DNA from: Thiomicrorhabdus arctica DSM 13458
GTDB taxonomy: Bacteria > Pseudomonadota > Gammaproteobacteria > Thiomicrospirales > Thiomicrospiraceae
Direction: 5' to 3'
Length of the DNA stretch: 64,000 bases
Assembly: GCF_000381085.1 (NCBI RefSeq)
Contig: NZ_KB905899.1
Span: 868,001 to 932,000, forward strand
How positions within the stretch are numbered: position 1 is the first letter of the stretch; each line of letters begins with the position of its first letter. The notes beneath the pieces were generated by a model. It did not search any database. It saw only the letters and a program-made list of their open reading frames with translations, and was not told the DNA's origin. Below, piece after piece: positions 1-64,000 of the stretch. The translations under genes were made by a program, and so were the position numbers.

Positions 1-962
1 TGGTCAGTCGCATTGCTAATAAGCATGCTAGTTTACAAATTCAACCAGAGCACTACCCTATTGTCGGTAAATATTTACTTGAAGCTGTTCAAGACCACCT
101 GTCTCTCCCAGCAGACCACACGATCATTAAAGCGTGGGAAGAAGCTTATGGGTTTTTAGCGAACATATTTGTGACGACCGAAGAAAAAATTTACACCGAT
201 AATGAGCAAAAACCAGGTGGCTGGCGTGGGTTTAAGGAGTTTGTCATTACAGACATTCAAACAGAAGCTCAAGGTGTTCGTTCGTTTTACCTGTTTCCCA
301 AAGATAATCAAAGCTTACCTATGTTTCAGGCTGGACAATACATTGGTGTTAAGGTTAAGCCTAACGAAACAGACTACGAAGAAATTCGTCAATATTCACT
401 CTCTAATGCACCAGGTGACAACTACTTCCGTATTACGATTAAATCAGAAGCGTTAAATAAAGACCTACCAGGGGTTGTTTCAAACTACCTGCATAAAGCA
501 CAAATTGGCAACTCTCTTTGGATACAGCCGCCTACTGGAGACTTTGTCTTAAAAGACAATGATTTAGATAAAGTATTTATTGCAGGTGGCGTGGGCATCA
601 CCCCCGTTTTAAGCATGCTCTTAGATCAATTAAAACAAACGCCTGCTAATAAACTGACCTTTATTCAATGCAGTAAAGATAAGTCAAACCAAATTATGGC
701 TGAAAGTCTAACGGCCTTACAAAAAGAACACGGCTTTAACTATTATGTGGCATACCAAACAGATGAAGGCGCAGATCATAAGGGATATTTGGACAAAAAT
801 GTCATGCAAAAATGGCTACCGGCCTCTGCCGATATTTATTTTTGTGGTCCTAAAAACTTTATGAGTGCAGTTAATACATTATGTGGTGAATTAGGCCATT
901 CAGAGAATCATTTACACTACGAAGTATTTGGTCCAACCATTTCATTAAATGATCCGCAGTAA
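1..962 (+). CDS. hmp: Flavohemoprotein (nitric oxide dioxygenase), 5' part outside window
   Basis: Uses O2 and NAD(P)H to oxidise nitric oxide to nitrate in the cytosol. The open frame enters from the window edge (first whole codon at base 3), so the ATG-like start inside it at 171 is not the real start. The first 55 or so residues match the end of the globin domain (IANKHASLQI, HYPIVGKYLLEAV). They are followed by a ferredoxin-reductase-type FAD domain (RQYSLSNAP) and an NAD domain (FIAGGVGITPVLSML, IYFCGPKNFM). The C-terminus EVFGP is typical of Hmp. A weak hairpin terminator follows directly. No NsrR or other regulator is visible because the promoter lies outside the window. Confidence 0.95.
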   Translation, partial: VSRIANKHASLQIQPEHYPIVGKYLLEAVQDHLSLPADHTIIKAWEEAYGFLANIFVTTEEKIYTDNEQKPGGWRGFKEFVITDIQTEAQGVRSFYLFPKDNQSLPMFQAGQYIGVKVKPNETDYEEIRQYSLSNAPGDNYFRITIKSEALNKDLPGVVSNYLHKAQIGNSLWIQPPTGDFVLKDNDLDKVFIAGGVGITPVLSMLLDQLKQTPANKLTFIQCSKDKSNQIMAESLTALQKEHGFNYYVAYQTDEGADHKGYLDKNVMQKWLPASADIYFCGPKNFMSAVNTLCGELGHSENHLHYEVFGPTISLNDPQ

Positions 963-974
963 AAGCCAAAAAAA

Positions 975-996
975 GTCCACTCTATGTGGGCTTTTC
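975..996 (+). terminator. Terminator-like hairpin after hmp
   Basis: AGTCCAC and GTGGGCT pair around a 4-base loop (one G-U pair) and are followed by TTTT. It starts 13 bases after the hmp stop. Confidence 0.6.
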
Positions 997-1156
997 ACTC
1001 TTCTCTCATCCGCTAGCTCTAGTCTAGTTAGATCCACTTAATTCGATGTTTATTCAAGAGATTGATGATGGCTTAAGTCATTAACCTACAACTAAATACG
1101 GATACTTTATCGACACCACTTACGTTATAATTCCAAAAAAATAAGCAAAGTCAATT

Positions 1157-2113
1157 ATGCATAAAGATAAACATGTAGATGGTAAAAAACTCATTAGTGA
1201 GCTCGAATCATTGCTCGATGAAATTCATCGCTATTCCGATACCATTAACCAATATGTTATTACCTCCACTTCTGACCTACAAGGCAACATCACAAGTGTC
1301 AGTCAAGCCTTCTGTAAAATTTCTGGTTATGAAGAACACGAACTCATTGGCCAAAACCACAGCCTGCTACGTCATCCAGACATGCCATCAGAACTCTATC
1401 AAGACCTTTGGAAAACAATTCAATCTGGGGAAACTTGGGAAGGCGAAGTTAAAAATAAAAAGAAAAATGGTGATGCTTACTGGGTGAATGTTCACATAGA
1501 TCCCATTATAGATGAGAGTGACGAAATTACAGGCTATCTAGCCGTTAGACAGGATATTACAGACCATAAGTACATTGAGAGTCTCACCGTGACGGATGAG
1601 CTTACAGGTGCTCACAATCGACGTTATTACAATCAAGTTCTTCAACCTGAAATTGATCGCGCAAAACGCGATGGCCGTTACCTATGTTTCTTAATGATGG
1701 ATGCAGACAATTTCAAAAAATACAATGACACCTATGGACACCCAGCCGGTGATGAAGTTCTTAAAACCATTGTTTCATCCACTAAATCTGTTTTTAAACG
1801 CGCAGGCGATTACGTTTTTAGACTGGGTGGTGAAGAGTTTGCGGTTCTGTTTAGGGCCATGGATCAAGAGCAAGCCTTCCTCGTCAGTGAGAAATGTAGA
1901 CAAGCTATCTTTGACTGTAATATAGAACATTCTGGAAATCCCCCTTTTCAAAGACTCACTTTGTCAATGGGACTTATGGTCCTAGAACCAAAACAGTCCT
2001 ATATTATTGAAGAAATATATAAGTATGCTGATGAAGCGTTATATAAAGCAAAACAGAATGGTCGTAACCGCGTTGAAGTTCATAATACTGACGAAGATAT
2101 AGAACTTTTCTAG
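1157..2113 (+). CDS. PAS domain-containing diguanylate cyclase
   Basis: Predicted to make cyclic di-GMP from two GTP. A short N-terminal helix is followed by one PAS domain (about residues 35-140, aerotaxis-like: ISGYEEHELIGQNHSLLRHP, then a PAC segment with GYLAVRQDITD). A GGDEF domain covers about residues 145-310. The active-site motif is GGEEF, which is competent. The inhibitory I-site RxxD is present five residues before it (RAGD-YVFRL-GGEEF), so product feedback is likely. There are no membrane segments, so it is a soluble sensor; the PAS ligand is unknown. The gene stands alone and converges on a lipoprotein gene. Confidence 0.93.
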   Translation: MHKDKHVDGKKLISELESLLDEIHRYSDTINQYVITSTSDLQGNITSVSQAFCKISGYEEHELIGQNHSLLRHPDMPSELYQDLWKTIQSGETWEGEVKNKKKNGDAYWVNVHIDPIIDESDEITGYLAVRQDITDHKYIESLTVTDELTGAHNRRYYNQVLQPEIDRAKRDGRYLCFLMMDADNFKKYNDTYGHPAGDEVLKTIVSSTKSVFKRAGDYVFRLGGEEFAVLFRAMDQEQAFLVSEKCRQAIFDCNIEHSGNPPFQRLTLSMGLMVLEPKQSYIIEEIYKYADEALYKAKQNGRNRVEVHNTDEDIELF

Positions 2114-2232
2114 TTTAACTGACTTTATATATAAATGGATATTGAGGGTGATGCCTCAAAACTCTGAGAAGAAAAATCCCAGAATCTATTTAGTGTTATG
2201 GCTTTTAATTAACTATGCCATTGAGTTGAATC

Positions 2233-2246
2233 GACCAGGCCTGGTC
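2233..2246. repeat. Palindrome GACCAGGCCTGGTC, copy 1
   Basis: Perfect 14-bp palindrome in the convergent gap between the diguanylate cyclase gene and the lipoprotein gene. It belongs to the family that recurs through the window. Confidence 0.9.
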
Positions 2247-2361
2247 AATTTACAATCTGAGCGAAAATACATAATGAAGTCAGAGAACTATCCAACAGAA
2301 TTTAGTTCGTTGGCAACTCTGTAAGAAATCGTGTTTGTCTACTTTTAAAAGCGCTAGAAAA

Positions 2362-2400
2362 GAGAGACGTTAAGAAGATAAGAATAACGTCTCTCGCTTT
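2362..2400. terminator. Bidirectional terminator between convergent genes
   Basis: An 11-bp perfect inverted repeat (GAGAGACGTTA / TAACGTCTCTC) with a 12-base loop. Short A- and T-rich tracts on both sides suit both the plus-strand cyclase gene and the minus-strand lipoprotein gene. Confidence 0.75.
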
Positions 2401-2418
2401 TATAGGGATCTTAATGGT

Positions 2419-2700
2419 TTAATGCTGTGACGCTTTGATATAGGTGCGGGCGCGTTCAACCTTATCGATACAGTTTGGATATTTATCGAACTGTTGTTGG
2501 ACTTTTGCGGCCCCTAACAGGCTGGCGGCTTTGGTATATTCCACCGTTCCATCGAAACCGTGTGCCTTAGCAAAATCAAGCTCTTCATAGGCCACTTTCA
2601 GACCATTTTCGCATTGCATGGCTTGCGAACTATTAGGATTGCCGGCACAACCGGCTATTAGGAACGTAAACAAGCTTACTGCAAGTATTTTTGTGCGCAT
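2419..2700 (-). CDS. Small lipoprotein of unknown function
   Basis: 93 residues. A short basic N-terminus and a hydrophobic stretch run into the lipobox LIAGC (Cys at about residue 18), so the mature protein should be lipid-anchored. The mature part is helical and Ala/Lys rich, with two further cysteines (QCENG, PNCIDK) that could form a disulfide. It loosely resembles short DUF4398-like lipoproteins, but I do not assign a family. A GGAGGT ribosome binding site precedes the ATG. Confidence 0.8.
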   Translation of the reverse strand: MRTKILAVSLFTFLIAGCAGNPNSSQAMQCENGLKVAYEELDFAKAHGFDGTVEYTKAASLLGAAKVQQQFDKYPNCIDKVERARTYIKASQH

Positions 2701-3000
2701 TTTGGAATACCTCCACTTAATTTTAATTTAATACATCTTTCATGTACGTCATTTTTATCATAATTTATTTGTAATAAATAAGCAATTAGTCTTACTTGAC
2801 GAAACCTTCCAGCAAATACCTCCGGGTAAATAACCAGACCGTCTAAAAGACGCTTTAATGTATTCTACCCCCCCCATAATTTGAGCTATATGTGTACATT
2901 TACAATGACGCATCGAAGGTGTTGTTGTCACATAACGTGATTCATTAATGAGCGGCGCCTGTTTTTAGTCTCGCCTAAGTTAAACCTTGTTCAACCATCT

Positions 3001-3288
3001 CTATTTGTAAGCAATCGTTTTTTTGGTAAAAAGATAATCTTTTAATTCTTTATCCATCGCGGAATCTTTTCTTCTTATCCACTCTAAAATCATCGCAGCA
3101 TGCTCTTTTTCTTCATCTCGGTTGTGCACAAGAATGGCTTTTAACTCACCATCCTTGCACGCATCCACTCTTTGATTATACAAATCAATTGCTTCTAACT
3201 CTTCCGTTAATGACACAATTGCTCGATGCATATCTCGAGTCTCTTCCGCTAAATCTTCTATTGGTTCTTGGTAACCGTTATTTGACAT
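3001..3288 (-). CDS. EncFtn-type small ferritin (encapsulated-ferritin family)
   Basis: 95 residues that closely follow the encapsulated ferritin of Rhodospirillum rubrum. Shared blocks are EETRDMHRAIVSL, EELEAIDLYNQRVDA and HNRDEEKEHAAMILEWIRR, ending in YLFT. The iron ligands expected of this fold (E in EELEA, E and H in DEEKEHA) are present. Known members form half-ferritin helix pairs with a ferroxidase site between subunits and usually sit inside an encapsulin shell. Here no encapsulin gene is adjacent, and the C-terminus (KKTIAYK) lacks the usual Gly/Leu-rich docking tail. A free-standing iron oxidase is therefore possible, or the shell gene may lie elsewhere. ATG with TGGAGA upstream. 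Confidence 0.88.
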   Translation of the reverse strand: MSNNGYQEPIEDLAEETRDMHRAIVSLTEELEAIDLYNQRVDACKDGELKAILVHNRDEEKEHAAMILEWIRRKDSAMDKELKDYLFTKKTIAYK

Positions 3289-3440
3289 TATATTCTCCAG
3301 TTGAATTTGTGTTATCTTTTGTAATCTAAGAGGTCGCAGTTAAACACCGTACTTCATAACCTACTGAAGGCTGGGTAACTATACGTACATATCCTAAACC
3401 AGTCATACTACGTATGTCAATCCTGTATAAAGCCTGTTTT

Positions 3441-3482
3441 CCACCCACAAAAAACCCGCTGAAAAGCGGGTTTTTTGTGGGT
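3441..3482. terminator. Strong bidirectional terminator
   Basis: A long hairpin built on AACCCGCT-gaaa-AGCGGGTT, extended by CCCACAAAA / TTTTGTGGG. It lies downstream of the minus-strand OFA transporter gene. A decayed copy of the palindrome (CAGACCAGGTT) follows at about 3487. Confidence 0.85.
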
Positions 3483-3568
3483 AGATCAGACCAGGTTAAA
3501 ATGGTTTAAGCGAACTTAGGCTCGCATCACATAAAACAGTGTAATGACGCAACCTTGTCTAACCTTAT

Positions 3569-4813
3569 CTACAGCGCTCTATGCTGTTTTTTCTGGATCG
3601 ATTTGATGTTGATTAACATAGCAATGGAGATCACCAACGCAATCATAAAGAACCCTGAAAACACATACAATGTGTCCGCATAAGAACCAGTTGCATCTTT
3701 GACCATCGAAATAATAAGCGGTCCAACCAAACCTGCTGCAGCCCAGGCTGTTAGGATATAGCCATGGATCGCACCCAACTCTTTGGTTCCAAATATATCT
3801 CCGATATACGCTGGAATTGACGCAAATCCGCCACCGTAACAAGACATAATGAAATATAAGATAAACTGAAAAATGATTATTTCAGTAATTGATGGCAACA
3901 TGTAAAACGCGACGGCTTGTGTCGCAAAGAAAATGATATAGACAATCGGTCTCGTTAGATAATCTGATAACGAGGCCCAAAAAAGTCTACCTGCACCATT
4001 GAAAATGCCCATTAAACCAACGGCTGCCGCAGCTGCAATTGCAGAAAGTCCAAGCACCTCTTGTAACAGTGGTGATGCCACACCAATAATCGCAATGCCG
4101 CACGTTACGTTAATAAATAGCATTAACCATAAACCATAGAACCGGGGAGTTTTGACCGCTTCATCAAGACCAAGCATGGCAAGATCTTGTTTAATGGTCT
4201 TATGGCCCGCGGCAACCTTTTTCTTGAACCCTTCAGGCAGATAGCCCTCTTCCGGTTTTTCTAAATAAAGTGCCGAAGCGAACATGATGACAAAATAAGT
4301 CGCACCCAAAACAATAAATGTTGAAGATAACCCTATTGAAGTGATTAACACTTTGATAGTTGGTCCCCATATAGCAGATGCAAAGCCAAACCCCATAATC
4401 GCTAAACCGGTCGCTAAACCTCTTTTGTCCGGGAACCATTTGACCAACGTGGAAACCGGCGCAATATATCCAATTCCCAGTCCGCATCCTCCTATGACGC
4501 CATAAAAGAAGTACAAAAGCAATTTCGATTCCATCAAGATAGCAAGACCAGACCCTGCTGTCCCTAGACCAAACAAAACGGCTGCAATAATAGCAGCTAC
4601 TTTTGGACCATTCCTCTCAACAAACTTTCCCATTAAAGCGGCGGATAAACCTAGGAAAAAAATCGCAATACTAAAGGCGATCGTGACATCGGTTAATGTC
4701 CAGTTCATCTCTTCTTTAATCGGATTAACGTAGACACTCCACGCGTATACCGAACCGATACAAATATGGACCCCGACTGCAGCTAAGGCCATAAGCCATC
4801 TATTTTTTTGCAT
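3569..4813 (-). CDS. OFA-family major facilitator transporter
   Basis: 414 residues with about twelve hydrophobic helices. The start is typical of the oxalate/formate antiporter family (RWLMALAAVGVHICIGSVYAWSV), and the conserved loops KWFPDKRGLATGLAIMGFG and GCGLGIGYIAPVSTLV are present. Family members move small carboxylates such as oxalate, formate or pyruvate across the inner membrane; the substrate here cannot be told. It is a single gene with its own terminator. The upstream gap is shared with the divergent tetR-type gene, but the TetR operator lies 500 bp away, so a regulatory link is weak. Confidence 0.88.
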   Translation of the reverse strand: MQKNRWLMALAAVGVHICIGSVYAWSVYVNPIKEEMNWTLTDVTIAFSIAIFFLGLSAALMGKFVERNGPKVAAIIAAVLFGLGTAGSGLAILMESKLLLYFFYGVIGGCGLGIGYIAPVSTLVKWFPDKRGLATGLAIMGFGFASAIWGPTIKVLITSIGLSSTFIVLGATYFVIMFASALYLEKPEEGYLPEGFKKKVAAGHKTIKQDLAMLGLDEAVKTPRFYGLWLMLFINVTCGIAIIGVASPLLQEVLGLSAIAAAAAVGLMGIFNGAGRLFWASLSDYLTRPIVYIIFFATQAVAFYMLPSITEIIIFQFILYFIMSCYGGGFASIPAYIGDIFGTKELGAIHGYILTAWAAAGLVGPLIISMVKDATGSYADTLYVFSGFFMIALVISIAMLINIKSIQKKQHRAL

Positions 4814-5341
4814 ATAAAACCTCTTTCAAAATGTCTCGCGAGTTATCGCTAAATTAAGCTAAGCCAATATCGTTGAAAGTCGGTAGTTTGTCTATCTATA
4901 ACCCCGGTTTTAAGACTAAAAATATTTACACCCCTATAAAAATGACCGTTAACCAACATTTAAAATAAGATGCGTTTTTGTGAGAAGTTTGAAGTGCCCC
5001 TTTCTCCTTCAACAAAAAAATCCGCTCAACATGCCTTGTTAAGAGGGTTCTTTATTTTAAAAAACAACCAGACCTGGTAACCTTAAAATAAAAAAGTAGA
5101 ATCCTATTTTCCCAAATGAAAGTTGATCTATCAGACCAGTGGCCTTATAAAAGAAAAAGTTCAAAGCAGCATATTTGAATAGACTGACGTGTTTTAAACC
5201 AAAATAAGAAGCTATTCATTTATCCATGATGCAGCATCTTCAAATTGTAAAATGGCGCTTTATGATAAAGTCTAACCGTCCTGTCTACTGGGAACGACTG
5301 TCTGAGTAATTGATTTTTGAACGCGCCTTTGACTTAAACTA
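4814..5341. other. Long divergent intergenic region
   Basis: AT-rich gap between the OFA transporter and the TetR gene. It contains one palindrome variant (ACCAGACCTGGT, 5067-5078) and TCAGACCAGTGGCC near 5131. I see no convincing gene or RNA. Confidence 0.6.
5067..5078. repeat. Palindrome variant ACCAGACCTGGT
   Basis: Differs from ACCAGGCCTGGT by one base. It lies in the divergent gap. Confidence 0.75.
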
Positions 5342-5354
5342 TACCGTTAGGTAC
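5342..5354. promoter_or_regulatory. Probable TetR autoregulatory operator
   Basis: TACCGTTAGGTAC is a near-perfect inverted repeat 39 bp before the tetR GTG start. It matches two sites (TACCTATCGGTAC, TACCGATAGGTAC) in front of the AhpD-like gene at 6973, which points to one regulator binding all three. Confidence 0.8.
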
Positions 5355-5393
5355 AATTTATTAATTACTTATCTATTTTAATACGGAGTCATT

Positions 5394-5996
5394 GTGTCCA
5401 GCGGAAGAAAAAAATCATTTGATGAAGACACGGCTTTAAATGCCGCAATGGATGTCTTCTGGCAAAAAGGCTATGTTGGTGCTTCTCTTACAGATTTAAC
5501 GAAGCGTATGGGGATCAATAAACCCAGCATGTACAGTGCTTTTGGTAATAAAGAGTCTTTATTCATTAAAGCCACGCAATGTTACATTGAAACTAAAATG
5601 AAACCTCATGTTGAATTACTATTTGAAGAAGACGTTAGCTTAAAGCAACGTTTGAAAAATCATATGATGTCTATTGTTACTATGCAATGTGATTCTGAAC
5701 AGGCACAGGGTTGCTACCTAGTATTATGTCAGTCAGAACTTGTAAGTGGTGATATTCCTGAGCAGGCAGAGTCAATACTTAAAGAAGCCGATGTAATGCC
5801 AATTCAGCTGTATACAGAGTTATTTACGAGTGATATAGAATCGATTGAGCTAGGGCTTAATAAAAATGCTCAAGCCAATGGTTTAGCCTTATACACTATG
5901 TTAAAAGGCACGGCTTCAATGGCACGTTCCGGCATTGATAAATCAACACTGGAATACAGCATCGATCGCATTCTTGCTGGTATAGGGCTTCATTAG
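5394..5996 (+). CDS. TetR/AcrR family repressor
   Basis: 200 residues. The N-terminal helix-turn-helix (residues about 10-55) has the TetR signature: ALNAAMDVFWQKGYVGASL, a recognition helix around MGINKPSMYSAFGNKESLF, and YIETKM after it. The C-terminal ligand domain contains two cysteines (QGCYLVLCQSE), which could sense electrophiles; this is inference. Start is GTG with CGGAGT upstream. An operator-like palindrome overlaps its own promoter and is repeated before the AhpD-like gene 1 kb downstream, so it probably represses itself and that gene. A HAD gene lies between them on the other strand. Confidence 0.93.
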   Translation: MSSGRKKSFDEDTALNAAMDVFWQKGYVGASLTDLTKRMGINKPSMYSAFGNKESLFIKATQCYIETKMKPHVELLFEEDVSLKQRLKNHMMSIVTMQCDSEQAQGCYLVLCQSELVSGDIPEQAESILKEADVMPIQLYTELFTSDIESIELGLNKNAQANGLALYTMLKGTASMARSGIDKSTLEYSIDRILAGIGLH

Positions 5997-6005
5997 TCAG
6001 TTTGT

Positions 6006-6677
6006 TTAAAGGTTGTTTAACTGTTGGTTTAAGTTATCTAAACGCTTAATCACAATATTAGGTTCAATGCCCCAAGGATCATATACGGCTGAACGACTCC
6101 GCTTGATCCAAACCGCATTCATTCCAAACGATTTTGCACCAATGACATCAAAGGGGTTGCTTGATATGAGCCACGTCTGATTGGCTTTTGAGTGTGCTCT
6201 GTTCAGTAAGTGCTGATAGATATCCGGATCGGGCTTAAAGGTCTTAATTTCGTCAGCCGTCACAACATCCTTGAAATAGCTTCTAATATTGGCATTGTTA
6301 AGTAACTTCTCTACCGACTCTTTCTCACCATTTGAAAAAGCCACCAGTTGATAATTCCGTTGAAGTTGAGATAACCCTTTTTCAACATCATCAAATACAG
6401 GGAGCGTTTTATAGCTTTCTAACAACTGTTTCTTCTGCTCACTTGTTAACGCTATTTTTAACATGTCACATGTATAGTCCAAAGCCTCTTTAGTACAGAC
6501 TGAAAAACCTTCGTAGCGCTTCATTAATCCACGACGAAAAGAGTACTCCAGTTGTTTTGAGCGCCAAATTTCGGAAAACAAGAGTGCTTTCTTGGCCACC
6601 ATTTTTTCTAAAAGCACCAAAACACCCTGCGTATTGATTAATGTTCCGTAAACATCAAAGGCGAGCACTTGCTTCAT
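6006..6677 (-). CDS. Haloacid dehalogenase-like hydrolase (type II 2-haloacid dehalogenase family)
   Basis: 223 residues. The nucleophile motif FDVYGTL has Asp at residue 8. Motif II FSNG, a conserved Lys (FKPDPDIYQHLL) and motif III SSNPFDVIGAKSFGM follow, as in L-2-haloacid dehalogenases. The predicted reaction is hydrolytic removal of halide from short 2-haloacids, though many family members act on phosphates. Its promoter region faces the TetR-type operators at 6804-6847, so it may be controlled with the divergent AhpD-like gene. Confidence 0.88.
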   Translation of the reverse strand: MKQVLAFDVYGTLINTQGVLVLLEKMVAKKALLFSEIWRSKQLEYSFRRGLMKRYEGFSVCTKEALDYTCDMLKIALTSEQKKQLLESYKTLPVFDDVEKGLSQLQRNYQLVAFSNGEKESVEKLLNNANIRSYFKDVVTADEIKTFKPDPDIYQHLLNRAHSKANQTWLISSNPFDVIGAKSFGMNAVWIKRSRSAVYDPWGIEPNIVIKRLDNLNQQLNNL

Positions 6678-6792
6678 TCTAAATCTCTTTATTAATTAAT
6701 CTCATTAAGGTGTTAACACTCTATTCACAGCCGCATTCGTTCTAAATTCAACAAACTGTTTTATCCAAAAAATATTTTCACTCATTCAGTGT

Positions 6793-6847
6793 TGACTTTA
6801 ATATACCTATCGGTACAATAAAAACACCAAAGCTTACCGATAGGTAC
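6793..6847. promoter_or_regulatory. Promoter with two TetR-type operators
   Basis: TTGACT (6793-6798) and TACAAT (6814-6819) could form a plus-strand sigma-70 promoter with a short 15-bp spacer. TACCTATCGGTAC (6804-6816) overlaps the -10, and TACCGATAGGTAC (6835-6847) lies just beyond; the two are in opposite orientation. Binding at both would block the divergent region between the HAD and AhpD-like genes. Confidence 0.75.
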
Positions 6848-6972
6848 AAAATAAAGTTTCAAAGATAAATAACCCGTTAACATGCTACTAATTGGCTTTA
6901 GATTAATGGTTAATAACTAAAACCCCTTAAACCCATAGTAAACTAAATTAACGATAAATTGAGGAAATAAAG

Positions 6973-7512
6973 ATGACAACATTAAAGATCCACACCATTG
7001 AATCAGCACCGGAAGCCAGCAAGTCCGAATTAGAAAACTCACTAAAAACAAATGGCATGTTACCAAACCTGCATGGTGTATTAGCGGGTTCACCTCAAAC
7101 ATTAAAGGCATACCAAACACTACACCAGCTCTTTATGAATACGTCATTTGATGCTGAAGAATTGACCGTTGTTTGGCAGGCCATCAATGTAGAACACGGT
7201 TGCCGTTACTGTGTGCCAGCGCATACCGGCATTGCTCATTCTATGAAAGTTGATCCCGCATTAACGGAAGCATTACGTAATCAAGAATCCATGCCGACAC
7301 CTAAATTACAAGCTTTGTTGGATATGACATTAACCATTGTTCGTAATCGTGGACATGTATCACAAGAAGATTTAGATCAATTCTATGCGGCGGGTTATGG
7401 CGAGCAGCAAGTCTTGGAAATTATCTTAGGCGTCTCTCAAAAAGTAATTAGTAACTACACTAATCGTATTGCAAATACACCGGTAGATAAACCTTTTGAA
7501 AAGTTTGTTTGA
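6973..7512 (+). CDS. AhpD-like / carboxymuconolactone decarboxylase family protein
   Basis: 179 residues. The core has EHGCRYCVPAHTGIAH, the CxxC-x3-H redox motif of AhpD-like proteins preceded by an acidic relay residue. Family members act as peroxidase partners or decarboxylase-like enzymes; the CxxC favours a redox role here. The ATG follows GAGGAAATAAAG. Two palindromic operators in front match the site before the nearby tetR gene, so it is probably the main target of that repressor and is induced by a reactive compound. A neighbouring haloacid dehalogenase suggests detoxification; this is inference. Confidence 0.9.
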   Translation: MTTLKIHTIESAPEASKSELENSLKTNGMLPNLHGVLAGSPQTLKAYQTLHQLFMNTSFDAEELTVVWQAINVEHGCRYCVPAHTGIAHSMKVDPALTEALRNQESMPTPKLQALLDMTLTIVRNRGHVSQEDLDQFYAAGYGEQQVLEIILGVSQKVISNYTNRIANTPVDKPFEKFV

Positions 7513-7680
7513 GAAAAGAAAGCTTAATACATAATTAATTTGGTGCTGATATTGCCGATCAACGAACAACTGATGGGCTAAAGCGTTAGGGTGATTTAGA
7601 ACGAAAGAGTCATCATTGGGTCAAGATCAAAGTAAAACCTACCCAATCACCCTATATAAAAATAACGTAATAAAATCAAT

Positions 7681-7707
7681 AATAAACCCGCGTAAAGTGG
7701 GTTTATT
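7681..7707. terminator. Terminator hairpin, AACCCGC type
   Basis: AATAAACCC and GGGTTTATT pair perfectly around a 9-base loop. It lies between the convergent AhpD-like and TlpA-type genes. Confidence 0.7.
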
Positions 7708-7712
7708 AATTT

Positions 7713-7726
7713 GACTAGGCCTGGTC
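7713..7726. repeat. Palindrome copy GACTAGGCCTGGTC
   Basis: One mismatch to GACCAGGCCTGGTC. It sits six bases after the hairpin. Confidence 0.85.
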
Positions 7727-7830
7727 AAATTAATATAACTCTCAACCAATCAATAAGAAATATAGGGTAGTACTTGATTCTTGAATTCAAGAGACCCTCT
7801 TCCCTTACGTTAGTAACTTAATGATCAAAT

Positions 7831-9111
7831 CTACTTAAGTATTGAATCGATGCGTTCTTTAATTTGTGGGTCATCCCATTCAATGGCTGCATTCACCGAA
7901 TAACGTAACTTGCCCTGTGCATCAATAATAAAAGAACTTGGAAAAGCAAAAATCTCATATTGGTTTGCTATTTTTCCATCCAAATCCATTAACACCGGAA
8001 AATCCACCTGCACACGCTTAAAAAAGGCAGAGATAGTCTCAGGACGCTCTTTAAAATTCACCGATACAATTTCAAATTTATCGGCATCAAACGATTTTGC
8101 AAGACGGTTCATAGAGGGAATTTCTTTGACACAAGGTCCGCACCAGCTCGCCCAAAAATTAAGCAATATGACCTTGCCTCGTTTCTCTTTTAAATGAATG
8201 GTATTGCCAGCCGTATCGGTTAATTCGAAGTCAGGCGCCGTGCGCTTAGCAACGGACACCAACCCTTTTACACTGACTGTTGCTTGTTTTGTGACCAAGT
8301 TTTTAACGGGCTTAAAGATTTTTTGGTCTGAAACCTGTCCCGCTTTTAACCAACTCTTAAACCACTCAGGAATGTTCTCTCCTGCTTTTCTTTCAAAATC
8401 AGTCGGCTCACGTCTTAAAAAATACCCATCTCTTGCATTCGGTACAGAAGCAATTGCTACTTGGCTTTGTGAAGATTCTAAAGCCGTTATAACCTCCGGC
8501 AGTTTCCATTTATAAGTCCCTTGCGTTGGTTGTACAATAAGAATAGGCAAGCTGGTGGCTGAGACAATTGGGAACAAGGTGGGCGCATCGCCTGCTTTTT
8601 TGGGCGCATCAAACAGATTTGGAAAAAAAGTCACCACTTGCTTAAGCGTACCAATCCCCTTATCAGGATGATACTCAAGTTGCCATAAACGGCTTCCCCG
8701 CAACAACACTAAACTCATCCGTCCAGTGCTGATCGGCACAAATTCTTTGCCTTGTTTACTCGCGTATTGCAACACGGCAGCCACTCCTTCCCCCGTTAGA
8801 TCACGGACATTAGTTGGCGAGGATTCAATAAAATAAGAGTCCAATAAATCAATTTGCCAAAACGCATACCCTAAATCATTAAATTGAGAAATGAGTTGTT
8901 TAAACGGTTTTCGGCTGGCATAACCTTCAGTAAACCAAATCAATAATGGCTGATCGGATACACCTAAAGTCGCCGGATACACGTTTACAGTGACCTCTTC
9001 TCCTGAATCAAGTGGTAAATTGAAACTATCACTTGCCTGTGCTGAAGAAAGACAAAAGAGCACACCTATAAAACAGAACCAATGACGCACAAATAAATCC
9101 TTTAATAACAC
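7831..9111 (-). CDS. Exported TlpA-like thioredoxin fused to an N-terminal hydrolase-like region
   Basis: 426 residues with an N-terminal signal peptide (hydrophobic stretch to about residue 25, ending SSAQAS). The C-terminal 140 residues are a TlpA/ResA-type thioredoxin domain: FELTDTAGNTIHL, the active site WASWCGPC, and a cis-Pro segment FAFPSSFIID. The middle (about 40-250) reads like a degenerate alpha/beta-hydrolase core (PLLIWFTEGYASRKPF, LPILIVQPTQGTYKW), but no clear catalytic triad is visible. It probably acts in the periplasm as a thiol reductant. The gene is single, with its terminator region towards 7700. Confidence 0.85.
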   Translation of the reverse strand: MLLKDLFVRHWFCFIGVLFCLSSAQASDSFNLPLDSGEEVTVNVYPATLGVSDQPLLIWFTEGYASRKPFKQLISQFNDLGYAFWQIDLLDSYFIESSPTNVRDLTGEGVAAVLQYASKQGKEFVPISTGRMSLVLLRGSRLWQLEYHPDKGIGTLKQVVTFFPNLFDAPKKAGDAPTLFPIVSATSLPILIVQPTQGTYKWKLPEVITALESSQSQVAIASVPNARDGYFLRREPTDFERKAGENIPEWFKSWLKAGQVSDQKIFKPVKNLVTKQATVSVKGLVSVAKRTAPDFELTDTAGNTIHLKEKRGKVILLNFWASWCGPCVKEIPSMNRLAKSFDADKFEIVSVNFKERPETISAFFKRVQVDFPVLMDLDGKIANQYEIFAFPSSFIIDAQGKLRYSVNAAIEWDDPQIKERIDSILK

Positions 9112-9206
9112 TGAACGGTCACTATATTATAGTGATACAGACTGAATAGGGAGCGTCATTTTTAACTCACCAAATCACTTAACTCTATATCGTATAATTA
9201 CCCAAT

Positions 9207-9245
9207 AAAAAACCCGCTTAACAAAACAGCTAAGCGGGTTATTTT
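9207..9245. terminator. Terminator of ppsA-side gap, AACCCGC type
   Basis: AACCCGCTTA / TAAGCGGGTT (9211-9240) with A-tract and T-tract on the two sides. It lies between ppsA (ends 9366, minus strand) and the start of the TlpA-type gene, so it should stop ppsA transcription. Confidence 0.8.
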
Positions 9246-9250
9246 GATTT

Positions 9251-9264
9251 GACCAGGCCTGGTC
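9251..9264. repeat. Palindrome GACCAGGCCTGGTC next to terminator
   Basis: Perfect copy, followed by AGATTGTTTTAGCTTAC. This resembles the right end (AGATTGTTTTGATTTTAC) of the MITE-like unit at 47751. Confidence 0.9.
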
Positions 9265-9365
9265 AGATTGTTTTAGCTTACTTAAATTCAACTATTCACA
9301 ACAAGAGATACGAATAAGCATCCTAAAGCTGCCTCCATCCAATCGTCATAAAGGGTAACAACTTT

Positions 9366-11801
9366 TTAAGAGCATTTAAGCGCTTCCTCTGCTTCCAAAA
9401 CGATAGGGATCGTGTCTAAAATCGAATCTGGATTCAAACTCATTGAACTGATACCTTCCTCTACTAAAAACGCAGCAAATTCTGGATAATCTGACGGAGC
9501 CTGCCCACAAATACCAATCGGTTTATTATTACGCTTAGCCCCTTCAATCGCCATTTTCACCATTTTCTTCACAGCAGGGTTTCGTTCATCGTACTCGAAC
9601 GCGACCTTATGAGAGTCGCGATCAACGCCTAGAACAAGCTGGGTTAAATCGTTGGTGCCGATTGAGAAACCATCAAAGTATTCTGAAAACTCATCTATCA
9701 GCAGAACATTACTTGGCAACTCAACCATCATATAGACTTGCAAGCCGTTTTCACCCCGTACCAGATGATTTGCGGCTAAGTTTTCCATAACAAGTGCCGC
9801 TTCTTCTACCGTACGGCAAAATGGAATCATAATCACTACATTATCTAAACCCAGCGTCTCCCTAACCCGTTTCACCGCTTCACACTCTAGGGCAAAACTG
9901 GCTTTACATTCAGGGTCGTTATATCGAGCGGCCCCCCTAAAACCGAGCATAGGGTTCTCTTCGTTCTCCTCAAATACATCTCCACCAATTAGAGTTGCGT
10001 ACTCGTTCGTTTTAAAGTCGGACAGCCTTAAAACCACCTCTTTAGGGTAAAAGCCTGCCGCAATGCTCGCAATGCCTTCTGCAAGCTTATCAATGAAAAA
10101 TTCACGACCACTTTCATAGCCTGTCGTAAGTTCAGAAATCAACTTCTGAGTGGAAGTATCCGTGATTCTTTCTGGATTTATAAACGCCTGAGGGTGAACT
10201 TTAATACTATTACTAATAATAAACTCCATACGTGCCAACCCCACACCATCATTCGGTATTTGATTAACGATGAATGCTTGTTCAGGGTTACCCAAGTTCA
10301 TCTTCACTTTTGTTTTCGGCATCGTTAAATGCCCAATATCGACCTCACTTTCTGTAAATTCAAGTGTTTTGGCATACACCCGACCTTCATCTCCCTCAAT
10401 ACAAGAAACCGTTAACTCTGCACCGTTTTTAATCAAGTCGGTCGCATTCTCAGTTCCGACCACGGCCGGAATACCAAGTTCACGAGCAATAATGGCGGCA
10501 TGACAGGTACGTCCTCCCCGATTGGTGACTAATGCCGATGCTTTTTTCATAATCGGCTCCCAATCAGGTGTTGTCATGTCAGCCACCAATACCTCACCTT
10601 CTTGAAACTCATGCAGAAATTCTGCCGATTCAACAAGCCTCGCTTTACCGCTGGCGACACGGCTTCCCACTGCTCGACCTGTAACCAAAGGCATTGGACG
10701 ATTTTCTTCTAACGTATATTGTTTTAAAAACCCACCCTGTTTTTGAGAAACGACGGTTTCTGGACGCGCTTGTACAATAAAGAGTTCACCTGTTTCACCG
10801 TCCTTAGCCCACTCTATATCCATCGGGCGATTTACTTGCGCAAGCTTACTGTAGTAATCTTCAATTTTGATCGCATAGTCAGTTAACTTCATCACATCTT
10901 CATCAGAGATACAAAACGAGTGCTGCTGCTCTAAAGGTGTTGGAACGTTCTCGATTGATTCACTACTTGTAGGGTCAGTTGCGTAAATCATTTTGAGCTT
11001 TTTAGAGCCTAGGTGACGTCTTAAAACACTGCGGTAACCTTTTTTGAACGTTGGTTTGTGCACATAGAACTCATCAGGTTCAATCGCGCCTTGCACTACG
11101 TTTTCACCTAAACCATAAGCGCCCGTGATCAACACAACATCCTCAAATCCACTTTCGGTGTCCACCGTGAACATCACACCAGAAGAGGCTAAATCAGAGC
11201 GCACCATAAGCTGGACACCCACCGATAAAGAGACTTCAAAGTGATCAAAGCCTTGTTCAACACGATAGTGAATAGCACGATCGTTGAACAAACTTGCAAA
11301 ACACTGCTTACAAGCATCGATGTACTCTTCGAGACCCGAAACATTTAAATACGAATCTTGCTGTCCTGCAAAACTTGCTGTCGGTAAATCTTCGGCCGTG
11401 GCTGAACTTCTTATCGCTAAAGAAAAGTGGGGACCGAGAGGCTGAGTCAGCATTTCATAAGCCAATACCATTTCGTTATAAAGCGACTCTGGTAACGTTG
11501 CTTTGTAGATGAGTGCTCTTATTTCTGCACCACATTTTTGCAGGTCTTGTGTATTATCAACTTCCAAAGGGTCAAGGATCGCATGCAGTCTCTCCAACAA
11601 ATTATTCTCTTTAAGAATGGCATTGTAGGACTCTGACGTAATTGCAAATCCATTCGGTACAGGCACGCCTTGAGGAATCAAGCTCTGATACATTTCTCCT
11701 AATGAGGCATTTTTACCGCCAACGAGTTGAATATCATCCATGCCGATTTCTGAAAAAAAGCGGATATACGAACTATTAGAAAACTGTAATTCTGACAACA
11801 T
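9366..11801 (-). CDS. ppsA: Phosphoenolpyruvate synthase
   Basis: Converts pyruvate and ATP to PEP, AMP and phosphate for gluconeogenesis. The 811-residue length fits the family. The N-terminal ATP-grasp domain starts VGGKNASLGEMY and contains SATAEDLPTASFAGQQDSYLN. The phosphohistidine domain has GGRTCHAAIIARELGIPAVVG, and the C-terminal PEP/pyruvate barrel ends with SIGTNDLTQL and GICGQAPSDYPEF. I chose the ATG at 11801 over a TTG four codons upstream. The gene is single; the regulatory kinase/phosphatase partner often found nearby is not seen here. Confidence 0.96.
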   Translation of the reverse strand: MLSELQFSNSSYIRFFSEIGMDDIQLVGGKNASLGEMYQSLIPQGVPVPNGFAITSESYNAILKENNLLERLHAILDPLEVDNTQDLQKCGAEIRALIYKATLPESLYNEMVLAYEMLTQPLGPHFSLAIRSSATAEDLPTASFAGQQDSYLNVSGLEEYIDACKQCFASLFNDRAIHYRVEQGFDHFEVSLSVGVQLMVRSDLASSGVMFTVDTESGFEDVVLITGAYGLGENVVQGAIEPDEFYVHKPTFKKGYRSVLRRHLGSKKLKMIYATDPTSSESIENVPTPLEQQHSFCISDEDVMKLTDYAIKIEDYYSKLAQVNRPMDIEWAKDGETGELFIVQARPETVVSQKQGGFLKQYTLEENRPMPLVTGRAVGSRVASGKARLVESAEFLHEFQEGEVLVADMTTPDWEPIMKKASALVTNRGGRTCHAAIIARELGIPAVVGTENATDLIKNGAELTVSCIEGDEGRVYAKTLEFTESEVDIGHLTMPKTKVKMNLGNPEQAFIVNQIPNDGVGLARMEFIISNSIKVHPQAFINPERITDTSTQKLISELTTGYESGREFFIDKLAEGIASIAAGFYPKEVVLRLSDFKTNEYATLIGGDVFEENEENPMLGFRGAARYNDPECKASFALECEAVKRVRETLGLDNVVIMIPFCRTVEEAALVMENLAANHLVRGENGLQVYMMVELPSNVLLIDEFSEYFDGFSIGTNDLTQLVLGVDRDSHKVAFEYDERNPAVKKMVKMAIEGAKRNNKPIGICGQAPSDYPEFAAFLVEEGISSMSLNPDSILDTIPIVLEAEEALKCS

Positions 11802-12147
11802 GATTTTCACCAACTTTAGTAACCAAATTTCGAAAATCCAGAGTACACGTTTTTTTAAAAATACGAGAGCATTTAAACATTAATTTTTGTTATACCAAGT
11901 ATAGCAATCCATCGATACCACTTAATTAAACTTTAAAAACAACAAGTTAATATCACAACTGGGGTGTTACACACATCATTAATAAAGTAAAAACAGCTAC
12001 ATCTAACCATTTAAAATCGGATTTTTGGGGTTCTTTTGAGTACAAAACAGATCAAAATGAGTTTATTTTTAAAAAAATAGACCTTTTAGTCGCGGTTCAA
12101 TAGGTCTGGGTAGATTGATTTTCACCAGATAAACGGGTTCATTTGAC
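11802..12147. other. Intergenic region upstream of ppsA
   Basis: AT-rich, no gene seen. ATACCAAGTAT near 11892 is a small inverted repeat of unknown meaning. GGTCTGGGTAGATTGATTTT near 12104 may be a badly decayed piece of the palindrome repeat. Confidence 0.45.
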
Positions 12148-12720
12148 TTAACGAATCCAAGATGTCGCCTTATCGTAGAAGCTCTCTTCTGGTTGTTCTA
12201 TATGCTTTTCTCTGACCATCAACCCTGTTTGACTCTTTAAGACGGTATATTCTGTATTGAGCTTAATGTCCTGATATACCGAACTGCCATAAGTTGCATC
12301 AACAAAAAAGCTGAATGTATCGATGATTCCTTGGCTTTCCAGTTGATATGCTTTGTGCACACTGTTGTTTTCTTGATCGATATTTTTGTATCTTCCCTCA
12401 AATCGATTCAAAGCATATTTTGAGTCAAGGCCAAATATATTTGCCCAATATTCCATTTTAATGAACACCGCATCCATGCGCCATTGATCACCGTAGATTT
12501 CACAAGTATCAATCACTGAACCCGTATCATCATAAATGTGTGCGATATACACATACTCTTTATTTTCTACCTGATTAAACCTTATGGTGGCTATCGTTTT
12601 TTCTTGAGTAAGAGAGGAGTATGTTAAGACTAAAAGACCCGCTAAAAATACATTTAAAACTAAACTTATTATTGTTACAACAATGGGCAGTCCAATCATC
12701 CAACCAATTAATTGTCGCAT
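12148..12720 (-). CDS. Membrane-anchored protein of unknown function
   Basis: 190 residues. One long N-terminal hydrophobic segment (about residues 5-37) anchors a soluble domain of about 150 residues with alternating beta-like stretches (KTIATIRFNQV, YVYIAHIYD) and conserved-looking YGDQW. The shape suggests an inner-membrane protein with a periplasmic domain. I do not recognise a family. It stands alone between ppsA and the divergent psiE-like gene. Confidence 0.75.
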   Translation of the reverse strand: MRQLIGWMIGLPIVVTIISLVLNVFLAGLLVLTYSSLTQEKTIATIRFNQVENKEYVYIAHIYDDTGSVIDTCEIYGDQWRMDAVFIKMEYWANIFGLDSKYALNRFEGRYKNIDQENNSVHKAYQLESQGIIDTFSFFVDATYGSSVYQDIKLNTEYTVLKSQTGLMVREKHIEQPEESFYDKATSWIR

Positions 12721-13106
12721 TTAATCTCTCTTAATTATTTAGATCTAAAGACTATTAGACATCCTAATATAGGCCTTATGAAGTTAAGAAAAATCAACGA
12801 TTTAACCTCGTTAGGCAATGAACACCATCCTATCCTATCATAAAGTAAAGTGATGCATTTCTATCAATAAAACCCATTGAATAGTTGGTTATTTTTGAGG
12901 TAACCAGGCCTGGCCAAAATGGTTAATTGTGTGTTCTGTTCCCCATTATTCAAGGGCTCAATTAAATCCTTTAATTCACTCTAATTTACAATATTTTTCT
13001 TGAAATTTTCCACTCTCCCCTCTATTGAAAATACAGGTTCTAATTAAGACCTTAACCCTTTTCTTTAGGGAAGTACCATCTATTGTTCTTGAATAGGAGA
13101 GTATTT
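12721..13106. other. Divergent intergenic region with palindrome variant
   Basis: It holds ACCAGGCCTGGCC at 12903-12915 (one mismatch) and no terminator hairpin. It must carry promoters for both flanking genes; I cannot place them with confidence. Confidence 0.55.
12903..12915. repeat. Palindrome variant ACCAGGCCTGGCC
   Basis: One base different from ACCAGGCCTGGTC. It lies in a divergent gap, so it cannot serve as a terminator for either flanking gene. Confidence 0.75.
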
Positions 13107-13571
13107 ATGGATACGAAATCTATCTGGATGACGATTCGTTCAGAGTGGTCTGCGATGAATGTATTTGAAAAGTTTGAACAAGTGATTGCGCTGATATTGG
13201 GGCTTTTTATCTCCCTTGTCATTATCATCTCTTTGCTTCATCTGATGCACTCAGTTCTGCCACTCTTACTCAGTGGGGTGTTTGACCCATTAGATCCCCA
13301 GGACTTTTACAAGCTATTTGGCATGATCATGACGGTGTTGATTGCGATGGAATTTAAGCACTCAATTATTCGTGTCGCCTTGCGACAGCAAAGCATTGTT
13401 CAAGTCAAAACCGTCATCCTAATCGCACTACTTGCTTTGGGTCGAAAGTTTATAATTCTGGACACCACTAAAACCGATGCATCGACCATTGCCGCTCTTT
13501 CCGTTGGAGTATTAGCATTAGGGGTGGTGTATTGGCTGATGCGTGAACGGGATGACAGTAATATTGACTGA
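13107..13571 (+). CDS. PsiE-like phosphate-starvation-inducible membrane protein
   Basis: 154 residues with four hydrophobic helices. The family-typical segment FKHSIIRVALRQ is followed by VKTVILIALLALGRKFIILD, as in PsiE. The role of PsiE is unknown; in E. coli it responds to phosphate starvation and cAMP-CRP. I chose the ATG at 13107 because GGAGA lies eight bases before it; an upstream in-frame start at 13083 lacks this. Confidence 0.85.
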   Translation: MDTKSIWMTIRSEWSAMNVFEKFEQVIALILGLFISLVIIISLLHLMHSVLPLLLSGVFDPLDPQDFYKLFGMIMTVLIAMEFKHSIIRVALRQQSIVQVKTVILIALLALGRKFIILDTTKTDASTIAALSVGVLALGVVYWLMRERDDSNID

Positions 13572-13781
13572 ATTCTAAAGAGGATAAGCAGGTGAACTCA
13601 GGTTGAACATTTGAACAGAAGAGAATCATTGGGGTCACATAAAAATGAGAAGTGGGTTTCACTTCAATGTTGATCCCAATCATGTTTAATCGCCGCGCAC
13701 GATCTGTTTACGTTGTCCGACATAAGTTAAGGATTCTTGGTACGAGCTTATTGTGAAGAGAACGTGGATCATTTGATCCTG

Positions 13782-14261
13782 TTATTGCATGTATGCATAC
13801 CCTTCCTGTTGCAGCTTCACAATCTCTGCGTCAGCCATAGGCACCATTTTAACAAAACCATGAATATCCCTTGGTTTATAGCCCATTGCTTTAGCAGCGG
13901 CCTGACACATACGAAACTCTATCGGTGCATCAACGGTAAGAGCATGCGCTCTTTTCATTAACTCTAAATTAGCCGAGTGAGCGATACTAAAAAAGGGAAT
14001 GGCATCACCATGAATAATGATAACAATTGAACTATCAAACAAGTCTGAGTCGTATAGTTTATATAACAAACTCACTCTATCTAATATATTTATTAAGTCC
14101 TTTTCATTACCTGTCGTCAGGTCATACAGTACCTTTTGAGGCTTGTATTTAAAATCTGACTTTTCGGCAACGCCCCAAGGGCTGACTTCGTTTGCTTGAG
14201 CCGCAACGGTAAAAACCAGTTGAGACACAATATATATTGCTATCAATAACCTCGTGGCCAT
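13782..14261 (-). CDS. Exported DsrE-family protein
   Basis: 159 residues with a signal peptide (hydrophobic to about residue 22, AQANE). The mature part follows the DsrE/DsrF fold: KVLYDLTTGN, VIIIHGDAIPFF and a late segment FRMCQAAAKAMGY with a single cysteine in the position used in sulfur-carrier relatives. Family members handle sulfane sulfur or are structural; periplasmic single-gene forms like this are common but uncharacterised. The last codons overlap nothing, and the gene stands alone. Confidence 0.82.
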   Translation of the reverse strand: MATRLLIAIYIVSQLVFTVAAQANEVSPWGVAEKSDFKYKPQKVLYDLTTGNEKDLINILDRVSLLYKLYDSDLFDSSIVIIIHGDAIPFFSIAHSANLELMKRAHALTVDAPIEFRMCQAAAKAMGYKPRDIHGFVKMVPMADAEIVKLQQEGYAYMQ

Positions 14262-14372
14262 TTTTCTTCCAACGAATTAGTACACATAATATTAATTTAA
14301 GTTGCGCGCTTCAGCCTGCCCACCTTTAATAAAGCGGTTAGGGTTTAAGGTGTCGCTCATTCACCAGTATTA

Positions 14373-14711
14373 TTAAATCGTAATGCCAGGTTCAGTCGCT
14401 CCAGCTTCTTCCCACATAACATTGCAGTGTTGATCAGAAGCGGCCTTTAATAATTCGATTAAAGGCATCGCACGATTTTGCAGACTGACACTCTGATCAT
14501 CCCAAGCATTATTTTGAGTCTCAGTGTTTAAGTCTGCATCGCCCTCTGCTTCAATTGCATCTGTTAAATGTTTCAGCACCGCAGGTACATCCTCAGCTAG
14601 GACCGCACCTGGTATTGTGGCATTATGCCCCATTTTTTTTAGCATGAGTTTTGCAACGTCACCAAACATTGTGATTCCGGCGTGCGCTTCAGTTCGAAAA
14701 GTTACGAGCAT
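14373..14711 (-). CDS. DUF1840 family protein
   Basis: 112 residues, soluble. It starts MLVTFRTEAHAGITMFGDVA and contains LMLKKMGH and PGAVLAEDVPAVLKHL, the conserved blocks of DUF1840. Function is unknown. ATG with AAGGAGA upstream. Confidence 0.87.
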   Translation of the reverse strand: MLVTFRTEAHAGITMFGDVAKLMLKKMGHNATIPGAVLAEDVPAVLKHLTDAIEAEGDADLNTETQNNAWDDQSVSLQNRAMPLIELLKAASDQHCNVMWEEAGATEPGITI

Positions 14712-14898
14712 ATATTTTCTCCTTGTCCAATTCAGTTGCTACAGATTCCAGGCTAACATGAGCCATGTTTTTTACATTGTAGTCCGTATAATCTCCTAAT
14801 GTACATGAGTTTCTTTGAGTTAAAACTTTTTCGGAAGCAAAATAAATTAGAGAGCCTTAAACTCAAGATCCCTCTTACATTTTTTATCATAAAGTCTA

Positions 14899-14925
14899 AG
14901 TGTCCAGTTTATTGGAAATACTTCA
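14899..14925. mobile_element. Probable relic of an IS3-family end
   Basis: AGTGTCCAGTTTATTGG..ACTTCA matches the terminal repeat of the complete IS at 46432-47702 in all but about four of 27 positions. It lies three bases before the doeC stop. No transposase remnant is visible next to it. Confidence 0.5.
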
Positions 14926-14927
14926 CT

Positions 14928-16316
14928 TTAAACATCTACTTTCGGACCTACCCAGACCTGTTGGATATTAACAAACTCCCTAATGCCGTGCGGACCCAAT
15001 TCTCGGCCATAGCCTGAACGTTTAATACCACCACTGGGTAATCGGGGATCGCTTTTAACCAACCCATTGATGGCAACTTGCCCAGCTTCAATCATCGGCG
15101 CCAACTTAACCGCCTTACCAACATCCGCCGTCCAAATTGAAGCGGCCAAGCCATAAGGTGTCTCATTCGCAATTTTCAGAGCGTGCTTTTCAGACGTCGC
15201 TTTCATGACGACGGCAATGGGTCCAAAAGTCTCTTCACAGGATGCTTGCATCTCAGGCGTGACATCAACCAACAAGGTCACTGGATAAAAAAATCCGGGA
15301 CCATCCAGCATTTTACCGCCTAATAGGCATTTACCGCCTTGCTCAATGGTCATCTGCACTTGACGGTGTAACCCTTCTCTTAAATCTGCTCTCGCAATCG
15401 GACCCACTTGAGTGGTTAATTCGATAGGATTGCCCATTTTCAACGTCGCTAATTTACCTTTAAACTTCTCTACAAATTCATCGTAAACCGCATCCACAAC
15501 AATCAATCGTTTAGCGGCGATACAGGACTGACCTGCATTGATCATTCTAGAGACAACCAACGCCTCTACAGCCGCATCAATATCGGCATCAGCAAAAACC
15601 AAACTTGGATCAGACCCACCTAATTCCAATACAGCCGGCTTGATTTGTGATGCGGCGAGTGAGGCAACCGCACTCCCTGCACCACTTGAACCCGTTAATG
15701 AAACGGCTTTAACAGCATCATGTCTGATGACCGTTTCTACTTGCGCTCGATGAATCGGTAAGTTCTGCATAATCCCCTGAGGCAATCCTAGCTCAGCACT
15801 CACTTCGCTAAATAATCCAGCAATCGCTTCCGCACAAGCCGGAACATGCTCGTCATGCTTCATCAAACAGGTATTACCCGCCATAATCGACGGCGCACAA
15901 AACCGAAAGGCTAACCAAAAAGGCGCATTCCAGGGCAAAATACCCAGAATAGTGCCTAGAGGCAGGTGTTGCACATAACTGTGTGTAGCATCCGATGGCA
16001 AATCAATCGATGACAGATAGGCTTCACCATGTTCAGCATAATGCTCTGCACACCACGCAGCTTTTTCCACCTCGCCATAGGACTCAGTAATCGGCTTTCC
16101 CATCTCAATGGTCATGAGGTGAGCAAGCCGCTCTTTATCTTCTCGCATTTTTTCTGCAACGCGATTTAACAGTTGTTTTCGGGTATTGAAATCGGTCAGT
16201 TTCCAACGTTTAAAAGCGTCAACCGATTGTTCAATCGCCTCGTTAAGTTGTGAATCATCCATTGGCGGATAACGGTGCACTTCTTGACCTGTGCAAGGGT
16301 TGATTGCTATTAACAT
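14928..16316 (-). CDS. doeC: Aldehyde dehydrogenase, probable aspartate-semialdehyde dehydrogenase of ectoine catabolism
   Basis: 462 residues, succinate-semialdehyde dehydrogenase-like. The general base lies in LELGGSDPSLVF and the nucleophile in INAGQSCIAAKR; the NAD(P) site region SLTGSSGAG is present. As the last gene of doeB2-doeD-doeA-doeC it should oxidise aspartate semialdehyde to aspartate. The ATG at 16316 is seven bases after the doeA stop, with GGGA upstream; the open frame runs further into doeA but has no start signal there. By sequence alone it could be a general SSADH; the operon decides the call. Confidence 0.88.
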   Translation of the reverse strand: MLIAINPCTGQEVHRYPPMDDSQLNEAIEQSVDAFKRWKLTDFNTRKQLLNRVAEKMREDKERLAHLMTIEMGKPITESYGEVEKAAWCAEHYAEHGEAYLSSIDLPSDATHSYVQHLPLGTILGILPWNAPFWLAFRFCAPSIMAGNTCLMKHDEHVPACAEAIAGLFSEVSAELGLPQGIMQNLPIHRAQVETVIRHDAVKAVSLTGSSGAGSAVASLAASQIKPAVLELGGSDPSLVFADADIDAAVEALVVSRMINAGQSCIAAKRLIVVDAVYDEFVEKFKGKLATLKMGNPIELTTQVGPIARADLREGLHRQVQMTIEQGGKCLLGGKMLDGPGFFYPVTLLVDVTPEMQASCEETFGPIAVVMKATSEKHALKIANETPYGLAASIWTADVGKAVKLAPMIEAGQVAINGLVKSDPRLPSGGIKRSGYGRELGPHGIREFVNIQQVWVGPKVDV

Positions 16317-16323
16317 AAGTTCC

Positions 16324-17580
16324 CTATTTGGTTTTTTTATCGGTTGACTCTTGCGTTTCGTCATTGTGACGACTGATGGGCGTAACGGATTTAGCTTTCG
16401 ATTTTTCAGTGGTAGCCGGTTTAATCACAAAGTCCTGATCCACATCTTCAAAGAACGAGCCGCAGCCATCTTCCGTAATATAGAAGGTATCGGAAATACC
16501 ACAAGTTTTGTCTCCATCAACCCCCCAAAGCCAAGGAATAATATGAAATGTCATTCCAGGTTTCAGCACATCCGATTGACCTTGATGCAAACTCAAAATA
16601 TACCCTTCGTCCCAAGACGGTGGAAAGGCGATACCAATTGAATAACCTGAACGGGTAATCAAACGTGCCCCCACATTATTTTCATGCAAGATACTGCGTA
16701 CCAATTTATCAACATCAGAAACCGTCAAACCTGGCCTTAGCTCTACACGTAAAGCGGCCAGCGCTTTTTTCATGATATCTTGCGCTTCCAGCATGCTTTC
16801 TGACAATTCACCACAAATCACGGTACGCATCATCGCGGTATGATAACGGCGATAACAACCTGCGACCTCTAAAAATACATGTTCACCCGGCTGGACCGTT
16901 CGCCCCTCCCAGGAGGCGTGACCGATCATCGTTCTCGGGCCTGATGTGACATAAGGCATGACTGCAGGTATCTCACCGCCAACAGCAAACATGGCCTGAC
17001 TGATCGCGCCACCAATTTCGTTTTCAGTGACCCCAGCCTGCACCGCTTCAATTCCGGCCAGCATCCCAGCTTTGGTCGCAATGGCGGCTTTTTTCATCGC
17101 TTGCAACTCATACTCTGACTTACAGACACGGCTCTTCTCAACAATACCAAAACAATCCATTAAACGACTACGCTTAAAGGAGGTTCTGAAAACATCCTGA
17201 TGGTACGCGCTGAAATAATAGGAGTTACGTTCATATCCAATGGTTTTACCCGCGAACCCAAACTCCACCAATGCACTCACCAGCATCTGAATCGCATCGC
17301 CAGTATCAGGATAAGGTCTGGAAATTTCAACCCAAGTACGGTGAATGACATTTGACTCCTCAAGCTTTCGGGTCACCATAAACGGTTCGCCTTCCAACGG
17401 CACCACTAAAGCCTGAAAAAAGGAGTAACCAGTGGTTTGATAGTCCGTTAAATACAGAATGTTTTCCGCATCCGAAATAATGACCACATCCAACAAACGC
17501 TCAGCCATATTTTCTCGCAACTCGTTCACACGGCGCAGATACTCGGAAAACGGGAAGGTCATATCATCTCTTTCTCTCAT
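16324..17580 (-). CDS. doeA: Ectoine hydrolase (M24 peptidase fold)
   Basis: 418 residues. It opens the ectoine ring to N-acetyl-diaminobutyrate. The N-terminal creatinase-like domain (ILYLTDYQTTGYSFFQALVV) is followed by the pita-bread domain with GGEIPAVMPYVTSGPR, HASWEGRTVQPGEHVFLEV and MTFHIIPWLWG, which fit DoeA/EutD. The C-terminal 25 residues are Lys/Thr rich and look disordered. ATG at 17580 with AGGAGA upstream, 13 bases after doeD. Confidence 0.92.
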   Translation of the reverse strand: MRERDDMTFPFSEYLRRVNELRENMAERLLDVVIISDAENILYLTDYQTTGYSFFQALVVPLEGEPFMVTRKLEESNVIHRTWVEISRPYPDTGDAIQMLVSALVEFGFAGKTIGYERNSYYFSAYHQDVFRTSFKRSRLMDCFGIVEKSRVCKSEYELQAMKKAAIATKAGMLAGIEAVQAGVTENEIGGAISQAMFAVGGEIPAVMPYVTSGPRTMIGHASWEGRTVQPGEHVFLEVAGCYRRYHTAMMRTVICGELSESMLEAQDIMKKALAALRVELRPGLTVSDVDKLVRSILHENNVGARLITRSGYSIGIAFPPSWDEGYILSLHQGQSDVLKPGMTFHIIPWLWGVDGDKTCGISDTFYITEDGCGSFFEDVDQDFVIKPATTEKSKAKSVTPISRHNDETQESTDKKTK

Positions 17581-17593
17581 GATCTTCTCCTCT

Positions 17594-18862
17594 CTATTTG
17601 GCCTTGGATAGCAGTTTAATCTGACGATCAACCGCTTCTTTCAGAATGATAAACCCCTGTTTAAGATCTTTTTCAGGAATGGTCAAAGGCGGGATCATTT
17701 TCATCACCTCGCCCCCGACACCACATGGGCCAAAGAGCATCCCATTTTCAAAACAATCCTTAGCAATCGCCTTAGAAAGGGTGCCATTACCCACATCAAT
17801 TGCCTGCATCATGCCTTTTCCACGAACCACAAAATCATGCTCCGGATAACTGTCCGCTATCTCTTGCAGTTCTTGACGCATCATCTCTCCCTTAGCTTGA
17901 GTCTCCAACATAAACGTATCATCTTCAAAGTAGCGCAAAGCCTCACGGCCAGCAATAAAAGAGATGTTTTGGCCTCGGAACGTTCCCGTATGCTCTCCTG
18001 GTAACCAATGCTTGTCATGCTCAGGTTTCACCAAATTCATCGCCATGGGTGTTCCCATACCGCCAAGCCCTTTTGCCAACGTAATAATGTCAGGCTCAAC
18101 GCCGAGATCATCAAAGCTAAAATATTGACCCGTACGGCCACAACCCGCTTGAATATCATCAACAATAAGCAGCGATCCGAAGTCTTGACACAGCGTTTGC
18201 AGTGCCTGCATCCACTCTTTAGAAGCGACATTCACCCCCCCTTCGGCTTGGATGGTTTCAACGATAAACGCGGCAGGTGCTTCCACACCACTGGAGGTAT
18301 TTTGGTACATGGCTCGAAGCGTATCTAGAGCCTGTATACCGCCACCTTGATGGGTTTCAAAAGGACAACGTGACACATTTAATAAGGGAACGCCGGCGGC
18401 TTGGCGAAAATAGTGATTGGCGGTACAAGAGAGCGCGCCTAAGGTCATTCCATGAAACCCTTGGGTGAATGACACCACCGTTTCTCGTTGAGTGACCTTA
18501 CGTGCCAGCTTAAGCGCCGCTTCGACCGCATTGGTACCGGTTGGGCCCATAAATTGAAGTTTGTAATCCATCTCTCTAGGTTTGAGAATGGTTTCAACAA
18601 ACGCTTTGATAAACTCTCGTTTTGGTGGTGTCATCATATCTAACGTATGAATAACACCGCCTGACTGCAAATAATCCACGATTGCGGTGGTCATTCCAGG
18701 GTTATTATGTCCAAAATTGAGCACACCTGCACCAGCATAGAAATCTATATATTCCCGACCTTCCTCATCCGTCTGGCGAGCATTATCACCCTTTACAAAG
18801 ACCGCTGGGTAAACACGACTATAAGCACGAATATCCGATTCATAAGTAGCAAACCAATCCAT
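17594..18862 (-). CDS. doeD: Diaminobutyrate transaminase of ectoine catabolism
   Basis: 422 residues, class III PLP aminotransferase. FYAGAGVLNFGHNNP, GPTGTNAVEAALKLAR, the helix FTQGFHGMTLGALSCTAN, DDIQAGCGRTG and the PLP lysine segment ITLAKGLGGMG are all present. It moves the amino group of L-2,4-diaminobutyrate to 2-oxoglutarate, giving aspartate semialdehyde. The sequence is close to biosynthetic EctB, but ectA and ectC are absent and hydrolase, deacetylase and dehydrogenase genes surround it, so the catabolic call is preferred. ATG at 18862 with AAAGGAGA upstream. Confidence 0.9.
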   Translation of the reverse strand: MDWFATYESDIRAYSRVYPAVFVKGDNARQTDEEGREYIDFYAGAGVLNFGHNNPGMTTAIVDYLQSGGVIHTLDMMTPPKREFIKAFVETILKPREMDYKLQFMGPTGTNAVEAALKLARKVTQRETVVSFTQGFHGMTLGALSCTANHYFRQAAGVPLLNVSRCPFETHQGGGIQALDTLRAMYQNTSSGVEAPAAFIVETIQAEGGVNVASKEWMQALQTLCQDFGSLLIVDDIQAGCGRTGQYFSFDDLGVEPDIITLAKGLGGMGTPMAMNLVKPEHDKHWLPGEHTGTFRGQNISFIAGREALRYFEDDTFMLETQAKGEMMRQELQEIADSYPEHDFVVRGKGMMQAIDVGNGTLSKAIAKDCFENGMLFGPCGVGGEVMKMIPPLTIPEKDLKQGFIILKEAVDRQIKLLSKAK

Positions 18863-18916
18863 GATGTTTCTCCTTTTTTGAGTGTAAAGAGACCACATCC
18901 GTGCGGTCAAAGTATT

Positions 18917-20080
18917 TTAAGCAGGAATTATGCCTACTAATTTTGAAAAACTACGCATCACTAATTCGATTAAGCGATCATTGAATTGATAGTGAGGATT
19001 ATGACAAGGGTAGTGATACATTGATTGATCCCCCTGCTGTTCAGACATGCCAATTAAAGCAAACGCGCCAGGAACTTCATTTAGGTAATAACTAAAGTCT
19101 TCAGAGGCCATAATCGGCAACATTAAATCGACTTGATTATAGTCTTCACCCAATTCATCTTGTAAAACATGGCGGAAGCTGGCGGCAACAGAAGGGTCAT
19201 TAATTGTGGCTTCATAACGGGGTAACACCTCAACCACGGCCTTCACACCATAAGATGAAGCCGTATCTTCTGATATCTGCGTGATCAACTCAGTTAATTG
19301 AAGGCGCCACTTAGGATCGGATAACCGAATACCGCCGGAAACTTTGACGGTTTGAGGAATAATGGTGACATCAGAATCAGCCAGAATGCGGGTAACACTA
19401 ACAACAACGGCGGCTTGTGGCGGTAAACGTCGACTGACAATCTGTTGTAAATTTAACGTAATCGCCGCGGCGGCTAATACCGGGTCGTGACACGCTTCTG
19501 GCTGAGAAGCGTGTCCGCCTAAACCCATTACCTCTATATTAAAACTTCCATTACCCGACATCACCGGGCCATCAGGGCATACGGCGGTGCCAAACGACAT
19601 AGCGGGCCAATTGTGCCAACCATAGATGACATCAACGCCATCAAGCGCGCCATCTTCTATCATTTTCTTGGCACCATGCCCTCCCTCTTCTGCCGGTTGA
19701 AACAGAAAGCTCACCGGGCCTTCAAGCTTACTTTCGTTTTGCTTTAACCAATAAATAGCCCCTAAAAGTGCCGCCATATGCCCGTCATGACCACACGCAT
19801 GCATCTTACCGTCAAAGGTAGAACAAAATGCGATATCGGCCTGCTCTTTGATAGGCAAACCATCCATATCCGCGCGCAGTGCAATATGCTTTCCTGCTGT
19901 ATTTTCTGAGAGCGTGGCAACCGTTCCATGGATCGCGCACACTCGCCAAGAAATAGCCCATTCATCTAAACAGTCACGAATTTTCTTGGCCGTATCCGCT
20001 TCTTGCCAGGTCAACTCAGGATATTGGTGAAACCAATGTCTTAGCTCTACTGCTCTTCGTACTGCTTTTTGCCACTCCAT
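18917..20080 (-). CDS. doeB2: N2-acetyl-L-2,4-diaminobutanoate deacetylase, M20 type
   Basis: 387 residues, M20D metallo-amidohydrolase. Metal ligands lie in MHACGHDGHMA, FQPAEEGGHGAKKMI, GWHNWP and near the C-terminus (CHNPHYQFND). The dimerisation domain has LGGHASQPEACHDPV. The family also holds hippurate and indole-acetyl-amino-acid hydrolases; position as first gene of an ectoine operon selects DoeB2. It removes acetate from the product of DoeA so that DoeD can act. Confidence 0.87.
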   Translation of the reverse strand: MEWQKAVRRAVELRHWFHQYPELTWQEADTAKKIRDCLDEWAISWRVCAIHGTVATLSENTAGKHIALRADMDGLPIKEQADIAFCSTFDGKMHACGHDGHMAALLGAIYWLKQNESKLEGPVSFLFQPAEEGGHGAKKMIEDGALDGVDVIYGWHNWPAMSFGTAVCPDGPVMSGNGSFNIEVMGLGGHASQPEACHDPVLAAAAITLNLQQIVSRRLPPQAAVVVSVTRILADSDVTIIPQTVKVSGGIRLSDPKWRLQLTELITQISEDTASSYGVKAVVEVLPRYEATINDPSVAASFRHVLQDELGEDYNQVDLMLPIMASEDFSYYLNEVPGAFALIGMSEQQGDQSMYHYPCHNPHYQFNDRLIELVMRSFSKLVGIIPA

Positions 20081-20333
20081 ATGATTCCCCTTTGATTGCT
20101 AGCAAACTATTCAAATTTGTGACTCTTTTATTAACACCTTGCACAATGAATACCAACAAAACCTCTAAGCCAGTAAGAACCAAATCCAGGGTTAACCAAC
20201 GTATTATTCAAAATAATTATGAGCGGAATAAAATTAAAATAACTCTAAATCTAATTCCATCATACATGAACTTTATACGTATTAAAATCAAGCAACACTT
20301 CTCTCAAAAGTGGGGACTCTAATTTTATAAATT

Positions 20334-20347
20334 GACCAGGCCTGGGG
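20334..20347. repeat. Palindrome variant GACCAGGCCTGGGG
   Basis: Two mismatches at the right end only; no hairpin beside it. Confidence 0.75.
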
Positions 20348-20515
20348 AAATCAAATGCCAATAAAATAACCAAACTAACGACCATTAAGCCAATGTAGAA
20401 AACGTAGCGGCCTATTACCAATTGTCATGGCATACCCTAAGGGTATTAGCTAGACATGCCATTAGTGAAAAGTTAAATGGTAAAGAATAAAAGGTAATAC
20501 TCTTTCTTTTATCAA

Positions 20516-20543
20516 CAAAAAACCCGCTAAAAAGCGGGTTTTT
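20516..20543. terminator. Terminator hairpin after the DUF11 gene
   Basis: AACCCGCT-aaaa-AGCGGGTT with A-tract and T-tract on the two sides. It is downstream of the minus-strand gene ending at 20647. Confidence 0.85.
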
Positions 20544-20549
20544 AAATTT

Positions 20550-20563
20550 GACCAGGCCTGGTT
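20550..20563. repeat. Palindrome copy GACCAGGCCTGGTT
   Basis: One terminal mismatch. It is followed by AGATTGTTTTAATTTTACTC, the same right-end sequence as the MITE-like repeat at 47751-47896. Confidence 0.88.
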
Positions 20564-20646
20564 AGATTGTTTTAATTTTACTCACCCCTCGAATCTCGAA
20601 GGTCAAAAAGTGGTTAAAATACAATCCCCTCGTTCCTTTTATTTTT

Positions 20647-21726
20647 TTATTTACATTTATTACCTCTACAGGGTTTAACCCCACCGTCAGGGTCCTGTAC
20701 CAATGTTGATTGACTCACATTGTTATTGTTCGGATTAAGATCGTCTTCAGTCAAATTGACGCTCGCACTATTGGTAAGCGTACCCGCCACGTTGGATCTG
20801 ATCACAATATCAACGTTGGCTGAGGCGCCATCGGCCAGATTACCCAGAGTACAACCCACGTCTGTTGTTGTGACGGTGGTTTTATTACCTCTCGTTTTGG
20901 TGACCGTAGTTGGTGTGCACGTTCCTTGACTTGTTACTACGGATTCAAACGTAATGTCGGCTGGTAAGGTATCGGTCAATGTGACTCTTGTCGCCTCTGC
21001 GCCAATGTTAGTCACAACAAGACGATAGGTAAGCGGCTCATTTATTTGTACTGGACTTGGATTGTCATTGATGGTGATGCTTACATCGGTTGCCATCGTG
21101 GTACCGCTGCCCTCAAACAATTGCAGATAAAACGAACGTGGAATGAAACCATTAGGATCAAGGGTGGAGACTACTTTTTGATCCGTTACGTTATACATTA
21201 TGGCAGAACTGCTCCCCTGCGCATGTCGGTTGTATAAAGGGGTTGGAATGTTATCGGTACCAATGGCTTCGTACTGCATACTAAACCATCCACCCGAAGC
21301 ACCGCTATAATACAAGCCTGGTTCAGATGTGAACACAAACTGCTCGCTCGGATCGAGCTGAATCGTCACTGCCGGGTGTTCTCCAGCGGGTAAATCTCGA
21401 GAGATTTCAGCTACGAGGGCCCCTAAAAGTCCTGTTACCGGATCAACGCCGTAAAAACGAAATGTGGCTTTAAATGGTGGATCTGTTTCGTAAGATGATT
21501 TATAGCCAAACGTGAACGCACTCACCACATGACTGCCAGCAAAAGGCACATCATCCGCCCATTCCCGCGTACCACCGGTAGAGTAGACCGGCGCAGGGGA
21601 AATGGATGAGGGGGATATATTATTGTAGTAGACTGTATCTGCCTGCGCATGCACACTGCCGGAATGCAATGCAAAACCGACGAGTACCGCCGCAAAAAAT
21701 ATCTTTATTCTTATGGTAAATTCCAT
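20647..21726 (-). CDS. Secreted protein with a DUF11 (cell-wall/CARDB-like) repeat
   Basis: 359 residues. Signal peptide to about residue 28 (VHAQA). Residues 30-205 form an unrecognised beta-rich region (TREWADDVPFAGSHVVSAF) with many aromatic residues. Residues about 215-340 are a DUF11 domain (DVSITINDNPSPVQINEPLTY, VTLTDTLPADITF, NSASVNLTEDDLNPNNN). The C-terminus is short and basic with two cysteines (KPCRGNKCK), and there is no membrane anchor. It is probably extracellular or surface-associated; the role is unknown. Confidence 0.85.
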   Translation of the reverse strand: MEFTIRIKIFFAAVLVGFALHSGSVHAQADTVYYNNISPSSISPAPVYSTGGTREWADDVPFAGSHVVSAFTFGYKSSYETDPPFKATFRFYGVDPVTGLLGALVAEISRDLPAGEHPAVTIQLDPSEQFVFTSEPGLYYSGASGGWFSMQYEAIGTDNIPTPLYNRHAQGSSSAIMYNVTDQKVVSTLDPNGFIPRSFYLQLFEGSGTTMATDVSITINDNPSPVQINEPLTYRLVVTNIGAEATRVTLTDTLPADITFESVVTSQGTCTPTTVTKTRGNKTTVTTTDVGCTLGNLADGASANVDIVIRSNVAGTLTNSASVNLTEDDLNPNNNNVSQSTLVQDPDGGVKPCRGNKCK

Positions 21727-22342
21727 TCTTAATCTCCTTTTTATATTGAATTATTGGGTACTGCCTGACCCCATTAATTTTTAAGCTGACTCCAATTATT
21801 ACTTTGGTGAATTGAACTCATACACCATGATGGGATGAGTTGCCCAAGAAAACCTCACAAAAGGTTCACATATGAGTACTATTTCCTGTTCATTTTGTTG
21901 CGTAACATAATCTAGAGTTTCATGTGCACGTGGGTTGTATGAGCGATGAGCAAAAAGGTATATTTAAAATTAATAGGGAGAAGGAATAGAGGGGTCAGCT
22001 TGAATTCAGAAACTACGAAATAAAATTTACAAAAAAACTGCTAAAACGCGGCCTTTCAAAAAGTGAGTCTTCATCCGTTGTAAATAAAGACCAGCGAGCC
22101 CTTCTGCTTGGATGAATTTAAATTGAACATTCCCAATCCACCTTGAATTAGAACGAAATAAACCCAATCTATCTCCATTGATTAATTTCCTTTATCCCAT
22201 TGATTTCATTTATTTTTTCCTATTTCACTCTAAAAACATCATTTCATTAAACATCAATAAATACTTCATTGCCCTGTCACAGTATTTTTTTACATTAAAG
22301 TCTCACCCAATTACTTAAATCTACTTATAAAAGGAAATGACC
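21727..22342. other. Long intergenic region before phoD-like gene
   Basis: About 600 bp between two divergent genes. The text GGGGTCAGCTTGAATTCAG near 21992 recalls the left end of the MITE-like repeat (GGGGTCAGAGTAAAATT), but the rest does not match. No gene, hairpin or RNA seen. Confidence 0.5.
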
Positions 22343-23932
22343 ATGTACAACTTTAAACATTTGTTTGTCATGACTGCGTTGTCACTCTCATTGAATGTCG
22401 CCCAGGCGACTCCAACTATTGAACAACCCGTTATGAAACAGGGCATCCAAATTGGTGATGTCACCGAAGGCCGTGCCGTTATATGGAGTCGTGCAGACCG
22501 CCCTTCTCGAATGATGGTGGAATACGCGTTTGATAATAATTTTAATGATGCCATTAAGGTAAAAGGACCATACGCTACGCCTGAAACTGACTTTACCACC
22601 AAGCAGGATTTAACCAAACTGCCTGCAGGTAAAGAAATATTCATTAAGGTCTGGTATGAAGACTTAACAAATAATCATAATAAAAGCACACCTGTGACAG
22701 GTCATTTCCATACCATCGGTAAACACGACAATATTCGCTTCGTCTGGGGTGGTGATGTCGGTGGTCAAGGCTGGGGAATTAATCCGGACTTCGGCGGCAT
22801 GAAAATATACGAAGCGATGCGCCAGGTCAATCCGCAGTTTTTCATTCAAAGTGGTGACAGCGTCTATTCCGATGGACCTATAAAGGCAAGCGTTGTGGCC
22901 GAAAACGGTCAAGTCTGGAACAATCTGGTCACACCAGAAGTCAGTAAGGTCGCTGAAACCCTGAATGAATTCCGCGGTCGTTACAAATACAACCTGCTGG
23001 ATGAAAACATGCTTCGTTTTAATGCAGAAGTACCGCAAATATGGCAGTGGGATGACCATGAAGTGGCCAATAACTGGTCTGACTCAAAAGATTTAAGTGC
23101 CGACAACCGTTACACTGTCAAAGATATACCACTGCTTGTCGCTCGTGCCTCGCAGGCATTTCATGAATACGCGCCTTTACGTCCACATAATATCGAAGAA
23201 CCAGACCGCATCTATCGCAAGATATCTTACGGTGATTTGTTGGATGTATTTGTATTGGACATGCGCAGTTATCGTGGACCAAATACCAATAACCTACAGT
23301 CGCAGGAAAGTGCTGAGACTGCATTTTTAGGGGAGGCACAATTAGCTTGGCTACAAAAAGGACTGAAAAATTCTCATGCAACATGGAAAGTCATCTCTTC
23401 GGATATGCCCATCGGCTTAAATATCAGTGATGACTACATCCACAAGCCACCTCAAAAATGGGAAGCTATCTCTAATGGGAATGATGGCCCTGCGGCAGGA
23501 CGTGAATTAGAAATGGCGCGTCTGTTTAGCTTTATTAAACATAAGCACATTGAAAATATCGTGTGGTTAACCGCAGACGTACATTACGCCGCGGCCCATT
23601 TTTATAATCCAGCGAATGCTGCAACCAAAGACTTTACCCCTTTCTGGGAATTTATTGCCGGACCTCTAAATGCCGGAACCTTCGGACCAAACAGTACAGA
23701 CGGCACCTTCGGTCCACAAGTCGTTTTCAGCAAAGCACCACCGGCTGGCCAAGCTAATTTATCACCTTATGCAGGTCTGCAGTTCTTCGGTGAAGTGAAC
23801 ATCGACAGAGGGTCTCGAGAAATGATCGTGGATTTGAAAGATATTGATGGCAACATCGTATTTAGCAAAACGCTTTCAGCTGAGGAAAATGAAGATAACC
23901 GTCATGAAAGAGATGACAGAGATGAGGATTAA
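22343..23932 (+). CDS. PhoD-like alkaline phosphatase/phosphodiesterase, exported
   Basis: 529 residues with a signal peptide (hydrophobic to about residue 20, AQAT). The fold is the PhoD metallophosphatase: an N-terminal beta domain, then WGGDVGGQGWG, FFIQSGDSVYSDGP, WDDHEVANNW, VLDMRSYRGP and, late, WLTADVHYAAAH. These carry the metal-binding Asp, Asn and His residues of the family. It should release phosphate from extracellular phosphoesters. The tail is very charged (HERDDRDED). Start chosen at the ATG at 22343, which is better spaced from AAAGGA than the ATG six bases before it. No Pho box recognised. Confidence 0.88.
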   Translation: MYNFKHLFVMTALSLSLNVAQATPTIEQPVMKQGIQIGDVTEGRAVIWSRADRPSRMMVEYAFDNNFNDAIKVKGPYATPETDFTTKQDLTKLPAGKEIFIKVWYEDLTNNHNKSTPVTGHFHTIGKHDNIRFVWGGDVGGQGWGINPDFGGMKIYEAMRQVNPQFFIQSGDSVYSDGPIKASVVAENGQVWNNLVTPEVSKVAETLNEFRGRYKYNLLDENMLRFNAEVPQIWQWDDHEVANNWSDSKDLSADNRYTVKDIPLLVARASQAFHEYAPLRPHNIEEPDRIYRKISYGDLLDVFVLDMRSYRGPNTNNLQSQESAETAFLGEAQLAWLQKGLKNSHATWKVISSDMPIGLNISDDYIHKPPQKWEAISNGNDGPAAGRELEMARLFSFIKHKHIENIVWLTADVHYAAAHFYNPANAATKDFTPFWEFIAGPLNAGTFGPNSTDGTFGPQVVFSKAPPAGQANLSPYAGLQFFGEVNIDRGSREMIVDLKDIDGNIVFSKTLSAEENEDNRHERDDRDED

Positions 23933-23971
23933 ACCAACGGTCAATAATGCTTGTTAAACATTAACACGACG

Positions 23972-24001
23972 CCCGGTGCTCACACACCGGGTTCTTTTTT
24001 T
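23972..24001 (+). terminator. Intrinsic terminator after the phoD-like gene
   Basis: CCCGGTG / CACCGGG with a 6-base loop followed by TTCTTTTTTT. Confidence 0.88.
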
Positions 24002-24063
24002 AAAAAGAGGAAAAATGGTAGCCCCCTCTTTGTAAAACTTCAAAATTAGAAGGACCACACAAC

Positions 24064-24312
24064 TTAACGATAAAAGACTTCAACCGTACCTTTCAGCTTA
24101 ATCAAAAGCGGTTGTCCTCTGCGGTCCAACGCTTTAGGTGACGCAACTTTTACCCAACCTTCACTGATGCAATATTCCTCAACATCGGTACGCTCTTTTC
24201 CGTTCAACCGAATACCAATGTCGTGCTCGAAAATGTCTGCCACATGATGTGGGCTACTGGGATTACCCGAAAGACGATCTGGGAAAGCGGGAAGTGATTG
24301 AGTATCGCTCAT
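24064..24312 (-). CDS. DUF3297 family protein
   Basis: 82 residues. The sequence matches DUF3297 along its whole length: LPAFPDRLSGNPSSPH, GIRLNGKERTDVEEYCISEGW, and an end at LLIKLKGTVEVFYR. Widespread small cytosolic protein of unknown function. Confidence 0.9.
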   Translation of the reverse strand: MSDTQSLPAFPDRLSGNPSSPHHVADIFEHDIGIRLNGKERTDVEEYCISEGWVKVASPKALDRRGQPLLIKLKGTVEVFYR

Positions 24313-24553
24313 GTTCGTGACCTGAATTAAATAAAAAGTACGCCATTGTAGACAATAAAGATGGGATGCTCAAGAACTGCCGTCGCCGTTTAATCGCATT
24401 GTTTAATGATTTGTGAATTTCGGCTAATTTATGGAGTTATTCATAAGATCTCCAAATCGCGACGGCTTTTCGGACAATAAGTAGATAAAAAGATTTTCTA
24501 TTTTTCTGCGAATCTACTTAATTTGGCCGCGACCCTAATTATTGCGATCCTAT

Positions 24554-25804
24554 CTACTGCCTACGTCTCTGAGGTTTACCCCGACGTCGGGATTTAGGTT
24601 TAAGCTGAGGTTTAGTATCTGGTTCAAAATTTCCGTACTCGTCATCATCAAATTTGCTTATTGGAGCCTTCTCAGTAGGCATAAAACCACGGAAAATCTT
24701 ACGCTCAAACTGAAACCCAATGACCTCCTCAATAGACTTTAACTGTTTATACTCATCCTCGCTGACCAATGAAACCGCCAAACCAAAGGTGCCAGCACGA
24801 CCCGTACGACCAATGCGATGCACATAGTCCTCTGCGACATAAGGCAGATCAAAGTTAACCACACAAGGTAGTTGACTCACATCAAGACCCCGAGCAGCAA
24901 TATCCGTGGCGACCAATGCCACAACCTGACCACTTCTAAAATCCTCTAAGGCATGGGTACGTGCGTACTGGGTTCTATTTGCATGGATGGATGCCGCACT
25001 AATGCCAGAACTTTCCAGTTCGCTTACCAAACTATCCGCCCCTTTTTTGGTACGACTAAAGACCAACACTTGATGCCATTTGTTCTTTTTAATCAGGTCA
25101 ATCAATAGCTCGCTTTTACGCTCTTTATCAACAGGATGAATGACCTGCTTAATCGTAGGCGCCGTGCTGTTCTCGGCAGCCACCTCAATCAAAAGTGGAT
25201 TATTGAACATCCCTTCAGAAAGCAATTTGACCTCTGTAGAAAACGTCGCTGAAAACATCAAGGTTTGACGTTTGTCAGGCAGCAATATTTGAATACGACG
25301 GATATCATCGATAAACCCCATATCCAACATACGATCAGCTTCATCCAAGACCAATATCTCAAGCTCATCAAAGTTAATCGCCCCTTGACCATAAAGATCA
25401 AGCAAACGACCCGGCGTCGCAACCAGCACATCTACCCCTTCTTGCAGCGCAGCTATCTGCGGCTCAATCCTCACACCGCCAAACACCGCGGTAGAGCGAA
25501 TATTCATATGGCGGCTATAGTTCTGAACACTTTCGCTTACCTGAGCAGCAAGCTCGCGGGTCGGCGTAAGCACTAACGCACGTACATGCAGAGCCCCAGG
25601 ACGAGCACCACCAGACAAAAGCTGCACCATCGGCAGCGTAAAGCTCGCCGTTTTCCCCGTACCCGTATGGGCCGCCGCCATCACATCACGCCCACTAAGC
25701 ACCGCAGGAATCGCTTTAATCTGTATCGCTGTTGGTATTGTATAACCTTGTTCAGCAACCGCTTTCAACAACTCATCACACAAGTTTAAAGAGGCAAATG
25801 ACAT
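24554..25804 (-). CDS. rhlE: DEAD-box RNA helicase, RhlE type
   Basis: 416 residues. All helicase motifs are visible in order: the Q motif ([11 protein letters not shown]), [45 protein letters not shown] and [10 protein letters not shown]. The basic tail ([15 protein letters not shown]) suits RNA binding. RhlE-type helicases help ribosome assembly and RNA turnover, often in the cold. It lies immediately beyond the end of the integron array, on the same strand as the cassettes. Confidence 0.93.
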
Positions 25805-25977
25805 AAAAAATATTCCTTGGATTGATTAATGAGAAATGTGCGAGAAGTACGGTTTTTTTCTAAGGTATGGTAACGCAATTGAATAAGGTCAGGTCTTGCT
25901 TATTTCTGATGTGTCTTGAGTGGCTTTTGGGAACTTCGAAGGGAATTAAATAAGGATAATTGAAATAAACAGGCTTC

Positions 25978-26304
25978 TCAACAAGATATGAAAATCAGTT
26001 TCCCAAATCGACCAGGCCTGGTAACTTTTAAATAAAAGACGTCCACTTTTCCTCCTTTTCCTTTCCCCTTTGCCTTGAGATTTTGGATTCTGCGTACAAG
26101 AAATAACCTGGGAAGAGAATTATCAATATCTGTCAATTTCTCATGAAGTTCTTCAACAGTTTCTGTCATATATTTTCCAGTTGCATAACGTCTCGCATAA
26201 ATGGCCGAACGGTACCGAGAACCGAACCCGCGCATTTTGCGAGCGATTTTGATGCGATTGTTATGGCTACGTTGGTATGTTGGCAAGTTGATTATTTTTT
26301 CCAT
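25978..26304 (-). CDS. Small basic protein or gene remnant at the end of the integron
   Basis: About 108 residues and very basic (RKMRGFGSRYRSAIYARRYA, NLKAKGKGKGGK). It overlaps the end of the preceding cassette gene by about 38 bases in another frame. Its last 16 residues are read through a copy of the GACCAGGCCTGGT palindrome (26010-26022), so the natural C-terminus has probably been replaced. I recognise no family. It may be a real gene translated after the overlap or a decayed fragment. Confidence 0.4.
   Translation of the reverse strand: MEKIINLPTYQRSHNNRIKIARKMRGFGSRYRSAIYARRYATGKYMTETVEELHEKLTDIDNSLPRLFLVRRIQNLKAKGKGKGGKVDVFYLKVTRPGRFGKLIFISC
26010..26022. repeat. Palindrome copy GACCAGGCCTGGT inside an open frame
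   Basis: 13 of 14 bases of the consensus. It is the only full copy that lies in a predicted open frame, which supports the view that this frame is a remnant. Confidence 0.85.
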
Positions 26305-26863
26305 AATTACTTGCAAGATAATAGCGAATTTCCCACATGGATCGGCGTTTAATGTGCTTGCCTTTTGACGATTGAACGTGAAAGCTCATAAGTGAAAACA
26401 AAAGATAATTTATTGTTTTTGAACTAAAAAGGCATTCTTGCGCTTCAAGAATAACATTCATCATGTCATCCAACGGGATAGTTGCAGTAATTGATTCTCC
26501 TTCTACGAGAGCTTTGCTGGGATCTCGGTTATATGAAACAACTAGGTCGCTTGCGTAAGTTGTTAATGGTTTTGTGCCTGTAAAATCATCTAGTGCTCGA
26601 AGTATTTTCAAAGATTTAGGTACGGAAAGCCTTGGCTCGCTGTTCCCCGTAGGTAATGGAAACCGGATAGAGCTGATGACGATTGGTTTTTCTGATTTGT
26701 TTGTAACTGTAATTACCGCAGAAATTTTTCCATGAATTTCTTTCAATTCAGAATATGTAGAAAGTCTAGTGCGTTTAGACCTAATTAAATAGATTAGGGT
26801 AAAGACTGAGCAAAAAGTAGTTATCGAAAGAAGAGTTAGCTTTATAAGCTCAATATTTTCCAT
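26267..26863 (-). CDS. Integron cassette 11: membrane-anchored protein of unknown function
   Basis: 198 residues. One N-terminal transmembrane helix (about residues 6-26) precedes a soluble domain with a beta-rich pattern (KISAVITVTNKSEKPIVISS). The helix-plus-beta layout recalls other cassette proteins of unknown role. Start ATG at 26863 with AGAGG upstream; the frame is open a little further, into the attC of the previous cassette. No attC follows it. Confidence 0.65.
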   Translation of the reverse strand: MENIELIKLTLLSITTFCSVFTLIYLIRSKRTRLSTYSELKEIHGKISAVITVTNKSEKPIVISSIRFPLPTGNSEPRLSVPKSLKILRALDDFTGTKPLTTYASDLVVSYNRDPSKALVEGESITATIPLDDMMNVILEAQECLFSSKTINYLLFSLMSFHVQSSKGKHIKRRSMWEIRYYLASNYGKNNQLANIPT

Positions 26864-26877
26864 GTGTACCTCTTTTG

Positions 26878-26953
26878 CCATAACGCCGCAAATAACCGGG
26901 CGCAGATGAAGCGCAGCGGAATTTGCGATCCGTGTTAATTTGCCTTGTTAGGG
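26878..26953 (-). repeat. attC of cassette 10
   Basis: Ends CATAAC / GTTAGGG with an internal imperfect inverted repeat (GCAAAT.. ATTTGC, GCGCAG.. GCGCAG-type arms). Confidence 0.85.
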
Positions 26954-26959
26954 GCTGCG

Positions 26960-27331
26960 TCATTCTTGAGATTTCCGCAATTTTACGACCTTGTACACCC
27001 AAACTATTGCAGCACAAAAAAATACTATCCCGGCAAAAACGGAGGCGGTTGATATAACTAGGGATAACGCAGTCATACTTGGCACAAAAGCCAAGATTTG
27101 ACTAACTGCAGAAATGGGATTCGGATTCCTTGCTTCATCTTCCGGGGTTAATCTTGCTAGTCCGGCATAAGCGATGGTCGACGGAATGCTGATTGCGAAA
27201 AGAACGAGAATCACTTCAGTAAGCCAGCAACAATCACTCGCTGGGCTTTTGACGAGGTAAAGCACAATTGCGAACTGGAATGCAGCATATGCCCTCATAG
27301 TGTTTCTCATTTCTTTATGATGCTCAGACAT
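26960..27331 (-). CDS. Integron cassette 10: small integral membrane protein
   Basis: 123 residues with three or four hydrophobic segments (about 13-30, 38-58, 70-90, 92-112). Short membrane proteins of this kind are common cassette cargo. No motif recognised. ATG start; the stop lies six bases before its attC. Confidence 0.75.
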   Translation of the reverse strand: MSEHHKEMRNTMRAYAAFQFAIVLYLVKSPASDCCWLTEVILVLFAISIPSTIAYAGLARLTPEDEARNPNPISAVSQILAFVPSMTALSLVISTASVFAGIVFFCAAIVWVYKVVKLRKSQE

Positions 27332-27337
27332 AACTAC

Positions 27338-27398
27338 CCCTAACGTTTAAGCTAACCGGCCGCGCGTTAGCGCGGTCGGGTTGAGTGAATTGTTAGTT
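27338..27398 (-). repeat. attC of cassette 9
   Basis: Core ends CCTAAC and GTTAGTT enclose the arms GCTAACCGGCCGCGCGTTAG-like and CGCGGTCGGGTTGAG, which pair imperfectly. Confidence 0.85.
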
Positions 27399-28105
27399 AT
27401 TTCTTTATACTAGGCCAATTTAAAATTGGTTTTTTTTCAGGTACACCAAATTCAATAGATTTTATGTTTGACTTTGACATAACTGCGACAATATTTTCAG
27501 ATTTATCCCATAAAAAAAAAGTCACCAGCCCAGCCTATATATTTCTGTTCAATGACTTTGCCATTTATCTTTAAACCTTGGAGACTGTTCTTGGATTTTT
27601 CTGCATTAACTGCCCCCCTGCCAAACGAAAATATCAGAACAGCAAATAGAGTATTCACGACGACAATTCGTACCTGTTTGTTTGGAATATATGTACTTGC
27701 AAATTCAGCATTTCCAATCAAGATAAGTAAAGGCATAAATACTAAGACAGCGACTTTAAACCATCGGAGATTACCAACCTCAAAAAATACAACGAACAAA
27801 GCATAGCTTAAAATACAAACGGTAATAAGAATGAAAAACCAACGTATATATTTTGCTTCAGGTAAATCAGCCCCTCCTCCTGGAGGCATAACCTCACTAA
27901 GAGGCACACTGATAATTTGACCAACAGCTAAACCTAAAAGCAGAAAGATAGAGGAGTACAGGAGTGGGTACATAGCATTTTTTATTACATCAGACAAAGT
28001 GATGTATTCAAGCACGTTAATATTGAATGTGCTCCAAAAACCAAACAGGTACAGTAGTGAAACGACCAGGCTATAAGGAGCAATAAAGCTAATGTATTTT
28101 TGCAA
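27397..28105 (-). CDS. Integron cassette 9: membrane protein, frame broken at a run of nine T
   Basis: The uninterrupted frame gives 200 residues with about five membrane helices and stops at 27503, just after a run of nine T (27512-27520 as A on the plus strand). If one T is skipped, the frame continues FFLWDKSENIVAVM...NWPSIKK for about 38 more residues and stops exactly at the attC, where a cassette gene is expected to stop. So the longer protein is probably the functional one. Either the run is a phase-variable or slippery site, or it is a mutation or sequencing error. Start is TTG (28105); no ATG fits before the second helix. Confidence 0.7.
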
Positions 28106-28126
28106 ATTTGAAAATCTCTATTAAAT

Positions 28127-28208
28127 GACTAACGATTAAAATAAGAGGGGTTTAAAAGTGCGTGCGGAGCACCGCTTTTAAACGTCCTTTTTGATTGCCT
28201 TGTTAGAA
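28127..28208 (-). repeat. attC of cassette 8
   Basis: Ends GACTAAC and GTTAGAA; long arms GGGTTTAAAAGTGCG / GCTTTTAAACGTCC pair well. Confidence 0.87.
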
Positions 28209-28654
28209 GCATTAGAGTGCGCAACAACGGCTACGGATTTAATTACATTTTTTAAGTTTTCTACATTAAGTTCGTTGCCAATATTTTCATATACATAACG
28301 CCATTCAACAAATACATTATCGAAAGACTTGGCCAACTGTATAAACTCTTCATTAGTTAATTCTGTGTTAGCAGTTCGCCTACCATATTCACCTGTTATT
28401 TCACTCAGACAAGATACTTGTATATTTTCAAGTAATTTAGATAGCTGATGTGTTTTAGGTATCTCTGTTGGGTTTTCTATTAGTGACTTTAAATAAAGCT
28501 CTAATGAAAATGACAAGCATGTAATGAATGCTTCTATGGGGAAAAAGTGCTTACTTTCATCCTCTATTTCCATATTGTCTTCTAAATGTATAGCAGCGAC
28601 GAGATATGATGCTGCTGTATCAATAATTTTTTTTGTGCTGATGTTATTGTTCAT
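28178..28654 (-). CDS. Integron cassette 8: HEPN-like protein
   Basis: 158 residues, all helical. The pattern PIEAFITCLSFSLELYLKSLI, then KTHQLSKLLENI, then FVEWRYVYE is that of HEPN-fold proteins (helix with ELxLK, an HxLxxL step and a late RYxYE). It lacks a clear RxxxxH RNase motif, so it may be a non-catalytic or partner HEPN. HEPN proteins are common in toxin-antitoxin and phage-defence settings; a defence role here is inference. The gene end lies inside its attC. Confidence 0.7.
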   Translation of the reverse strand: MNNNISTKKIIDTAASYLVAAIHLEDNMEIEDESKHFFPIEAFITCLSFSLELYLKSLIENPTEIPKTHQLSKLLENIQVSCLSEITGEYGRRTANTELTNEEFIQLAKSFDNVFVEWRYVYENIGNELNVENLKNVIKSVAVVAHSNASNKAIKKDV

Positions 28655-28661
28655 TCTTGTC

Positions 28662-28722
28662 TTCTAACGATTAAACTCAGCGGCTGCGCGGTAGCGCAGT
28701 CAGCTGCAGAACCTTGTTAACC
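28662..28722 (-). repeat. attC of cassette 7
   Basis: Ends TTCTAAC and GTTAACC with pairing arms CAGCGGCTGCGC / GCGCAGTCAGCTG. Confidence 0.87.
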
Positions 28723-29348
28723 AGTGGTTGATCGCCACTTGAAATAGAGTAACGGATAATATCTTCTTCTCTTGCCATTAGCCGATACTTGTCTATGAGG
28801 TATGGTATGTCCCTATTTGGAGGCCAGTATTTTTGGTTTATGGACGATACAAACATACCTGCATCTTCTTCACTTAGCGACCAACATATATTGGAAACAG
28901 ATGTTCTTATTTTAGAAATTTCTTTTTGTTGTTCTGTTTGCGAAATTTTGCTTTTTAATTCTAGACGCTCAATAGCTAACAAAACTCTACGAATTTTATC
29001 TGGATCACAATAAGCTTTTTTACTTTCTATGATGTCAGATTCATTAATTCCATTTTTGATTAACTCACTTGTGACTAGGTGTTTTAATGATTTTGCATCC
29101 TGAATCATATAGTCTATACCAGAGCGAAACGAACCATATTGGCCAATACCAATATATATTGCTCCTAAGATTAAAATCTTTGCTTTAAGGCTTCCCTCTT
29201 CAAGGTGAACAAATATCTCCGTTTTCTGGTTATAAATAACATCAGAATACTTTGAAACCGTTTTCTTTAGATATTGTTCTGCATCTTCAATATCAATTTC
29301 ATTAAAATCTAAATCGAAATGAAATTCCATTCCAGAGATATATGACAC
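28677..29348 (-). CDS. Integron cassette 7: unrecognised 223-residue protein
   Basis: Acidic N-terminus (FHFDLDFNEIDIEDAEQYL), then one marked hydrophobic stretch (ILILGAIYIGIGQYGSF, residues about 57-75) and a helical, charged rest. The shape of a soluble protein with one amphipathic or membrane helix could fit a membrane-acting effector, but no family is recognised. Start GTG at 29348 with AGGAAAA before it; an ATG six codons later is an alternative. The stop codon is inside the attC. Confidence 0.65.
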   Translation of the reverse strand: MSYISGMEFHFDLDFNEIDIEDAEQYLKKTVSKYSDVIYNQKTEIFVHLEEGSLKAKILILGAIYIGIGQYGSFRSGIDYMIQDAKSLKHLVTSELIKNGINESDIIESKKAYCDPDKIRRVLLAIERLELKSKISQTEQQKEISKIRTSVSNICWSLSEEDAGMFVSSINQKYWPPNRDIPYLIDKYRLMAREEDIIRYSISSGDQPLVNKVLQLTALPRSR

Positions 29349-29363
29349 TTAATTTTCCTAGTG

Positions 29364-29439
29364 GGTTAACGCTTTGATAAGCGGCGCGCGGTAGCGCGTC
29401 CGAATGAGCAACGCGAATGACTTGATTTACTTGTTAGGC
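29364..29439 (-). repeat. attC of cassette 6
   Basis: Ends GTTAACG and GTTAGGC; arms GCGGCGCGCGGTAGCGCGTCC form the central palindrome. Confidence 0.87.
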
Positions 29440-29455
29440 TTTTTATTGCCATGTG

Positions 29456-29686
29456 TTAATTGTTACACCTAACTCTGATTTCTTTACGATTAAATCCAGC
29501 ATCTTCAGATAACACCTTATATCCATTTGGGCATTCTGACTTTGCCCTGTCATGACATACTGAAAATGACACAACCGCTCCACACTCTATTAGGATGGCT
29601 TCTTTACCGTCTTTTTCATATATCTTGTTTGCCGTAGTGCAGCCATAGAGCAATAGCAACGTTATTGTCGTTATAAATAATTTCAT
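29456..29686 (-). CDS. Integron cassette 6: small lipoprotein
   Basis: 76 residues. A lipobox LLYGC ends the hydrophobic leader (Cys at residue 16). The mature part has four further cysteines (ECG, VCHDRAKSECP, RVRC), which suggests a disulfide-held small domain. ATG with AAGGA upstream. Function unknown. Confidence 0.75.
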   Translation of the reverse strand: MKLFITTITLLLLYGCTTANKIYEKDGKEAILIECGAVVSFSVCHDRAKSECPNGYKVLSEDAGFNRKEIRVRCNN

Positions 29687-29708
29687 GCGCTGTCCTTCTT
29701 CTTGTGGA

Positions 29709-29770
29709 GCCTAACGCCCCTCTTATGTGGCAACTACGTAGCAGTTGTCCAACATGAAGGGATTGTTATG
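29709..29770 (-). repeat. attC of cassette 5
   Basis: Ends GCCTAAC and GTTATGC (an unusual right core) with arms CCCCTCTTATGT / ACATGAAGGG and a GCAACTACGTAGCAGTTG centre. Confidence 0.82.
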
Positions 29771-30509
29771 CCTCAATAATTCCATGGTTTATTAGATATT
29801 CATATCCATCATCTGTAACTGAATATTTGTTGAGGATGTTGCATTCAACGAGGCCCTCAGATTCAGCGAGACTCAGGTATCTTTCTATTTTAAGCCGATG
29901 AGCATTCGTAAATTTGGCAATCGTCCCAACGTCGAGCTCGTCATATGGACTTTTTTCAAAAGCCGCTGCAATAGCGCTCATCGCAGCCTTTAAGCCATCT
30001 GCTGTTCTGTCAGGTTTAGATCCCCCAAGAGGTTTAAATGGGTTAGCGCCAATCTCAGGTTTTTCATATAAAGGGGCTTTTAACAGTGTTCTAACAAGCT
30101 CATCTAATGAATACTCAACATCTGAGTCATTGGAAAAGTTTATATATAGTTTTGATTGAAGGAATGTTGGTAGAACTGGAGTATCAGACTGCCTCACAAT
30201 TGGTATTATTTTATTTTCATCTATCTTTGATAGTAATGACGCGGATGCAATCATTTTTTCATATCCCACCCCCCCTTTTCCTGCATTGGCCTTAACTACA
30301 TATTCTTCTGTACATACAATAACCACGAAGTCGCATTTTGCTAGCTCAGTTTCCATAAAGTGCGGTAAATCGTCGCCGGGCTTTAAATCCCATTGATCAA
30401 GTACTGCGTCTATTCCCCTATTCCGGAGCGTAGTAGCAAAATCGAGAACCCAGCCTTTGTGTTCTGCTGAGTCATGTGAATATGAGATAAAAACTCGTGG
30501 CGGTATCAT
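29766..30509 (-). CDS. Integron cassette 5: SEFIR (TIR-like) domain protein
   Basis: 247 residues. The N-terminal 150 residues are a SEFIR domain: PPRVFISYSHDSAEHKGWV, LDQWDLKPGDDLPHFM, CDFVVIVCTEEYV and GGVGYEKMIA. TIR-like domains of this sort in bacteria often degrade NAD or signal during phage defence. The C-terminal part (about 190-247) looks like a winged helix (DVGTIAKFTNAHRLKIERYL). ATG chosen at 30509 after AGAGGA; the frame is open upstream into the attC of cassette 4. No partner gene (for example an SIR2 or Thoeris ThsA) is next to it, so it may act alone. Confidence 0.85.
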   Translation of the reverse strand: MIPPRVFISYSHDSAEHKGWVLDFATTLRNRGIDAVLDQWDLKPGDDLPHFMETELAKCDFVVIVCTEEYVVKANAGKGGVGYEKMIASASLLSKIDENKIIPIVRQSDTPVLPTFLQSKLYINFSNDSDVEYSLDELVRTLLKAPLYEKPEIGANPFKPLGGSKPDRTADGLKAAMSAIAAAFEKSPYDELDVGTIAKFTNAHRLKIERYLSLAESEGLVECNILNKYSVTDDGYEYLINHGIIEA

Positions 30510-30538
30510 TATTTCCGTGTCCTCTGATGTGGGTTTTA

Positions 30539-30644
30539 GGCATAACGCTGAGCTAAGCGGCTTGGGTGAGATGGCTGATTTTTTGCTGCTTTTATGCAAA
30601 AAATAGGACAGCTTGCCCAAGTTCGACTGAGCATTTTGTTAGCA
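30539..30644 (-). repeat. attC of cassette 4
   Basis: About 105 bp, the longest of the array. Ends GCATAAC and GTTAGC; arms GCTTGGGTGAG / GCCCAAG and TTTTTTGCTG / GCAAAAAA pair. Confidence 0.82.
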
Positions 30645-30651
30645 GTTTTAC

Positions 30652-31269
30652 TCATAAGTTACTCGGTTTATTTTCTTCAGCCAAAACTTTTTCCATATGT
30701 GGAAAAGCGAACTCTCTTAGAGTTGGATTGTCTGCTCTTATGTCACTGATTATTTGTGACAGATTTCTATTCTTAGCGTCTTTTCCTACAATATTATTAA
30801 AGCTTACCACTGCAAACGAATTTGTAGCCCTTTGAGGGGAATTATTTATATATTCAAGGAATTTTCTCATGCTCCCTTTGGGGGCATAGCCACCCCATGC
30901 CGAACATAAGAGATGAATAGCATTTTTTAACTCACGGTTTAATGGATGTATTTGTGTTCCAGCTTCGTTATTTCCTTCACCTCCACCACCTTGTCCATTT
31001 TCGGCTTGAAATGGATTAAACAGGCTGATCGGCGCATGGCCTGTTAACTGTAGAAATTGATCGCCGCAATCATAACCAACCGAGAAATTTTCAATCTCTT
31101 TTGTTTCTTTATGCTCGGCCTCGAACAGATAATATTTATCTGTAATTGGGCCGCAGCAACCATCTATTTTTTGTCCTGCAAGTAAGCGGATATATACAAT
31201 AGGTTTTATGTTGTACGAATCAACAATTTTATTCTTTGCTTCACTTCCTCGACAATTTAAGAAACTCAT
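30652..31269 (-). CDS. Integron cassette 4: unrecognised 205-residue protein
   Basis: Soluble protein. An N-terminal half with several cysteines (NCRGSEA, DGCCGPITD, GYDCGDQFL) is linked by a Gly-rich spacer (GQGGGGEGN, about residues 95-100) to a helical C-terminal half (LNRELKNAIHLLC). The spaced CxG/CC/CGD cysteines could bind a metal. No family recognised. ATG with GGAGA upstream. Confidence 0.65.
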   Translation of the reverse strand: MSFLNCRGSEAKNKIVDSYNIKPIVYIRLLAGQKIDGCCGPITDKYYLFEAEHKETKEIENFSVGYDCGDQFLQLTGHAPISLFNPFQAENGQGGGGEGNNEAGTQIHPLNRELKNAIHLLCSAWGGYAPKGSMRKFLEYINNSPQRATNSFAVVSFNNIVGKDAKNRNLSQIISDIRADNPTLREFAFPHMEKVLAEENKPSNL

Positions 31270-31284
31270 GACTTCTCCATGACT

Positions 31285-31380
31285 GCTAACGCCTCAAACA
31301 CCGGCTTGGTGAAGTTGGCGGCTTTTTTGTACCAAAAAAGGTGACAGCTTTATCAAGTCCGAGTGCTTTGACTTGTTAGC
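31285..31380 (-). repeat. attC of cassette 3
   Basis: Ends GCTAAC and GTTAGC, with arms GCTTGGTGAAGTTG and TTTTTTGTACCAAAAAA forming a hairpin. Confidence 0.87.
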
Positions 31381-32449
31381 TGCTCTCGTTCTCTGAAATA
31401 TTGAATAAGATTTTGCTTGATTCTTCACTGGTTTCAAAACTAAATCCAACTTTATCGACATCATAGCTCAATCCATTTTCATCGAAATCCTGACAACTTA
31501 AATTACCCCACATATCTTCGTAGCATACTGCAAACACCTTTGGTTCATGCACCGCAGAATGTAACAAATACTGGCCAAAATTTCCTTTTGATAATGTATT
31601 GGAGATACCAGAAAGAAAAGATAGCTCAACCTCGTTACTATTCACTTCAACTCCCACCCACTTATGAATATTAAACGTGATATCACTATACTTTAACTCA
31701 TTGATTGTTAACTCTTTGCCATCAATTTCTGAAGAAAGGCTATTCATTCGAATCATACCTTGGATACACAATGCAAATTGCGAGCGACTCATTTGAGATA
31801 AGGCGACATCATTCAACATCAAATCTCGCATGGTCTCAATTGCACCATCTAAATCAAGCTCAGAGGCCTCTTGAAACAGTTTTAAAAACTCCGAATTACT
31901 AATGCAGTCTTTAAGATAGTGCTTGCTGACACTCTTAAAGTAATAACTTTTAGTGGAAGTACATAAAACGGTAATTGCAGGATTAATAAAGAAGTTCTTG
32001 TCGTATTTCTTCAGCCGCTTAAGCTCACTTCCTTCAATATCACTAGAGAATGAGAAAAGTACAGTAGGTGAAAATCCACCAATATTTTTAAACCTTTCAA
32101 ATTTAGATAAAGTGGTTTTTAGTTCATTTGCATTCAAACCGCTTTTAACTTCAAAGTTATACTTTACCGCTTCGACGGGGACAAAAGTCAGTTCATTTTT
32201 CATGTATGAAGGAAGTATCTCATCATCATAGATGAGAATATCAGTTTCATTTGACTGATCTCCCCTTGAGTTTTCAATAACCCCTTTTGTTAGCTTATAT
32301 CTATTCGGAATAACTTCTCTTACTAGATCAGAAAGTTCGCTTTCATTTAACCCACCTTTAATCCCTTGATGAACAACCTCTTTATTACTTTCAAACTCAA
32401 CCTTTAAGGCTGATATTTTCGCGCTGAATTTATCAGATATGATGCTCAT
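31376..32449 (-). CDS. Integron cassette 3: DUF6602-like, PD-(D/E)XK-type protein
   Basis: 357 residues. The N-terminal 150 residues carry HQGIKGGLNESELSDLV, then ETDILIYDD and, thirty or so residues on, YNFEVKSGL. E...D...ExK in this spacing is the PD-(D/E)XK nuclease pattern and matches DUF6602. The C-terminal 200 residues are helical and unrecognised. Predicted DNA cleavage or binding; a role in defence is suggested only by the company it keeps. ATG with AGAGAAG before it. Confidence 0.75.
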   Translation of the reverse strand: MSIISDKFSAKISALKVEFESNKEVVHQGIKGGLNESELSDLVREVIPNRYKLTKGVIENSRGDQSNETDILIYDDEILPSYMKNELTFVPVEAVKYNFEVKSGLNANELKTTLSKFERFKNIGGFSPTVLFSFSSDIEGSELKRLKKYDKNFFINPAITVLCTSTKSYYFKSVSKHYLKDCISNSEFLKLFQEASELDLDGAIETMRDLMLNDVALSQMSRSQFALCIQGMIRMNSLSSEIDGKELTINELKYSDITFNIHKWVGVEVNSNEVELSFLSGISNTLSKGNFGQYLLHSAVHEPKVFAVCYEDMWGNLSCQDFDENGLSYDVDKVGFSFETSEESSKILFNISENESS

Positions 32450-32484
32450 TTACTTCTCTAATCTGGATGGTTTTTCTTTGTACA

Positions 32485-32544
32485 GCTAACGATTAAGCTA
32501 AGCCGCTGCGCATTAGCGCAGTCGGCTTGAGCGCCTTGTTAGGC
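32485..32544 (-). repeat. attC of cassette 2
   Basis: 60 bp; ends GCTAACG and GTTAGGC; arms AAGCCGCTGCGC / GCGCAGTCGGCTT give a near-perfect hairpin. Confidence 0.9.
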
Positions 32545-33270
32545 CTATTTAGCTGGCAACTGGAGTAGTTCATCAAAATTAATTTCCTCCCCATAAAATG
32601 CCTTATAGTTCCCATCTGGATATGATGTTGATACGCTAAGGCCTATAGAATGCTTTGAATAAAACTGCTTACACACATTCAATATTGTCTCTAGACATTT
32701 CTTTGCATCAGAATAATCAAGATTCACAGGCGAGTTGAACTTATTAGCTGAAAATTTCTTTGACCAATCTACTGAGTCCTCTTGATCATGGACTTCCCAA
32801 CTATTCTCCCCAATTGGTTCTAAAAGCATTGTTGTATTATAGGAACTTCCATGCATTAATATATTTCTAAGGTTGTTGATTTCAGCGATCTTCTGCTTTT
32901 GGATTTCGCTCATTGCATCTAGGTCTAATTTTTCCAGTAGGAAAGTAATTTTATCTACGCTCCTAGTCATGTTCCAGTTTGAAGCCAATTTCTTTAATAG
33001 AAAGTCTCTATTTTCTTCTGATATATACTCATCGGAGTCTTTGTTAAAAAGTAATTTATAACCCAAATCATTAACCAAAGACTCTAGAAAACAAAATCCA
33101 TGCATAATGCTAGACATGGCAAACTGATGCGCTGACATTTTTTCATAGCCAGTGTTTTTAGATACAGCCAAGTCATATGACCGCCTCATAGAGTCGATGG
33201 CTTGCCCAACGTGAGAATAAGTCAGCGACTGGACAACCGTATGTAAATTTCCTTCTGGCATGGTACTCAT
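32545..33270 (-). CDS. Integron cassette 2: HEPN-like protein with RxxxxH motif
   Basis: 241 residues, mostly helical. It contains NLRNILMHGSSYN, where RNILMH fits the Rx4-6H active motif of HEPN ribonucleases. An earlier helix (SSIMHGFCFLESLVNDL) fits the first HEPN core helix. This suggests an RNase or a structural HEPN protein. No antitoxin-type gene (MNT) is next to it. ATG with GAGAG upstream. Confidence 0.65.
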   Translation of the reverse strand: MSTMPEGNLHTVVQSLTYSHVGQAIDSMRRSYDLAVSKNTGYEKMSAHQFAMSSIMHGFCFLESLVNDLGYKLLFNKDSDEYISEENRDFLLKKLASNWNMTRSVDKITFLLEKLDLDAMSEIQKQKIAEINNLRNILMHGSSYNTTMLLEPIGENSWEVHDQEDSVDWSKKFSANKFNSPVNLDYSDAKKCLETILNVCKQFYSKHSIGLSVSTSYPDGNYKAFYGEEINFDELLQLPAK

Positions 33271-33287
33271 AATTCTCTCGTAAGCCT

Positions 33288-33359
33288 AACGTCCAAGCTG
33301 TGCTGTGCGGCGCAAACGAAGCGCAGCGTAGTTTGCATCCGAACAAGCGCCTTGTTAGC
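33288..33359 (-). repeat. attC of cassette 1
   Basis: Ends GCCTAACG and CTTGTTAGC; arms CGCAAACGAAGCGCAGCG / GTTTGC pair around the centre. Confidence 0.9.
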
Positions 33360-34512
33360 TTTGGTTGTGTTTAACAATAAATTTTGCTCTTTCATATAGT
33401 TCGTCAAAAGTAATAATTTCCGGATTTGAAGTATTCTTTCGCAATAATTCAAATGACCTCAATTTATCTTTGTTTACGCCATTATCTGAAACAAACTCGT
33501 TCATGCTGCCAATTACTAGGTAGGATTTAGGTTGGTAATTGAAGATTTCCTCACCCGTAGGGTTGCCTTCTTTATCGCTTGGATTAATTTTACTAGACAA
33601 GTTTTCGATAGCAGATGCAACTGTACCTTGCACCTGTGCAATAGCACCAGCCAATTCCTTAGAAGGTGCCCAACATCCCGACCTGTATGGCTTGGATTCA
33701 AGTAGTTCAGTTGCATGGGTTTTTATTTCAATAAAACAGAGGTTAGAAATAATACCTTTTGTTTTCATTAGGGCGTCAACACGCTTACCATGAGAATCTA
33801 AACTATACCCTTGAACTACTTGCTCAAGCTTCTTGTCATCTAAGCCTGATAAAAATATATAACCTAACCCATAGCCAAATACCCAATTGTTCTTTTCAAA
33901 GTATTTCTGCCAGAGCCCTTCATTGGAACATTTCTTTTTTTCTTTTAGGCTATCAAAGTAACTTTGATCACTGAGTAAACTTTCATAGACGCTCAATTGC
34001 TTCTTTCTGTAACCGACAGCAATTAGATCCTCTGTTGTAACCTCGGACTTCAGAACTTCAGCAAACAGATCTTGGTTTTCCGTAACGAATGTTTTTGCTT
34101 GGTGAGTAGTTAAAGCGATTTTCCGAAGTTCTTCGTCAGTAATATTTACTTTGGCTCTAGTTTTGAAATCAACAGACTGGATATTAGCCAGGAACTCACA
34201 AAATCTTCCTATTTCTTCACCTACAAACGAAAACCCCGTTCCGTTGGGCTGGCCTGTTTCTGATACAAACTTTTGGACAGTTAACACAAAGGTTTGCCGA
34301 GTATCTTCAAGAAACTTTGCTGTTATATATGTTTTAGCATCCGGTTTTTTTCGCAAAACAACTTCATCGCGCTCTTTCACATATTCATAACCATCTTCGG
34401 AGGGTAATATTTTTGAAGCAATACGAACCCTTCGCTCTTTGTCACCGAAAGACTGGAGAGAAGGACTTATATATGTTTTCCCAGGCAGAGGGCTTTGATA
34501 ATCATCATCCAT
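33355..34512 (-). CDS. Integron cassette 1: Shedu (DUF4263) immune nuclease
   Basis: 385 residues. The C-terminal half follows the Shedu nuclease domain: LWQKYFEKNNWVFGYGLGYI, KRVDALMKTKG, CFIEIKTHATELL, YRSGCWAPSKELAGAIAQVQ. D in VDAL and E/K in EIK are the PD-(D/E)XK active residues. The N-terminal 170 residues are a sensing region with KTYITAKFLEDTRQTF. Shedu alone protects against phage in other bacteria. As first cassette it lies closest to intI, where expression from the integron promoter should be highest. ATG at 34512 was chosen; an upstream ATG at 34542 lies on the far side of the recombination point. Confidence 0.9.
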   Translation of the reverse strand: MDDDYQSPLPGKTYISPSLQSFGDKERRVRIASKILPSEDGYEYVKERDEVVLRKKPDAKTYITAKFLEDTRQTFVLTVQKFVSETGQPNGTGFSFVGEEIGRFCEFLANIQSVDFKTRAKVNITDEELRKIALTTHQAKTFVTENQDLFAEVLKSEVTTEDLIAVGYRKKQLSVYESLLSDQSYFDSLKEKKKCSNEGLWQKYFEKNNWVFGYGLGYIFLSGLDDKKLEQVVQGYSLDSHGKRVDALMKTKGIISNLCFIEIKTHATELLESKPYRSGCWAPSKELAGAIAQVQGTVASAIENLSSKINPSDKEGNPTGEEIFNYQPKSYLVIGSMNEFVSDNGVNKDKLRSFELLRKNTSNPEIITFDELYERAKFIVKHNQS

Positions 34513-34684
34513 ATTTTTGATTTTTCTCCGAGAAGCTAACATTTAGTATAAGGCATTCTTGCCTTGGTATTGGGTATTGAAATTAATTTCAGGTCTATTT
34601 TCCTGCATATAGAGAAAACTGTTGTTCTGACATGATAATACGTTATTATACATACAACCCTGTCAATTTCTGAAATACGGTTAT
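34513..34684. promoter_or_regulatory. Integron attI and promoter region
   Basis: The crossover lies at GCTAAC (34532-34538; GTTAGC on the cassette strand), where attI joins cassette 1. The gap up to intI should contain attI, the cassette promoter and the intI promoter. I looked for a LexA box and found only partial CTG...CAG-like text, so SOS control is not supported here. Confidence 0.65.
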
Positions 34685-35665
34685 ATGAATACTACCCTAA
34701 AAAAACCTTCTTTTCTAGATGAAATGCGTAGTCAATTGCGACGAGAGGGATATGCGTATTCTACAGAAAACACTTACTGCGATTGGGTTAGGCGGTTTGT
34801 TAAGTTTCATGGTTTTTTGGATCGTGAATCGATGCTAATTGACTCCACCGCAAGAGTGGAGCAGTTTTTAACAAACTTGGCCGTTGAGCAAAATGTAGCA
34901 CCCTCAACACAGAACCAGGCGTTAAATGCGTTGGTTTATTGCTACTGCAAGGTTTTACAGGTGCCATTTTCAGACCTGAAGGCCAGTCGTTCTCGAAAAG
35001 AGCCGAGAATTCCAGTGGTCTTAACTAAAGAAGAGGTTGGCGAGGTTTTATCGGTAATGGATGGCGCGGCGGGATTGATTGCCAAGTTATTATATGCGAG
35101 TGGGCTTCGCATCACGGAAGCCGTTAGATTGAGAGTTCAGGATATTGATTTTGGATTTAAACAAATAACCGTTCGTGATGGAAAAGGTAAAAAAGATAGA
35201 GTGACTCCTCTTGCCAACAACTTAGTACCACTTATTGAAAACCAATTAAAAATGGTCAAAACTTTGCACCTTCAGGATCTGGAGAAAGGATTAGGGTCGG
35301 TTTATTTGCCGTATGCATTGGCAAAAAAATATCCCAATGCGGATAAAGAGCTGGGCTGGCAATATGCTTTTCCGAGCCGGAACCTGGCAGTTGACCCGCG
35401 CTCGGGCATAATGCGCCGACATCACATTGATCAATCGGTTGTCAACAAAGCCATTAAGCGAGCGGTGAAACAGTGCAGCATATACAAAAAAGTGAGCGCG
35501 CACACCTTCAGACACTCGTTTGCCACGCATTTATTACAAACCGGTACGGATATTCGAACAATTCAAGCGTTATTGGGGCATGCCGATTTAAGGACCACGA
35601 TGATTTACACGCATGTATTGAAACAGGGTGGTCAGGGAGTCGTGAGTCCGTTTGATAACTTATAA
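34685..35665 (+). CDS. intI: Integron integrase (tyrosine recombinase)
   Basis: 326 residues. Catalytic residues are all visible: R in LYASGLRITEA, HxxR in HTFRHSFATH, H in LLGHADLRTT and Y in TTMIYTHV. The stretch ALAKKYPNADKELGWQYAFPS is the extra helix found only in IntI and needed for attC recognition, which separates it from XerC/D and phage integrases. It is divergent from the cassette array. It looks intact, so the array may still gain or lose cassettes. A terminator and palindrome follow. Confidence 0.95.
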   Translation: MNTTLKKPSFLDEMRSQLRREGYAYSTENTYCDWVRRFVKFHGFLDRESMLIDSTARVEQFLTNLAVEQNVAPSTQNQALNALVYCYCKVLQVPFSDLKASRSRKEPRIPVVLTKEEVGEVLSVMDGAAGLIAKLLYASGLRITEAVRLRVQDIDFGFKQITVRDGKGKKDRVTPLANNLVPLIENQLKMVKTLHLQDLEKGLGSVYLPYALAKKYPNADKELGWQYAFPSRNLAVDPRSGIMRRHHIDQSVVNKAIKRAVKQCSIYKKVSAHTFRHSFATHLLQTGTDIRTIQALLGHADLRTTMIYTHVLKQGGQGVVSPFDNL

Positions 35666-35795
35666 TCATTAAAATCAATTCTGTTTTCGGCTGACATACA
35701 ACTATCTTTATCGCTTTTAAACACCAATAATTTTAAAACAAAAAACCACTAAACTAGCCAACCACCCTATACAAAAACTACAAAATACAAGCCAT

Positions 35796-35822
35796 AAAAA
35801 ACCCGCATAAAGCGGGCTTAAT
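35796..35822. terminator. Terminator between intI and ycbK-like gene
   Basis: AAACCCGC-type stem (CCCGC-ataaa-GCGGG, 35802-35816) with A-tract before and TTAATT after. Confidence 0.7.
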
Positions 35823-35828
35823 TAAATC

Positions 35829-35842
35829 GACCAGGCCTGGTC
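35829..35842. repeat. Palindrome GACCAGGCCTGGTC after intI
   Basis: Perfect copy in the convergent gap, next to the terminator; the upstream text (CCTATACAAAAACTAC) resembles the MITE-like repeats. Confidence 0.9.
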
Positions 35843-35902
35843 GTTTTGAAATAGCATTTAGATTGCCATTAAGATTAAATAAAGAGGTCTGATCCCTGGT
35901 TT

Positions 35903-36466
35903 TTACCAGCTACGCACCCGTCCGGTGTCTACATGGACGAAATTCGATTTAGGATAGAAACCGACACCGCCTTGCCCTTCATGCATGGCAATCTTTCTAA
36001 GGTGTGTCAAGTCAAAGCCTGGAAGGTTGATGTCAATTGCCTTACCGACCATATGTAAGCTCTTTTTAGCCACGCCTTGAGTGGTATGGTTGAGCATTGC
36101 ATTGGTTTTGGGTGAGCGATAACCGGAGATGACGTTAAACGATTTGTTACTGCCCGTTTTATTGCGGATATCGTGCAACAGATCAAACAAGGCGATGTCC
36201 ATATCATGACTTTCACCCGTGCGGAAGTCTCTTAACACGTGATTAATCTCTTCAAGTGCTTCCGGATGATAAACGCCCTGCTCCCAGTAAGTGGTGCGCA
36301 ATGATTCGCCTGTATGCAGGTTATACAAAGACAGCGAGCGAAACTCTTCGTTCTTGTGCTGTTTCTGTGTACTTGCGAACAGCGAAGTGGGTGCCAAAGC
36401 CGCCGCAGCGCTCATTCCACCTAATTTTAAGAAGGTTCTACGTTTCATCTGATTGTGTATTGGCAT
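35903..36466 (-). CDS. ycbK: DUF882 / YcbK-type murein-related protein, Tat-exported
   Basis: 187 residues. The N-terminus KRRTFLKLGG followed by a hydrophobic Ala-rich stretch is a twin-arginine signal. The mature domain is of the peptidase M15/DUF882 type: SGYRSPKTNAMLN, KSLHMVGKAIDINLPG and FVHVDTGRVRSW, with the zinc-binding His and Asp residues. It probably cuts peptide cross-links in peptidoglycan. It follows the ycbB-like gene by 16 bases, as in E. coli. Confidence 0.9.
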   Translation of the reverse strand: MPIHNQMKRRTFLKLGGMSAAAALAPTSLFASTQKQHKNEEFRSLSLYNLHTGESLRTTYWEQGVYHPEALEEINHVLRDFRTGESHDMDIALFDLLHDIRNKTGSNKSFNVISGYRSPKTNAMLNHTTQGVAKKSLHMVGKAIDINLPGFDLTHLRKIAMHEGQGGVGFYPKSNFVHVDTGRVRSW

Positions 36467-36482
36467 AGCCACCCCGTCCAAT

Positions 36483-38231
36483 TTATGAAAATATACCATA
36501 ATTTATTTTGTATGTACTTTCAAGTTTTTTCATAAATTTCAGTAGGTTAGCATCTAATCCATATACATCTTTACGTAAGTACAGTCTCCCGTCCGCATCA
36601 GCCCAGGCGGTTTGATAGGTTACATAGACCGGTAATTTTTCTTTGAGATGCTTAACTTGAAGAGCACCGGTCTGTATTTGCTTATAAATTGATTGCAGGG
36701 TGATTTCAGGCTGTTCACGACTCAATATTTCATAAGCCAGCTGCATGGGCTTTTCCGCACGAATACATCCAGAGCTGACCAGGAACGACTTGCTTTTGAA
36801 AAGATAACGAGCGGAGGTATCGTGGATATAGATGTCCTCGCTATTTGGGAACATGAATTTTATGATTCCTAGAGGATTTTTAATTCCCGGCTCTTTACGG
36901 AAGGTATAGCGAAGCATGCCTTTTTTGCTGATTTCGTGCCAGTTTATTGCGGTGGAATCGAGCGGGTAACTTTCGGTATTATCCACACTACTGAACAGAG
37001 TGATTTGATTGGCGTTCAGATAATTTTTATTGGCCTTTAGTTTGGGGAGGATATCTTCTGCGAGAATGGTTTTAGGGATGCGCCAATAAGGGTTATAGAC
37101 AAGATAACTCATCCTTGCTTCCATGATTGGGGTTTGGCGTTTCGTCTGACCCACCACGACCGTCATCGACAGTGACTGGCCATCATGAACAAATTTCAGG
37201 GAGAAATCCGGAATATTGACCATGATATAGTTGTCATCCACCAGGGTGCCGTACCAACGCCAGCGCTCAAGGTTGAGTTTAATTGTTTCGATTCTCTCTT
37301 GTACGCTTTTAGCGAGATCGATGCGAGTTTGCGCACCGAGGATGCCGTCCACCATAATGTGCTGACGTCGTTGAAATTGTTTTATGGCCGCGATGAGCGC
37401 TTCAGGTTCAGAACTGGTTTCAGTCACGCCGTCCATGACAGTATCGTTGTTTGTTTCGTCGTTTGTTTCGGTGCCATCCCAACTCCAATCAATTGGGGCT
37501 GTGTTAAGAGTGTGATTCAACGCTAAAGCGCTATCTAGTTCATCATTGAACTCCCCCGTGATGGAGAGTCTTTTTTTAACCAGCTCGAGATCAAGGTAGG
37601 CTTCGGGGTCTTCGTTCCATCCGCCTTTGCTGGCCATGTCTCTGTAATGACGCAGTGCACTTTTAAGGTTCTGATAACCTACATACTTTGGTGCAAGCCT
37701 CTCAAGCATTTCAAAAACCTCTCCCTGTTGCAGGGCAATGGTCAGTATTTCCGGCATATTAAGGGTTTCACGCGGAATTGCGCGATGAAGTATGTCCGCG
37801 GTTGTGCCGAATGCCATGCCATGGAAAAGGTGTTCACCCAGTGTCAGGAATGCATCGCTAAGCAGCAAATCCCGAAGTACTCGTTCTTCCGCTGTCTGTG
37901 GCTGGGCGAGGTGTTGTATGAGGTTTTTGTGGTAAAGGGGGTAAGATGGATCCAGGCCATCATCTGCGGAGGCATCAATTGCTCGGAGCAATTGAGTGGA
38001 CAAATCTTTGCCTGTAGCGTTGGTTTGCCACGCAAGATTATAGTTTCGGTGTTGGTAAAACTGTTGTAGTTTCAGTCTTTGTGAGAGCAGAACAACGTCT
38101 TTACCGTCTATAGAAGGCAGATTGTCTTGCGATAACATCGCTTGCAGCTCTTGCTGGGTACTTGGCGGTTGCGCCTGCGCGGTCGTCAGAAGCATGCCAG
38201 CAATCAGCAGTATACTCATAAATCGTACCAC
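36483..38231 (-). CDS. ycbB: L,D-transpeptidase YcbB/LdtD-like
   Basis: 582 residues with a signal peptide (to about residue 20, TAQAQ). It has an N-terminal substrate-capping region, a peptidoglycan-binding motif (FQRRQHIMVDGILGAQTR, about residues 280-300) and a YkuD catalytic domain with IHDTSARYLF and the active-site SSGCIRAEKP. It forms 3-3 cross-links in peptidoglycan or attaches proteins to it. Start is GTG with AAGGAGG eight bases upstream. An operon with the ycbK-like gene suggests both act together in wall remodelling. Confidence 0.93.
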   Translation of the reverse strand: MVRFMSILLIAGMLLTTAQAQPPSTQQELQAMLSQDNLPSIDGKDVVLLSQRLKLQQFYQHRNYNLAWQTNATGKDLSTQLLRAIDASADDGLDPSYPLYHKNLIQHLAQPQTAEERVLRDLLLSDAFLTLGEHLFHGMAFGTTADILHRAIPRETLNMPEILTIALQQGEVFEMLERLAPKYVGYQNLKSALRHYRDMASKGGWNEDPEAYLDLELVKKRLSITGEFNDELDSALALNHTLNTAPIDWSWDGTETNDETNNDTVMDGVTETSSEPEALIAAIKQFQRRQHIMVDGILGAQTRIDLAKSVQERIETIKLNLERWRWYGTLVDDNYIMVNIPDFSLKFVHDGQSLSMTVVVGQTKRQTPIMEARMSYLVYNPYWRIPKTILAEDILPKLKANKNYLNANQITLFSSVDNTESYPLDSTAINWHEISKKGMLRYTFRKEPGIKNPLGIIKFMFPNSEDIYIHDTSARYLFKSKSFLVSSGCIRAEKPMQLAYEILSREQPEITLQSIYKQIQTGALQVKHLKEKLPVYVTYQTAWADADGRLYLRKDVYGLDANLLKFMKKLESTYKINYGIFS

Positions 38232-38461
38232 GGTGATTACCTCCTTACTGAGTCATCTTTACCGTTAGTTTAACGAAATTTCGCCTTAAAATCAGTATGA
38301 TTCTGCTGGGATGGATTAAGCAGTCAGGCATAAAGGAAAGCTGAAGCTTGAGGGCTCAGCTAAAATTCAAGCGGCCCCCTCTTTAATTTGATTCTTTCAT
38401 TTTTAATTCGAAAATAGACAAAGCCCTTAATGCCATTATCTGCACATTGCATGAACGAATG

Positions 38462-39139
38462 CTAAGGCTTTTTAGCCAGGAAAATAATATGCCGACTGCC
38501 TTTACCAGGCCTCGCTCTTACCATTTTATCGCTCGCTTTGAACCCGGCTTTTTTAAGTTGAGTAATGAACATCGAATCAGGCGCTGCAGACCACACAGCA
38601 AGCATCCCTTTAGGGCGTAGGCTGTTATATAAGGCACTTAAGCCAGCCGAAGTATAAAGCCAATTGTTATCACTGTTGGTAATGCCTTCTGGGCCATTAT
38701 CAACATCGAGCAAAATGGCGTCAAAATCTGGCTTCTGTTGTTTGATTAATTCGGCGATATCGCCTAATCGCACATTGCTGCGTTCATCTTCTAACGGTTT
38801 GCCTGCACATTCACCTAACGGGCCGCGGTTCCATTCAACCACTTCTGGAATAAGTTCTGCCACAGTAACCCTTGAACTAGCCGTCACACACTCCAACGCG
38901 GTCGCCAAGGTATAGCCCATACCCAAACCGCCCACTAAAACTTCTGCACTCTCTTTGTTTTTAATATGCGCACAGCCAAGCTTAGCCAACTCCTGCTCGG
39001 AGTTATAAACCCGGCTATTCATCAATACTCCGCGTGAACCAGAAAGCTTTATCGTAAATTCATCTTCACTCTGTAATAAAACCAACTCACCGCCGTTGTT
39101 GGGAATAATCGCTGTCGCGAGTTTATTTAATTGCTTCAT
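38462..39139 (-). CDS. Spermidine synthase-like SAM-dependent methyltransferase fold protein
   Basis: 225 residues. The cofactor motif VLVGGLGMGYTLATALE, then AELIPEVVEWN, LLDVDNGPEG and LRPKGMLAVWS follow the polyamine-synthase/methyltransferase fold. It lacks the N-terminal domain of true spermidine synthases, so the substrate is open. The gene is single, between terminators. Confidence 0.8.
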   Translation of the reverse strand: MKQLNKLATAIIPNNGGELVLLQSEDEFTIKLSGSRGVLMNSRVYNSEQELAKLGCAHIKNKESAEVLVGGLGMGYTLATALECVTASSRVTVAELIPEVVEWNRGPLGECAGKPLEDERSNVRLGDIAELIKQQKPDFDAILLDVDNGPEGITNSDNNWLYTSAGLSALYNSLRPKGMLAVWSAAPDSMFITQLKKAGFKASDKMVRARPGKGSRHIIFLAKKP

Positions 39140-39292
39140 ATTATCTCGTAGTGGTTGTGTGTGTTTTTACAAAAAATATTAGAACAGAAAACAGGTAGAA
39201 AGTATTCACCCTACTCCTAATCAATGATGAAAACGACAGCAAATAATCGTCATTTAAAGAGGTCGGAGTGAAGTTCCCTTTTCCATCCATAA

Positions 39293-39318
39293 AAAACCCG
39301 CTAAAGAGCGGGTTATTT
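39293..39318. terminator. Terminator hairpin, AACCCGC type
   Basis: AACCCGCT-aaag-AGCGGGTT (39295-39314) with A- and T-tracts. It lies upstream of the methyltransferase gene and downstream of the minus-strand Met-rich gene. A decayed palindrome GCCAGGTCTGGTC lies at 39364-39376. Confidence 0.75.
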
Positions 39319-39363
39319 TTTATTTGAATCTGCACTCACATGATTTTGTAAAACCGCGGGACA

Positions 39364-39376
39364 TGCCAGGTCTGGT
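39364..39376. repeat. Palindrome variant GCCAGGTCTGGTC
   Basis: Two mismatches to the consensus; followed by AGGTTGTTTAATTTACTCTGACC, the recognisable right end of the MITE-like unit. Confidence 0.7.
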
Positions 39377-39597
39377 CAGGTTGTTTAATTTACTCTGACC
39401 ACGAACTCTTGGCTAGGGGCATACGGTAAAAAGAAGCGAGTATTTCCAGGCCTAAAAACAGCGTAACAACGATTTATGAAATAAATAAGTTATGCACATT
39501 AAATAGCTCTAATCTCTTTAATATTTTGTGCTTCTCAAATTATATAAATCGCAAACGAGTACTGCACGGTATGTTCCACCATGTAGAACGTATCATT

Positions 39598-39783
39598 TTA
39601 CATGCCTTTCATGTCCTGCATCATGGACATGTTGTCCGACATCATTTCCAAGTGCTCTTGCATAAGTTTCTCACGCTCTTCGGCATCCTTGGACTGCATA
39701 ATCTTGTGCATCTGTTCGTGCATCCGCAGCATTTTTTCCTGCATAACGCCCATTTTTTTGTCCATATCTTGCGTATTATTCAT
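39598..39783 (-). CDS. Methionine-rich small protein
   Basis: 61 residues, 16 of them methionine, with repeated MxxxM and MM groups in a charged helical frame (DKKMGVMQEKMLRMHEQM). No signal peptide or membrane segment. Met-rich helices of this sort can bind copper(I) or silver, but also occur as coiled coils; I cannot choose. ATG at 39783 with TTGGAGA upstream; the open frame begins further up without a better start. Unrecognised family. Confidence 0.7.
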   Translation of the reverse strand: MNNTQDMDKKMGVMQEKMLRMHEQMHKIMQSKDAEEREKLMQEHLEMMSDNMSMMQDMKGM

Positions 39784-39986
39784 CGTATTCTCCAAAAATA
39801 TACTGTTAAGGAAACCAAGAATCAAAAACCCTTTGGCTCAGCATAATGATAACTACATATACTTATATACATACTTGCATATACCTACAATAAAGGTCAA
39901 GTTATTCTGTGCGCTACCAGGCATACAGTAAATTTTAAACTGCTTTGTACGGAGTGATTTTTAAGCTATTGCCCGAATACTTTATT

Positions 39987-40017
39987 AAAGGGGACGCTTT
40001 ATTAAAAGAGGACGCTA
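39987..40017. repeat. REP-like tandem half sites
   Basis: AAAGGGGACGCT followed by AAAAGAGGACGCTA. The same motif flanks the broken REP-associated transposase and the right end of the IS. Confidence 0.6.
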
Positions 40018-40068
40018 TGAGGTTCCCCCACAAAACTGGACACTAGATATCACTATTTGGGGTCTTAA
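40018..40068. mobile_element. Solo left end of the IS3-family element
   Basis: The first 28 bases are identical to the left end of the complete IS at 46432; similarity continues with changes for about 20 more. No transposase follows. It lies directly after a REP-like GGACGCTA. Confidence 0.85.
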
Positions 40069-40092
40069 GTGCCCCGTTTTCTACTTAAAAGC

Positions 40093-40302
40093 TTATTTTC
40101 TTAAGGGGTCAAGAAGGTGCTTTAAGCCATTGTGATCTAACTCCTGCATTAGAGCCAATAACTGCCCTAAACTACCCGATGGAAAGCCCTCACGCGCAAA
40201 CCAATTAAGGTAATTTCCTGGCAAATCAGCAATAATTCTACCCTTGTATTTTCCATAAGGCATAGTGACAACAACTAGTTTTTTTAAGTTTTCTGGATTC
40301 AT
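40093..40302 (-). CDS. DUF3820 family protein
   Basis: 69 residues. VVVTMPYGKYKGRIIADLPG and YLNWFAREGFPSG are the conserved blocks of DUF3820 (proteins sometimes labelled quorum-regulated; role unclear). The gene lies beside the solo IS end; the frame is intact. I see only a weak ribosome binding site. Confidence 0.85.
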   Translation of the reverse strand: MNPENLKKLVVVTMPYGKYKGRIIADLPGNYLNWFAREGFPSGSLGQLLALMQELDHNGLKHLLDPLRK

Positions 40303-40557
40303 AAGTTAAAGTATCGAGATAAGCATTTATTAAGAAAAAAGAGTCAGCCTAGAATCAACTTGCAAGTGTTGCACTTTCAAGTTGATTCTAAGCTAACCCC
40401 TGTATTAAATAAGAAAGACCAAAGCCTTTTTTATCGGCGTTAAATCCTGCCAACATTGGCAGGATTTTTAAGTTTTAACATTTATGATTTAAACTAAAAG
40501 TTCACCATAGCCAGAGTAGAGTGACTTCATCTGCCACTCCTATTTTACCAGTAATAG

Positions 40558-41877
40558 CTAAAGCCCTTTGCAGTTTGCATAATAAGTGACTGAGGCAGGC
40601 CAATCAGAAAAAATCCCCATGATTCCTACGTCTTGTGCCAAAACATCCAAAGCCTCGTATTTATCCCCGTCATTATTAATCGCATTAGTGATGGTTTGGT
40701 AATACCAACCGCCACCATTTTTTAGCAATCCAGAACGTTCAAATGTCCAAGTAATGATATCAAGACCAGACGATTTTGCAGCGATCGCGTAGTCTGACGG
40801 CACAATATTATTCTCTACATCCAAATCCAATAACATCCACATAGGTGGCGAAATAATATTGACACCCATTGCTGATAGCTCAGGCATACTGGGAGTCAAA
40901 GTTGCTGGATATCTATGATCAAAGCTAGGATCGTCGTAACGACCATCTAAGAAAACAGCTTGTCGACCAAATTCCTGATCATTGTTAATCCAATAGAGGA
41001 TGTCAGGCAAGTTAAATGACTGAGGGAAAACTTGGCTTGGGTTTACGCCTGCTTCTTTGTAGTCATTAATCATCTGTTGAGCATATTGTTGCTGTGTGTA
41101 ATCTCCTTCATAAGGCATAACAACACTGGGGCTTTTAAGTTCAGGAGTCATTTTCACACCCAGTTTTTTAAACAAGGCGATGCTGTCTTTATGTGTCATT
41201 AACGTACCTGTAGCAGCATATAAATCCGTACGCCATGAGGGTGTTGCATTCATATATTCCGCAACCGTTGTCGCATTTGGGTTGACTGCATCCATTTTGC
41301 CTTTCAGGCTCTTAAACTCCTCTAGAGTAAGATCCGTCGCACAACATTGTGCGCTTGCTGGCGTAATGGTTTTACCCGTAACAGGATCAATCACAGCAGG
41401 TACAAATGGAGATGTACACTTAGCCGCTAAAGGGGTCGCCAGTATATTTGTCGTTGCATGTAAATCACATTGAGAATGACGGCAGACAAGTTCACGATCC
41501 TTTGTAAACGTGACATCGCATTCAATAATACCAGCCCCCATACGTGCTGCCGCCTCGTAGGATTCTTTGGTGTGTTCCGGAAACTGCATTGAGGCACCAC
41601 GATGGCCAATTGAAAAGTCTGTTTTCTTAAACGGACCTTTACCGCATTTAGTTAATTCTTTTTTAAGTTCACTAGGGTCCATATCATTCACTAGGAAATA
41701 TGGGCGAGGACCCAGTTGAATCGTCTTGGATAAATTCTTGGATGCATGATGAGACTCATTGGCCTCTTCCATAGAGTGATCACGTTGACTGTCTTCGTGA
41801 GAAGATGCGGCCGAGACGGTATTAAAATGTGTTAAAGATAAGGCAATGATTGTCGCCATCAGTGTCTGTTTAAACAT
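40558..41877 (-). CDS. Exported glycerophosphodiester phosphodiesterase family protein
   Basis: 439 residues with a signal peptide (about residues 1-23, VSAAS). The GDPD barrel starts [20 protein letters not shown] (HRG plus E) and has the second metal site [10 protein letters not shown] and the catalytic CRHSQCDL. An insert with extra cysteines ([19 protein letters not shown]) and a late WTFERSG are seen. It hydrolyses glycerophosphodiesters outside the cytosol. With the phoD-like gene at 22.3 kb it suggests scavenging of phosphate esters. ATG at 41877 with AAGGGAG upstream is preferred to start sites upstream. Confidence 0.9.
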
Positions 41878-41974
41878 GTTAGTGCTCCCTTTCATTCCAC
41901 TACCAAAATTGGTAATTTCACGTACCATTATATTTTTACACTATGGCAGCTAGGTGAAAGAATTATGAACAATC

Positions 41975-42080
41975 AGGGTCAGAGTAAAATTAAATCACTC
42001 TTTGAAACTAACTAAGTATCGTACACAATGAATATGAGTAATAAAGCCTATCAAAAACAACCAGACCTGGTCCGTTCTAA
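41975..42080. repeat. MITE-like repeat copy A
   Basis: Starts CAGGGTCAGAGTAAAATTAA and carries ATCACTCT, TAATAAA and then the palindrome variant ACCAGACCTGGTC (42060-42072). Same order as the copies at 47751 and 49800. The right inverted end is not recognisable. Confidence 0.75.
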
Positions 42081-42228
42081 AATAGGCAAGTGTCAAAGGC
42101 GCTTAGGATTAAAGGGGGGACGCCTTTTTCTCTTGGTCCATGCAACAAGAGTGAACAAGGTTAAACAAAAAAAGGCTGTCTCTGTTTAATGTAATGGCAG
42201 GCGAAGATATGTGACACTTCATTAGGCG

Positions 42229-42672
42229 TTATGATTCTTCTGTATTGAATTCAAAAACTACAGGTTCTACGTTCGGTCTTGAAACCGTAATGTCGAATTG
42301 TACTGGAAAGGTCGAAGTTACAATATAGGTGCCTAGCCATGTCTGTTTAGAATGTTTCATTTCCCGTCGCAATTCCATGATTTGTTGAGCAGTCCCGATG
42401 GTTCGATAGGTTGCTGTAACGTTATCCGCAAGCGGAGCCACGCATGACAATACACCTGTATTCGGGTCAGGCTTGATACTATGACGTGACAAGCTTTCTT
42501 TCGGCAACTGGGTTGAGTTCATGGCTGTACAGCGTATCTCTGTGCCATCGATGTTTTCTACATGGTAAGCACGTTTAAAGCTTTTATTCTGCGAAGCATC
42601 GTCACAGGCTACAAGCAAAGAGATACCTATCAGTAAAAATATCCATTTTTCGATTTTCGCTATGTTTTTCAT
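42229..42672 (-). CDS. Lipoprotein of unknown function
   Basis: 147 residues; leader with lipobox LLVAC (Cys at about residue 23). Two more cysteines (IRCTAMN, LSCVAPL). The beta-rich end (TYIVTSTFPVQFDITVSRP) suggests a small secreted fold. Not recognised. Confidence 0.72.
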   Translation of the reverse strand: MKNIAKIEKWIFLLIGISLLVACDDASQNKSFKRAYHVENIDGTEIRCTAMNSTQLPKESLSRHSIKPDPNTGVLSCVAPLADNVTATYRTIGTAQQIMELRREMKHSKQTWLGTYIVTSTFPVQFDITVSRPNVEPVVFEFNTEES

Positions 42673-42710
42673 TTCAATTCCTCTATCGATAAGATATGAC
42701 CATTATGTAG

Positions 42711-42926
42711 GATTTATCCGTTATCCGCATTGAAATATGTCAATGCTTACCCCAGACGGCCACTGTAAGCGTCGCTGATCAGGAAATTGTCTTTCGTTTT
42801 TATACTCATGTTGCCGCTAATTCAGATAATGAAACCGTACGAAAATATGCAGAAATTTTAGCTAAGGAAGAGCTTGGCCATGCAGCTTTACTTCGAGCAG
42901 AACGTCGCTACACTTATCATGCTTAA
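42711..42926 (+). pseudogene. C-terminal remnant of a ferritin-like (rubrerythrin-type) gene
   Basis: About 71 codons open from 42711 to the TAA at 42924. The last 50 read DQEIVFRFYTHVAANSDNE..., KYAEILAKEELGHAALLRAE and RRYTYHA. E and ExxH in KEELGHA fit the second iron site of ferritin-like proteins. There is no start codon and the first half of the fold is missing, so it is a truncated gene in the repeat-rich patch. It is too short for the six-frame list limits, and I read it directly from the bases. Confidence 0.75.
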
Positions 42927-43299
42927 CGTAAAAATCGCGCGTTCTTCAGGACTTAAATGATAATAATTGCTCAGGTATACATTCTGATTGAATGTGTTGC
43001 ACTTGCAACTTGAACCTAAGACGTCCCCTTTTCTTGTGAGTTGACAAGATCCTTATAAGTAAGTATTGTTACTACGTTGAGCGTATAAAGTACGACCTTC
43101 TATTAATCTTGGAATTTTTGACACGAAGTCTAAGCGGGCAGCTCTTATGATTAAAACCTGTAAGTTGCTGCTAAGACGACCCGATGCGGTACTGCATCCG
43201 GGAAAAAATAATTTAATGACGTCATTACTCATTTTTACAAATGATGTTTAAAATGCCCGTCTGGGCAACTGTTTAAAAACCAGTTAAAGGAGATCTATA
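42927..43299. other. Leader region of the ice-binding-like gene
   Basis: It contains GACGTCCCCTTTTC (REP-like) near 43021 and a hairpin CCCGATGC / GCATCCGGG (43180-43202). A run AAACCTGTAAGTTGCTGCTA precedes it. The hairpin lies about 100 bases before the start codon and could be a 5' leader structure; I do not recognise a riboswitch class. Confidence 0.45.
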
Positions 43300-44508
43300 A
43301 TGATTACCCAACATTTGAAACTCGTAATTCCTCTCACTGTGGCCCTTGCATGTGGTAGCGCCGCAGTCAGCGCCGCGCCATTAGTACTCGGTGACGATTT
43401 GAATAGCTTAACGGTATTTTCTAATACCTACACCACCACTGGTGCGAATTCCAGTGTCTACGGCAACGTACTATCCGGCGGCGTTTCGACCACCGGTACA
43501 AATGCTGCGGTCACTGGTAATCTTGTATCGGTGGGCGCCGCAAACGTTGGCGGTGGTACGTCCACCGTCGGCGGCGATGTAACGTCTAACGGGGCTATGA
43601 TGGTTGGCGGTGCAGTCACTGCGCTGAATGGCCCTATCGTTAGCGGTAGCATCACGTCCACTGGCGATTCGACGATTGGCGCGTATGCGACAGTCGGCGG
43701 TGATATGTTATCTGGCGGTGCGGCAACGACAGACGCCAACGCCAATGTCCTTGGCAATCTGTGGTCAGGTGGCGCGGCCACTGTCGGGGCGAACTCTACT
43801 GTATCCGGTAATTTGACGTCGACGTCAGGGCCCATCACTATCTCAGCCAGTGGTAATGTTGGCGGAATCCAGACGACGGGGGGAGCAATGCCAACGTTGT
43901 CGGGAGTACGCACCAGCGTTTCTTCTGAGTCGACACAAGTGACCAACGCGCAAACTTTGCTCAGTGGTTTGGGTTCAGGTACGGCCCTCGCCGCAGTGCC
44001 ATATAGCATGACGCTCGCGCCTGGTGTTTATAGCGCTGCCAGTCTGTCCATGGCCGCGGGTAATACCTTCACACTGGATGGCCAAGGTCAAGAAGACCCG
44101 TTCTGGGTTTTCAACATCAAAGATATTCTGGCCCCTGGTGATAACACGGTGGTTAGCTTGATCAATGCTGGTGACAGTGCCAGTGTGTTCTGGAATGTAA
44201 GTGACGGTTATGCCAGTATCGGTGACAACTCTACGTTCATTGGCACGATTTTCGCAGACAATTATATCAGCGTCGGTGCAAGCACCACAGTGAGTGGCCT
44301 CGGGTCTTCTTGCGGTGGCATCTTTTCGGCGACTTCATACGTCTCAACCGGCGATGGCGCAAGCATTGGCGGAATAGGTTGTTCAGGTGTGAACGTGACG
44401 TCGGTGACGTCGGCAGTGCCTGAACCACAGATGTTTGGATTGATGCTTACTGGTCTTGGTGTGCTAGGTTTTGTTACACGTCGTCGCGCCCAAGCCAAGC
44501 GCGCATAA
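43300..44508 (+). CDS. Ice-binding-like (DUF3494) protein with PEP-CTERM sorting signal
   Basis: 402 residues with a signal peptide (about 1-27, AVSAAP). Residues about 50-190 are degenerate Gly/Ser/Thr/Val repeats (GGDVTSNG, GSITSTGDSTIG) that suit a beta-helix. Residues about 230-370 match DUF3494 (LAPGVYSAASLSM, DPFWVFNIKD, TFIGTIFADNYISVG). The end is VPEPQMFGLMLTGLGVLGF plus Arg-rich tail, a PEP-CTERM signal read by an exosortase. It may coat the cell or bind ice; DUF3494 proteins have both roles. Its base composition is richer in G and C than the neighbours, which suggests import. Strong AAAGGAG before the ATG. Confidence 0.88.
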   Translation: MITQHLKLVIPLTVALACGSAAVSAAPLVLGDDLNSLTVFSNTYTTTGANSSVYGNVLSGGVSTTGTNAAVTGNLVSVGAANVGGGTSTVGGDVTSNGAMMVGGAVTALNGPIVSGSITSTGDSTIGAYATVGGDMLSGGAATTDANANVLGNLWSGGAATVGANSTVSGNLTSTSGPITISASGNVGGIQTTGGAMPTLSGVRTSVSSESTQVTNAQTLLSGLGSGTALAAVPYSMTLAPGVYSAASLSMAAGNTFTLDGQGQEDPFWVFNIKDILAPGDNTVVSLINAGDSASVFWNVSDGYASIGDNSTFIGTIFADNYISVGASTTVSGLGSSCGGIFSATSYVSTGDGASIGGIGCSGVNVTSVTSAVPEPQMFGLMLTGLGVLGFVTRRRAQAKRA

Positions 44509-44662
44509 TCTAAAACCAGAACTGAACCACTAAAAATCCAATCAGCTTCAACGATTCGGAACTTAAGGGTTCAGGTCTTTGGTTTTAACCCAGTATTTAG
44601 CTAGGCCGCATAGTGATGGTGTCGGCCTAGCGACTCAAGATTAAAGGCAGATTAAAGGGATT

Positions 44663-44682
44663 AAAGGGAACGCTACCCTTTT
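44663..44682. repeat. REP-like flank, left of the transposase pseudogene
   Basis: AAAGGGAACGCTACCCTTTT. Its reverse complement recurs with one mismatch at 45367-45386, so the two enclose the gene as inverted repeats. Confidence 0.8.
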
Positions 44683-45340
44683 ACAGGTCGCCCTACGGGT
44701 TTAAACTTTAGACTACGATTCGTTTTTTTCTCTAAGCCTTCAATAAAACCATCTCCTCCACACGGAAGACCTTTATCAATATTTCTTCTCAAAACTATCA
44801 TGTGCTCTTCCGAGTTTTCTTTTTGTAAATAACTTTTCCAACCTCTTTACTCAGCCGGGCTGTAGGATTCAGAAATATTAGATAAAAGAACAGACTCGGT
44901 TATACCCATATGGGCTGAAGCACTAGACCAAAGATAATCTTCTGGATTATCAACTATTTTGGCTCTAACAGGGTTTTGCTCTACATAACGAATAGCCGAA
45001 TGAGTATAAGCCCCATCTAAAGCTGAAGAGAAAAAACGACCTTGCCACAAGTGCCTTTCCAATGATGTTTTTTATTAATGTACTGCGCATAACGCATATG
45101 AAGGGGCTTAAGAACTTTTTGCAAGCCATCTTCCGTTGATGGCTTCAAAATTAAATGAATATGGTTTGTCATTAAACAATATGCCCAAACTTCAACTTCG
45201 TGTTTAACACTGTAATCATGTAACAAATCAAGATAGAACTCTCGATCTAAATCACAAAAGAACACATCTTCACGACGATTACCACGCTGGGTAATGTGAA
45301 ACGGGATATCAGATAAAACAACTCGGGCTAATCTAGGCAT
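44673..45340 (-). pseudogene. Broken REP-associated tyrosine transposase (Y1_Tnp)
   Basis: The N-terminal part (MPRLARVVLSDIPFHITQRG, then MTNHIHLILKP with the HUH-type His pair) is intact to about 45030. The frame then shifts within TGGAAAGGCACTTG so that HLWQGRFFSSALD continues in another frame to 44847. There a TAA interrupts it, while the same frame goes on as GWKSYLQKENSE...KPVGRPVKG to 44673. Two lesions make it non-functional. Such enzymes mobilise REP palindromes, and REP-like inverted repeats lie on both sides. Confidence 0.88.
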
Positions 45341-45366
45341 GATTCAATAGCAGCAGAGTTCAAAAT

Positions 45367-45386
45367 AAAAGGGTAGCGTCCCCTTT
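45367..45386. repeat. REP-like flank, right of the transposase pseudogene
   Basis: AAAAGGGTAGCGTCCCCTTT, inverted partner of 44663-44682. Confidence 0.8.
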
Positions 45387-45561
45387 GCTACCCATGTTTT
45401 TTAAATTTTTCTTTATAAATCAATATGATGATGTAAATCATAAAATATATTACCATGTGTTATCAGGTTCTGATAAAGTAGTAAGATAAGTAATAAAACT
45501 TAGCCTTTAGTCTGCTATAAAACGCTTAATATTTGATATAAATTAAAGTAAGGAGGACGTA

Positions 45562-46383
45562 ATGTCTAATAAAGCAACCTCAACACATGAACACGATCAT
45601 TATACCGAGGCCGGAGAGAATATCATTTCAAGCGATGTTCAATTATCCAACATTGGGCGTTGGTTGAAAAAAGGCTGGCACGACATGGCGCATGCGCCCA
45701 GTATTTCCCTTTTCTATGGCCTGGCAATGGCCTTGTCCGTGATGCTGATGTTATTTGCTGTTCAATATCAGCCAATACAGATGATTACCATCGCAGTAGT
45801 GTTTATTATCTTATCGCCATTTTTGGCTACCGGACTGTATTACACAGCACACAGACTGGAGCAAGGGGAAAAACCTTCATTAGGCACATCTATGGTAGCT
45901 TGGAGTAGTAAAAAATCGAATTTCGGCCTTTTTGCCATCTGCTTAGTGATCATTGCCGCTATTTGGATAAACGCTGTGCCATTTTTTGTCGCGGTTGTAC
46001 TTGGGGCAAGTTCACTCTTAATCGTTGACACGAGCATGGGTGTAACGGGGTTCCTCGCCACACAAGAAGGCCTAGCTTTCTTGGTTCTTTTTGTTGGCCA
46101 TAGCGTGATAATGGCGGCTTTTGTATTTATGATCAGCGTGGTGACCATTCCGTTAATGTTACGAGACAAAAATATTGGCGCAATCTCAGCCATGATTTTA
46201 AGCTTTAAGATTGTGATGGAAAATAAACTTGTAATGACGGCTTGGGCGCTGGTTATTGGCTTTATGCTTATTGTGGGTATCATGTCGCTGGGCTTAGGTA
46301 TGTTAATTGTGATGCCGTTGCTCGGTTATGCCAGCTGGCACGCTTTTAATGATCTGGTCTCAATACATGAGAACATTGTTTAA
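45562..46383 (+). CDS. DUF2189 family membrane protein
   Basis: 273 residues. A soluble N-terminus of about 40 residues is followed by about six membrane helices. ALMVL-type helices with ATGLYYTAHRLEQGEKPSLG and IPLMLRDKNIGAISAM fit DUF2189. These proteins often occur near cytochrome oxidase genes, but none lies here. Very good ribosome binding site (AAGGAGG). Confidence 0.87.
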   Translation: MSNKATSTHEHDHYTEAGENIISSDVQLSNIGRWLKKGWHDMAHAPSISLFYGLAMALSVMLMLFAVQYQPIQMITIAVVFIILSPFLATGLYYTAHRLEQGEKPSLGTSMVAWSSKKSNFGLFAICLVIIAAIWINAVPFFVAVVLGASSLLIVDTSMGVTGFLATQEGLAFLVLFVGHSVIMAAFVFMISVVTIPLMLRDKNIGAISAMILSFKIVMENKLVMTAWALVIGFMLIVGIMSLGLGMLIVMPLLGYASWHAFNDLVSIHENIV

Positions 46384-46485
46384 ATAATCACAACGTTATA
46401 ACTCACGATTTACCCGCCTATCAGAATAAAGTGAGGTTCCCCCACAAAACTGGACACTAAATATTACCATTTAGGAGTCCTAAAA

Positions 46486-46812
46486 ATGAATCGAAAATAC
46501 ACCGCTTTTACTAAAGAGTTTAAACTCGAAACTCTGCATCTAGCAAGCCAACCTGATACAGTTATCGCTCACCTTGCTAGGGATCTTGGTATCCGTAGAA
46601 ATATGATTTATAAATGGAGGCAGCAATTGAACTCAAAAGATGAAAAGGCATTCAAAAGAACCGCCACCAACGAAAATACAGAGCATAGACAGCTAACTGT
46701 CTCCGAACTTATCAAAGACAATAACCGGCTTCAAAAAGAACTGCAACTAGCTGCAATGGAGAATGAAATCTTAAAAAAGGCTCAGGCTTACTTCGAGGAA
46801 GAAAAGGACTGA
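46486..46812 (+). CDS. IS3-family OrfA
   Basis: 108 residues: a helix-turn-helix (FKLETLHLASQPDTVIAHLA, RDLGIRRNMIYKWR) and a leucine-zipper end (LIKDNNRLQKELQLAAMENE). It ends 26 bases before the first ATG of orfB. A run AAAAAAG near 46774 is a typical slippery site, and the orfB frame is open back through it, so a -1 shift would give the OrfAB transposase. OrfA binds the IS ends. Confidence 0.9.
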   Translation: MNRKYTAFTKEFKLETLHLASQPDTVIAHLARDLGIRRNMIYKWRQQLNSKDEKAFKRTATNENTEHRQLTVSELIKDNNRLQKELQLAAMENEILKKAQAYFEEEKD

Positions 46813-46838
46813 GATTTAAGTTCATAGAGGCACAGCAG

Positions 46839-47675
46839 ATGAACTACCCCGTAGCCCTGTTATGTAAATGCTTAGATGTCTCTAAGAGTGGTTTTTATCA
46901 CTGGAAAACGGCACCCGTCAGCCAAAGAAGTAAGCACGATAACTATTTGTTATTGAAAATAATTGAAGCCTATAAAGCAGGCCGTAAAAACTATGGTTCA
47001 CCAAGAGTTTATAACGAGCTTAAGGCAAAGAGCATCAGTATTAGTCTAAATAAAGTCGCTAGAATGATGAAAAAGCATGGCATTCATGCCGTTACATCGA
47101 TAAAACACAAGAAGGCCAAAATCGCACGTAACACGAGGGGCTTTTCAGACAATGTTTTAGATAGAGAGTTCACTGCCATTAAGCCCGGTAAAAAATGGGT
47201 AAGTGATACCACTTTTGTCTATACACGACAGGGCTGGCTTTATCTTGCGGTGATTATTGACCTTTATTCTCGTAAAGTTATCGGTTGGTCAATGAGCCAA
47301 TATAACGATACCAAACTGGTCTCTAGAGCATTAGAAATGGCAGTTAAAGTAAAGCCAATAAAGGAGCAAGTACTCTTGCACTCAGACCAGGGATCAACTT
47401 ATCGAGCTGATGCTTACTTAGCCTTATTTAAGAACAATAAAATTATGCAGAGCATGAGTCGAAAAGGTGAATGCCACGATAATGCCGTTGCTGAAAGCTT
47501 TTTTAGCACCTTAAAATCAGAATTAGTCTATCAAACAACTTACCAAACTAGAGAAGAAGCTAAAAGCAGCATCTTTGAGTACATCGAAGTGTTTTACAAT
47601 AAAGTGAGAAGGCATTCATATTTGAATTATGAATCGCCCAAAAATTATGAAATGGCTTTTTATAATAGAGTCTAA
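46839..47675 (+). CDS. IS3-family OrfB (DDE transposase part)
   Basis: 278 residues from its own ATG; longer as a frameshift fusion. HTH_21-like start (KNYGSPRVYNELK), then the rve core with D in WVSDTTFVY, D in LLHSDQGSTY and E in AVAESFFSTLKSE. All three catalytic residues are in place, so the IS looks active. Confidence 0.93.
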   Translation: MNYPVALLCKCLDVSKSGFYHWKTAPVSQRSKHDNYLLLKIIEAYKAGRKNYGSPRVYNELKAKSISISLNKVARMMKKHGIHAVTSIKHKKAKIARNTRGFSDNVLDREFTAIKPGKKWVSDTTFVYTRQGWLYLAVIIDLYSRKVIGWSMSQYNDTKLVSRALEMAVKVKPIKEQVLLHSDQGSTYRADAYLALFKNNKIMQSMSRKGECHDNAVAESFFSTLKSELVYQTTYQTREEAKSSIFEYIEVFYNKVRRHSYLNYESPKNYEMAFYNRV

Positions 47676-47702
47676 ACAGTCCAGTTTATTGGGGGAACTT
47701 CA

Positions 47703-47716
47703 TAGCGTCCCCTTTT
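47703..47716. repeat. REP-like half site at the right side of the IS
   Basis: TAGCGTCCCCTTTT directly abuts the IS end. The solo IS end at 40018 is preceded by the reverse complement form GAGGACGCTA, so both IS ends touch the same motif. Confidence 0.7.
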
Positions 47717-47750
47717 CCACTGTTTGTGCTTACGCCCAATGAAATTAAAG

Positions 47751-47896
47751 GGGGTCAGAGTAAAATTTAAATCACTCTAAAACCAATAAGACATCACACA
47801 CAGCAACTACGTAATAAAGTCACAAAAAACCCGCGTAAAGCGGTCTTATTAAAACTACCAGGCCTGGTCAGATTGTTTTGATTTTACTCTGAGCCC
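47751..47896. repeat. MITE-like repeat copy B with terminal inverted ends
   Basis: About 146 bp. Left GGGGTCAGAGTAAAAT and right ATTTTACTCTGAGCCC are inverted copies. Inside lie ATCACTCT, TAATAAA, a hairpin AAACCCGC..GCGGT and the palindrome TACCAGGCCTGGTC (47856-47869). It is the most complete unit in the window. Confidence 0.85.
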
Positions 47897-47914
47897 GAAC
47901 TCAAAATAAATTAC

Positions 47915-48289
47915 TTATGGCCGCAATTTATCGACCAATTCGCTTGTGATGTGGAATTTTTCGTGTGTTGGCTCTATTGATATTCTGCTAGGAGATTCAA
48001 AATCTGAGCCTGTTGTCGCCTGTCTAAGCTTGGTAAGCGTTGATTGATGCTTAGAGGGAAGTTTTGATTCTAATTTTTTTAAATGTTGTTTAATTTTTAT
48101 AGATGCGATGATAGATTGATTATCAACGCCATTATTTGTCCAAAAAGCGGTAGAGTCTTCTTCTAGTTGATTTAAAACTGTGTTTAGCTCTTCTTTACTT
48201 TTCAGACGACTATTGAAGTAGTAGGTGATACTGGCTGTAACAATCGGGATGATAAGCCAACTAGCGACTATGTATTCGTTTGAAATCAT
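47915..48289 (-). CDS. Third gene of the ATPase module: small membrane-anchored protein
   Basis: 124 residues. One N-terminal transmembrane helix (YIVASWLIIPIVTASITYYF) and a charged, helical cytosolic part with KIKQHLKKLESKLPSKHQST. Start ATG at 48289 overlaps the stop of the STAS-like gene (ATGA-type), so it is translationally coupled. No family recognised. Confidence 0.7.
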   Translation of the reverse strand: MISNEYIVASWLIIPIVTASITYYFNSRLKSKEELNTVLNQLEEDSTAFWTNNGVDNQSIIASIKIKQHLKKLESKLPSKHQSTLTKLRQATTGSDFESPSRISIEPTHEKFHITSELVDKLRP

Positions 48290-48618
48290 AGTTTTCTTTG
48301 CTTTGCGGCATCTTCTATGTATTCCCAAATCTCAGACTGAATACTTGGGAATTCTGTTGTTTTTATTTCTAAGCTTTTTCTTAATTGATCTAGCGTATAG
48401 TTGCTTTCTCTGACAAGGCCTCCAAAAGCTTCTTCTACAAAAGATGAGCCATAACCAATAGAGCCATCTAATTCAACGATGACTTTATCGTATTCATTTA
48501 GAGCTGGCACTAGCAACTTTTCGCGAAAACCTTGTCCAGTAAATTGACCATCTCCGGTATATCTTCCTGCTGGTGCCCAGGTATAGTCGTTTTTAATGTT
48601 GATTGTTTTCTTGTTCAT
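48286..48618 (-). CDS. Second gene of the module: STAS-like DUF4325 protein
   Basis: 110 residues. GRYTGDGQFTGQGFREKLLVPAL, VIVELDGSIGYGSSFVEEAF and GGLVRE match DUF4325, an STAS-like fold. In partner switching such a domain is the target of a GHKL kinase. It begins 26 bases inside the preceding ATPase gene. Confidence 0.85.
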   Translation of the reverse strand: MNKKTINIKNDYTWAPAGRYTGDGQFTGQGFREKLLVPALNEYDKVIVELDGSIGYGSSFVEEAFGGLVRESNYTLDQLRKSLEIKTTEFPSIQSEIWEYIEDAAKQRKL

Positions 48619-49702
48619 CTTCTATCATCTTTTGTAATTTATCTAATGGTGCTGACCAAGATATTATGGTGCCCATTATAGAATGTTTTAAGTCAGTGGA
48701 AAATTTTTCTTTTTTTGAGGCTGAATAAGTATATAAGCCTTTGTTGCTTAAAATCGACAGGCTACCGTCTTGCATAATATCTATGGCCTCTTTTAATTGG
48801 GCCATCCCTTTTCCTCGGTGTGCAAGATCAGAAGATGAAGAGCCAACCTCCATTGAGGTTTTAATAACTTTGCTTTCTTTGCCACCATCTAGCTTGCTTA
48901 TTACTTTTTTTATGAATGAGAAGTCATTTCTATTTTTAAGTGATTCTGGTATTCCCTGTCCAAGGTCACAAATAACAAGCGTTAATCGCTCTTCATTGCA
49001 GCCTGTAAACATCCACCACTTGTGATCACTGAATGGATACCCGTCTGCTCTTTCTGGTATTTCTTTTTTGGTTTTTGTGTTTTTATATGCGTGCATGCAA
49101 GCATTCGTAATTGCCTCGCTTATGCCATTAAAGAAAGCAGACCTATACTTAGGCTTCAGATTTATCTTTTCTAACTCTTTGGCTGCGTTTATTACTGTTG
49201 CGTCTGTTCCTGTTAGGTAATTATTCCAATAGGTTACAGTTTTATGGTTTATATCAACTTTTGTATTAATGCCTAACAGTCTTGATAGCCCCGTTTTACA
49301 AAACACTTGTGCTGGTATATCTTCGGTTGGTAAACAACCTTTTATATAACTAGAGTTGGTTAGATATTGAATTCGTTCAATCTCTGCTATAAGCATCAGT
49401 GTTGCAGTAGATTCCATGTACTTAACATCTTTGAACGATATAAATATCCTTTTTCTTTTTTGAACCGTTAGTTTTTTTATTTTACTAAAGAACGCAATGG
49501 TTTTATTGTGTGCCTTTCGTTCGAATGAAATGTGTTGTGGCGAGATTATTTGTACAATTCTTTCATTGTCCAGTTTGTTCAAAAATCCAGAATTCAATCG
49601 GTTTTTAGCAAGCTTTTTACTTTTAGAAAGTAGTTTTCGTTTAAATCTTTTGCGACGGCGATTTATAGTATGTTTGGTTGTTTTCACGCTATTAATTTTC
49701 AT
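48593..49702 (-). CDS. First gene of the module: GHKL ATPase with STAS-like N-terminal part
   Basis: 369 residues. A basic start (HTINRRRKRFKRKLLSKSKK) leads to an STAS-like stretch (RIFISFKDVKYMESTATLML, about residues 85-105). A histidine-kinase-like ATPase domain follows: N box FNGISEAITNACMHAY, G1 VICDLGQGIPE, G2 AHRGKGMAQLKEAI. There is no phospho-accepting His domain, so it is more like an anti-sigma/serine kinase or a switch ATPase. With the DUF4325 gene it looks like a partner-switch pair; what it controls is unknown. Confidence 0.82.
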   Translation of the reverse strand: MKINSVKTTKHTINRRRKRFKRKLLSKSKKLAKNRLNSGFLNKLDNERIVQIISPQHISFERKAHNKTIAFFSKIKKLTVQKRKRIFISFKDVKYMESTATLMLIAEIERIQYLTNSSYIKGCLPTEDIPAQVFCKTGLSRLLGINTKVDINHKTVTYWNNYLTGTDATVINAAKELEKINLKPKYRSAFFNGISEAITNACMHAYKNTKTKKEIPERADGYPFSDHKWWMFTGCNEERLTLVICDLGQGIPESLKNRNDFSFIKKVISKLDGGKESKVIKTSMEVGSSSSDLAHRGKGMAQLKEAIDIMQDGSLSILSNKGLYTYSASKKEKFSTDLKHSIMGTIISWSAPLDKLQKMIEDEQENNQH

Positions 49703-49799
49703 TTAAAATTTTGTATTCCCTAAAAAGTTAATGCGAGTAGAAATGACCACACAAATGATTCTACGTTGCTAATCGGCAGTTATTTTGATTTAAATAATT

Positions 49800-49900
49800 G
49801 GGGTCAGAGTAAAAGTGAAATCACTCTAAAGCTAACAAGTCATCATACACAAAAAATACGTAATAAATTCTATAAAAAACAACCAGGCCTGGTCAGTTCT
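49800..49900. repeat. MITE-like repeat copy C
   Basis: GGGGTCAGAGTAAAAGTGAA, ATCACTCT, ACGTAATAAA and the palindrome ACCAGGCCTGGTC (49882-49894), in the same orientation as copy B. Copies B and C enclose the three-gene ATPase module. Confidence 0.83.
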
Positions 49901-49944
49901 AACAACGGATAGATCGCTTATCAATACAGTGCTGAATTTAAGAC

Positions 49945-49975
49945 ACAAAAAAACCGCCAAAAGGCGGTTTCTTCA
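49945..49975. terminator. Terminator after the pyruvate dehydrogenase operon
   Basis: AAACCGCC-aaaa-GGCGGTTT (49951-49970), with A-tract on the plus strand giving a T-tract for the minus-strand operon. Confidence 0.88.
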
Positions 49976-50098
49976 GATTAAGAAACGAGTTAGTTGCGAG
50001 ATAAAACTTGTCAGTTCAAGGCTTGAAAATGTTGAGCATACAAGTGTATGTGATCATTTTCATAACGCAGAAATGGCGAGTTTTAGACGCAACCCAAA

Positions 50099-51892
50099 TT
50101 ACTTACGCTTCTTAGGTGGCATTAGATCTGTAATTGTCCCTTCCGCCATCTCTGCCGCGAAACAAAGCGTCTCTGACAAAGTAGGATGCGGATGAATAGT
50201 AAGCGCTAAATCTTGCATATCAGCCCCCATCTCAATCGCCAACATCGCTTCGGCGATCAACTCACCTGCATTAGGCCCGACAATACCGCAACCCAACAGT
50301 CTATGCGTTTTTGCACAGAACATCGCTTTGGTAAGGCCTTCATCGCGTCCTAGACTTAAGCTACGTCCAGATGCCGCCCATGGGAATGCGCCCTTCTCGT
50401 ACTCAATGCCTTCGGCCTTAAGTTCGTCTTCGGTTTTACCCGCCCAAGCCACTTCTGGGTCGGTGTAAGCCACTGATGGAATGCTCATTGGCGTGAACGC
50501 GCTTGGCATGCCGCTAATGACTTCTGCCGCTACCTTACCTTCGTGTACCGCTTTGTGCGCTAACATTGGCTGACCGACAATGTCACCGATGGCGTAGATA
50601 TTACCGACATTGGTTTCTTGGCGCTCATTGACTTCAATGAAGCCCCAATCGTTGACGGCCACACCGGCTTTTTCAGCATCAATCAGTTTACCGTTGGCCG
50701 CACGACCTACCGCGACTAAGACGCGATCGAAGGTATCGGTGTCAGGACAGTCTTTACCTTCAAAGGTAACGACCAGGCCTGCATCGGTGGCTTCAACGTT
50801 AGTGACCTTAGATTTAAGGAAAACGTTTTCGTACTGTTTTTTGATTTTCTTAAGCAATGGCTTAGAGATGTCTTTATCCGCACCTGGGATAATAGTATCG
50901 CCCAGCTCAACCACGGTAATGCTTGAACCTAAAGAGTCATAAACCTGAGCCATCTCTAGGCCGATAATGCCGCCACCGATCACCAATAGACGCTTAGGAA
51001 TCTCTTCAAGCGCTAAGGCACCGGTAGAGTCCATAACACGTGGATCGTCATGTGGAATGAAAGGTAACTTAACAACACGTGAACCGGCCGCGATAATCGC
51101 TTTTTCAAACGCGATGGTCTTTATAGAACCATCAGCCGCTTCAACGCTGACCGTATTAGCCGAGGTGAATTTACCGTAACCGGTCACCACTTCTACTTGA
51201 CGTGCTTTGGCCAGACCTGTTAGACCGCCAGTCAGCTTATTAATAACACCGTCTTTGAAGGCACGAATCTTATCAATATCAATTTTTGGCTCAGCAAAAG
51301 TAATACCGTGAGCGCCCATCTCTTTGGTTTCATTTAACACCACAGACATGTGCAATAGGGCTTTAGACGGAATACAACCGACGTTTAGACACACCCCACC
51401 GATATCGTTATAACGCTCAATCATGACCACTTTTTTGCCAAGATCAGATGCACGGAACGCTGCGGTGTAACCACCTGGGCCAGACCCTAATACCAATAGT
51501 TCACACTGCATGTCTGCATCTGGTAAGTCTGCTGCGGCAACCGCTTTCGGCGCTTCAGTTTTAGGTGCTTCAGCTTTAGGGGCTTCTGCTACCGTCGGTT
51601 CCGCCGTTGCGGCCACAGATGCTTCCACATTTGCCGCGACAGTCTCAGTATTGGCGATTTCAATCGTCCCAATAATGGAACCTTCTTTAACTTTGTCGCC
51701 GACCTCGACACTCATCGAAATAATTTTACCGGCAAAAGGCGCTGGAATTTCCATGGTCGCTTTGTCTGATTCTAAGGTTAACAAAGAATCATCTTGAGCC
51801 ACTTCTTCACCCGCCGAAACCAATACTTCAATGACGTCTACTTCTGCAAAGTCACCAATATCTGGAACAATAATATCTACAATCTTAGTCAT
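50099..51892 (-). CDS. lpd: Dihydrolipoyl dehydrogenase (E3) with N-terminal lipoyl domain
   Basis: 597 residues. Residues 1-80 are a lipoyl domain (lysine in LESDKATMEIP); an Ala/Pro linker (about 90-120) follows. The reductase has GSGPGGYTAAFRASDLGKKV, redox disulfide GGVCLNVGCIPSKALL, NAD site VIGGGIIGLEMAQVY and the C-terminal base HPHPTLSE. It re-oxidises lipoamide in the pyruvate dehydrogenase complex. The extra lipoyl domain is known in several proteobacterial E3 enzymes. Last gene of the operon, 11 bases after aceF. Confidence 0.95.
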   Translation of the reverse strand: MTKIVDIIVPDIGDFAEVDVIEVLVSAGEEVAQDDSLLTLESDKATMEIPAPFAGKIISMSVEVGDKVKEGSIIGTIEIANTETVAANVEASVAATAEPTVAEAPKAEAPKTEAPKAVAAADLPDADMQCELLVLGSGPGGYTAAFRASDLGKKVVMIERYNDIGGVCLNVGCIPSKALLHMSVVLNETKEMGAHGITFAEPKIDIDKIRAFKDGVINKLTGGLTGLAKARQVEVVTGYGKFTSANTVSVEAADGSIKTIAFEKAIIAAGSRVVKLPFIPHDDPRVMDSTGALALEEIPKRLLVIGGGIIGLEMAQVYDSLGSSITVVELGDTIIPGADKDISKPLLKKIKKQYENVFLKSKVTNVEATDAGLVVTFEGKDCPDTDTFDRVLVAVGRAANGKLIDAEKAGVAVNDWGFIEVNERQETNVGNIYAIGDIVGQPMLAHKAVHEGKVAAEVISGMPSAFTPMSIPSVAYTDPEVAWAGKTEDELKAEGIEYEKGAFPWAASGRSLSLGRDEGLTKAMFCAKTHRLLGCGIVGPNAGELIAEAMLAIEMGADMQDLALTIHPHPTLSETLCFAAEMAEGTITDLMPPKKRK

Positions 51893-51903
51893 CTTATCCC
51901 CTA

Positions 51904-53235
51904 CTACAGAATTAGCTGACGTAAGTCAGATAGGTAGTTGCCAACGGTGGTCGTGAAACGAACGCCTTCCGCACCATCTAAAGCACGGTGATCGTAAGAA
52001 ACACTGAAAGGCATGACCAAACGTGGAATGAATTCTGAACCATTCCAAACGGGCTGCATTTTCGCTTTAGACAAGCCCATAATCGCCACTTCTGGTGCAT
52101 TAACGATTGGCGTAAACTGAGTACCACCGATACCGCCTAAGCTAGAAATCGTGAAAGTACCACCCGACATATCGGCTGGCCCAAGCTTTCCATCACGTGC
52201 CTTAGCAGAGATTTCCATTAGATCGCGAGAAAGCTCATAGATGCCTTTCTTATCAACGTCTTTAACCACCGGAACCATCAAACCATTCGGTGTATCAACG
52301 GCAATACCGATATTGTAATAATGCTTTTTGATAATCGACTGACCGTCTGGCGACAGTGAAGCATTAACGCTTGGGAACTCTTGTAACGCTTTAACCACCG
52401 CTTTCATAACGAAAACCAATGGTGTTAATTTGATGCCTTGCTTTTCAGCAGAGGCTTTTTGATCTTTACGGAACTGATCCATTTCGGTAATGTCACACTC
52501 ATCAAACTGAGTGACATGCGGAACATTCAACCAACTAGCGTGCAGGAACTTACCTGAAATCTTTTTGATACGACCCAACTCTTCAGTCGTGGTGTCACCA
52601 AACTTGCTGAAATCAATCACTGGAACAGGCGGTATGCCTGCCCCACCAGTCGCTTGACCTGGTGCAGAAGACTGACCAGACATAACGGCTTTAATGGCGG
52701 CTTCTACATCGGTCTGCTTGATACGGCCTTTAGGCCCTGATCCAGGAACTTTATCAATCTCAACACCCAGTTTGCGGGCAAAAGCACGCACAGAAGGTGA
52801 TGCATGTGATGTCGCACCCATGCTTTGAGAATTGATCGGTTTAGACGCGTTGGCTAATGCCACCGGAGAACTTTGTACAACCGGTGCAGCTTTAGGGGCT
52901 TCTGTAGCTGCGACTGGCGCAGGTGCTGTCGCCACAGATGCGGCGGTTTGAGCCGGTGCCGAAGCAGGCGCTTCAACCGCCGGCGCAGCAGCGGCTGCCG
53001 AGGCTTCGATATCAAAGACGTAATCGCCTTCTTTAACATCGTCACCCACGGCAACGCTGATTTTGGTGACTTTCCCAGCCACGGGAGAAGGAATCTCCAT
53101 CGTAGCTTTATCTGACTCTAACGTTAATAAAGAGTCATCAATGGCGACCATGTCACCAACTGAAACTAAGACCTCAATGACTTCGACTGAATCAAAATCA
53201 CCGATATCAGGAATATTAATTTGCTGTGTAGCCAT
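51904..53235 (-). CDS. aceF: Dihydrolipoamide acetyltransferase (E2)
   Basis: 443 residues. One lipoyl domain (LESDKATMEIPSPVAGK), a long Ala/Pro-rich hinge (about 85-150), a peripheral-subunit-binding domain (ASPSVRAFARKLGVEIDKV) and the acetyltransferase core with SYDHRALDGAEG. E. coli AceF has three lipoyl domains, here there is one, partly matched by the one on E3. Follows aceE after a hairpin. Confidence 0.95.
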   Translation of the reverse strand: MATQQINIPDIGDFDSVEVIEVLVSVGDMVAIDDSLLTLESDKATMEIPSPVAGKVTKISVAVGDDVKEGDYVFDIEASAAAAAPAVEAPASAPAQTAASVATAPAPVAATEAPKAAPVVQSSPVALANASKPINSQSMGATSHASPSVRAFARKLGVEIDKVPGSGPKGRIKQTDVEAAIKAVMSGQSSAPGQATGGAGIPPVPVIDFSKFGDTTTEELGRIKKISGKFLHASWLNVPHVTQFDECDITEMDQFRKDQKASAEKQGIKLTPLVFVMKAVVKALQEFPSVNASLSPDGQSIIKKHYYNIGIAVDTPNGLMVPVVKDVDKKGIYELSRDLMEISAKARDGKLGPADMSGGTFTISSLGGIGGTQFTPIVNAPEVAIMGLSKAKMQPVWNGSEFIPRLVMPFSVSYDHRALDGAEGVRFTTTVGNYLSDLRQLIL

Positions 53236-53283
53236 AATATCTTCTTCCTAAAAAATTCTGTAAAAACATGTTAAACGCATAAA

Positions 53284-53312
53284 AAAGCCGCTCTAAACAG
53301 AGCGGCTTTAAA
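53284..53312 (-). terminator. Terminator-like hairpin inside the operon, between aceE and aceF
   Basis: GCCGCTCT-aaac-AGAGCGGC (53287-53306), with T-tract in the direction of transcription. It would reduce aceF-lpd messages relative to aceE unless read through. Confidence 0.8.
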
Positions 53313-53316
53313 AGGA

Positions 53317-55977
53317 TTAAGCGTGTACCGGATAAGTCTTTTCGCTGTCAATGCCATATTTTTCCATGGCTTGAACAACAACTTCCGCTTTAATCGTACC
53401 CGCATCAGCCAATGACTTAAGCGCTGAGACAACAACATATTGAGCGTTGACTTCAAAGAATGCACGTAATTGCTCACGTGTATCTGAACGACCAAAACCG
53501 TCTGTACCCAATACATGGTATTCACCAGGAACATACTGACGAATACGCTCTGCGTAATCGCGCATGTAATCGGTTGCGGCAATGAACGGCCCTTGGGCAC
53601 CAGAAAGCATCTCAGTCGTGAAAGAGACTTTAGGTGTAGCCGTTGGGTGCATTGTGTTCCAACGCGTTGTTTCGATACCGTCACGACGTAACAAGTTGAA
53701 ACTTGGTACACCCCAGATATCAGCCGAAACATTCCACTCATTCTCTAGCATTTCAGCCGCAGCGATGACTTCACGGAAAATCGTTCCAGAACCCATTAGC
53801 TGTACTTTGTTTTTATGCTTAGCAGTCGAGTTCTTAAATTTGTACAGACCTTTCAGAATATGTTCTTCAGAGCCTTCAGGCATCGCAGGATGGCTGTAGT
53901 TTTCATTCATCGCGGTGATGTAATAGAAGACATCTTCTTTCTCATTAAACATACGTTTAATACCGTCACGAATGATCACGGCCATTTCGAATGCGAATGT
54001 TGGATCGTACGTCATACAGTTAGGAATGTGATCATACTGAATTAAGTTGTGTCCATCCTGATGCTGAAGACCTTCACCTTCAAGCGTGGTACGACCCGCG
54101 GTACCACCGATTAGGAAACCACGGGCACGCGAATCACCGGCGGCCCATGCTAAATCACCAACACGTTGGAAACCAAACATTGAGTAGTAGATATAGAATG
54201 GAATCATGCTGACGCCATAGTTAGCATAAGCGGTTGAAGCCGCCACCCAGTTAGACATCGCGCCCGCTTCGTTGATACCCTCTTCAAACACTTGTCCTTC
54301 TGAAGATTCTTTGTACCACATCAATTGGTCGTTATCCATTGGCTCATATAACTGGCCTGCAGGATCGTAAATACCAACCTGACGGAATAAACCTTCCATA
54401 CCAAAAGTACGCGCTTCATCTGGAATGATTGGCACGATACGCGGACCTAGAACCTTATCGCGCAACAAGATAGAGATGATACGTACGAACGCCATAGTGG
54501 TCGACATTTCACGCTCACCAGTACCATCGGTTAGCATTTTGAAGGTTGATAAATCAGGAACCGGCAGCGGCTCAGCGTTATCTTGACGAGATGGCAATGC
54601 GCCACCTAATGCTTCACGACGCTCTTTCATGTACTTCATGACGTCAGAATCTTCTTCTGGAACATAGAACGGGACTTGCTTCGCTAGATCTTCATCTGAG
54701 AAAGGAATCGCGAAACGATCACGGAAATACTTATACCCTTCAAAATCTAATTTTTTCTGTTGGTGTGCTGTGTTACGAGACTCACCATAAGGCCCCATGC
54801 CGTAACCTTTAACCGTCTTGGCAAGGATAACCGTTGGCTGACCAACCGTCTCTTCGGCACGTTTATAGGCGTTATACACCTTACGCGGCGAGTGTCCACC
54901 ACGCGTCAGCTTAAAGATTTGTTCATCGGTCATATCTTTAACAAGTTCAGCTGTTTCTGGGTATTTACCAAAAAAGTGTTCTCGAACGAACGCACCATCT
55001 TTTGCTTTATAAGCCTGATATTCACCATCGACGACCTCGCCCATGCGCTCAATCAACTTACCAGAGACATCTTTTTGTAACAGACGATCCCAACCAGAAC
55101 CCCAGATGACTTTCGTCACGGCCCAACCTGCTCCACGGAACACGCCTTCAAGTTCTTGAATAATGCTGTCGTTACCACGAACCGGTCCATCTAAACGCTG
55201 GAGGTTACAGTTAATGACGAACACTAAGTTATCTAGTTTTTCGCGTTTGGCTAACTGTAACGCACCACGTGATTCCGGCTCATCCATCTCACCATCCCCA
55301 AGGAATGCCCAAACTTTACGACCGGTTGTTTTCGCTAAACCACGTGCATGCATGTATTTCATGAAACGTGCTTGGTAGATTGCCATCAATGGCCCAAGAC
55401 CCATAGAAACCGTTGGGAACTGCCAATAGTCGCTCATCAACCAAGGATGCGGATAAGAAGACAGTCCGTTACCACCGACTTCTTGGCGGTAATTTCTCAG
55501 CTGCTCTTCACTCAAGCGGCCTTCCATAAAAGAACGCGCATACATTCCAGGTGAAGTATGCCCCTGGAAGAAAATCATATCTGCGCCAAGCTCATGCTTA
55601 GGCCCTTTAAAGAAGTGGTTCATTCCGACTTCATATAAAGTACAACTCGAAGCATAGGATGCAATGTGTCCACCGACGCTGGTGTTTTTATTGGCACCTG
55701 AAACGATTGCCATTGCATTCCAACGTAAAATCGAACGCATTTTCTGCTCTAGACCGACGTTTCCAGGGTAATTGGCTTGGTTTTCTTCGGCAATCGTGTT
55801 GCAGTACGGCGTATTCGCTGCATAAGGAATATCAATTCCGTGGACACGTGCTTTTTCAATCAGGGTTGCGATAATATGTTGTGCTTTATCAGATCCTTCA
55901 AAAGAGACAATGGCTTCTAACGCATCTAGCCATTCTTGGGTACCTTGTGGATCTTGGTCGATAAACTGTTCGCTCAT
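53317..55977 (-). CDS. aceE: Pyruvate dehydrogenase E1 component, homodimeric type
   Basis: 886 residues, the same as the E. coli-type enzyme. Conserved blocks GNVGLEQKMRSILRWNAMA, the thiamine diphosphate motif WAFLGDGEMDEPESRGAL with NCNLQRLDGPVRGN, and GRTTLEGEGLQHQDGHN are seen. It decarboxylates pyruvate and acetylates E2. ATG at 55977 with AAGGAAC upstream is preferred to a start ten codons before. No pdhR gene lies in front. Confidence 0.96.
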   Translation of the reverse strand: MSEQFIDQDPQGTQEWLDALEAIVSFEGSDKAQHIIATLIEKARVHGIDIPYAANTPYCNTIAEENQANYPGNVGLEQKMRSILRWNAMAIVSGANKNTSVGGHIASYASSCTLYEVGMNHFFKGPKHELGADMIFFQGHTSPGMYARSFMEGRLSEEQLRNYRQEVGGNGLSSYPHPWLMSDYWQFPTVSMGLGPLMAIYQARFMKYMHARGLAKTTGRKVWAFLGDGEMDEPESRGALQLAKREKLDNLVFVINCNLQRLDGPVRGNDSIIQELEGVFRGAGWAVTKVIWGSGWDRLLQKDVSGKLIERMGEVVDGEYQAYKAKDGAFVREHFFGKYPETAELVKDMTDEQIFKLTRGGHSPRKVYNAYKRAEETVGQPTVILAKTVKGYGMGPYGESRNTAHQQKKLDFEGYKYFRDRFAIPFSDEDLAKQVPFYVPEEDSDVMKYMKERREALGGALPSRQDNAEPLPVPDLSTFKMLTDGTGEREMSTTMAFVRIISILLRDKVLGPRIVPIIPDEARTFGMEGLFRQVGIYDPAGQLYEPMDNDQLMWYKESSEGQVFEEGINEAGAMSNWVAASTAYANYGVSMIPFYIYYSMFGFQRVGDLAWAAGDSRARGFLIGGTAGRTTLEGEGLQHQDGHNLIQYDHIPNCMTYDPTFAFEMAVIIRDGIKRMFNEKEDVFYYITAMNENYSHPAMPEGSEEHILKGLYKFKNSTAKHKNKVQLMGSGTIFREVIAAAEMLENEWNVSADIWGVPSFNLLRRDGIETTRWNTMHPTATPKVSFTTEMLSGAQGPFIAATDYMRDYAERIRQYVPGEYHVLGTDGFGRSDTREQLRAFFEVNAQYVVVSALKSLADAGTIKAEVVVQAMEKYGIDSEKTYPVHA

Positions 55978-56539
55978 TAAAGAGTTCCTTATGTAAAGTT
56001 GGATCAATATTGCTTTAGGACTGGGTATGCCTAAAGTAAGCCAGAAAGGATAGTTCGTATCTTTTCTGCCAACAAATCTTCATCTTGATGACGGCTACTT
56101 GGTCATTCAAAACGTTTCGCTTTTTAGTGAAGAGCGCAAGTGATTACCCTCGGTGTTTTGAAAACACCAAGATTCCACCACTAAAAAGGCAAATAAAGTC
56201 GTAGAATAATAACATGTTTTACTTAAAAAAACTCTTGAAAGCATCAAGCGCTTTGTTCTGACAAAACCAATAAAAGGCAGGTTTACGTTAAGTCATTGAA
56301 TCCGAAAATAAAACGCGACGCAAAAGGCTTTGCGCAGATGAAATCCTTTACATTTCATAAGGGTTTAAACGCCCAGACAGGCCATCTCTGGCAAGGATGA
56401 TATCGATATTTTTCATGCGTTATATTCAAAATTTAGCTTTTAGCCATAGATTACACGCCCCCTTAAACCAAAAAAGCACCGCTTAACGCATCGGTCAAAC
56501 GGTACTTTTTATTGAACTTGCAAGGGGCATGATTAACCC
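55978..56539. other. Region upstream of aceE
   Basis: 562 bp between aceE and rppH. It contains a terminator-like hairpin of rppH (AAAAGCACCG / CGGTACTTTT, about 56473-56510). No PdhR-like site, gene or palindrome repeat was found. Confidence 0.5.
56473..56510. terminator. Terminator after rppH
   Basis: AAAAGCACCG and CGGTACTTTT pair with one mismatch. It sits 30 bases beyond the rppH stop. Confidence 0.6.
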
Positions 56540-57037
56540 TTAAGGCAGGTATTTATGAAACCAAAATTTCTCTAAGGTATCTTCCAGTTCTGTTAAAGCC
56601 TGGTGGTAAACACCCTGCTTAAAATTGACGACTTCTTGAACGGGTCGCCAATACTCTACCCAATCCCAACCTTCAAACTCAGGGGTATCATGTGAGTTTA
56701 GATCAATCTGACTCTCATCCCCTTCAAGCCCTAACATAAACCAAATCTGTTTCTGACCGACACAAATCGGATGACTATAGTGACGAATCAGATGTTTTGG
56801 CAGGTCATAACTTATCCAATCTTCTGTTCGACCGAGTATACGGACATCAGAAGGATCAAGTCCTACCTCCTCTTTTAGCTCTCTAAAAACGGCTTGCTGT
56901 GGGGTTTCATTTTCACGAATTCCACCCTGCGGAAATTGCCAAGCATCCTGCTGAATTCGCTTACCCCAGAACAGCTTACCTTCTTTGTTAACGATAATAA
57001 TACCGACGTTGGGCCGATAGCCTTCTGAATCGATCAT
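56540..57037 (-). CDS. rppH: RNA pyrophosphohydrolase (Nudix)
   Basis: 165 residues. The Nudix box reads GGIRENETPQQAVFRELKEE-VGL. The start GYRPNVGIIIVN and FWGKRIQQDAWQFPQGG match RppH, which takes pyrophosphate off the 5' end of mRNAs and triggers decay by RNase E. Confidence 0.95.
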   Translation of the reverse strand: MIDSEGYRPNVGIIIVNKEGKLFWGKRIQQDAWQFPQGGIRENETPQQAVFRELKEEVGLDPSDVRILGRTEDWISYDLPKHLIRHYSHPICVGQKQIWFMLGLEGDESQIDLNSHDTPEFEGWDWVEYWRPVQEVVNFKQGVYHQALTELEDTLEKFWFHKYLP

Positions 57038-57220
57038 GGAAGCCTTAAATTCTTTTAATATTGATTATGGGTTAATAGTGCCTAAATTTGTGGCATTTTT
57101 CAATCCAAATTTTAAGCTTTTTATATAAATGCTTGTTATAACACTCTTTTTTAAAAAACAATCTTGTCCAATCCATGGGTTTAGTTTAGGATGTGGCCAA
57201 AATCAAATTGGAAAATATTT

Positions 57221-57874
57221 ATGGCACTTGTAATTTTTGACCTCGATAACACCTTAATCGGTGGCGACAGCGACTACTTGTGGGGTGCGTTTTTAGTTGA
57301 AAACCAGTATGTTGATGCAACTGAATTTGCCGCGCAAAATGAACAATTTTATGAAGACTATAAAGCGGGCACTTTAGACATCATGGCCTACCAACGTTTT
57401 GCCCTTAAACCGTTAAGTCAACACAGTATGGAAACCTTGAATGAATGGCATGCTCAGTTTATGCAAACGTTCATTGAACCCATCGTTCTGCCTAAAGCTT
57501 TAGCGCTGGTGAATGACCATAAAAACAAAGGCGATCGCGTGATCATTATCACTGCGACCAATACCTTTATTACCCGACGTATCGGCCTGCGTTATGGCAT
57601 TACAGAATTGCTCGGCACCAATGGTGAGATTGTGAATAAACGTTATACCGGAGAGGTTGAAGGGATCCCCACTTTTCAGGCGGGTAAAGTGACTCGATTA
57701 AATGAGTGGCTAGAACGTGAAAATGTCAGCCTTGCGGGGAGTGTCTTCTACTCTGACTCCTTCAATGACCTTCCCTTACTCGACATTGTCGACAACCCGG
57801 TCGTGGTTGATGGGGATGACAAGCTGCTTAACATTGCGAAAACACGTGGCTGGCCATCGATTAGCTTGCGATAA
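57221..57874 (+). CDS. HAD-superfamily IB hydrolase (phosphoserine phosphatase-like)
   Basis: 217 residues. Motif I FDLDNTLIGGDSDYLW, motif II ITATN, motif III YSDSFNDLPLLDIVD. It resembles the SerB/CicA-type phosphatases found next to rppH in many gammaproteobacteria; the substrate is not known. ATG at 57221 with TTGGA upstream; the open frame begins 30 bases earlier without a better signal. Confidence 0.88.
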   Translation: MALVIFDLDNTLIGGDSDYLWGAFLVENQYVDATEFAAQNEQFYEDYKAGTLDIMAYQRFALKPLSQHSMETLNEWHAQFMQTFIEPIVLPKALALVNDHKNKGDRVIIITATNTFITRRIGLRYGITELLGTNGEIVNKRYTGEVEGIPTFQAGKVTRLNEWLERENVSLAGSVFYSDSFNDLPLLDIVDNPVVVDGDDKLLNIAKTRGWPSISLR

Positions 57875-57923
57875 CCTGCTACTTGACGCTCGGAAACAGA
57901 CTTTAATTGTCAAAACAGTGATC

Positions 57924-57955
57924 AACTAAAACGACCAGGCCTGGTCATTTTAGTT
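57924..57955. repeat. Extended palindrome with GACCAGGCCTGGTC core
   Basis: AACTAAAA-C-GACCAGGCCTGGTC-A-TTTTAGTT; the 14-bp core is at 57933-57946 and the arms add eight pairs. This is the longest symmetric copy and may itself act as a terminator in the convergent gap. Confidence 0.9.
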
Positions 57956-57984
57956 TAGCGATCTTTTCCAGTCTGTTTAGACAC

Positions 57985-58024
57985 AAAAAAGCCGCTAAGG
58001 ACTCATCCTTAGCGGCTTTTTTTT
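57985..58024. terminator. Terminator after flavodoxin gene
   Basis: GCCGCTAAGGA / TCCTTAGCGGC stem (57991-58016) with A- and T-tracts on the two sides. Confidence 0.92.
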
Positions 58025-58050
58025 GGTTGAAACCCGTCAAGAGGCAAGGT

Positions 58051-58566
58051 TTATAAAGCCATCTCTTCTTTGATTTGCTCAACCCAATCATCAATGCGGC
58101 CATCTGTCATTTCCGGCTGCTGATCTTCATCAATCCCCAGACCAACAAAAAACTCACCATCTTCTGTCAGAGCTTTAGACTCATCAAATTCAAAACCTTC
58201 CGTTGATGTGTAGCCAACAGGGGTTGCTCCACCTTCTAATGCAATATCGTGCATCAAACCCACGGCATCTAAAAAGTATTCGGAATAATCAGCTTGATCG
58301 CCTAAACCAAAGCAAGCCACTGTCTTACCCGTGAAATCAATGCCCTTAAAATCTTCCCAAAAATCATCCCAACTGCTTTGCAGTTCGCCATAGTACCAAG
58401 TTGGCTGACCTAAGATAATCTTGTCATATTTTTCAAAATCAGCCGCCGTGGCCGTCGAGATGTCATGCACATCAACAATGTCCGCACCAATTTTGTCCTT
58501 AATAATATCAGCTACACGCTCGGTATTACCTGTATCCGTTCCGTAGAATAGGCCAACTTTACTCAT
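58051..58566 (-). CDS. fldA: Long-chain flavodoxin
   Basis: 171 residues. FMN phosphate loop GTDTGNTERVAD, ring-stacking segment QPTWYYGELQSSW and FGLGDQADYSEYF plus the long-chain insert. It carries single electrons in the cytosol (for example to IspG/IspH or biotin synthase). Single gene. Confidence 0.93.
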   Translation of the reverse strand: MSKVGLFYGTDTGNTERVADIIKDKIGADIVDVHDISTATAADFEKYDKIILGQPTWYYGELQSSWDDFWEDFKGIDFTGKTVACFGLGDQADYSEYFLDAVGLMHDIALEGGATPVGYTSTEGFEFDESKALTEDGEFFVGLGIDEDQQPEMTDGRIDDWVEQIKEEMAL

Positions 58567-58723
58567 TTTTTTTAAACCTTTTAAATCTGATGATGAATCT
58601 TGTAAAATATCGCTTTATACCTTAATTTTAGCAGACCAAGGCTTTAAATATTTATTAAAATGAATAGCCAAAGATAATACACAACCACTTTATTATGGAA
58701 TTCACTCATTTCTACGCTTAAAT

Positions 58724-58954
58724 ATGAAAAATACTAATCCATCTATTACTAATCAACCCATTGACTGTTTTCAATGCAAGCACTTTTTCGTTACTTGGGA
58801 TGCTACCAATCCTCGAGGTTGCAGAGCTTTTGGTTTTAAAACACCCAAACTACCGAGCATCGTTGTTTTTGAGAACTCCGGTGAAGCTTGTTTAAAATTC
58901 ACACCCAAAGAAAACCTCCAAAGCCCCAGCAAAAAAACAGGTTGGATTGCTTAA
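58724..58954 (+). CDS. Small four-cysteine conserved protein
   Basis: 76 residues. DCFQCKHFFVTWDATNPRGC, AFGFKTPKLPS, SGEACLKF: CxxC-x15-C and one more Cys suggest a zinc or iron site. Conserved in many proteobacteria without assigned role. ATG at 58724; no clear Shine-Dalgarno. Confidence 0.75.
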   Translation: MKNTNPSITNQPIDCFQCKHFFVTWDATNPRGCRAFGFKTPKLPSIVVFENSGEACLKFTPKENLQSPSKKTGWIA

Positions 58955-59221
58955 ACGTACACTCAACTTTCTGATCGAATATTTATCCAGACCAACGATC
59001 GTTTAGCTTAGTTCACATGTACAAATAGTGCAAACAGGTCTGCTTGCGCTTCATTTTCGAACAACAACGCTTCATATTGGTGAGTTTCTTGAGAAATCTC
59101 CGCCACACTCCACCCTTAAAACCACAGATAAAATAAGTTAATTGATTGATAAATTTAAAAGAAACCACCCTGGAATAGGCATTGCTAAACGCTTGTTAAT
59201 ATACATCCATTTGAGATCATT

Positions 59222-61243
59222 ATGACGCAGCCGAATAAGCAGACACACCACTATAACGACCACACAAAACACCTACCCAAAGTAAAAAAATACATCGCTG
59301 AACTGGAACATCAGGACTTGTGGTGGTCGACCGTCGCAATGGTTGGCAAGATTAACAATGAGAACATAGACGCTCAACTATTAGAGTCGATAATCAATAC
59401 CCAAAAAGAGTTTCAAAGCCTTAGAGACATTATGATTAAAGAGTTGATTGGGCGCTATCTAAATCAAACCAATAGTGAAATCTCACTGAAAGCTCAAACC
59501 ACCATAGACATTTTAATTAGAAACTTATTTGAAAGAACGGCCGATGTGGGATTTTTAGCGACCGATGATGATCTGGTCGATTTTATGGCGAAAAGTACAG
59601 CAACGACAGAGGATGAAGTTTTTATCCAACAACGACTTGAGGAGTATGTTGCCAAATACAGTGTGTATGATGACGTACTACTCGTCAGTACGACAGGGGA
59701 CATTAAAGCTAAGCTCGACCCCACCAATCCAGTGATGCACAGCAGTTCCCCCGTTATTTATCAGGCGCTCACCACTCAAGAAGAATATATTGAAGTCTAC
59801 GGTTATTCAGACCTGTTTCCCAACAAACCCGCCAGCTTAATTTATGCTAAAAAAATCATGAAAAGCCTGCCTAACGGACAGTTTGAAAACGTGGGAGTAT
59901 TGTGTCTAAGCTTTAACTTTGCAGATGAAATGGAAGGAATTTTTAACACCCTCAATACTGAAAATAATTTTGGCATCATGTTACTGAATGACTCAGGAAA
60001 GATTTTGGCTTCAAACTCTCCACAAACGCATCCCATTGGTAAGCAAATCACCAACCCAAAGGCGTTTGCAGCCCCTCTCAGCGCAGGAAACAACATGCAC
60101 TTCGCAACCAAAACCACTGGTTACCAGGGGTATTTTGGCCTCCCCTGGTATGGTTACATTGATGTTAAAAATGAAGTTGCATTTAATCTTAACAAGCACA
60201 AAAAAGATCTTGGGGTAAGTATTTCAAAACAGTCACCGCTGTATTTAACAGAACTTGAAGAGGTCAATATCAAGGTGAGTACTCTACTGCTTATTGTCAT
60301 TATGAATGGTAAAATCATGTCCTTAAAAAAGCGTGTTAAATCATTCTTACCGATTCTAGATAGTTTTCATAAAATCAGCACTGATATTCAAAACATATTC
60401 GCAAGTTTCATTGATCACATCCATCAAGTATTACTCGATACCATTCAAGGAAAAGTCGCTTTTAGTGCTGTTTTAGCAGTCGAAGTGATGGATCGAAATC
60501 TCTATGAACGCGCCAATGACTGTCGATGGTGGGCACTCAACAGTAGCTTTCGTCAAATTTTATCTGCACATCAAAAAGACAATACCTTTCCAAAACAAGC
60601 ATTTCAAAAACTGACTGACACGCTTGCATATATCAATAGTCTCTATACCGTTTATACCAATATTCTACTCTATGATCAAAATGGAAAAATTCTAGCCGTT
60701 TCAAATCCAGTTGAGCAACACCTTGTTGGCTCAACAATGCCACGTCCTGACGATACTTCGCGCTGCTTGGGTCTGAAGAATACTCAAGACTATACCGTGT
60801 CAGATTTCCATGCAACAGAGCTCTATGCAAATGAGCATACCTACCTCTATCACGCAGCGATAAAAGATTGGGAGAACATTCATGTCAATGTTGGAGGCAT
60901 TGCGTTAGTGTTTGACTCTAAACCTGAATTTAAAGCCATGTTAGAGGAGACAGAGCCAAAATATATTAATCCACTCCTCAGTGACAACACTTTCAGCGTC
61001 TTTCTCAATCGAAGCGGAGATATCATCTCATCCACAAGTCCTGAAGTACTGCCTGTAGGGAGTAAACTCAGCTTGCCAAACGAGGTATTAACAGCAGAAA
61101 ATGGGCAAAATGACACCATTTCTTGGGAGTGGCAAGGTAAACCTTACTTAGCGGGATACAAAGTAAGTGAGGGTTATCGCGAGTACAAAAAGGGGGATGG
61201 TTATGATAATGATGTGATTGCGCTCGTCTGTACAGGCATATAA
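59222..61243 (+). CDS. Two-Cache sensor-like protein without a recognised output domain
   Basis: 673 residues. The N-terminal 90 are helical. Two Cache-like sensing units follow (about 110-330, with SVYDDVLLVSTTGDIKAKLD and GYQGYFGLPWYGYIDV; about 420-670, with TVYTNILLYDQNGKILAVS and SWEWQGKPYLAGYKVSEGY). In between is helical linker DSFHKISTDIQNIF. No membrane segment, methyl-accepting, GGDEF or kinase domain is visible. Relatives in other gammaproteobacteria are chemotaxis-associated and may end in CheW-like domains; that is missing here. Confidence 0.75.
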   Translation: MTQPNKQTHHYNDHTKHLPKVKKYIAELEHQDLWWSTVAMVGKINNENIDAQLLESIINTQKEFQSLRDIMIKELIGRYLNQTNSEISLKAQTTIDILIRNLFERTADVGFLATDDDLVDFMAKSTATTEDEVFIQQRLEEYVAKYSVYDDVLLVSTTGDIKAKLDPTNPVMHSSSPVIYQALTTQEEYIEVYGYSDLFPNKPASLIYAKKIMKSLPNGQFENVGVLCLSFNFADEMEGIFNTLNTENNFGIMLLNDSGKILASNSPQTHPIGKQITNPKAFAAPLSAGNNMHFATKTTGYQGYFGLPWYGYIDVKNEVAFNLNKHKKDLGVSISKQSPLYLTELEEVNIKVSTLLLIVIMNGKIMSLKKRVKSFLPILDSFHKISTDIQNIFASFIDHIHQVLLDTIQGKVAFSAVLAVEVMDRNLYERANDCRWWALNSSFRQILSAHQKDNTFPKQAFQKLTDTLAYINSLYTVYTNILLYDQNGKILAVSNPVEQHLVGSTMPRPDDTSRCLGLKNTQDYTVSDFHATELYANEHTYLYHAAIKDWENIHVNVGGIALVFDSKPEFKAMLEETEPKYINPLLSDNTFSVFLNRSGDIISSTSPEVLPVGSKLSLPNEVLTAENGQNDTISWEWQGKPYLAGYKVSEGYREYKKGDGYDNDVIALVCTGI

Positions 61244-61322
61244 ACAGAGTAGATGTGATTGGATAGACAACCCATAAAACCATAACTCCATACTGAAGAG
61301 GTTTTGAGATCAAACTAATTCG

Positions 61323-61943
61323 TTAACTGTTTTTTTCTAATAACCGGTTCAGAGAGCCCCACTGAAAATAAGGACCCGGGTCGGTTTTACGACCAGGTGC
61401 TATCTCATTGTGCCCAACGACTTGATGTCTTTTTAAACTCGGGTAGGCAACCCACAGTGATTTAACAAGTTGTGCTAGAGCGGCATACTGGTAAGCGGTA
61501 TAACAGGTTTGATCCGAGCCTTCCATTTCAATCCCAATTGAAAAATCATTGCAACGACTTCGCCCCTTAAATTCAGACAAACCAGCATGCCAGGCTCTGT
61601 CATGGAAAGGTACATACTGAATGACCTCACCATCACGTCGGATTAAAGCGTGCGCGGACACTTTCATCTCTTTAATTTTCTCAAAATAGGGATCGGCCTT
61701 AGGGTCGAGTTGATTGGTGAAAAGCTGGTTAATCGCTTCCCCACCAAACTGATTGGGAGGCAAACTTATCCCATGCACCACTATGAGCTCAGGCAATACA
61801 CCTGCTTCTCGAGAATCACAATTAGGACTGGCAACAAACTTAATGCTTTGCGCCCTACCTGAATTTTCGTCAATCTTGAAGAGTGTTTGCGTTTGGCTTT
61901 TCACGTCCTGAAGCTCACACGATTTTTCATCCAATTTTTGCAT
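61323..61943 (-). CDS. ampD: 1,6-anhydro-N-acetylmuramyl-L-alanine amidase
   Basis: 206 residues. IVVHGISLPPNQFGG, SAHALIRRDGEVIQYVPF, AWHAGLSEFKGR, FSIGIEMEGSD and VGHNEIAPGRKTDPGPYF carry the zinc ligands (two His and Asp). It recycles peptidoglycan fragments and keeps beta-lactamase inducers low where AmpR exists. Its N-terminal 45 residues are longer than usual. Confidence 0.94.
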   Translation of the reverse strand: MQKLDEKSCELQDVKSQTQTLFKIDENSGRAQSIKFVASPNCDSREAGVLPELIVVHGISLPPNQFGGEAINQLFTNQLDPKADPYFEKIKEMKVSAHALIRRDGEVIQYVPFHDRAWHAGLSEFKGRSRCNDFSIGIEMEGSDQTCYTAYQYAALAQLVKSLWVAYPSLKRHQVVGHNEIAPGRKTDPGPYFQWGSLNRLLEKNS

Positions 61944-62094
61944 AAGTTTTTTGTTTTATTTCTTGATTTCATTAGAGAGATAATAGGACTTATTATCCTC
62001 AACTTTAATAGGCATTAGTATACGTCAATAAGCGTGCATTTAATTCGGTATAATAATCGCAATTCCGTTAAAAGCAGATAGAAAGCGTGACACA

Positions 62095-62955
62095 ATGAAT
62101 GATATTAATTTTTTTGAAAACCTGGAAACCACTGTTGCAATCGCGCTTGAAGAGGATATTAAATCGGGTGACTTAACGGCGAGCTTAATCCCAGAAGTGA
62201 CTCAAGCAGAAGCCAATATTTTCTGCCGCGAAAAAGCCGTTATCTGTGGACGACCTTGGTTTGATGAAGTCTTTCGGCAAGTGGATCCAGACATGACAAT
62301 CAAATGGCTTTGTGAAGAAGGTGAACACGTTACAGCGGACCAATGTGTATGCACCATTAAAGGTTCCGCCAGAAACATTTTAACGGCTGAAAGAACAGCG
62401 CTTAATTTCCTACAAACCCTTTCCGCAACCGCCACTATAACGGCACAGTATGTTGTGCAATTACAGGGTTCCCATACGCAACTGTTGGACACACGTAAAA
62501 CCCTGCCTGGCTTACGCCTCGGACAAAAGTATGCGGTGGCATGCGGTGGCGGCACAAACCATCGAATTGGTTTGTTTGACGCGATCTTAATCAAAGAAAA
62601 TCATATTATGGCAGCAGGCGGTATTCGCCAAGCGGTTAGTACGGCCAAACAAATGCATCCCGACACAACGGTTGAAGTCGAAACCGAAAATTTAAAGGAA
62701 GTGCAACAAGCCTTAGAGGCCGGAGCGGATATCATTATGCTCGATAACTTCTCTTTAGAGATGATGTCTCAGGCGGTGATACTCGTAGATCGCAAAGCCA
62801 AGCTCGAAATCTCCGGTAATGTCGAACTATCCCATTTGCCACAACTCGTCAAAACTCAAGTGGATTTCATTTCTACCGGGGCAATCACCAAACACATTCA
62901 AGCGATTGATCTTTCAATGCGTTTTAAGATGTCAACCGAATCGATGGCGAGCTAA
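62095..62955 (+). CDS. nadC: Nicotinate-nucleotide pyrophosphorylase (quinolinate phosphoribosyltransferase)
   Basis: 286 residues. Conserved ALEEDIKSGDLTASLIP, RTALNFLQTLSATAT, LDTRKTLPGLRLGQKYAV, GGGTNHRIGLFDAILIKENH, VEVETENLKEVQQAL and IMLDNFS. It turns quinolinate and PRPP into nicotinate mononucleotide in NAD synthesis. Divergent from ampD, as in many gammaproteobacteria. Confidence 0.96.
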   Translation: MNDINFFENLETTVAIALEEDIKSGDLTASLIPEVTQAEANIFCREKAVICGRPWFDEVFRQVDPDMTIKWLCEEGEHVTADQCVCTIKGSARNILTAERTALNFLQTLSATATITAQYVVQLQGSHTQLLDTRKTLPGLRLGQKYAVACGGGTNHRIGLFDAILIKENHIMAAGGIRQAVSTAKQMHPDTTVEVETENLKEVQQALEAGADIIMLDNFSLEMMSQAVILVDRKAKLEISGNVELSHLPQLVKTQVDFISTGAITKHIQAIDLSMRFKMSTESMAS

Positions 62956-62957
62956 TT

Positions 62958-64000
62958 ATGGGCGATCATATTCTCCTGCATATCGTTTTACTGCTCGGCA
63001 TTGCCGTGATCACGGTGTCGATTTTTAGACGTATGCATTTTCCGCCGATTCTGGGTTATATCATCGTCGGCATTATCGTCGGTCCAAGTGGTTTTGGTTG
63101 GATTCAAAATGAGGAGAGCATCTCCTTATTAGCTGAATTTGGCATTGTTTTTTTACTGTTTGCAATTGGTTTAGAGTTTTCCCTATCGCAAATGATTGCG
63201 ATGCGCAAGCAAGTGTTTGGACTAGGGACGGCTCAAGTATTGACCACCGGAGGCGTAGTGTATCTCATTGGTTGGTTAGCAGGCCTAGACGCTAATACCA
63301 ATATCGTCATTGCGGGCGCATTTGCTTTATCCTCAACCGCGATTGTCATTAAACAACTGACGGAACAGTCTGAGATTCAATCACGACATGGCCGTGCCAC
63401 CGTCGGTATTTTAATTTTTCAAGATATCATGGCCATTCCATTACTCATCTTAATTCCCGCATTAGCCATGAGCCAAGGCAGCGAAAATGCGCTTGCGATT
63501 ACACTCGGAATTTCTTTTCTAAAAGGGATTTTAGTCGTTGGTATCATGCACCTTATTGGTCGTTACTTGCTGCGCCCTCTTTTTCATGAAGTGGCCTCAG
63601 CGAAATCACAAGAACTGTTCACTCTAACCGTTCTCACCGTTGCATTAGGTGCGGCTGCTTTTACCGAAGAGATGGGGCTTTCAATGACGCTCGGTGCATT
63701 TTTGGCTGGCATGATGCTCAGTGAAACTGAATATCGCCATCAAATAGAGTCCGATATTCGTCCGTTTCAAGATATTTTATTAGGTCTATTTTTTGTCACT
63801 GTCGGCATGCTTATTTCACTTGATGTGCTTGCGAAACATTTCTGGCTAGTGGTATTAATTACGCTGGCAATTTTTGTTGTTAAAGGCGTCATAATCTACT
63901 TTGTTTCTCGCTTATTTAATAAAACACCGGGGGTTTCAGCACGTATCTCCATCTCCTTGTCTCAAGTAGGTGAGTTTGGACTGGTCTTGATGACCTTGGC
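62958..64000 (+). CDS. CPA2-type cation/proton antiporter (KefB-like), cut by window end
   Basis: ATG at 62958, two bases after the nadC stop. 347 codons run to the window end without a stop. The helices follow the KefB/C pattern: MHFPPILGYIIVGIIVGPSG, LLFAIGLEFSLSQM, ALSSTAIVIKQLTE, GRATVGILIFQDIMAIPLL, LGAFLAGMMLSETEYRHQ and SQVGEFGLVL. The TrkA-N regulatory part, if present, lies outside. It exchanges K+ or Na+ for protons. Probably co-transcribed with nadC. Confidence 0.92.
   Translation, partial: MGDHILLHIVLLLGIAVITVSIFRRMHFPPILGYIIVGIIVGPSGFGWIQNEESISLLAEFGIVFLLFAIGLEFSLSQMIAMRKQVFGLGTAQVLTTGGVVYLIGWLAGLDANTNIVIAGAFALSSTAIVIKQLTEQSEIQSRHGRATVGILIFQDIMAIPLLILIPALAMSQGSENALAITLGISFLKGILVVGIMHLIGRYLLRPLFHEVASAKSQELFTLTVLTVALGAAAFTEEMGLSMTLGAFLAGMMLSETEYRHQIESDIRPFQDILLGLFFVTVGMLISLDVLAKHFWLVVLITLAIFVVKGVIIYFVSRLFNKTPGVSARISISLSQVGEFGLVLMTL

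Follow-up and report, generated by a model that had tools for sequence, protein, structure and literature searches.

A cassette of three overlapping genes, found in the 64,000-nucleotide stretch of the Thiomicrorhabdus arctica genome analysed here (the window), encodes a kinase with STAS-like and GHKL parts, a STAS-like protein of the DUF4325 family and a small membrane protein. The cassette is best read as a mobile operon in which the kinase gates a membrane effector, for abortive infection or stress, and we put the probability of this reading at roughly 0.57. The trio appears to be an undescribed relative of VapKSC, the toxin-releasing switch reported in 2026 (Chambers et al., PMC13373217). 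No description of the three-gene system was found in open-licence papers of PubMed Central.

The open reading frames and their translations place the three genes at 47915-49702, on the minus strand, with overlaps of 26 and 4 bases (Table 1). This arrangement, the insertion sequence beside it and the direct repeats around it are as the original prediction had described them. The longest open reading frame of the membrane protein begins with TTG at 48328 and has 137 residues. The cassette is A+T-rich, with a G+C content of 35.6%, whereas the window as a whole has 41.6% and the adjacent lpd gene 48.2%; a value as low as this is reached in 6 of 312 sliding windows. A scan for promoters and terminators gave numbers close to chance (11 against 7.7 and 2 against 1.4).

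Table 1. The cassette, its flanking repeats and the adjacent transposase genes, in window coordinates
Feature	Position	Strand	Basis
STAS-GHKL protein kinase, 369 aa	48593-49702	-	ORF, model, profile
DUF4325 STAS-like switch protein, 110 aa, probable kinase substrate	48286-48618	-	PF14213
Small membrane protein, 124 aa from ATG, probable effector	47915-48289	-	ORF, AlphaFold2
Codons of Ser58-Ser59, candidate phospho-acceptor pair	48442-48447	-	codons read
Imperfect palindrome, 146 nt, cassette 3' flank, ends GGGGTCAGAGTAAAA and near-complement	47751-47896	.	repeat search
Related repeat copy, cassette 5' side	49792-49896	.	repeat search and inspection by eye
IS3-type transposase pair (orfA, orfB) beside the cassette, context only	46486-47675	+	Pfam HTH_Tnp_1, rve

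The direct repeats (47743-47829 and 49792-49878) are 80% identical across 87 nt; by eye, no matching right-hand end was seen in the copy on the 5' side. The repeat core GGGGTCAGAGTAAAA, with at most one mismatch, occurs five times in the genome, four of them inside 41975-49814 of the window and near a broken RAYT-like transposase gene, and the repeats that flank the cassette therefore look like local repeats of the RAYT/REP type. That they are the boundaries of a transposing unit is possible and unproved. The RAYT-like Y1 transposase gene itself (44663-45386) is seemingly broken into two overlapping open reading frames in different frames, and a 21-nt inverted repeat, 95% complementary, lies on its flanks. 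Elsewhere in the window, 25978-35665 is probably a chromosomal integron. A tyrosine recombinase on the plus strand (34685-35665), which by eye resembles an integron integrase, diverges from an array of minus-strand genes with three attC-like repeats of 56 nt at 27340, 28664 and 32486. Fifty genes of the window were compared with PADLOC, and the matches include SduA (Shedu, E 3e-175) and bSEFIR (E 1e-79); these perhaps lie in the array at 25978-34542, where the gene at 29766-30620 starts, by eye, like a TIR/SEFIR protein.

By profile, modelled structure and ATP-site residues, the 369-residue protein is a kinase of the type that phosphorylates STAS proteins. Compared alone with Pfam it gave sub-threshold matches to STAS (E 0.07) and HATPase_c_2 (E 0.0016), and phmmer returned no match in the PDB up to E 1. 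A profile of the kinase and 102 relatives (102 of the 116 kinases listed, plus that of the window) matched RsbW and SpoIIAB at E about 6e-4. The AlphaFold2 model (mean pLDDT 88) consists of a basic N-terminal helix (residues 6-37), a STAS-like part (about 50-150) and a GHKL part (about 157-355). The best structural match of the GHKL part is SpoIIAB (Z 12.4, rmsd 2.7-3.3, 125-132 residues aligned), and RsbW aligns over 109 residues with Z 11.0 and rmsd 1.9; the Ser-kinase fold and motifs of this class are present. The assignment of the GHKL part is secure on both profile and structure. That of the STAS part, which the structural comparison hardly touched, is less sure and draws on weak sequence matches and the look of the model. 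Nine residues, E196, N200, H204, W229, D246, G248, G297, G299 and T345, are invariant in all 99 aligned kinases; all of them except H204 and W229 are counted as residues of the ATP site. The kinase also matches the unannotated phage family phrog_3364 (E 1e-51).

The N-terminal leader of the kinase is strongly basic. The net charge of the first 45 residues has a median of +12 in the kinases of the membrane branch and is at least +6 in 95 of 99; in eight VapK-like, CapK-like and pair kinases it ranges from -5 to +6, and three VapK-type examples have -1, +2 and +6. Neither the kinase nor DUF4325 contains an HTH or wHTH domain by Pfam up to E 1, and in the model the place before the STAS domain of the kinase is taken by the long basic helix.

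The middle protein is a member of Pfam PF14213 (E 7e-12; 45.3 bits against a curated cut-off of 23), a family which Pfam calls STAS-like. In an alignment of 101 DUF4325 proteins (100 of the 123 distinct ones listed, plus that of the window), every sequence has Ser59, and at position 58 there are 92 with Ser and 2 with Thr. The relatives were scanned with peptide patterns containing Ser59, E63 and F65, and the 101/101 conservation of these residues is therefore partly built in. Among 24 DUF4325 proteins found without a pattern containing Ser59, 23 have Ser59, 19 have Ser58 and one has Thr58, and all 24 have Ser or Thr in at least one of the two positions; L251 combines Ser58 with Ala59 (in L251 and L260 these residues were read by eye). 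Ser48 of VapS, located by residue counting, aligns with Ser58 of the window protein, a position that is Ser or Thr in 94 of the 101 aligned proteins and in 20 of the 24 independent ones and thus is not absolute in the family. Whether Ser58 or Ser59 would be the phospho-acceptor is unsure. The nucleotide-binding motifs of the kinase, the fold that it shares with SpoIIAB and RsbW and the Ser at the switch helix of DUF4325 bear out the partner-switching logic of the original prediction.

The best PDB match of the DUF4325 profile is VapS (9z7o), a weak one at E 0.055. Profile-profile comparison with a set of five proteins, three of the VapS type and two from kinase-STAS pairs, gave a probability of 95.9 (E 6e-9). 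Alone, DUF4325 found only chance-level matches in the PDB by phmmer, the best being lambda repressor at E 0.21, and Pfam recognises no DNA-binding domain in it. In many Gammaproteobacteria PF14213 is also part of longer open frames, about 350 aa in length (L169-L198), and 54 of 369 genomes of the class contain the family; among L169-L198 the kinase profile matched, besides the trios L180 and L186, only L192 and L193, both weakly.

The third protein is modelled by AlphaFold2 (mean pLDDT 92) as one N-terminal transmembrane helix that continues into a four-helix bundle, with helices at 17-64, 70-89, 92-106 and 123-135 in the numbering from TTG. It has no Pfam match up to E 1, its fold has no match at E 0.001 or better in the PDB and viral libraries, and structural comparison of the bundle singled out no family. 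In 155 relatives the hydrophobic stretch is followed by a mean of 4.4 Lys/Arg in 15 residues and preceded by 0.5 in at most 12; the excess lies after the stretch in 150 and before it in 3. By the positive-inside rule, the bundle should therefore be cytoplasmic and within reach of DUF4325. By a crude measure, 123 of 163 third proteins have a single N-terminal hydrophobic stretch, 13 also have a C-terminal one and 7 have none. The thirteen (L008, L038, L039, L048, L059, L061, L073, L086, L122, L127, L128, L145 and L164) perhaps form a subfamily.

The original prediction had called the third protein a small membrane anchor and had seen no effector nearby. Both statements are probably wrong: a membrane-anchored helical bundle takes the place of VapC, and by analogy of gene position and from the comparison with VapKSC, the third gene most likely encodes the effector itself. 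An unlikely alternative is that the membrane protein is a sensor or tether, which passes a signal such as membrane stress or the entry of phage DNA to the kinase-STAS pair, and that the output lies elsewhere. A transmembrane helix running straight into a four-helix bundle is the build of the sensor domains of receptors such as PcaY and NarX, which the bundle resembles with a best Z of 9.9, a value within the range given for chance helical matches. The very basic N-terminus of the kinase could bind lipid or the membrane protein of the trio, and the third protein is the most divergent of the three, with a mean column identity of 13% (DUF4325 36%, kinase 19%; third-protein alignment from 102 of 132 listed plus that of the window, forms with a second C-terminal helix mostly left out). 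Receptor sensor domains, however, are periplasmic, and the bundle is cytoplasmic by charge in those 150 of 155 relatives. The trio also lies among unrelated genes on a 14-kb plasmid, its neighbour families vary, and in VapKSC the same gene position is occupied by a toxin (PMC13373217).

A neighbourhood survey of the ATPase-DUF4325 pair, of the kind named in the original prediction, bore out the association of the two genes. As a single query the kinase found no relative in IMG/VR, and a second kinase searched against phages again returned only phage AS1. An alignment of DUF4325 then did find IMG/VR relatives, encoded on 236 viral contig stretches, and 180 relatives on genome contigs; the best 80 of each were studied, together with six other loci. 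A total of 167 loci were tabulated, with L003 excluded (its DUF4325 is on the other strand, and by coordinates it is apparently the same record as L134). Among these best-scoring relatives a kinase or a piece of one adjoins DUF4325 in 149 of the 151 loci with room for it (viral 71/72, genomic 72/73, others 6/6), and 144 kinases have at least 280 residues. A third gene of fitting size, 115-225 aa, is present in 159 of the 160 loci with room downstream; it starts within 10 nt of DUF4325, or overlaps it, in 147 of the 159 and encodes an uncharged stretch of at least 15 residues in 154.

These counts exclude loci near a contig end and rest on crude gene calling (longest open reading frames first) and on a loose definition of the third gene, namely any open reading frame of 115-235 aa whose start lies between 60 nt ahead of the DUF4325 end and 250 nt beyond it; the third gene of L146 is doubtful, and near-copies leave 123 distinct kinases of 146. 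The search patterns were confined to DUF4325, and the linkage of kinase and third gene is therefore not built in. Its extent rules out chance open reading frames. A profile of eight third proteins matched one open reading frame per locus in 104 of 198 loci.

A search of 398 Pseudomonadota genomes with the kinase profile gave 21 matches, VapK-like and other kinases included. Seven of the nine strongest, own genome included, belong to trios by profile; L260 has a third protein that is hydrophobic by eye, and L262 has no recognised third gene. The weaker matches comprise VapKSC (L266, L268), a CapKS-like pair (L267), a kinase-STAS pair and fused forms, and further kinase-STAS pairs came from the PF14213 loci. 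Pairs with no obvious third gene close behind (L240, L245, L250, L253, L269) possibly represent a further type of output or act on an unlinked effector. A tree was built from 50 kinases, of which 34 were drawn at random from distinct membrane-type loci, one was that of the window and 15 were others. The 37 kinases with a membrane third gene lie on one side of a branch (support 93/94, and seen in 90% of the 200 bootstrap trees); a separate branch (98/94) unites three VapKSC kinases. L252, which has no third gene, is placed beside the membrane group, and several other entries have long branches and unsure placement.

The cassette is accessory and mobile, as the original prediction had held. Two of 32 genus genomes carry the kinase, as do 3 of the 95 genomes that were searched, that of the window included in both; by coordinates the other carrier in the genus is apparently L134 (Thiomicrorhabdus), for which the values are identical to those of L003. 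The cassette lies behind lpd, and the kinase is absent there in all 25 relatives in which at least 784 nt could be read. A core gene at a fixed place was rejected on these grounds. The genes behind lpd vary among the 25 relatives, a few being common to several genomes, and the site downstream of the pyruvate dehydrogenase operon (49900-50100) looks like a variable insertion spot in the genus. Trios are also carried by two Vibrio and two Acinetobacter plasmids, with one kinase cut short (L007), and by Marinobacter phage AS1, where a Cro/CI-type gene lies close by on the opposite strand. The cassette DNA has no match in E. coli genomes.

In the published gene table of the temperate Francisella phage KIRK, the CI repressor is adjoined by three proteins in the order of the trio: one of 293 aa that shares 23% identity with phage AS1, a DUF4325 protein and a transmembrane protein (PMC7924643). 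The immediate upstream neighbour of the trio was read in 58 distinct viral loci; it has the same direction as the trio in 46 and the opposite one in 10, and the contig ends in 2. The scan of upstream genes covered 47 proteins encoded on the same strand, namely the nearest one in 45 of the 46 loci and the next one out in two loci. Peptidase_S24 was found within two genes in 13 of the 58 loci; in 45 no S24 repressor was found at this distance on the same strand. The S24 proteins are, by their domain, in all likelihood CI-type repressors. With near-copies counted, a home-made S24 profile had a match no more than two genes upstream in 16 of 70 viral loci and in 5 of 71 genome loci, and 20 of these 21 are on the same strand. 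The position behind the S24 gene suggests that in some prophages the trio is probably co-transcribed with cI.

The same position might mean that the trio senses DNA damage on behalf of the prophage and tunes CI or superinfection immunity, instead of defending against other phages; ssDNA activates CapK, and CapS controls transcription (PMC13373217). We regard this as improbable, since plasmids carry the trio too and one chromosomal site has it with no repressor present, DUF4325 has no Pfam DNA-binding domain and matches lambda repressor at chance level only, and a membrane protein would be an odd output of a repressor circuit. A housekeeping partner switch aimed at an unlinked sigma factor or another cytoplasmic protein is very improbable: the closest folds are indeed anti-sigma kinases, but the distribution is patchy and mobile (2/32 genus genomes; 21/398 in the phylum with VapK-like and other kinases counted), and no linked sigma factor is among the neighbour families listed, two of the three lists being the first 25 families. 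A direct sigma-factor switch was likewise considered and rejected. Neither a fixed core position nor a constant tie to a sigma factor, either of which would have spoken against the original prediction, was seen as far as tested.

PADLOC 2.0.0 assigned none of the trio proteins to a family at E up to 1. For 60 genome loci 219 neighbour proteins were listed, of which 150 were scanned; the matches include Mads, type I RM, AbiLi, Mza, AriA and a DRT, the scan not giving the number of proteins matched; 148 of 212 listed viral neighbour proteins were scanned as well. The control stretch, 50 of the 57 called genes of the window, itself holds defence genes (SduA, bSEFIR and others), and for this reason enrichment in defence islands could not be shown. 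The defence role suggested by the original prediction is plausible and unproved.

A kinase-gated membrane effector would work as follows. In the undisturbed cell DUF4325 would be bound to the cytoplasmic helical bundle of the membrane protein and keep it inactive. A signal, probably DNA damage or phage infection, would be read by the groove between the STAS and GHKL parts of the kinase or by its basic N-terminal helix. The trigger may be ssDNA, by analogy with CapK, although an aromatic residue stands at kinase column 95, tentatively matched to a residue of the ssDNA site, in only 15 of 99 sequences (Tyr95 in the window); the basic leader may instead read another nucleic acid or the membrane. 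The GHKL domain would then phosphorylate DUF4325 at Ser58 or Ser59, upon which DUF4325 would let go of the membrane protein. The freed protein is envisaged to assemble in the inner membrane and harm it, so that growth stops before the phage matures. Lysogens with the trio behind cI would carry the operon ready made, as lambda lysogens carry rexAB.

If this mechanism is correct, it gives a function to a DUF and to phrog_3364, and it provides a simple, testable model for a lysogen that arms a lethal membrane protein only when needed. It would also extend the CapK/VapK finding of 2026 from RNase and repressor outputs to a membrane output, one kinase-STAS switch being fitted with RNase, transcription and membrane outputs. 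The broader proposal, that of a widespread and undescribed class of immunity, carried by phages and plasmids, whereby a Ser kinase frees a membrane-killing protein from its STAS inhibitor, as a phosphorylation-gated counterpart of RexAB, is tentative, with chances somewhat short of even.

Four known systems can be compared with the trio. Lambda rexAB, accessory genes behind cI, encodes a cytoplasmic sensor and a membrane protein, whose supposed role is to halt infected cells; RexB crosses the membrane with several helices, and RexAB contains neither a kinase nor a STAS protein. The likeness is an analogy only. SpoIIAB-SpoIIAA and RsbW-RsbV have the GHKL Ser-kinase fold and a STAS-like substrate in common with the trio, but their kinases are small separate proteins without a fused STAS domain, their target is a sigma factor, and they are chromosomal core genes.

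In CapK and CapS a STAS-GHKL kinase is again paired with a STAS substrate, and the CapKS-like locus L267 was recovered by the kinase profile; they differ in the N-terminal HTH of CapK and in the C-terminal wHTH of CapS, which acts as a repressor (PMC13373217).

The closest system is VapKSC. There VapS keeps VapC blocked by binding to it, an effect that is lost with the phosphomimic S48E, and the toxin is set free once VapS is phosphorylated; the operon gives E. coli protection against one phage, and mutations in the VapC toxin, the VapS Ser and the putative ssDNA site of the kinase each abolished the protection (PMC13373217). Activation of VapK by ssDNA is not shown directly in that paper. Locus L238 is a VapKSC operon, with a PF14213 STAS gene (E 3e-13) and a PIN protein as third gene (E 1e-11). 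The kinase profile matches the kinases of L238, L266 and L268, which lie beside VapS- and VapC-type genes, at E 1e-12 to 3e-10; homology to VapK was judged from these three, and a VapS fragment had no match in plasmids. The trio shares with VapKSC the order kinase - STAS protein - third protein, a STAS-GHKL kinase homologous by profile, and a PF14213 switch protein with Ser at the switch helix. It differs in the basic leader of its kinases, which form their own group in the tree, in the conserved N-terminal motif of its DUF4325 proteins (P-G-R ... DG ... G ... FR), and in the third gene, which in VapKSC encodes a PIN RNase and in the window a transmembrane helix with a helical bundle. Membership in VapKSC was rejected because the PIN-domain toxin is missing, and the window trio is therefore a new variant outside that system. 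The homologous kinase, the same switch family and gene order and the membrane protein in the place of the toxin together make it likely that phosphorylation of DUF4325 releases an effector that acts on the membrane.
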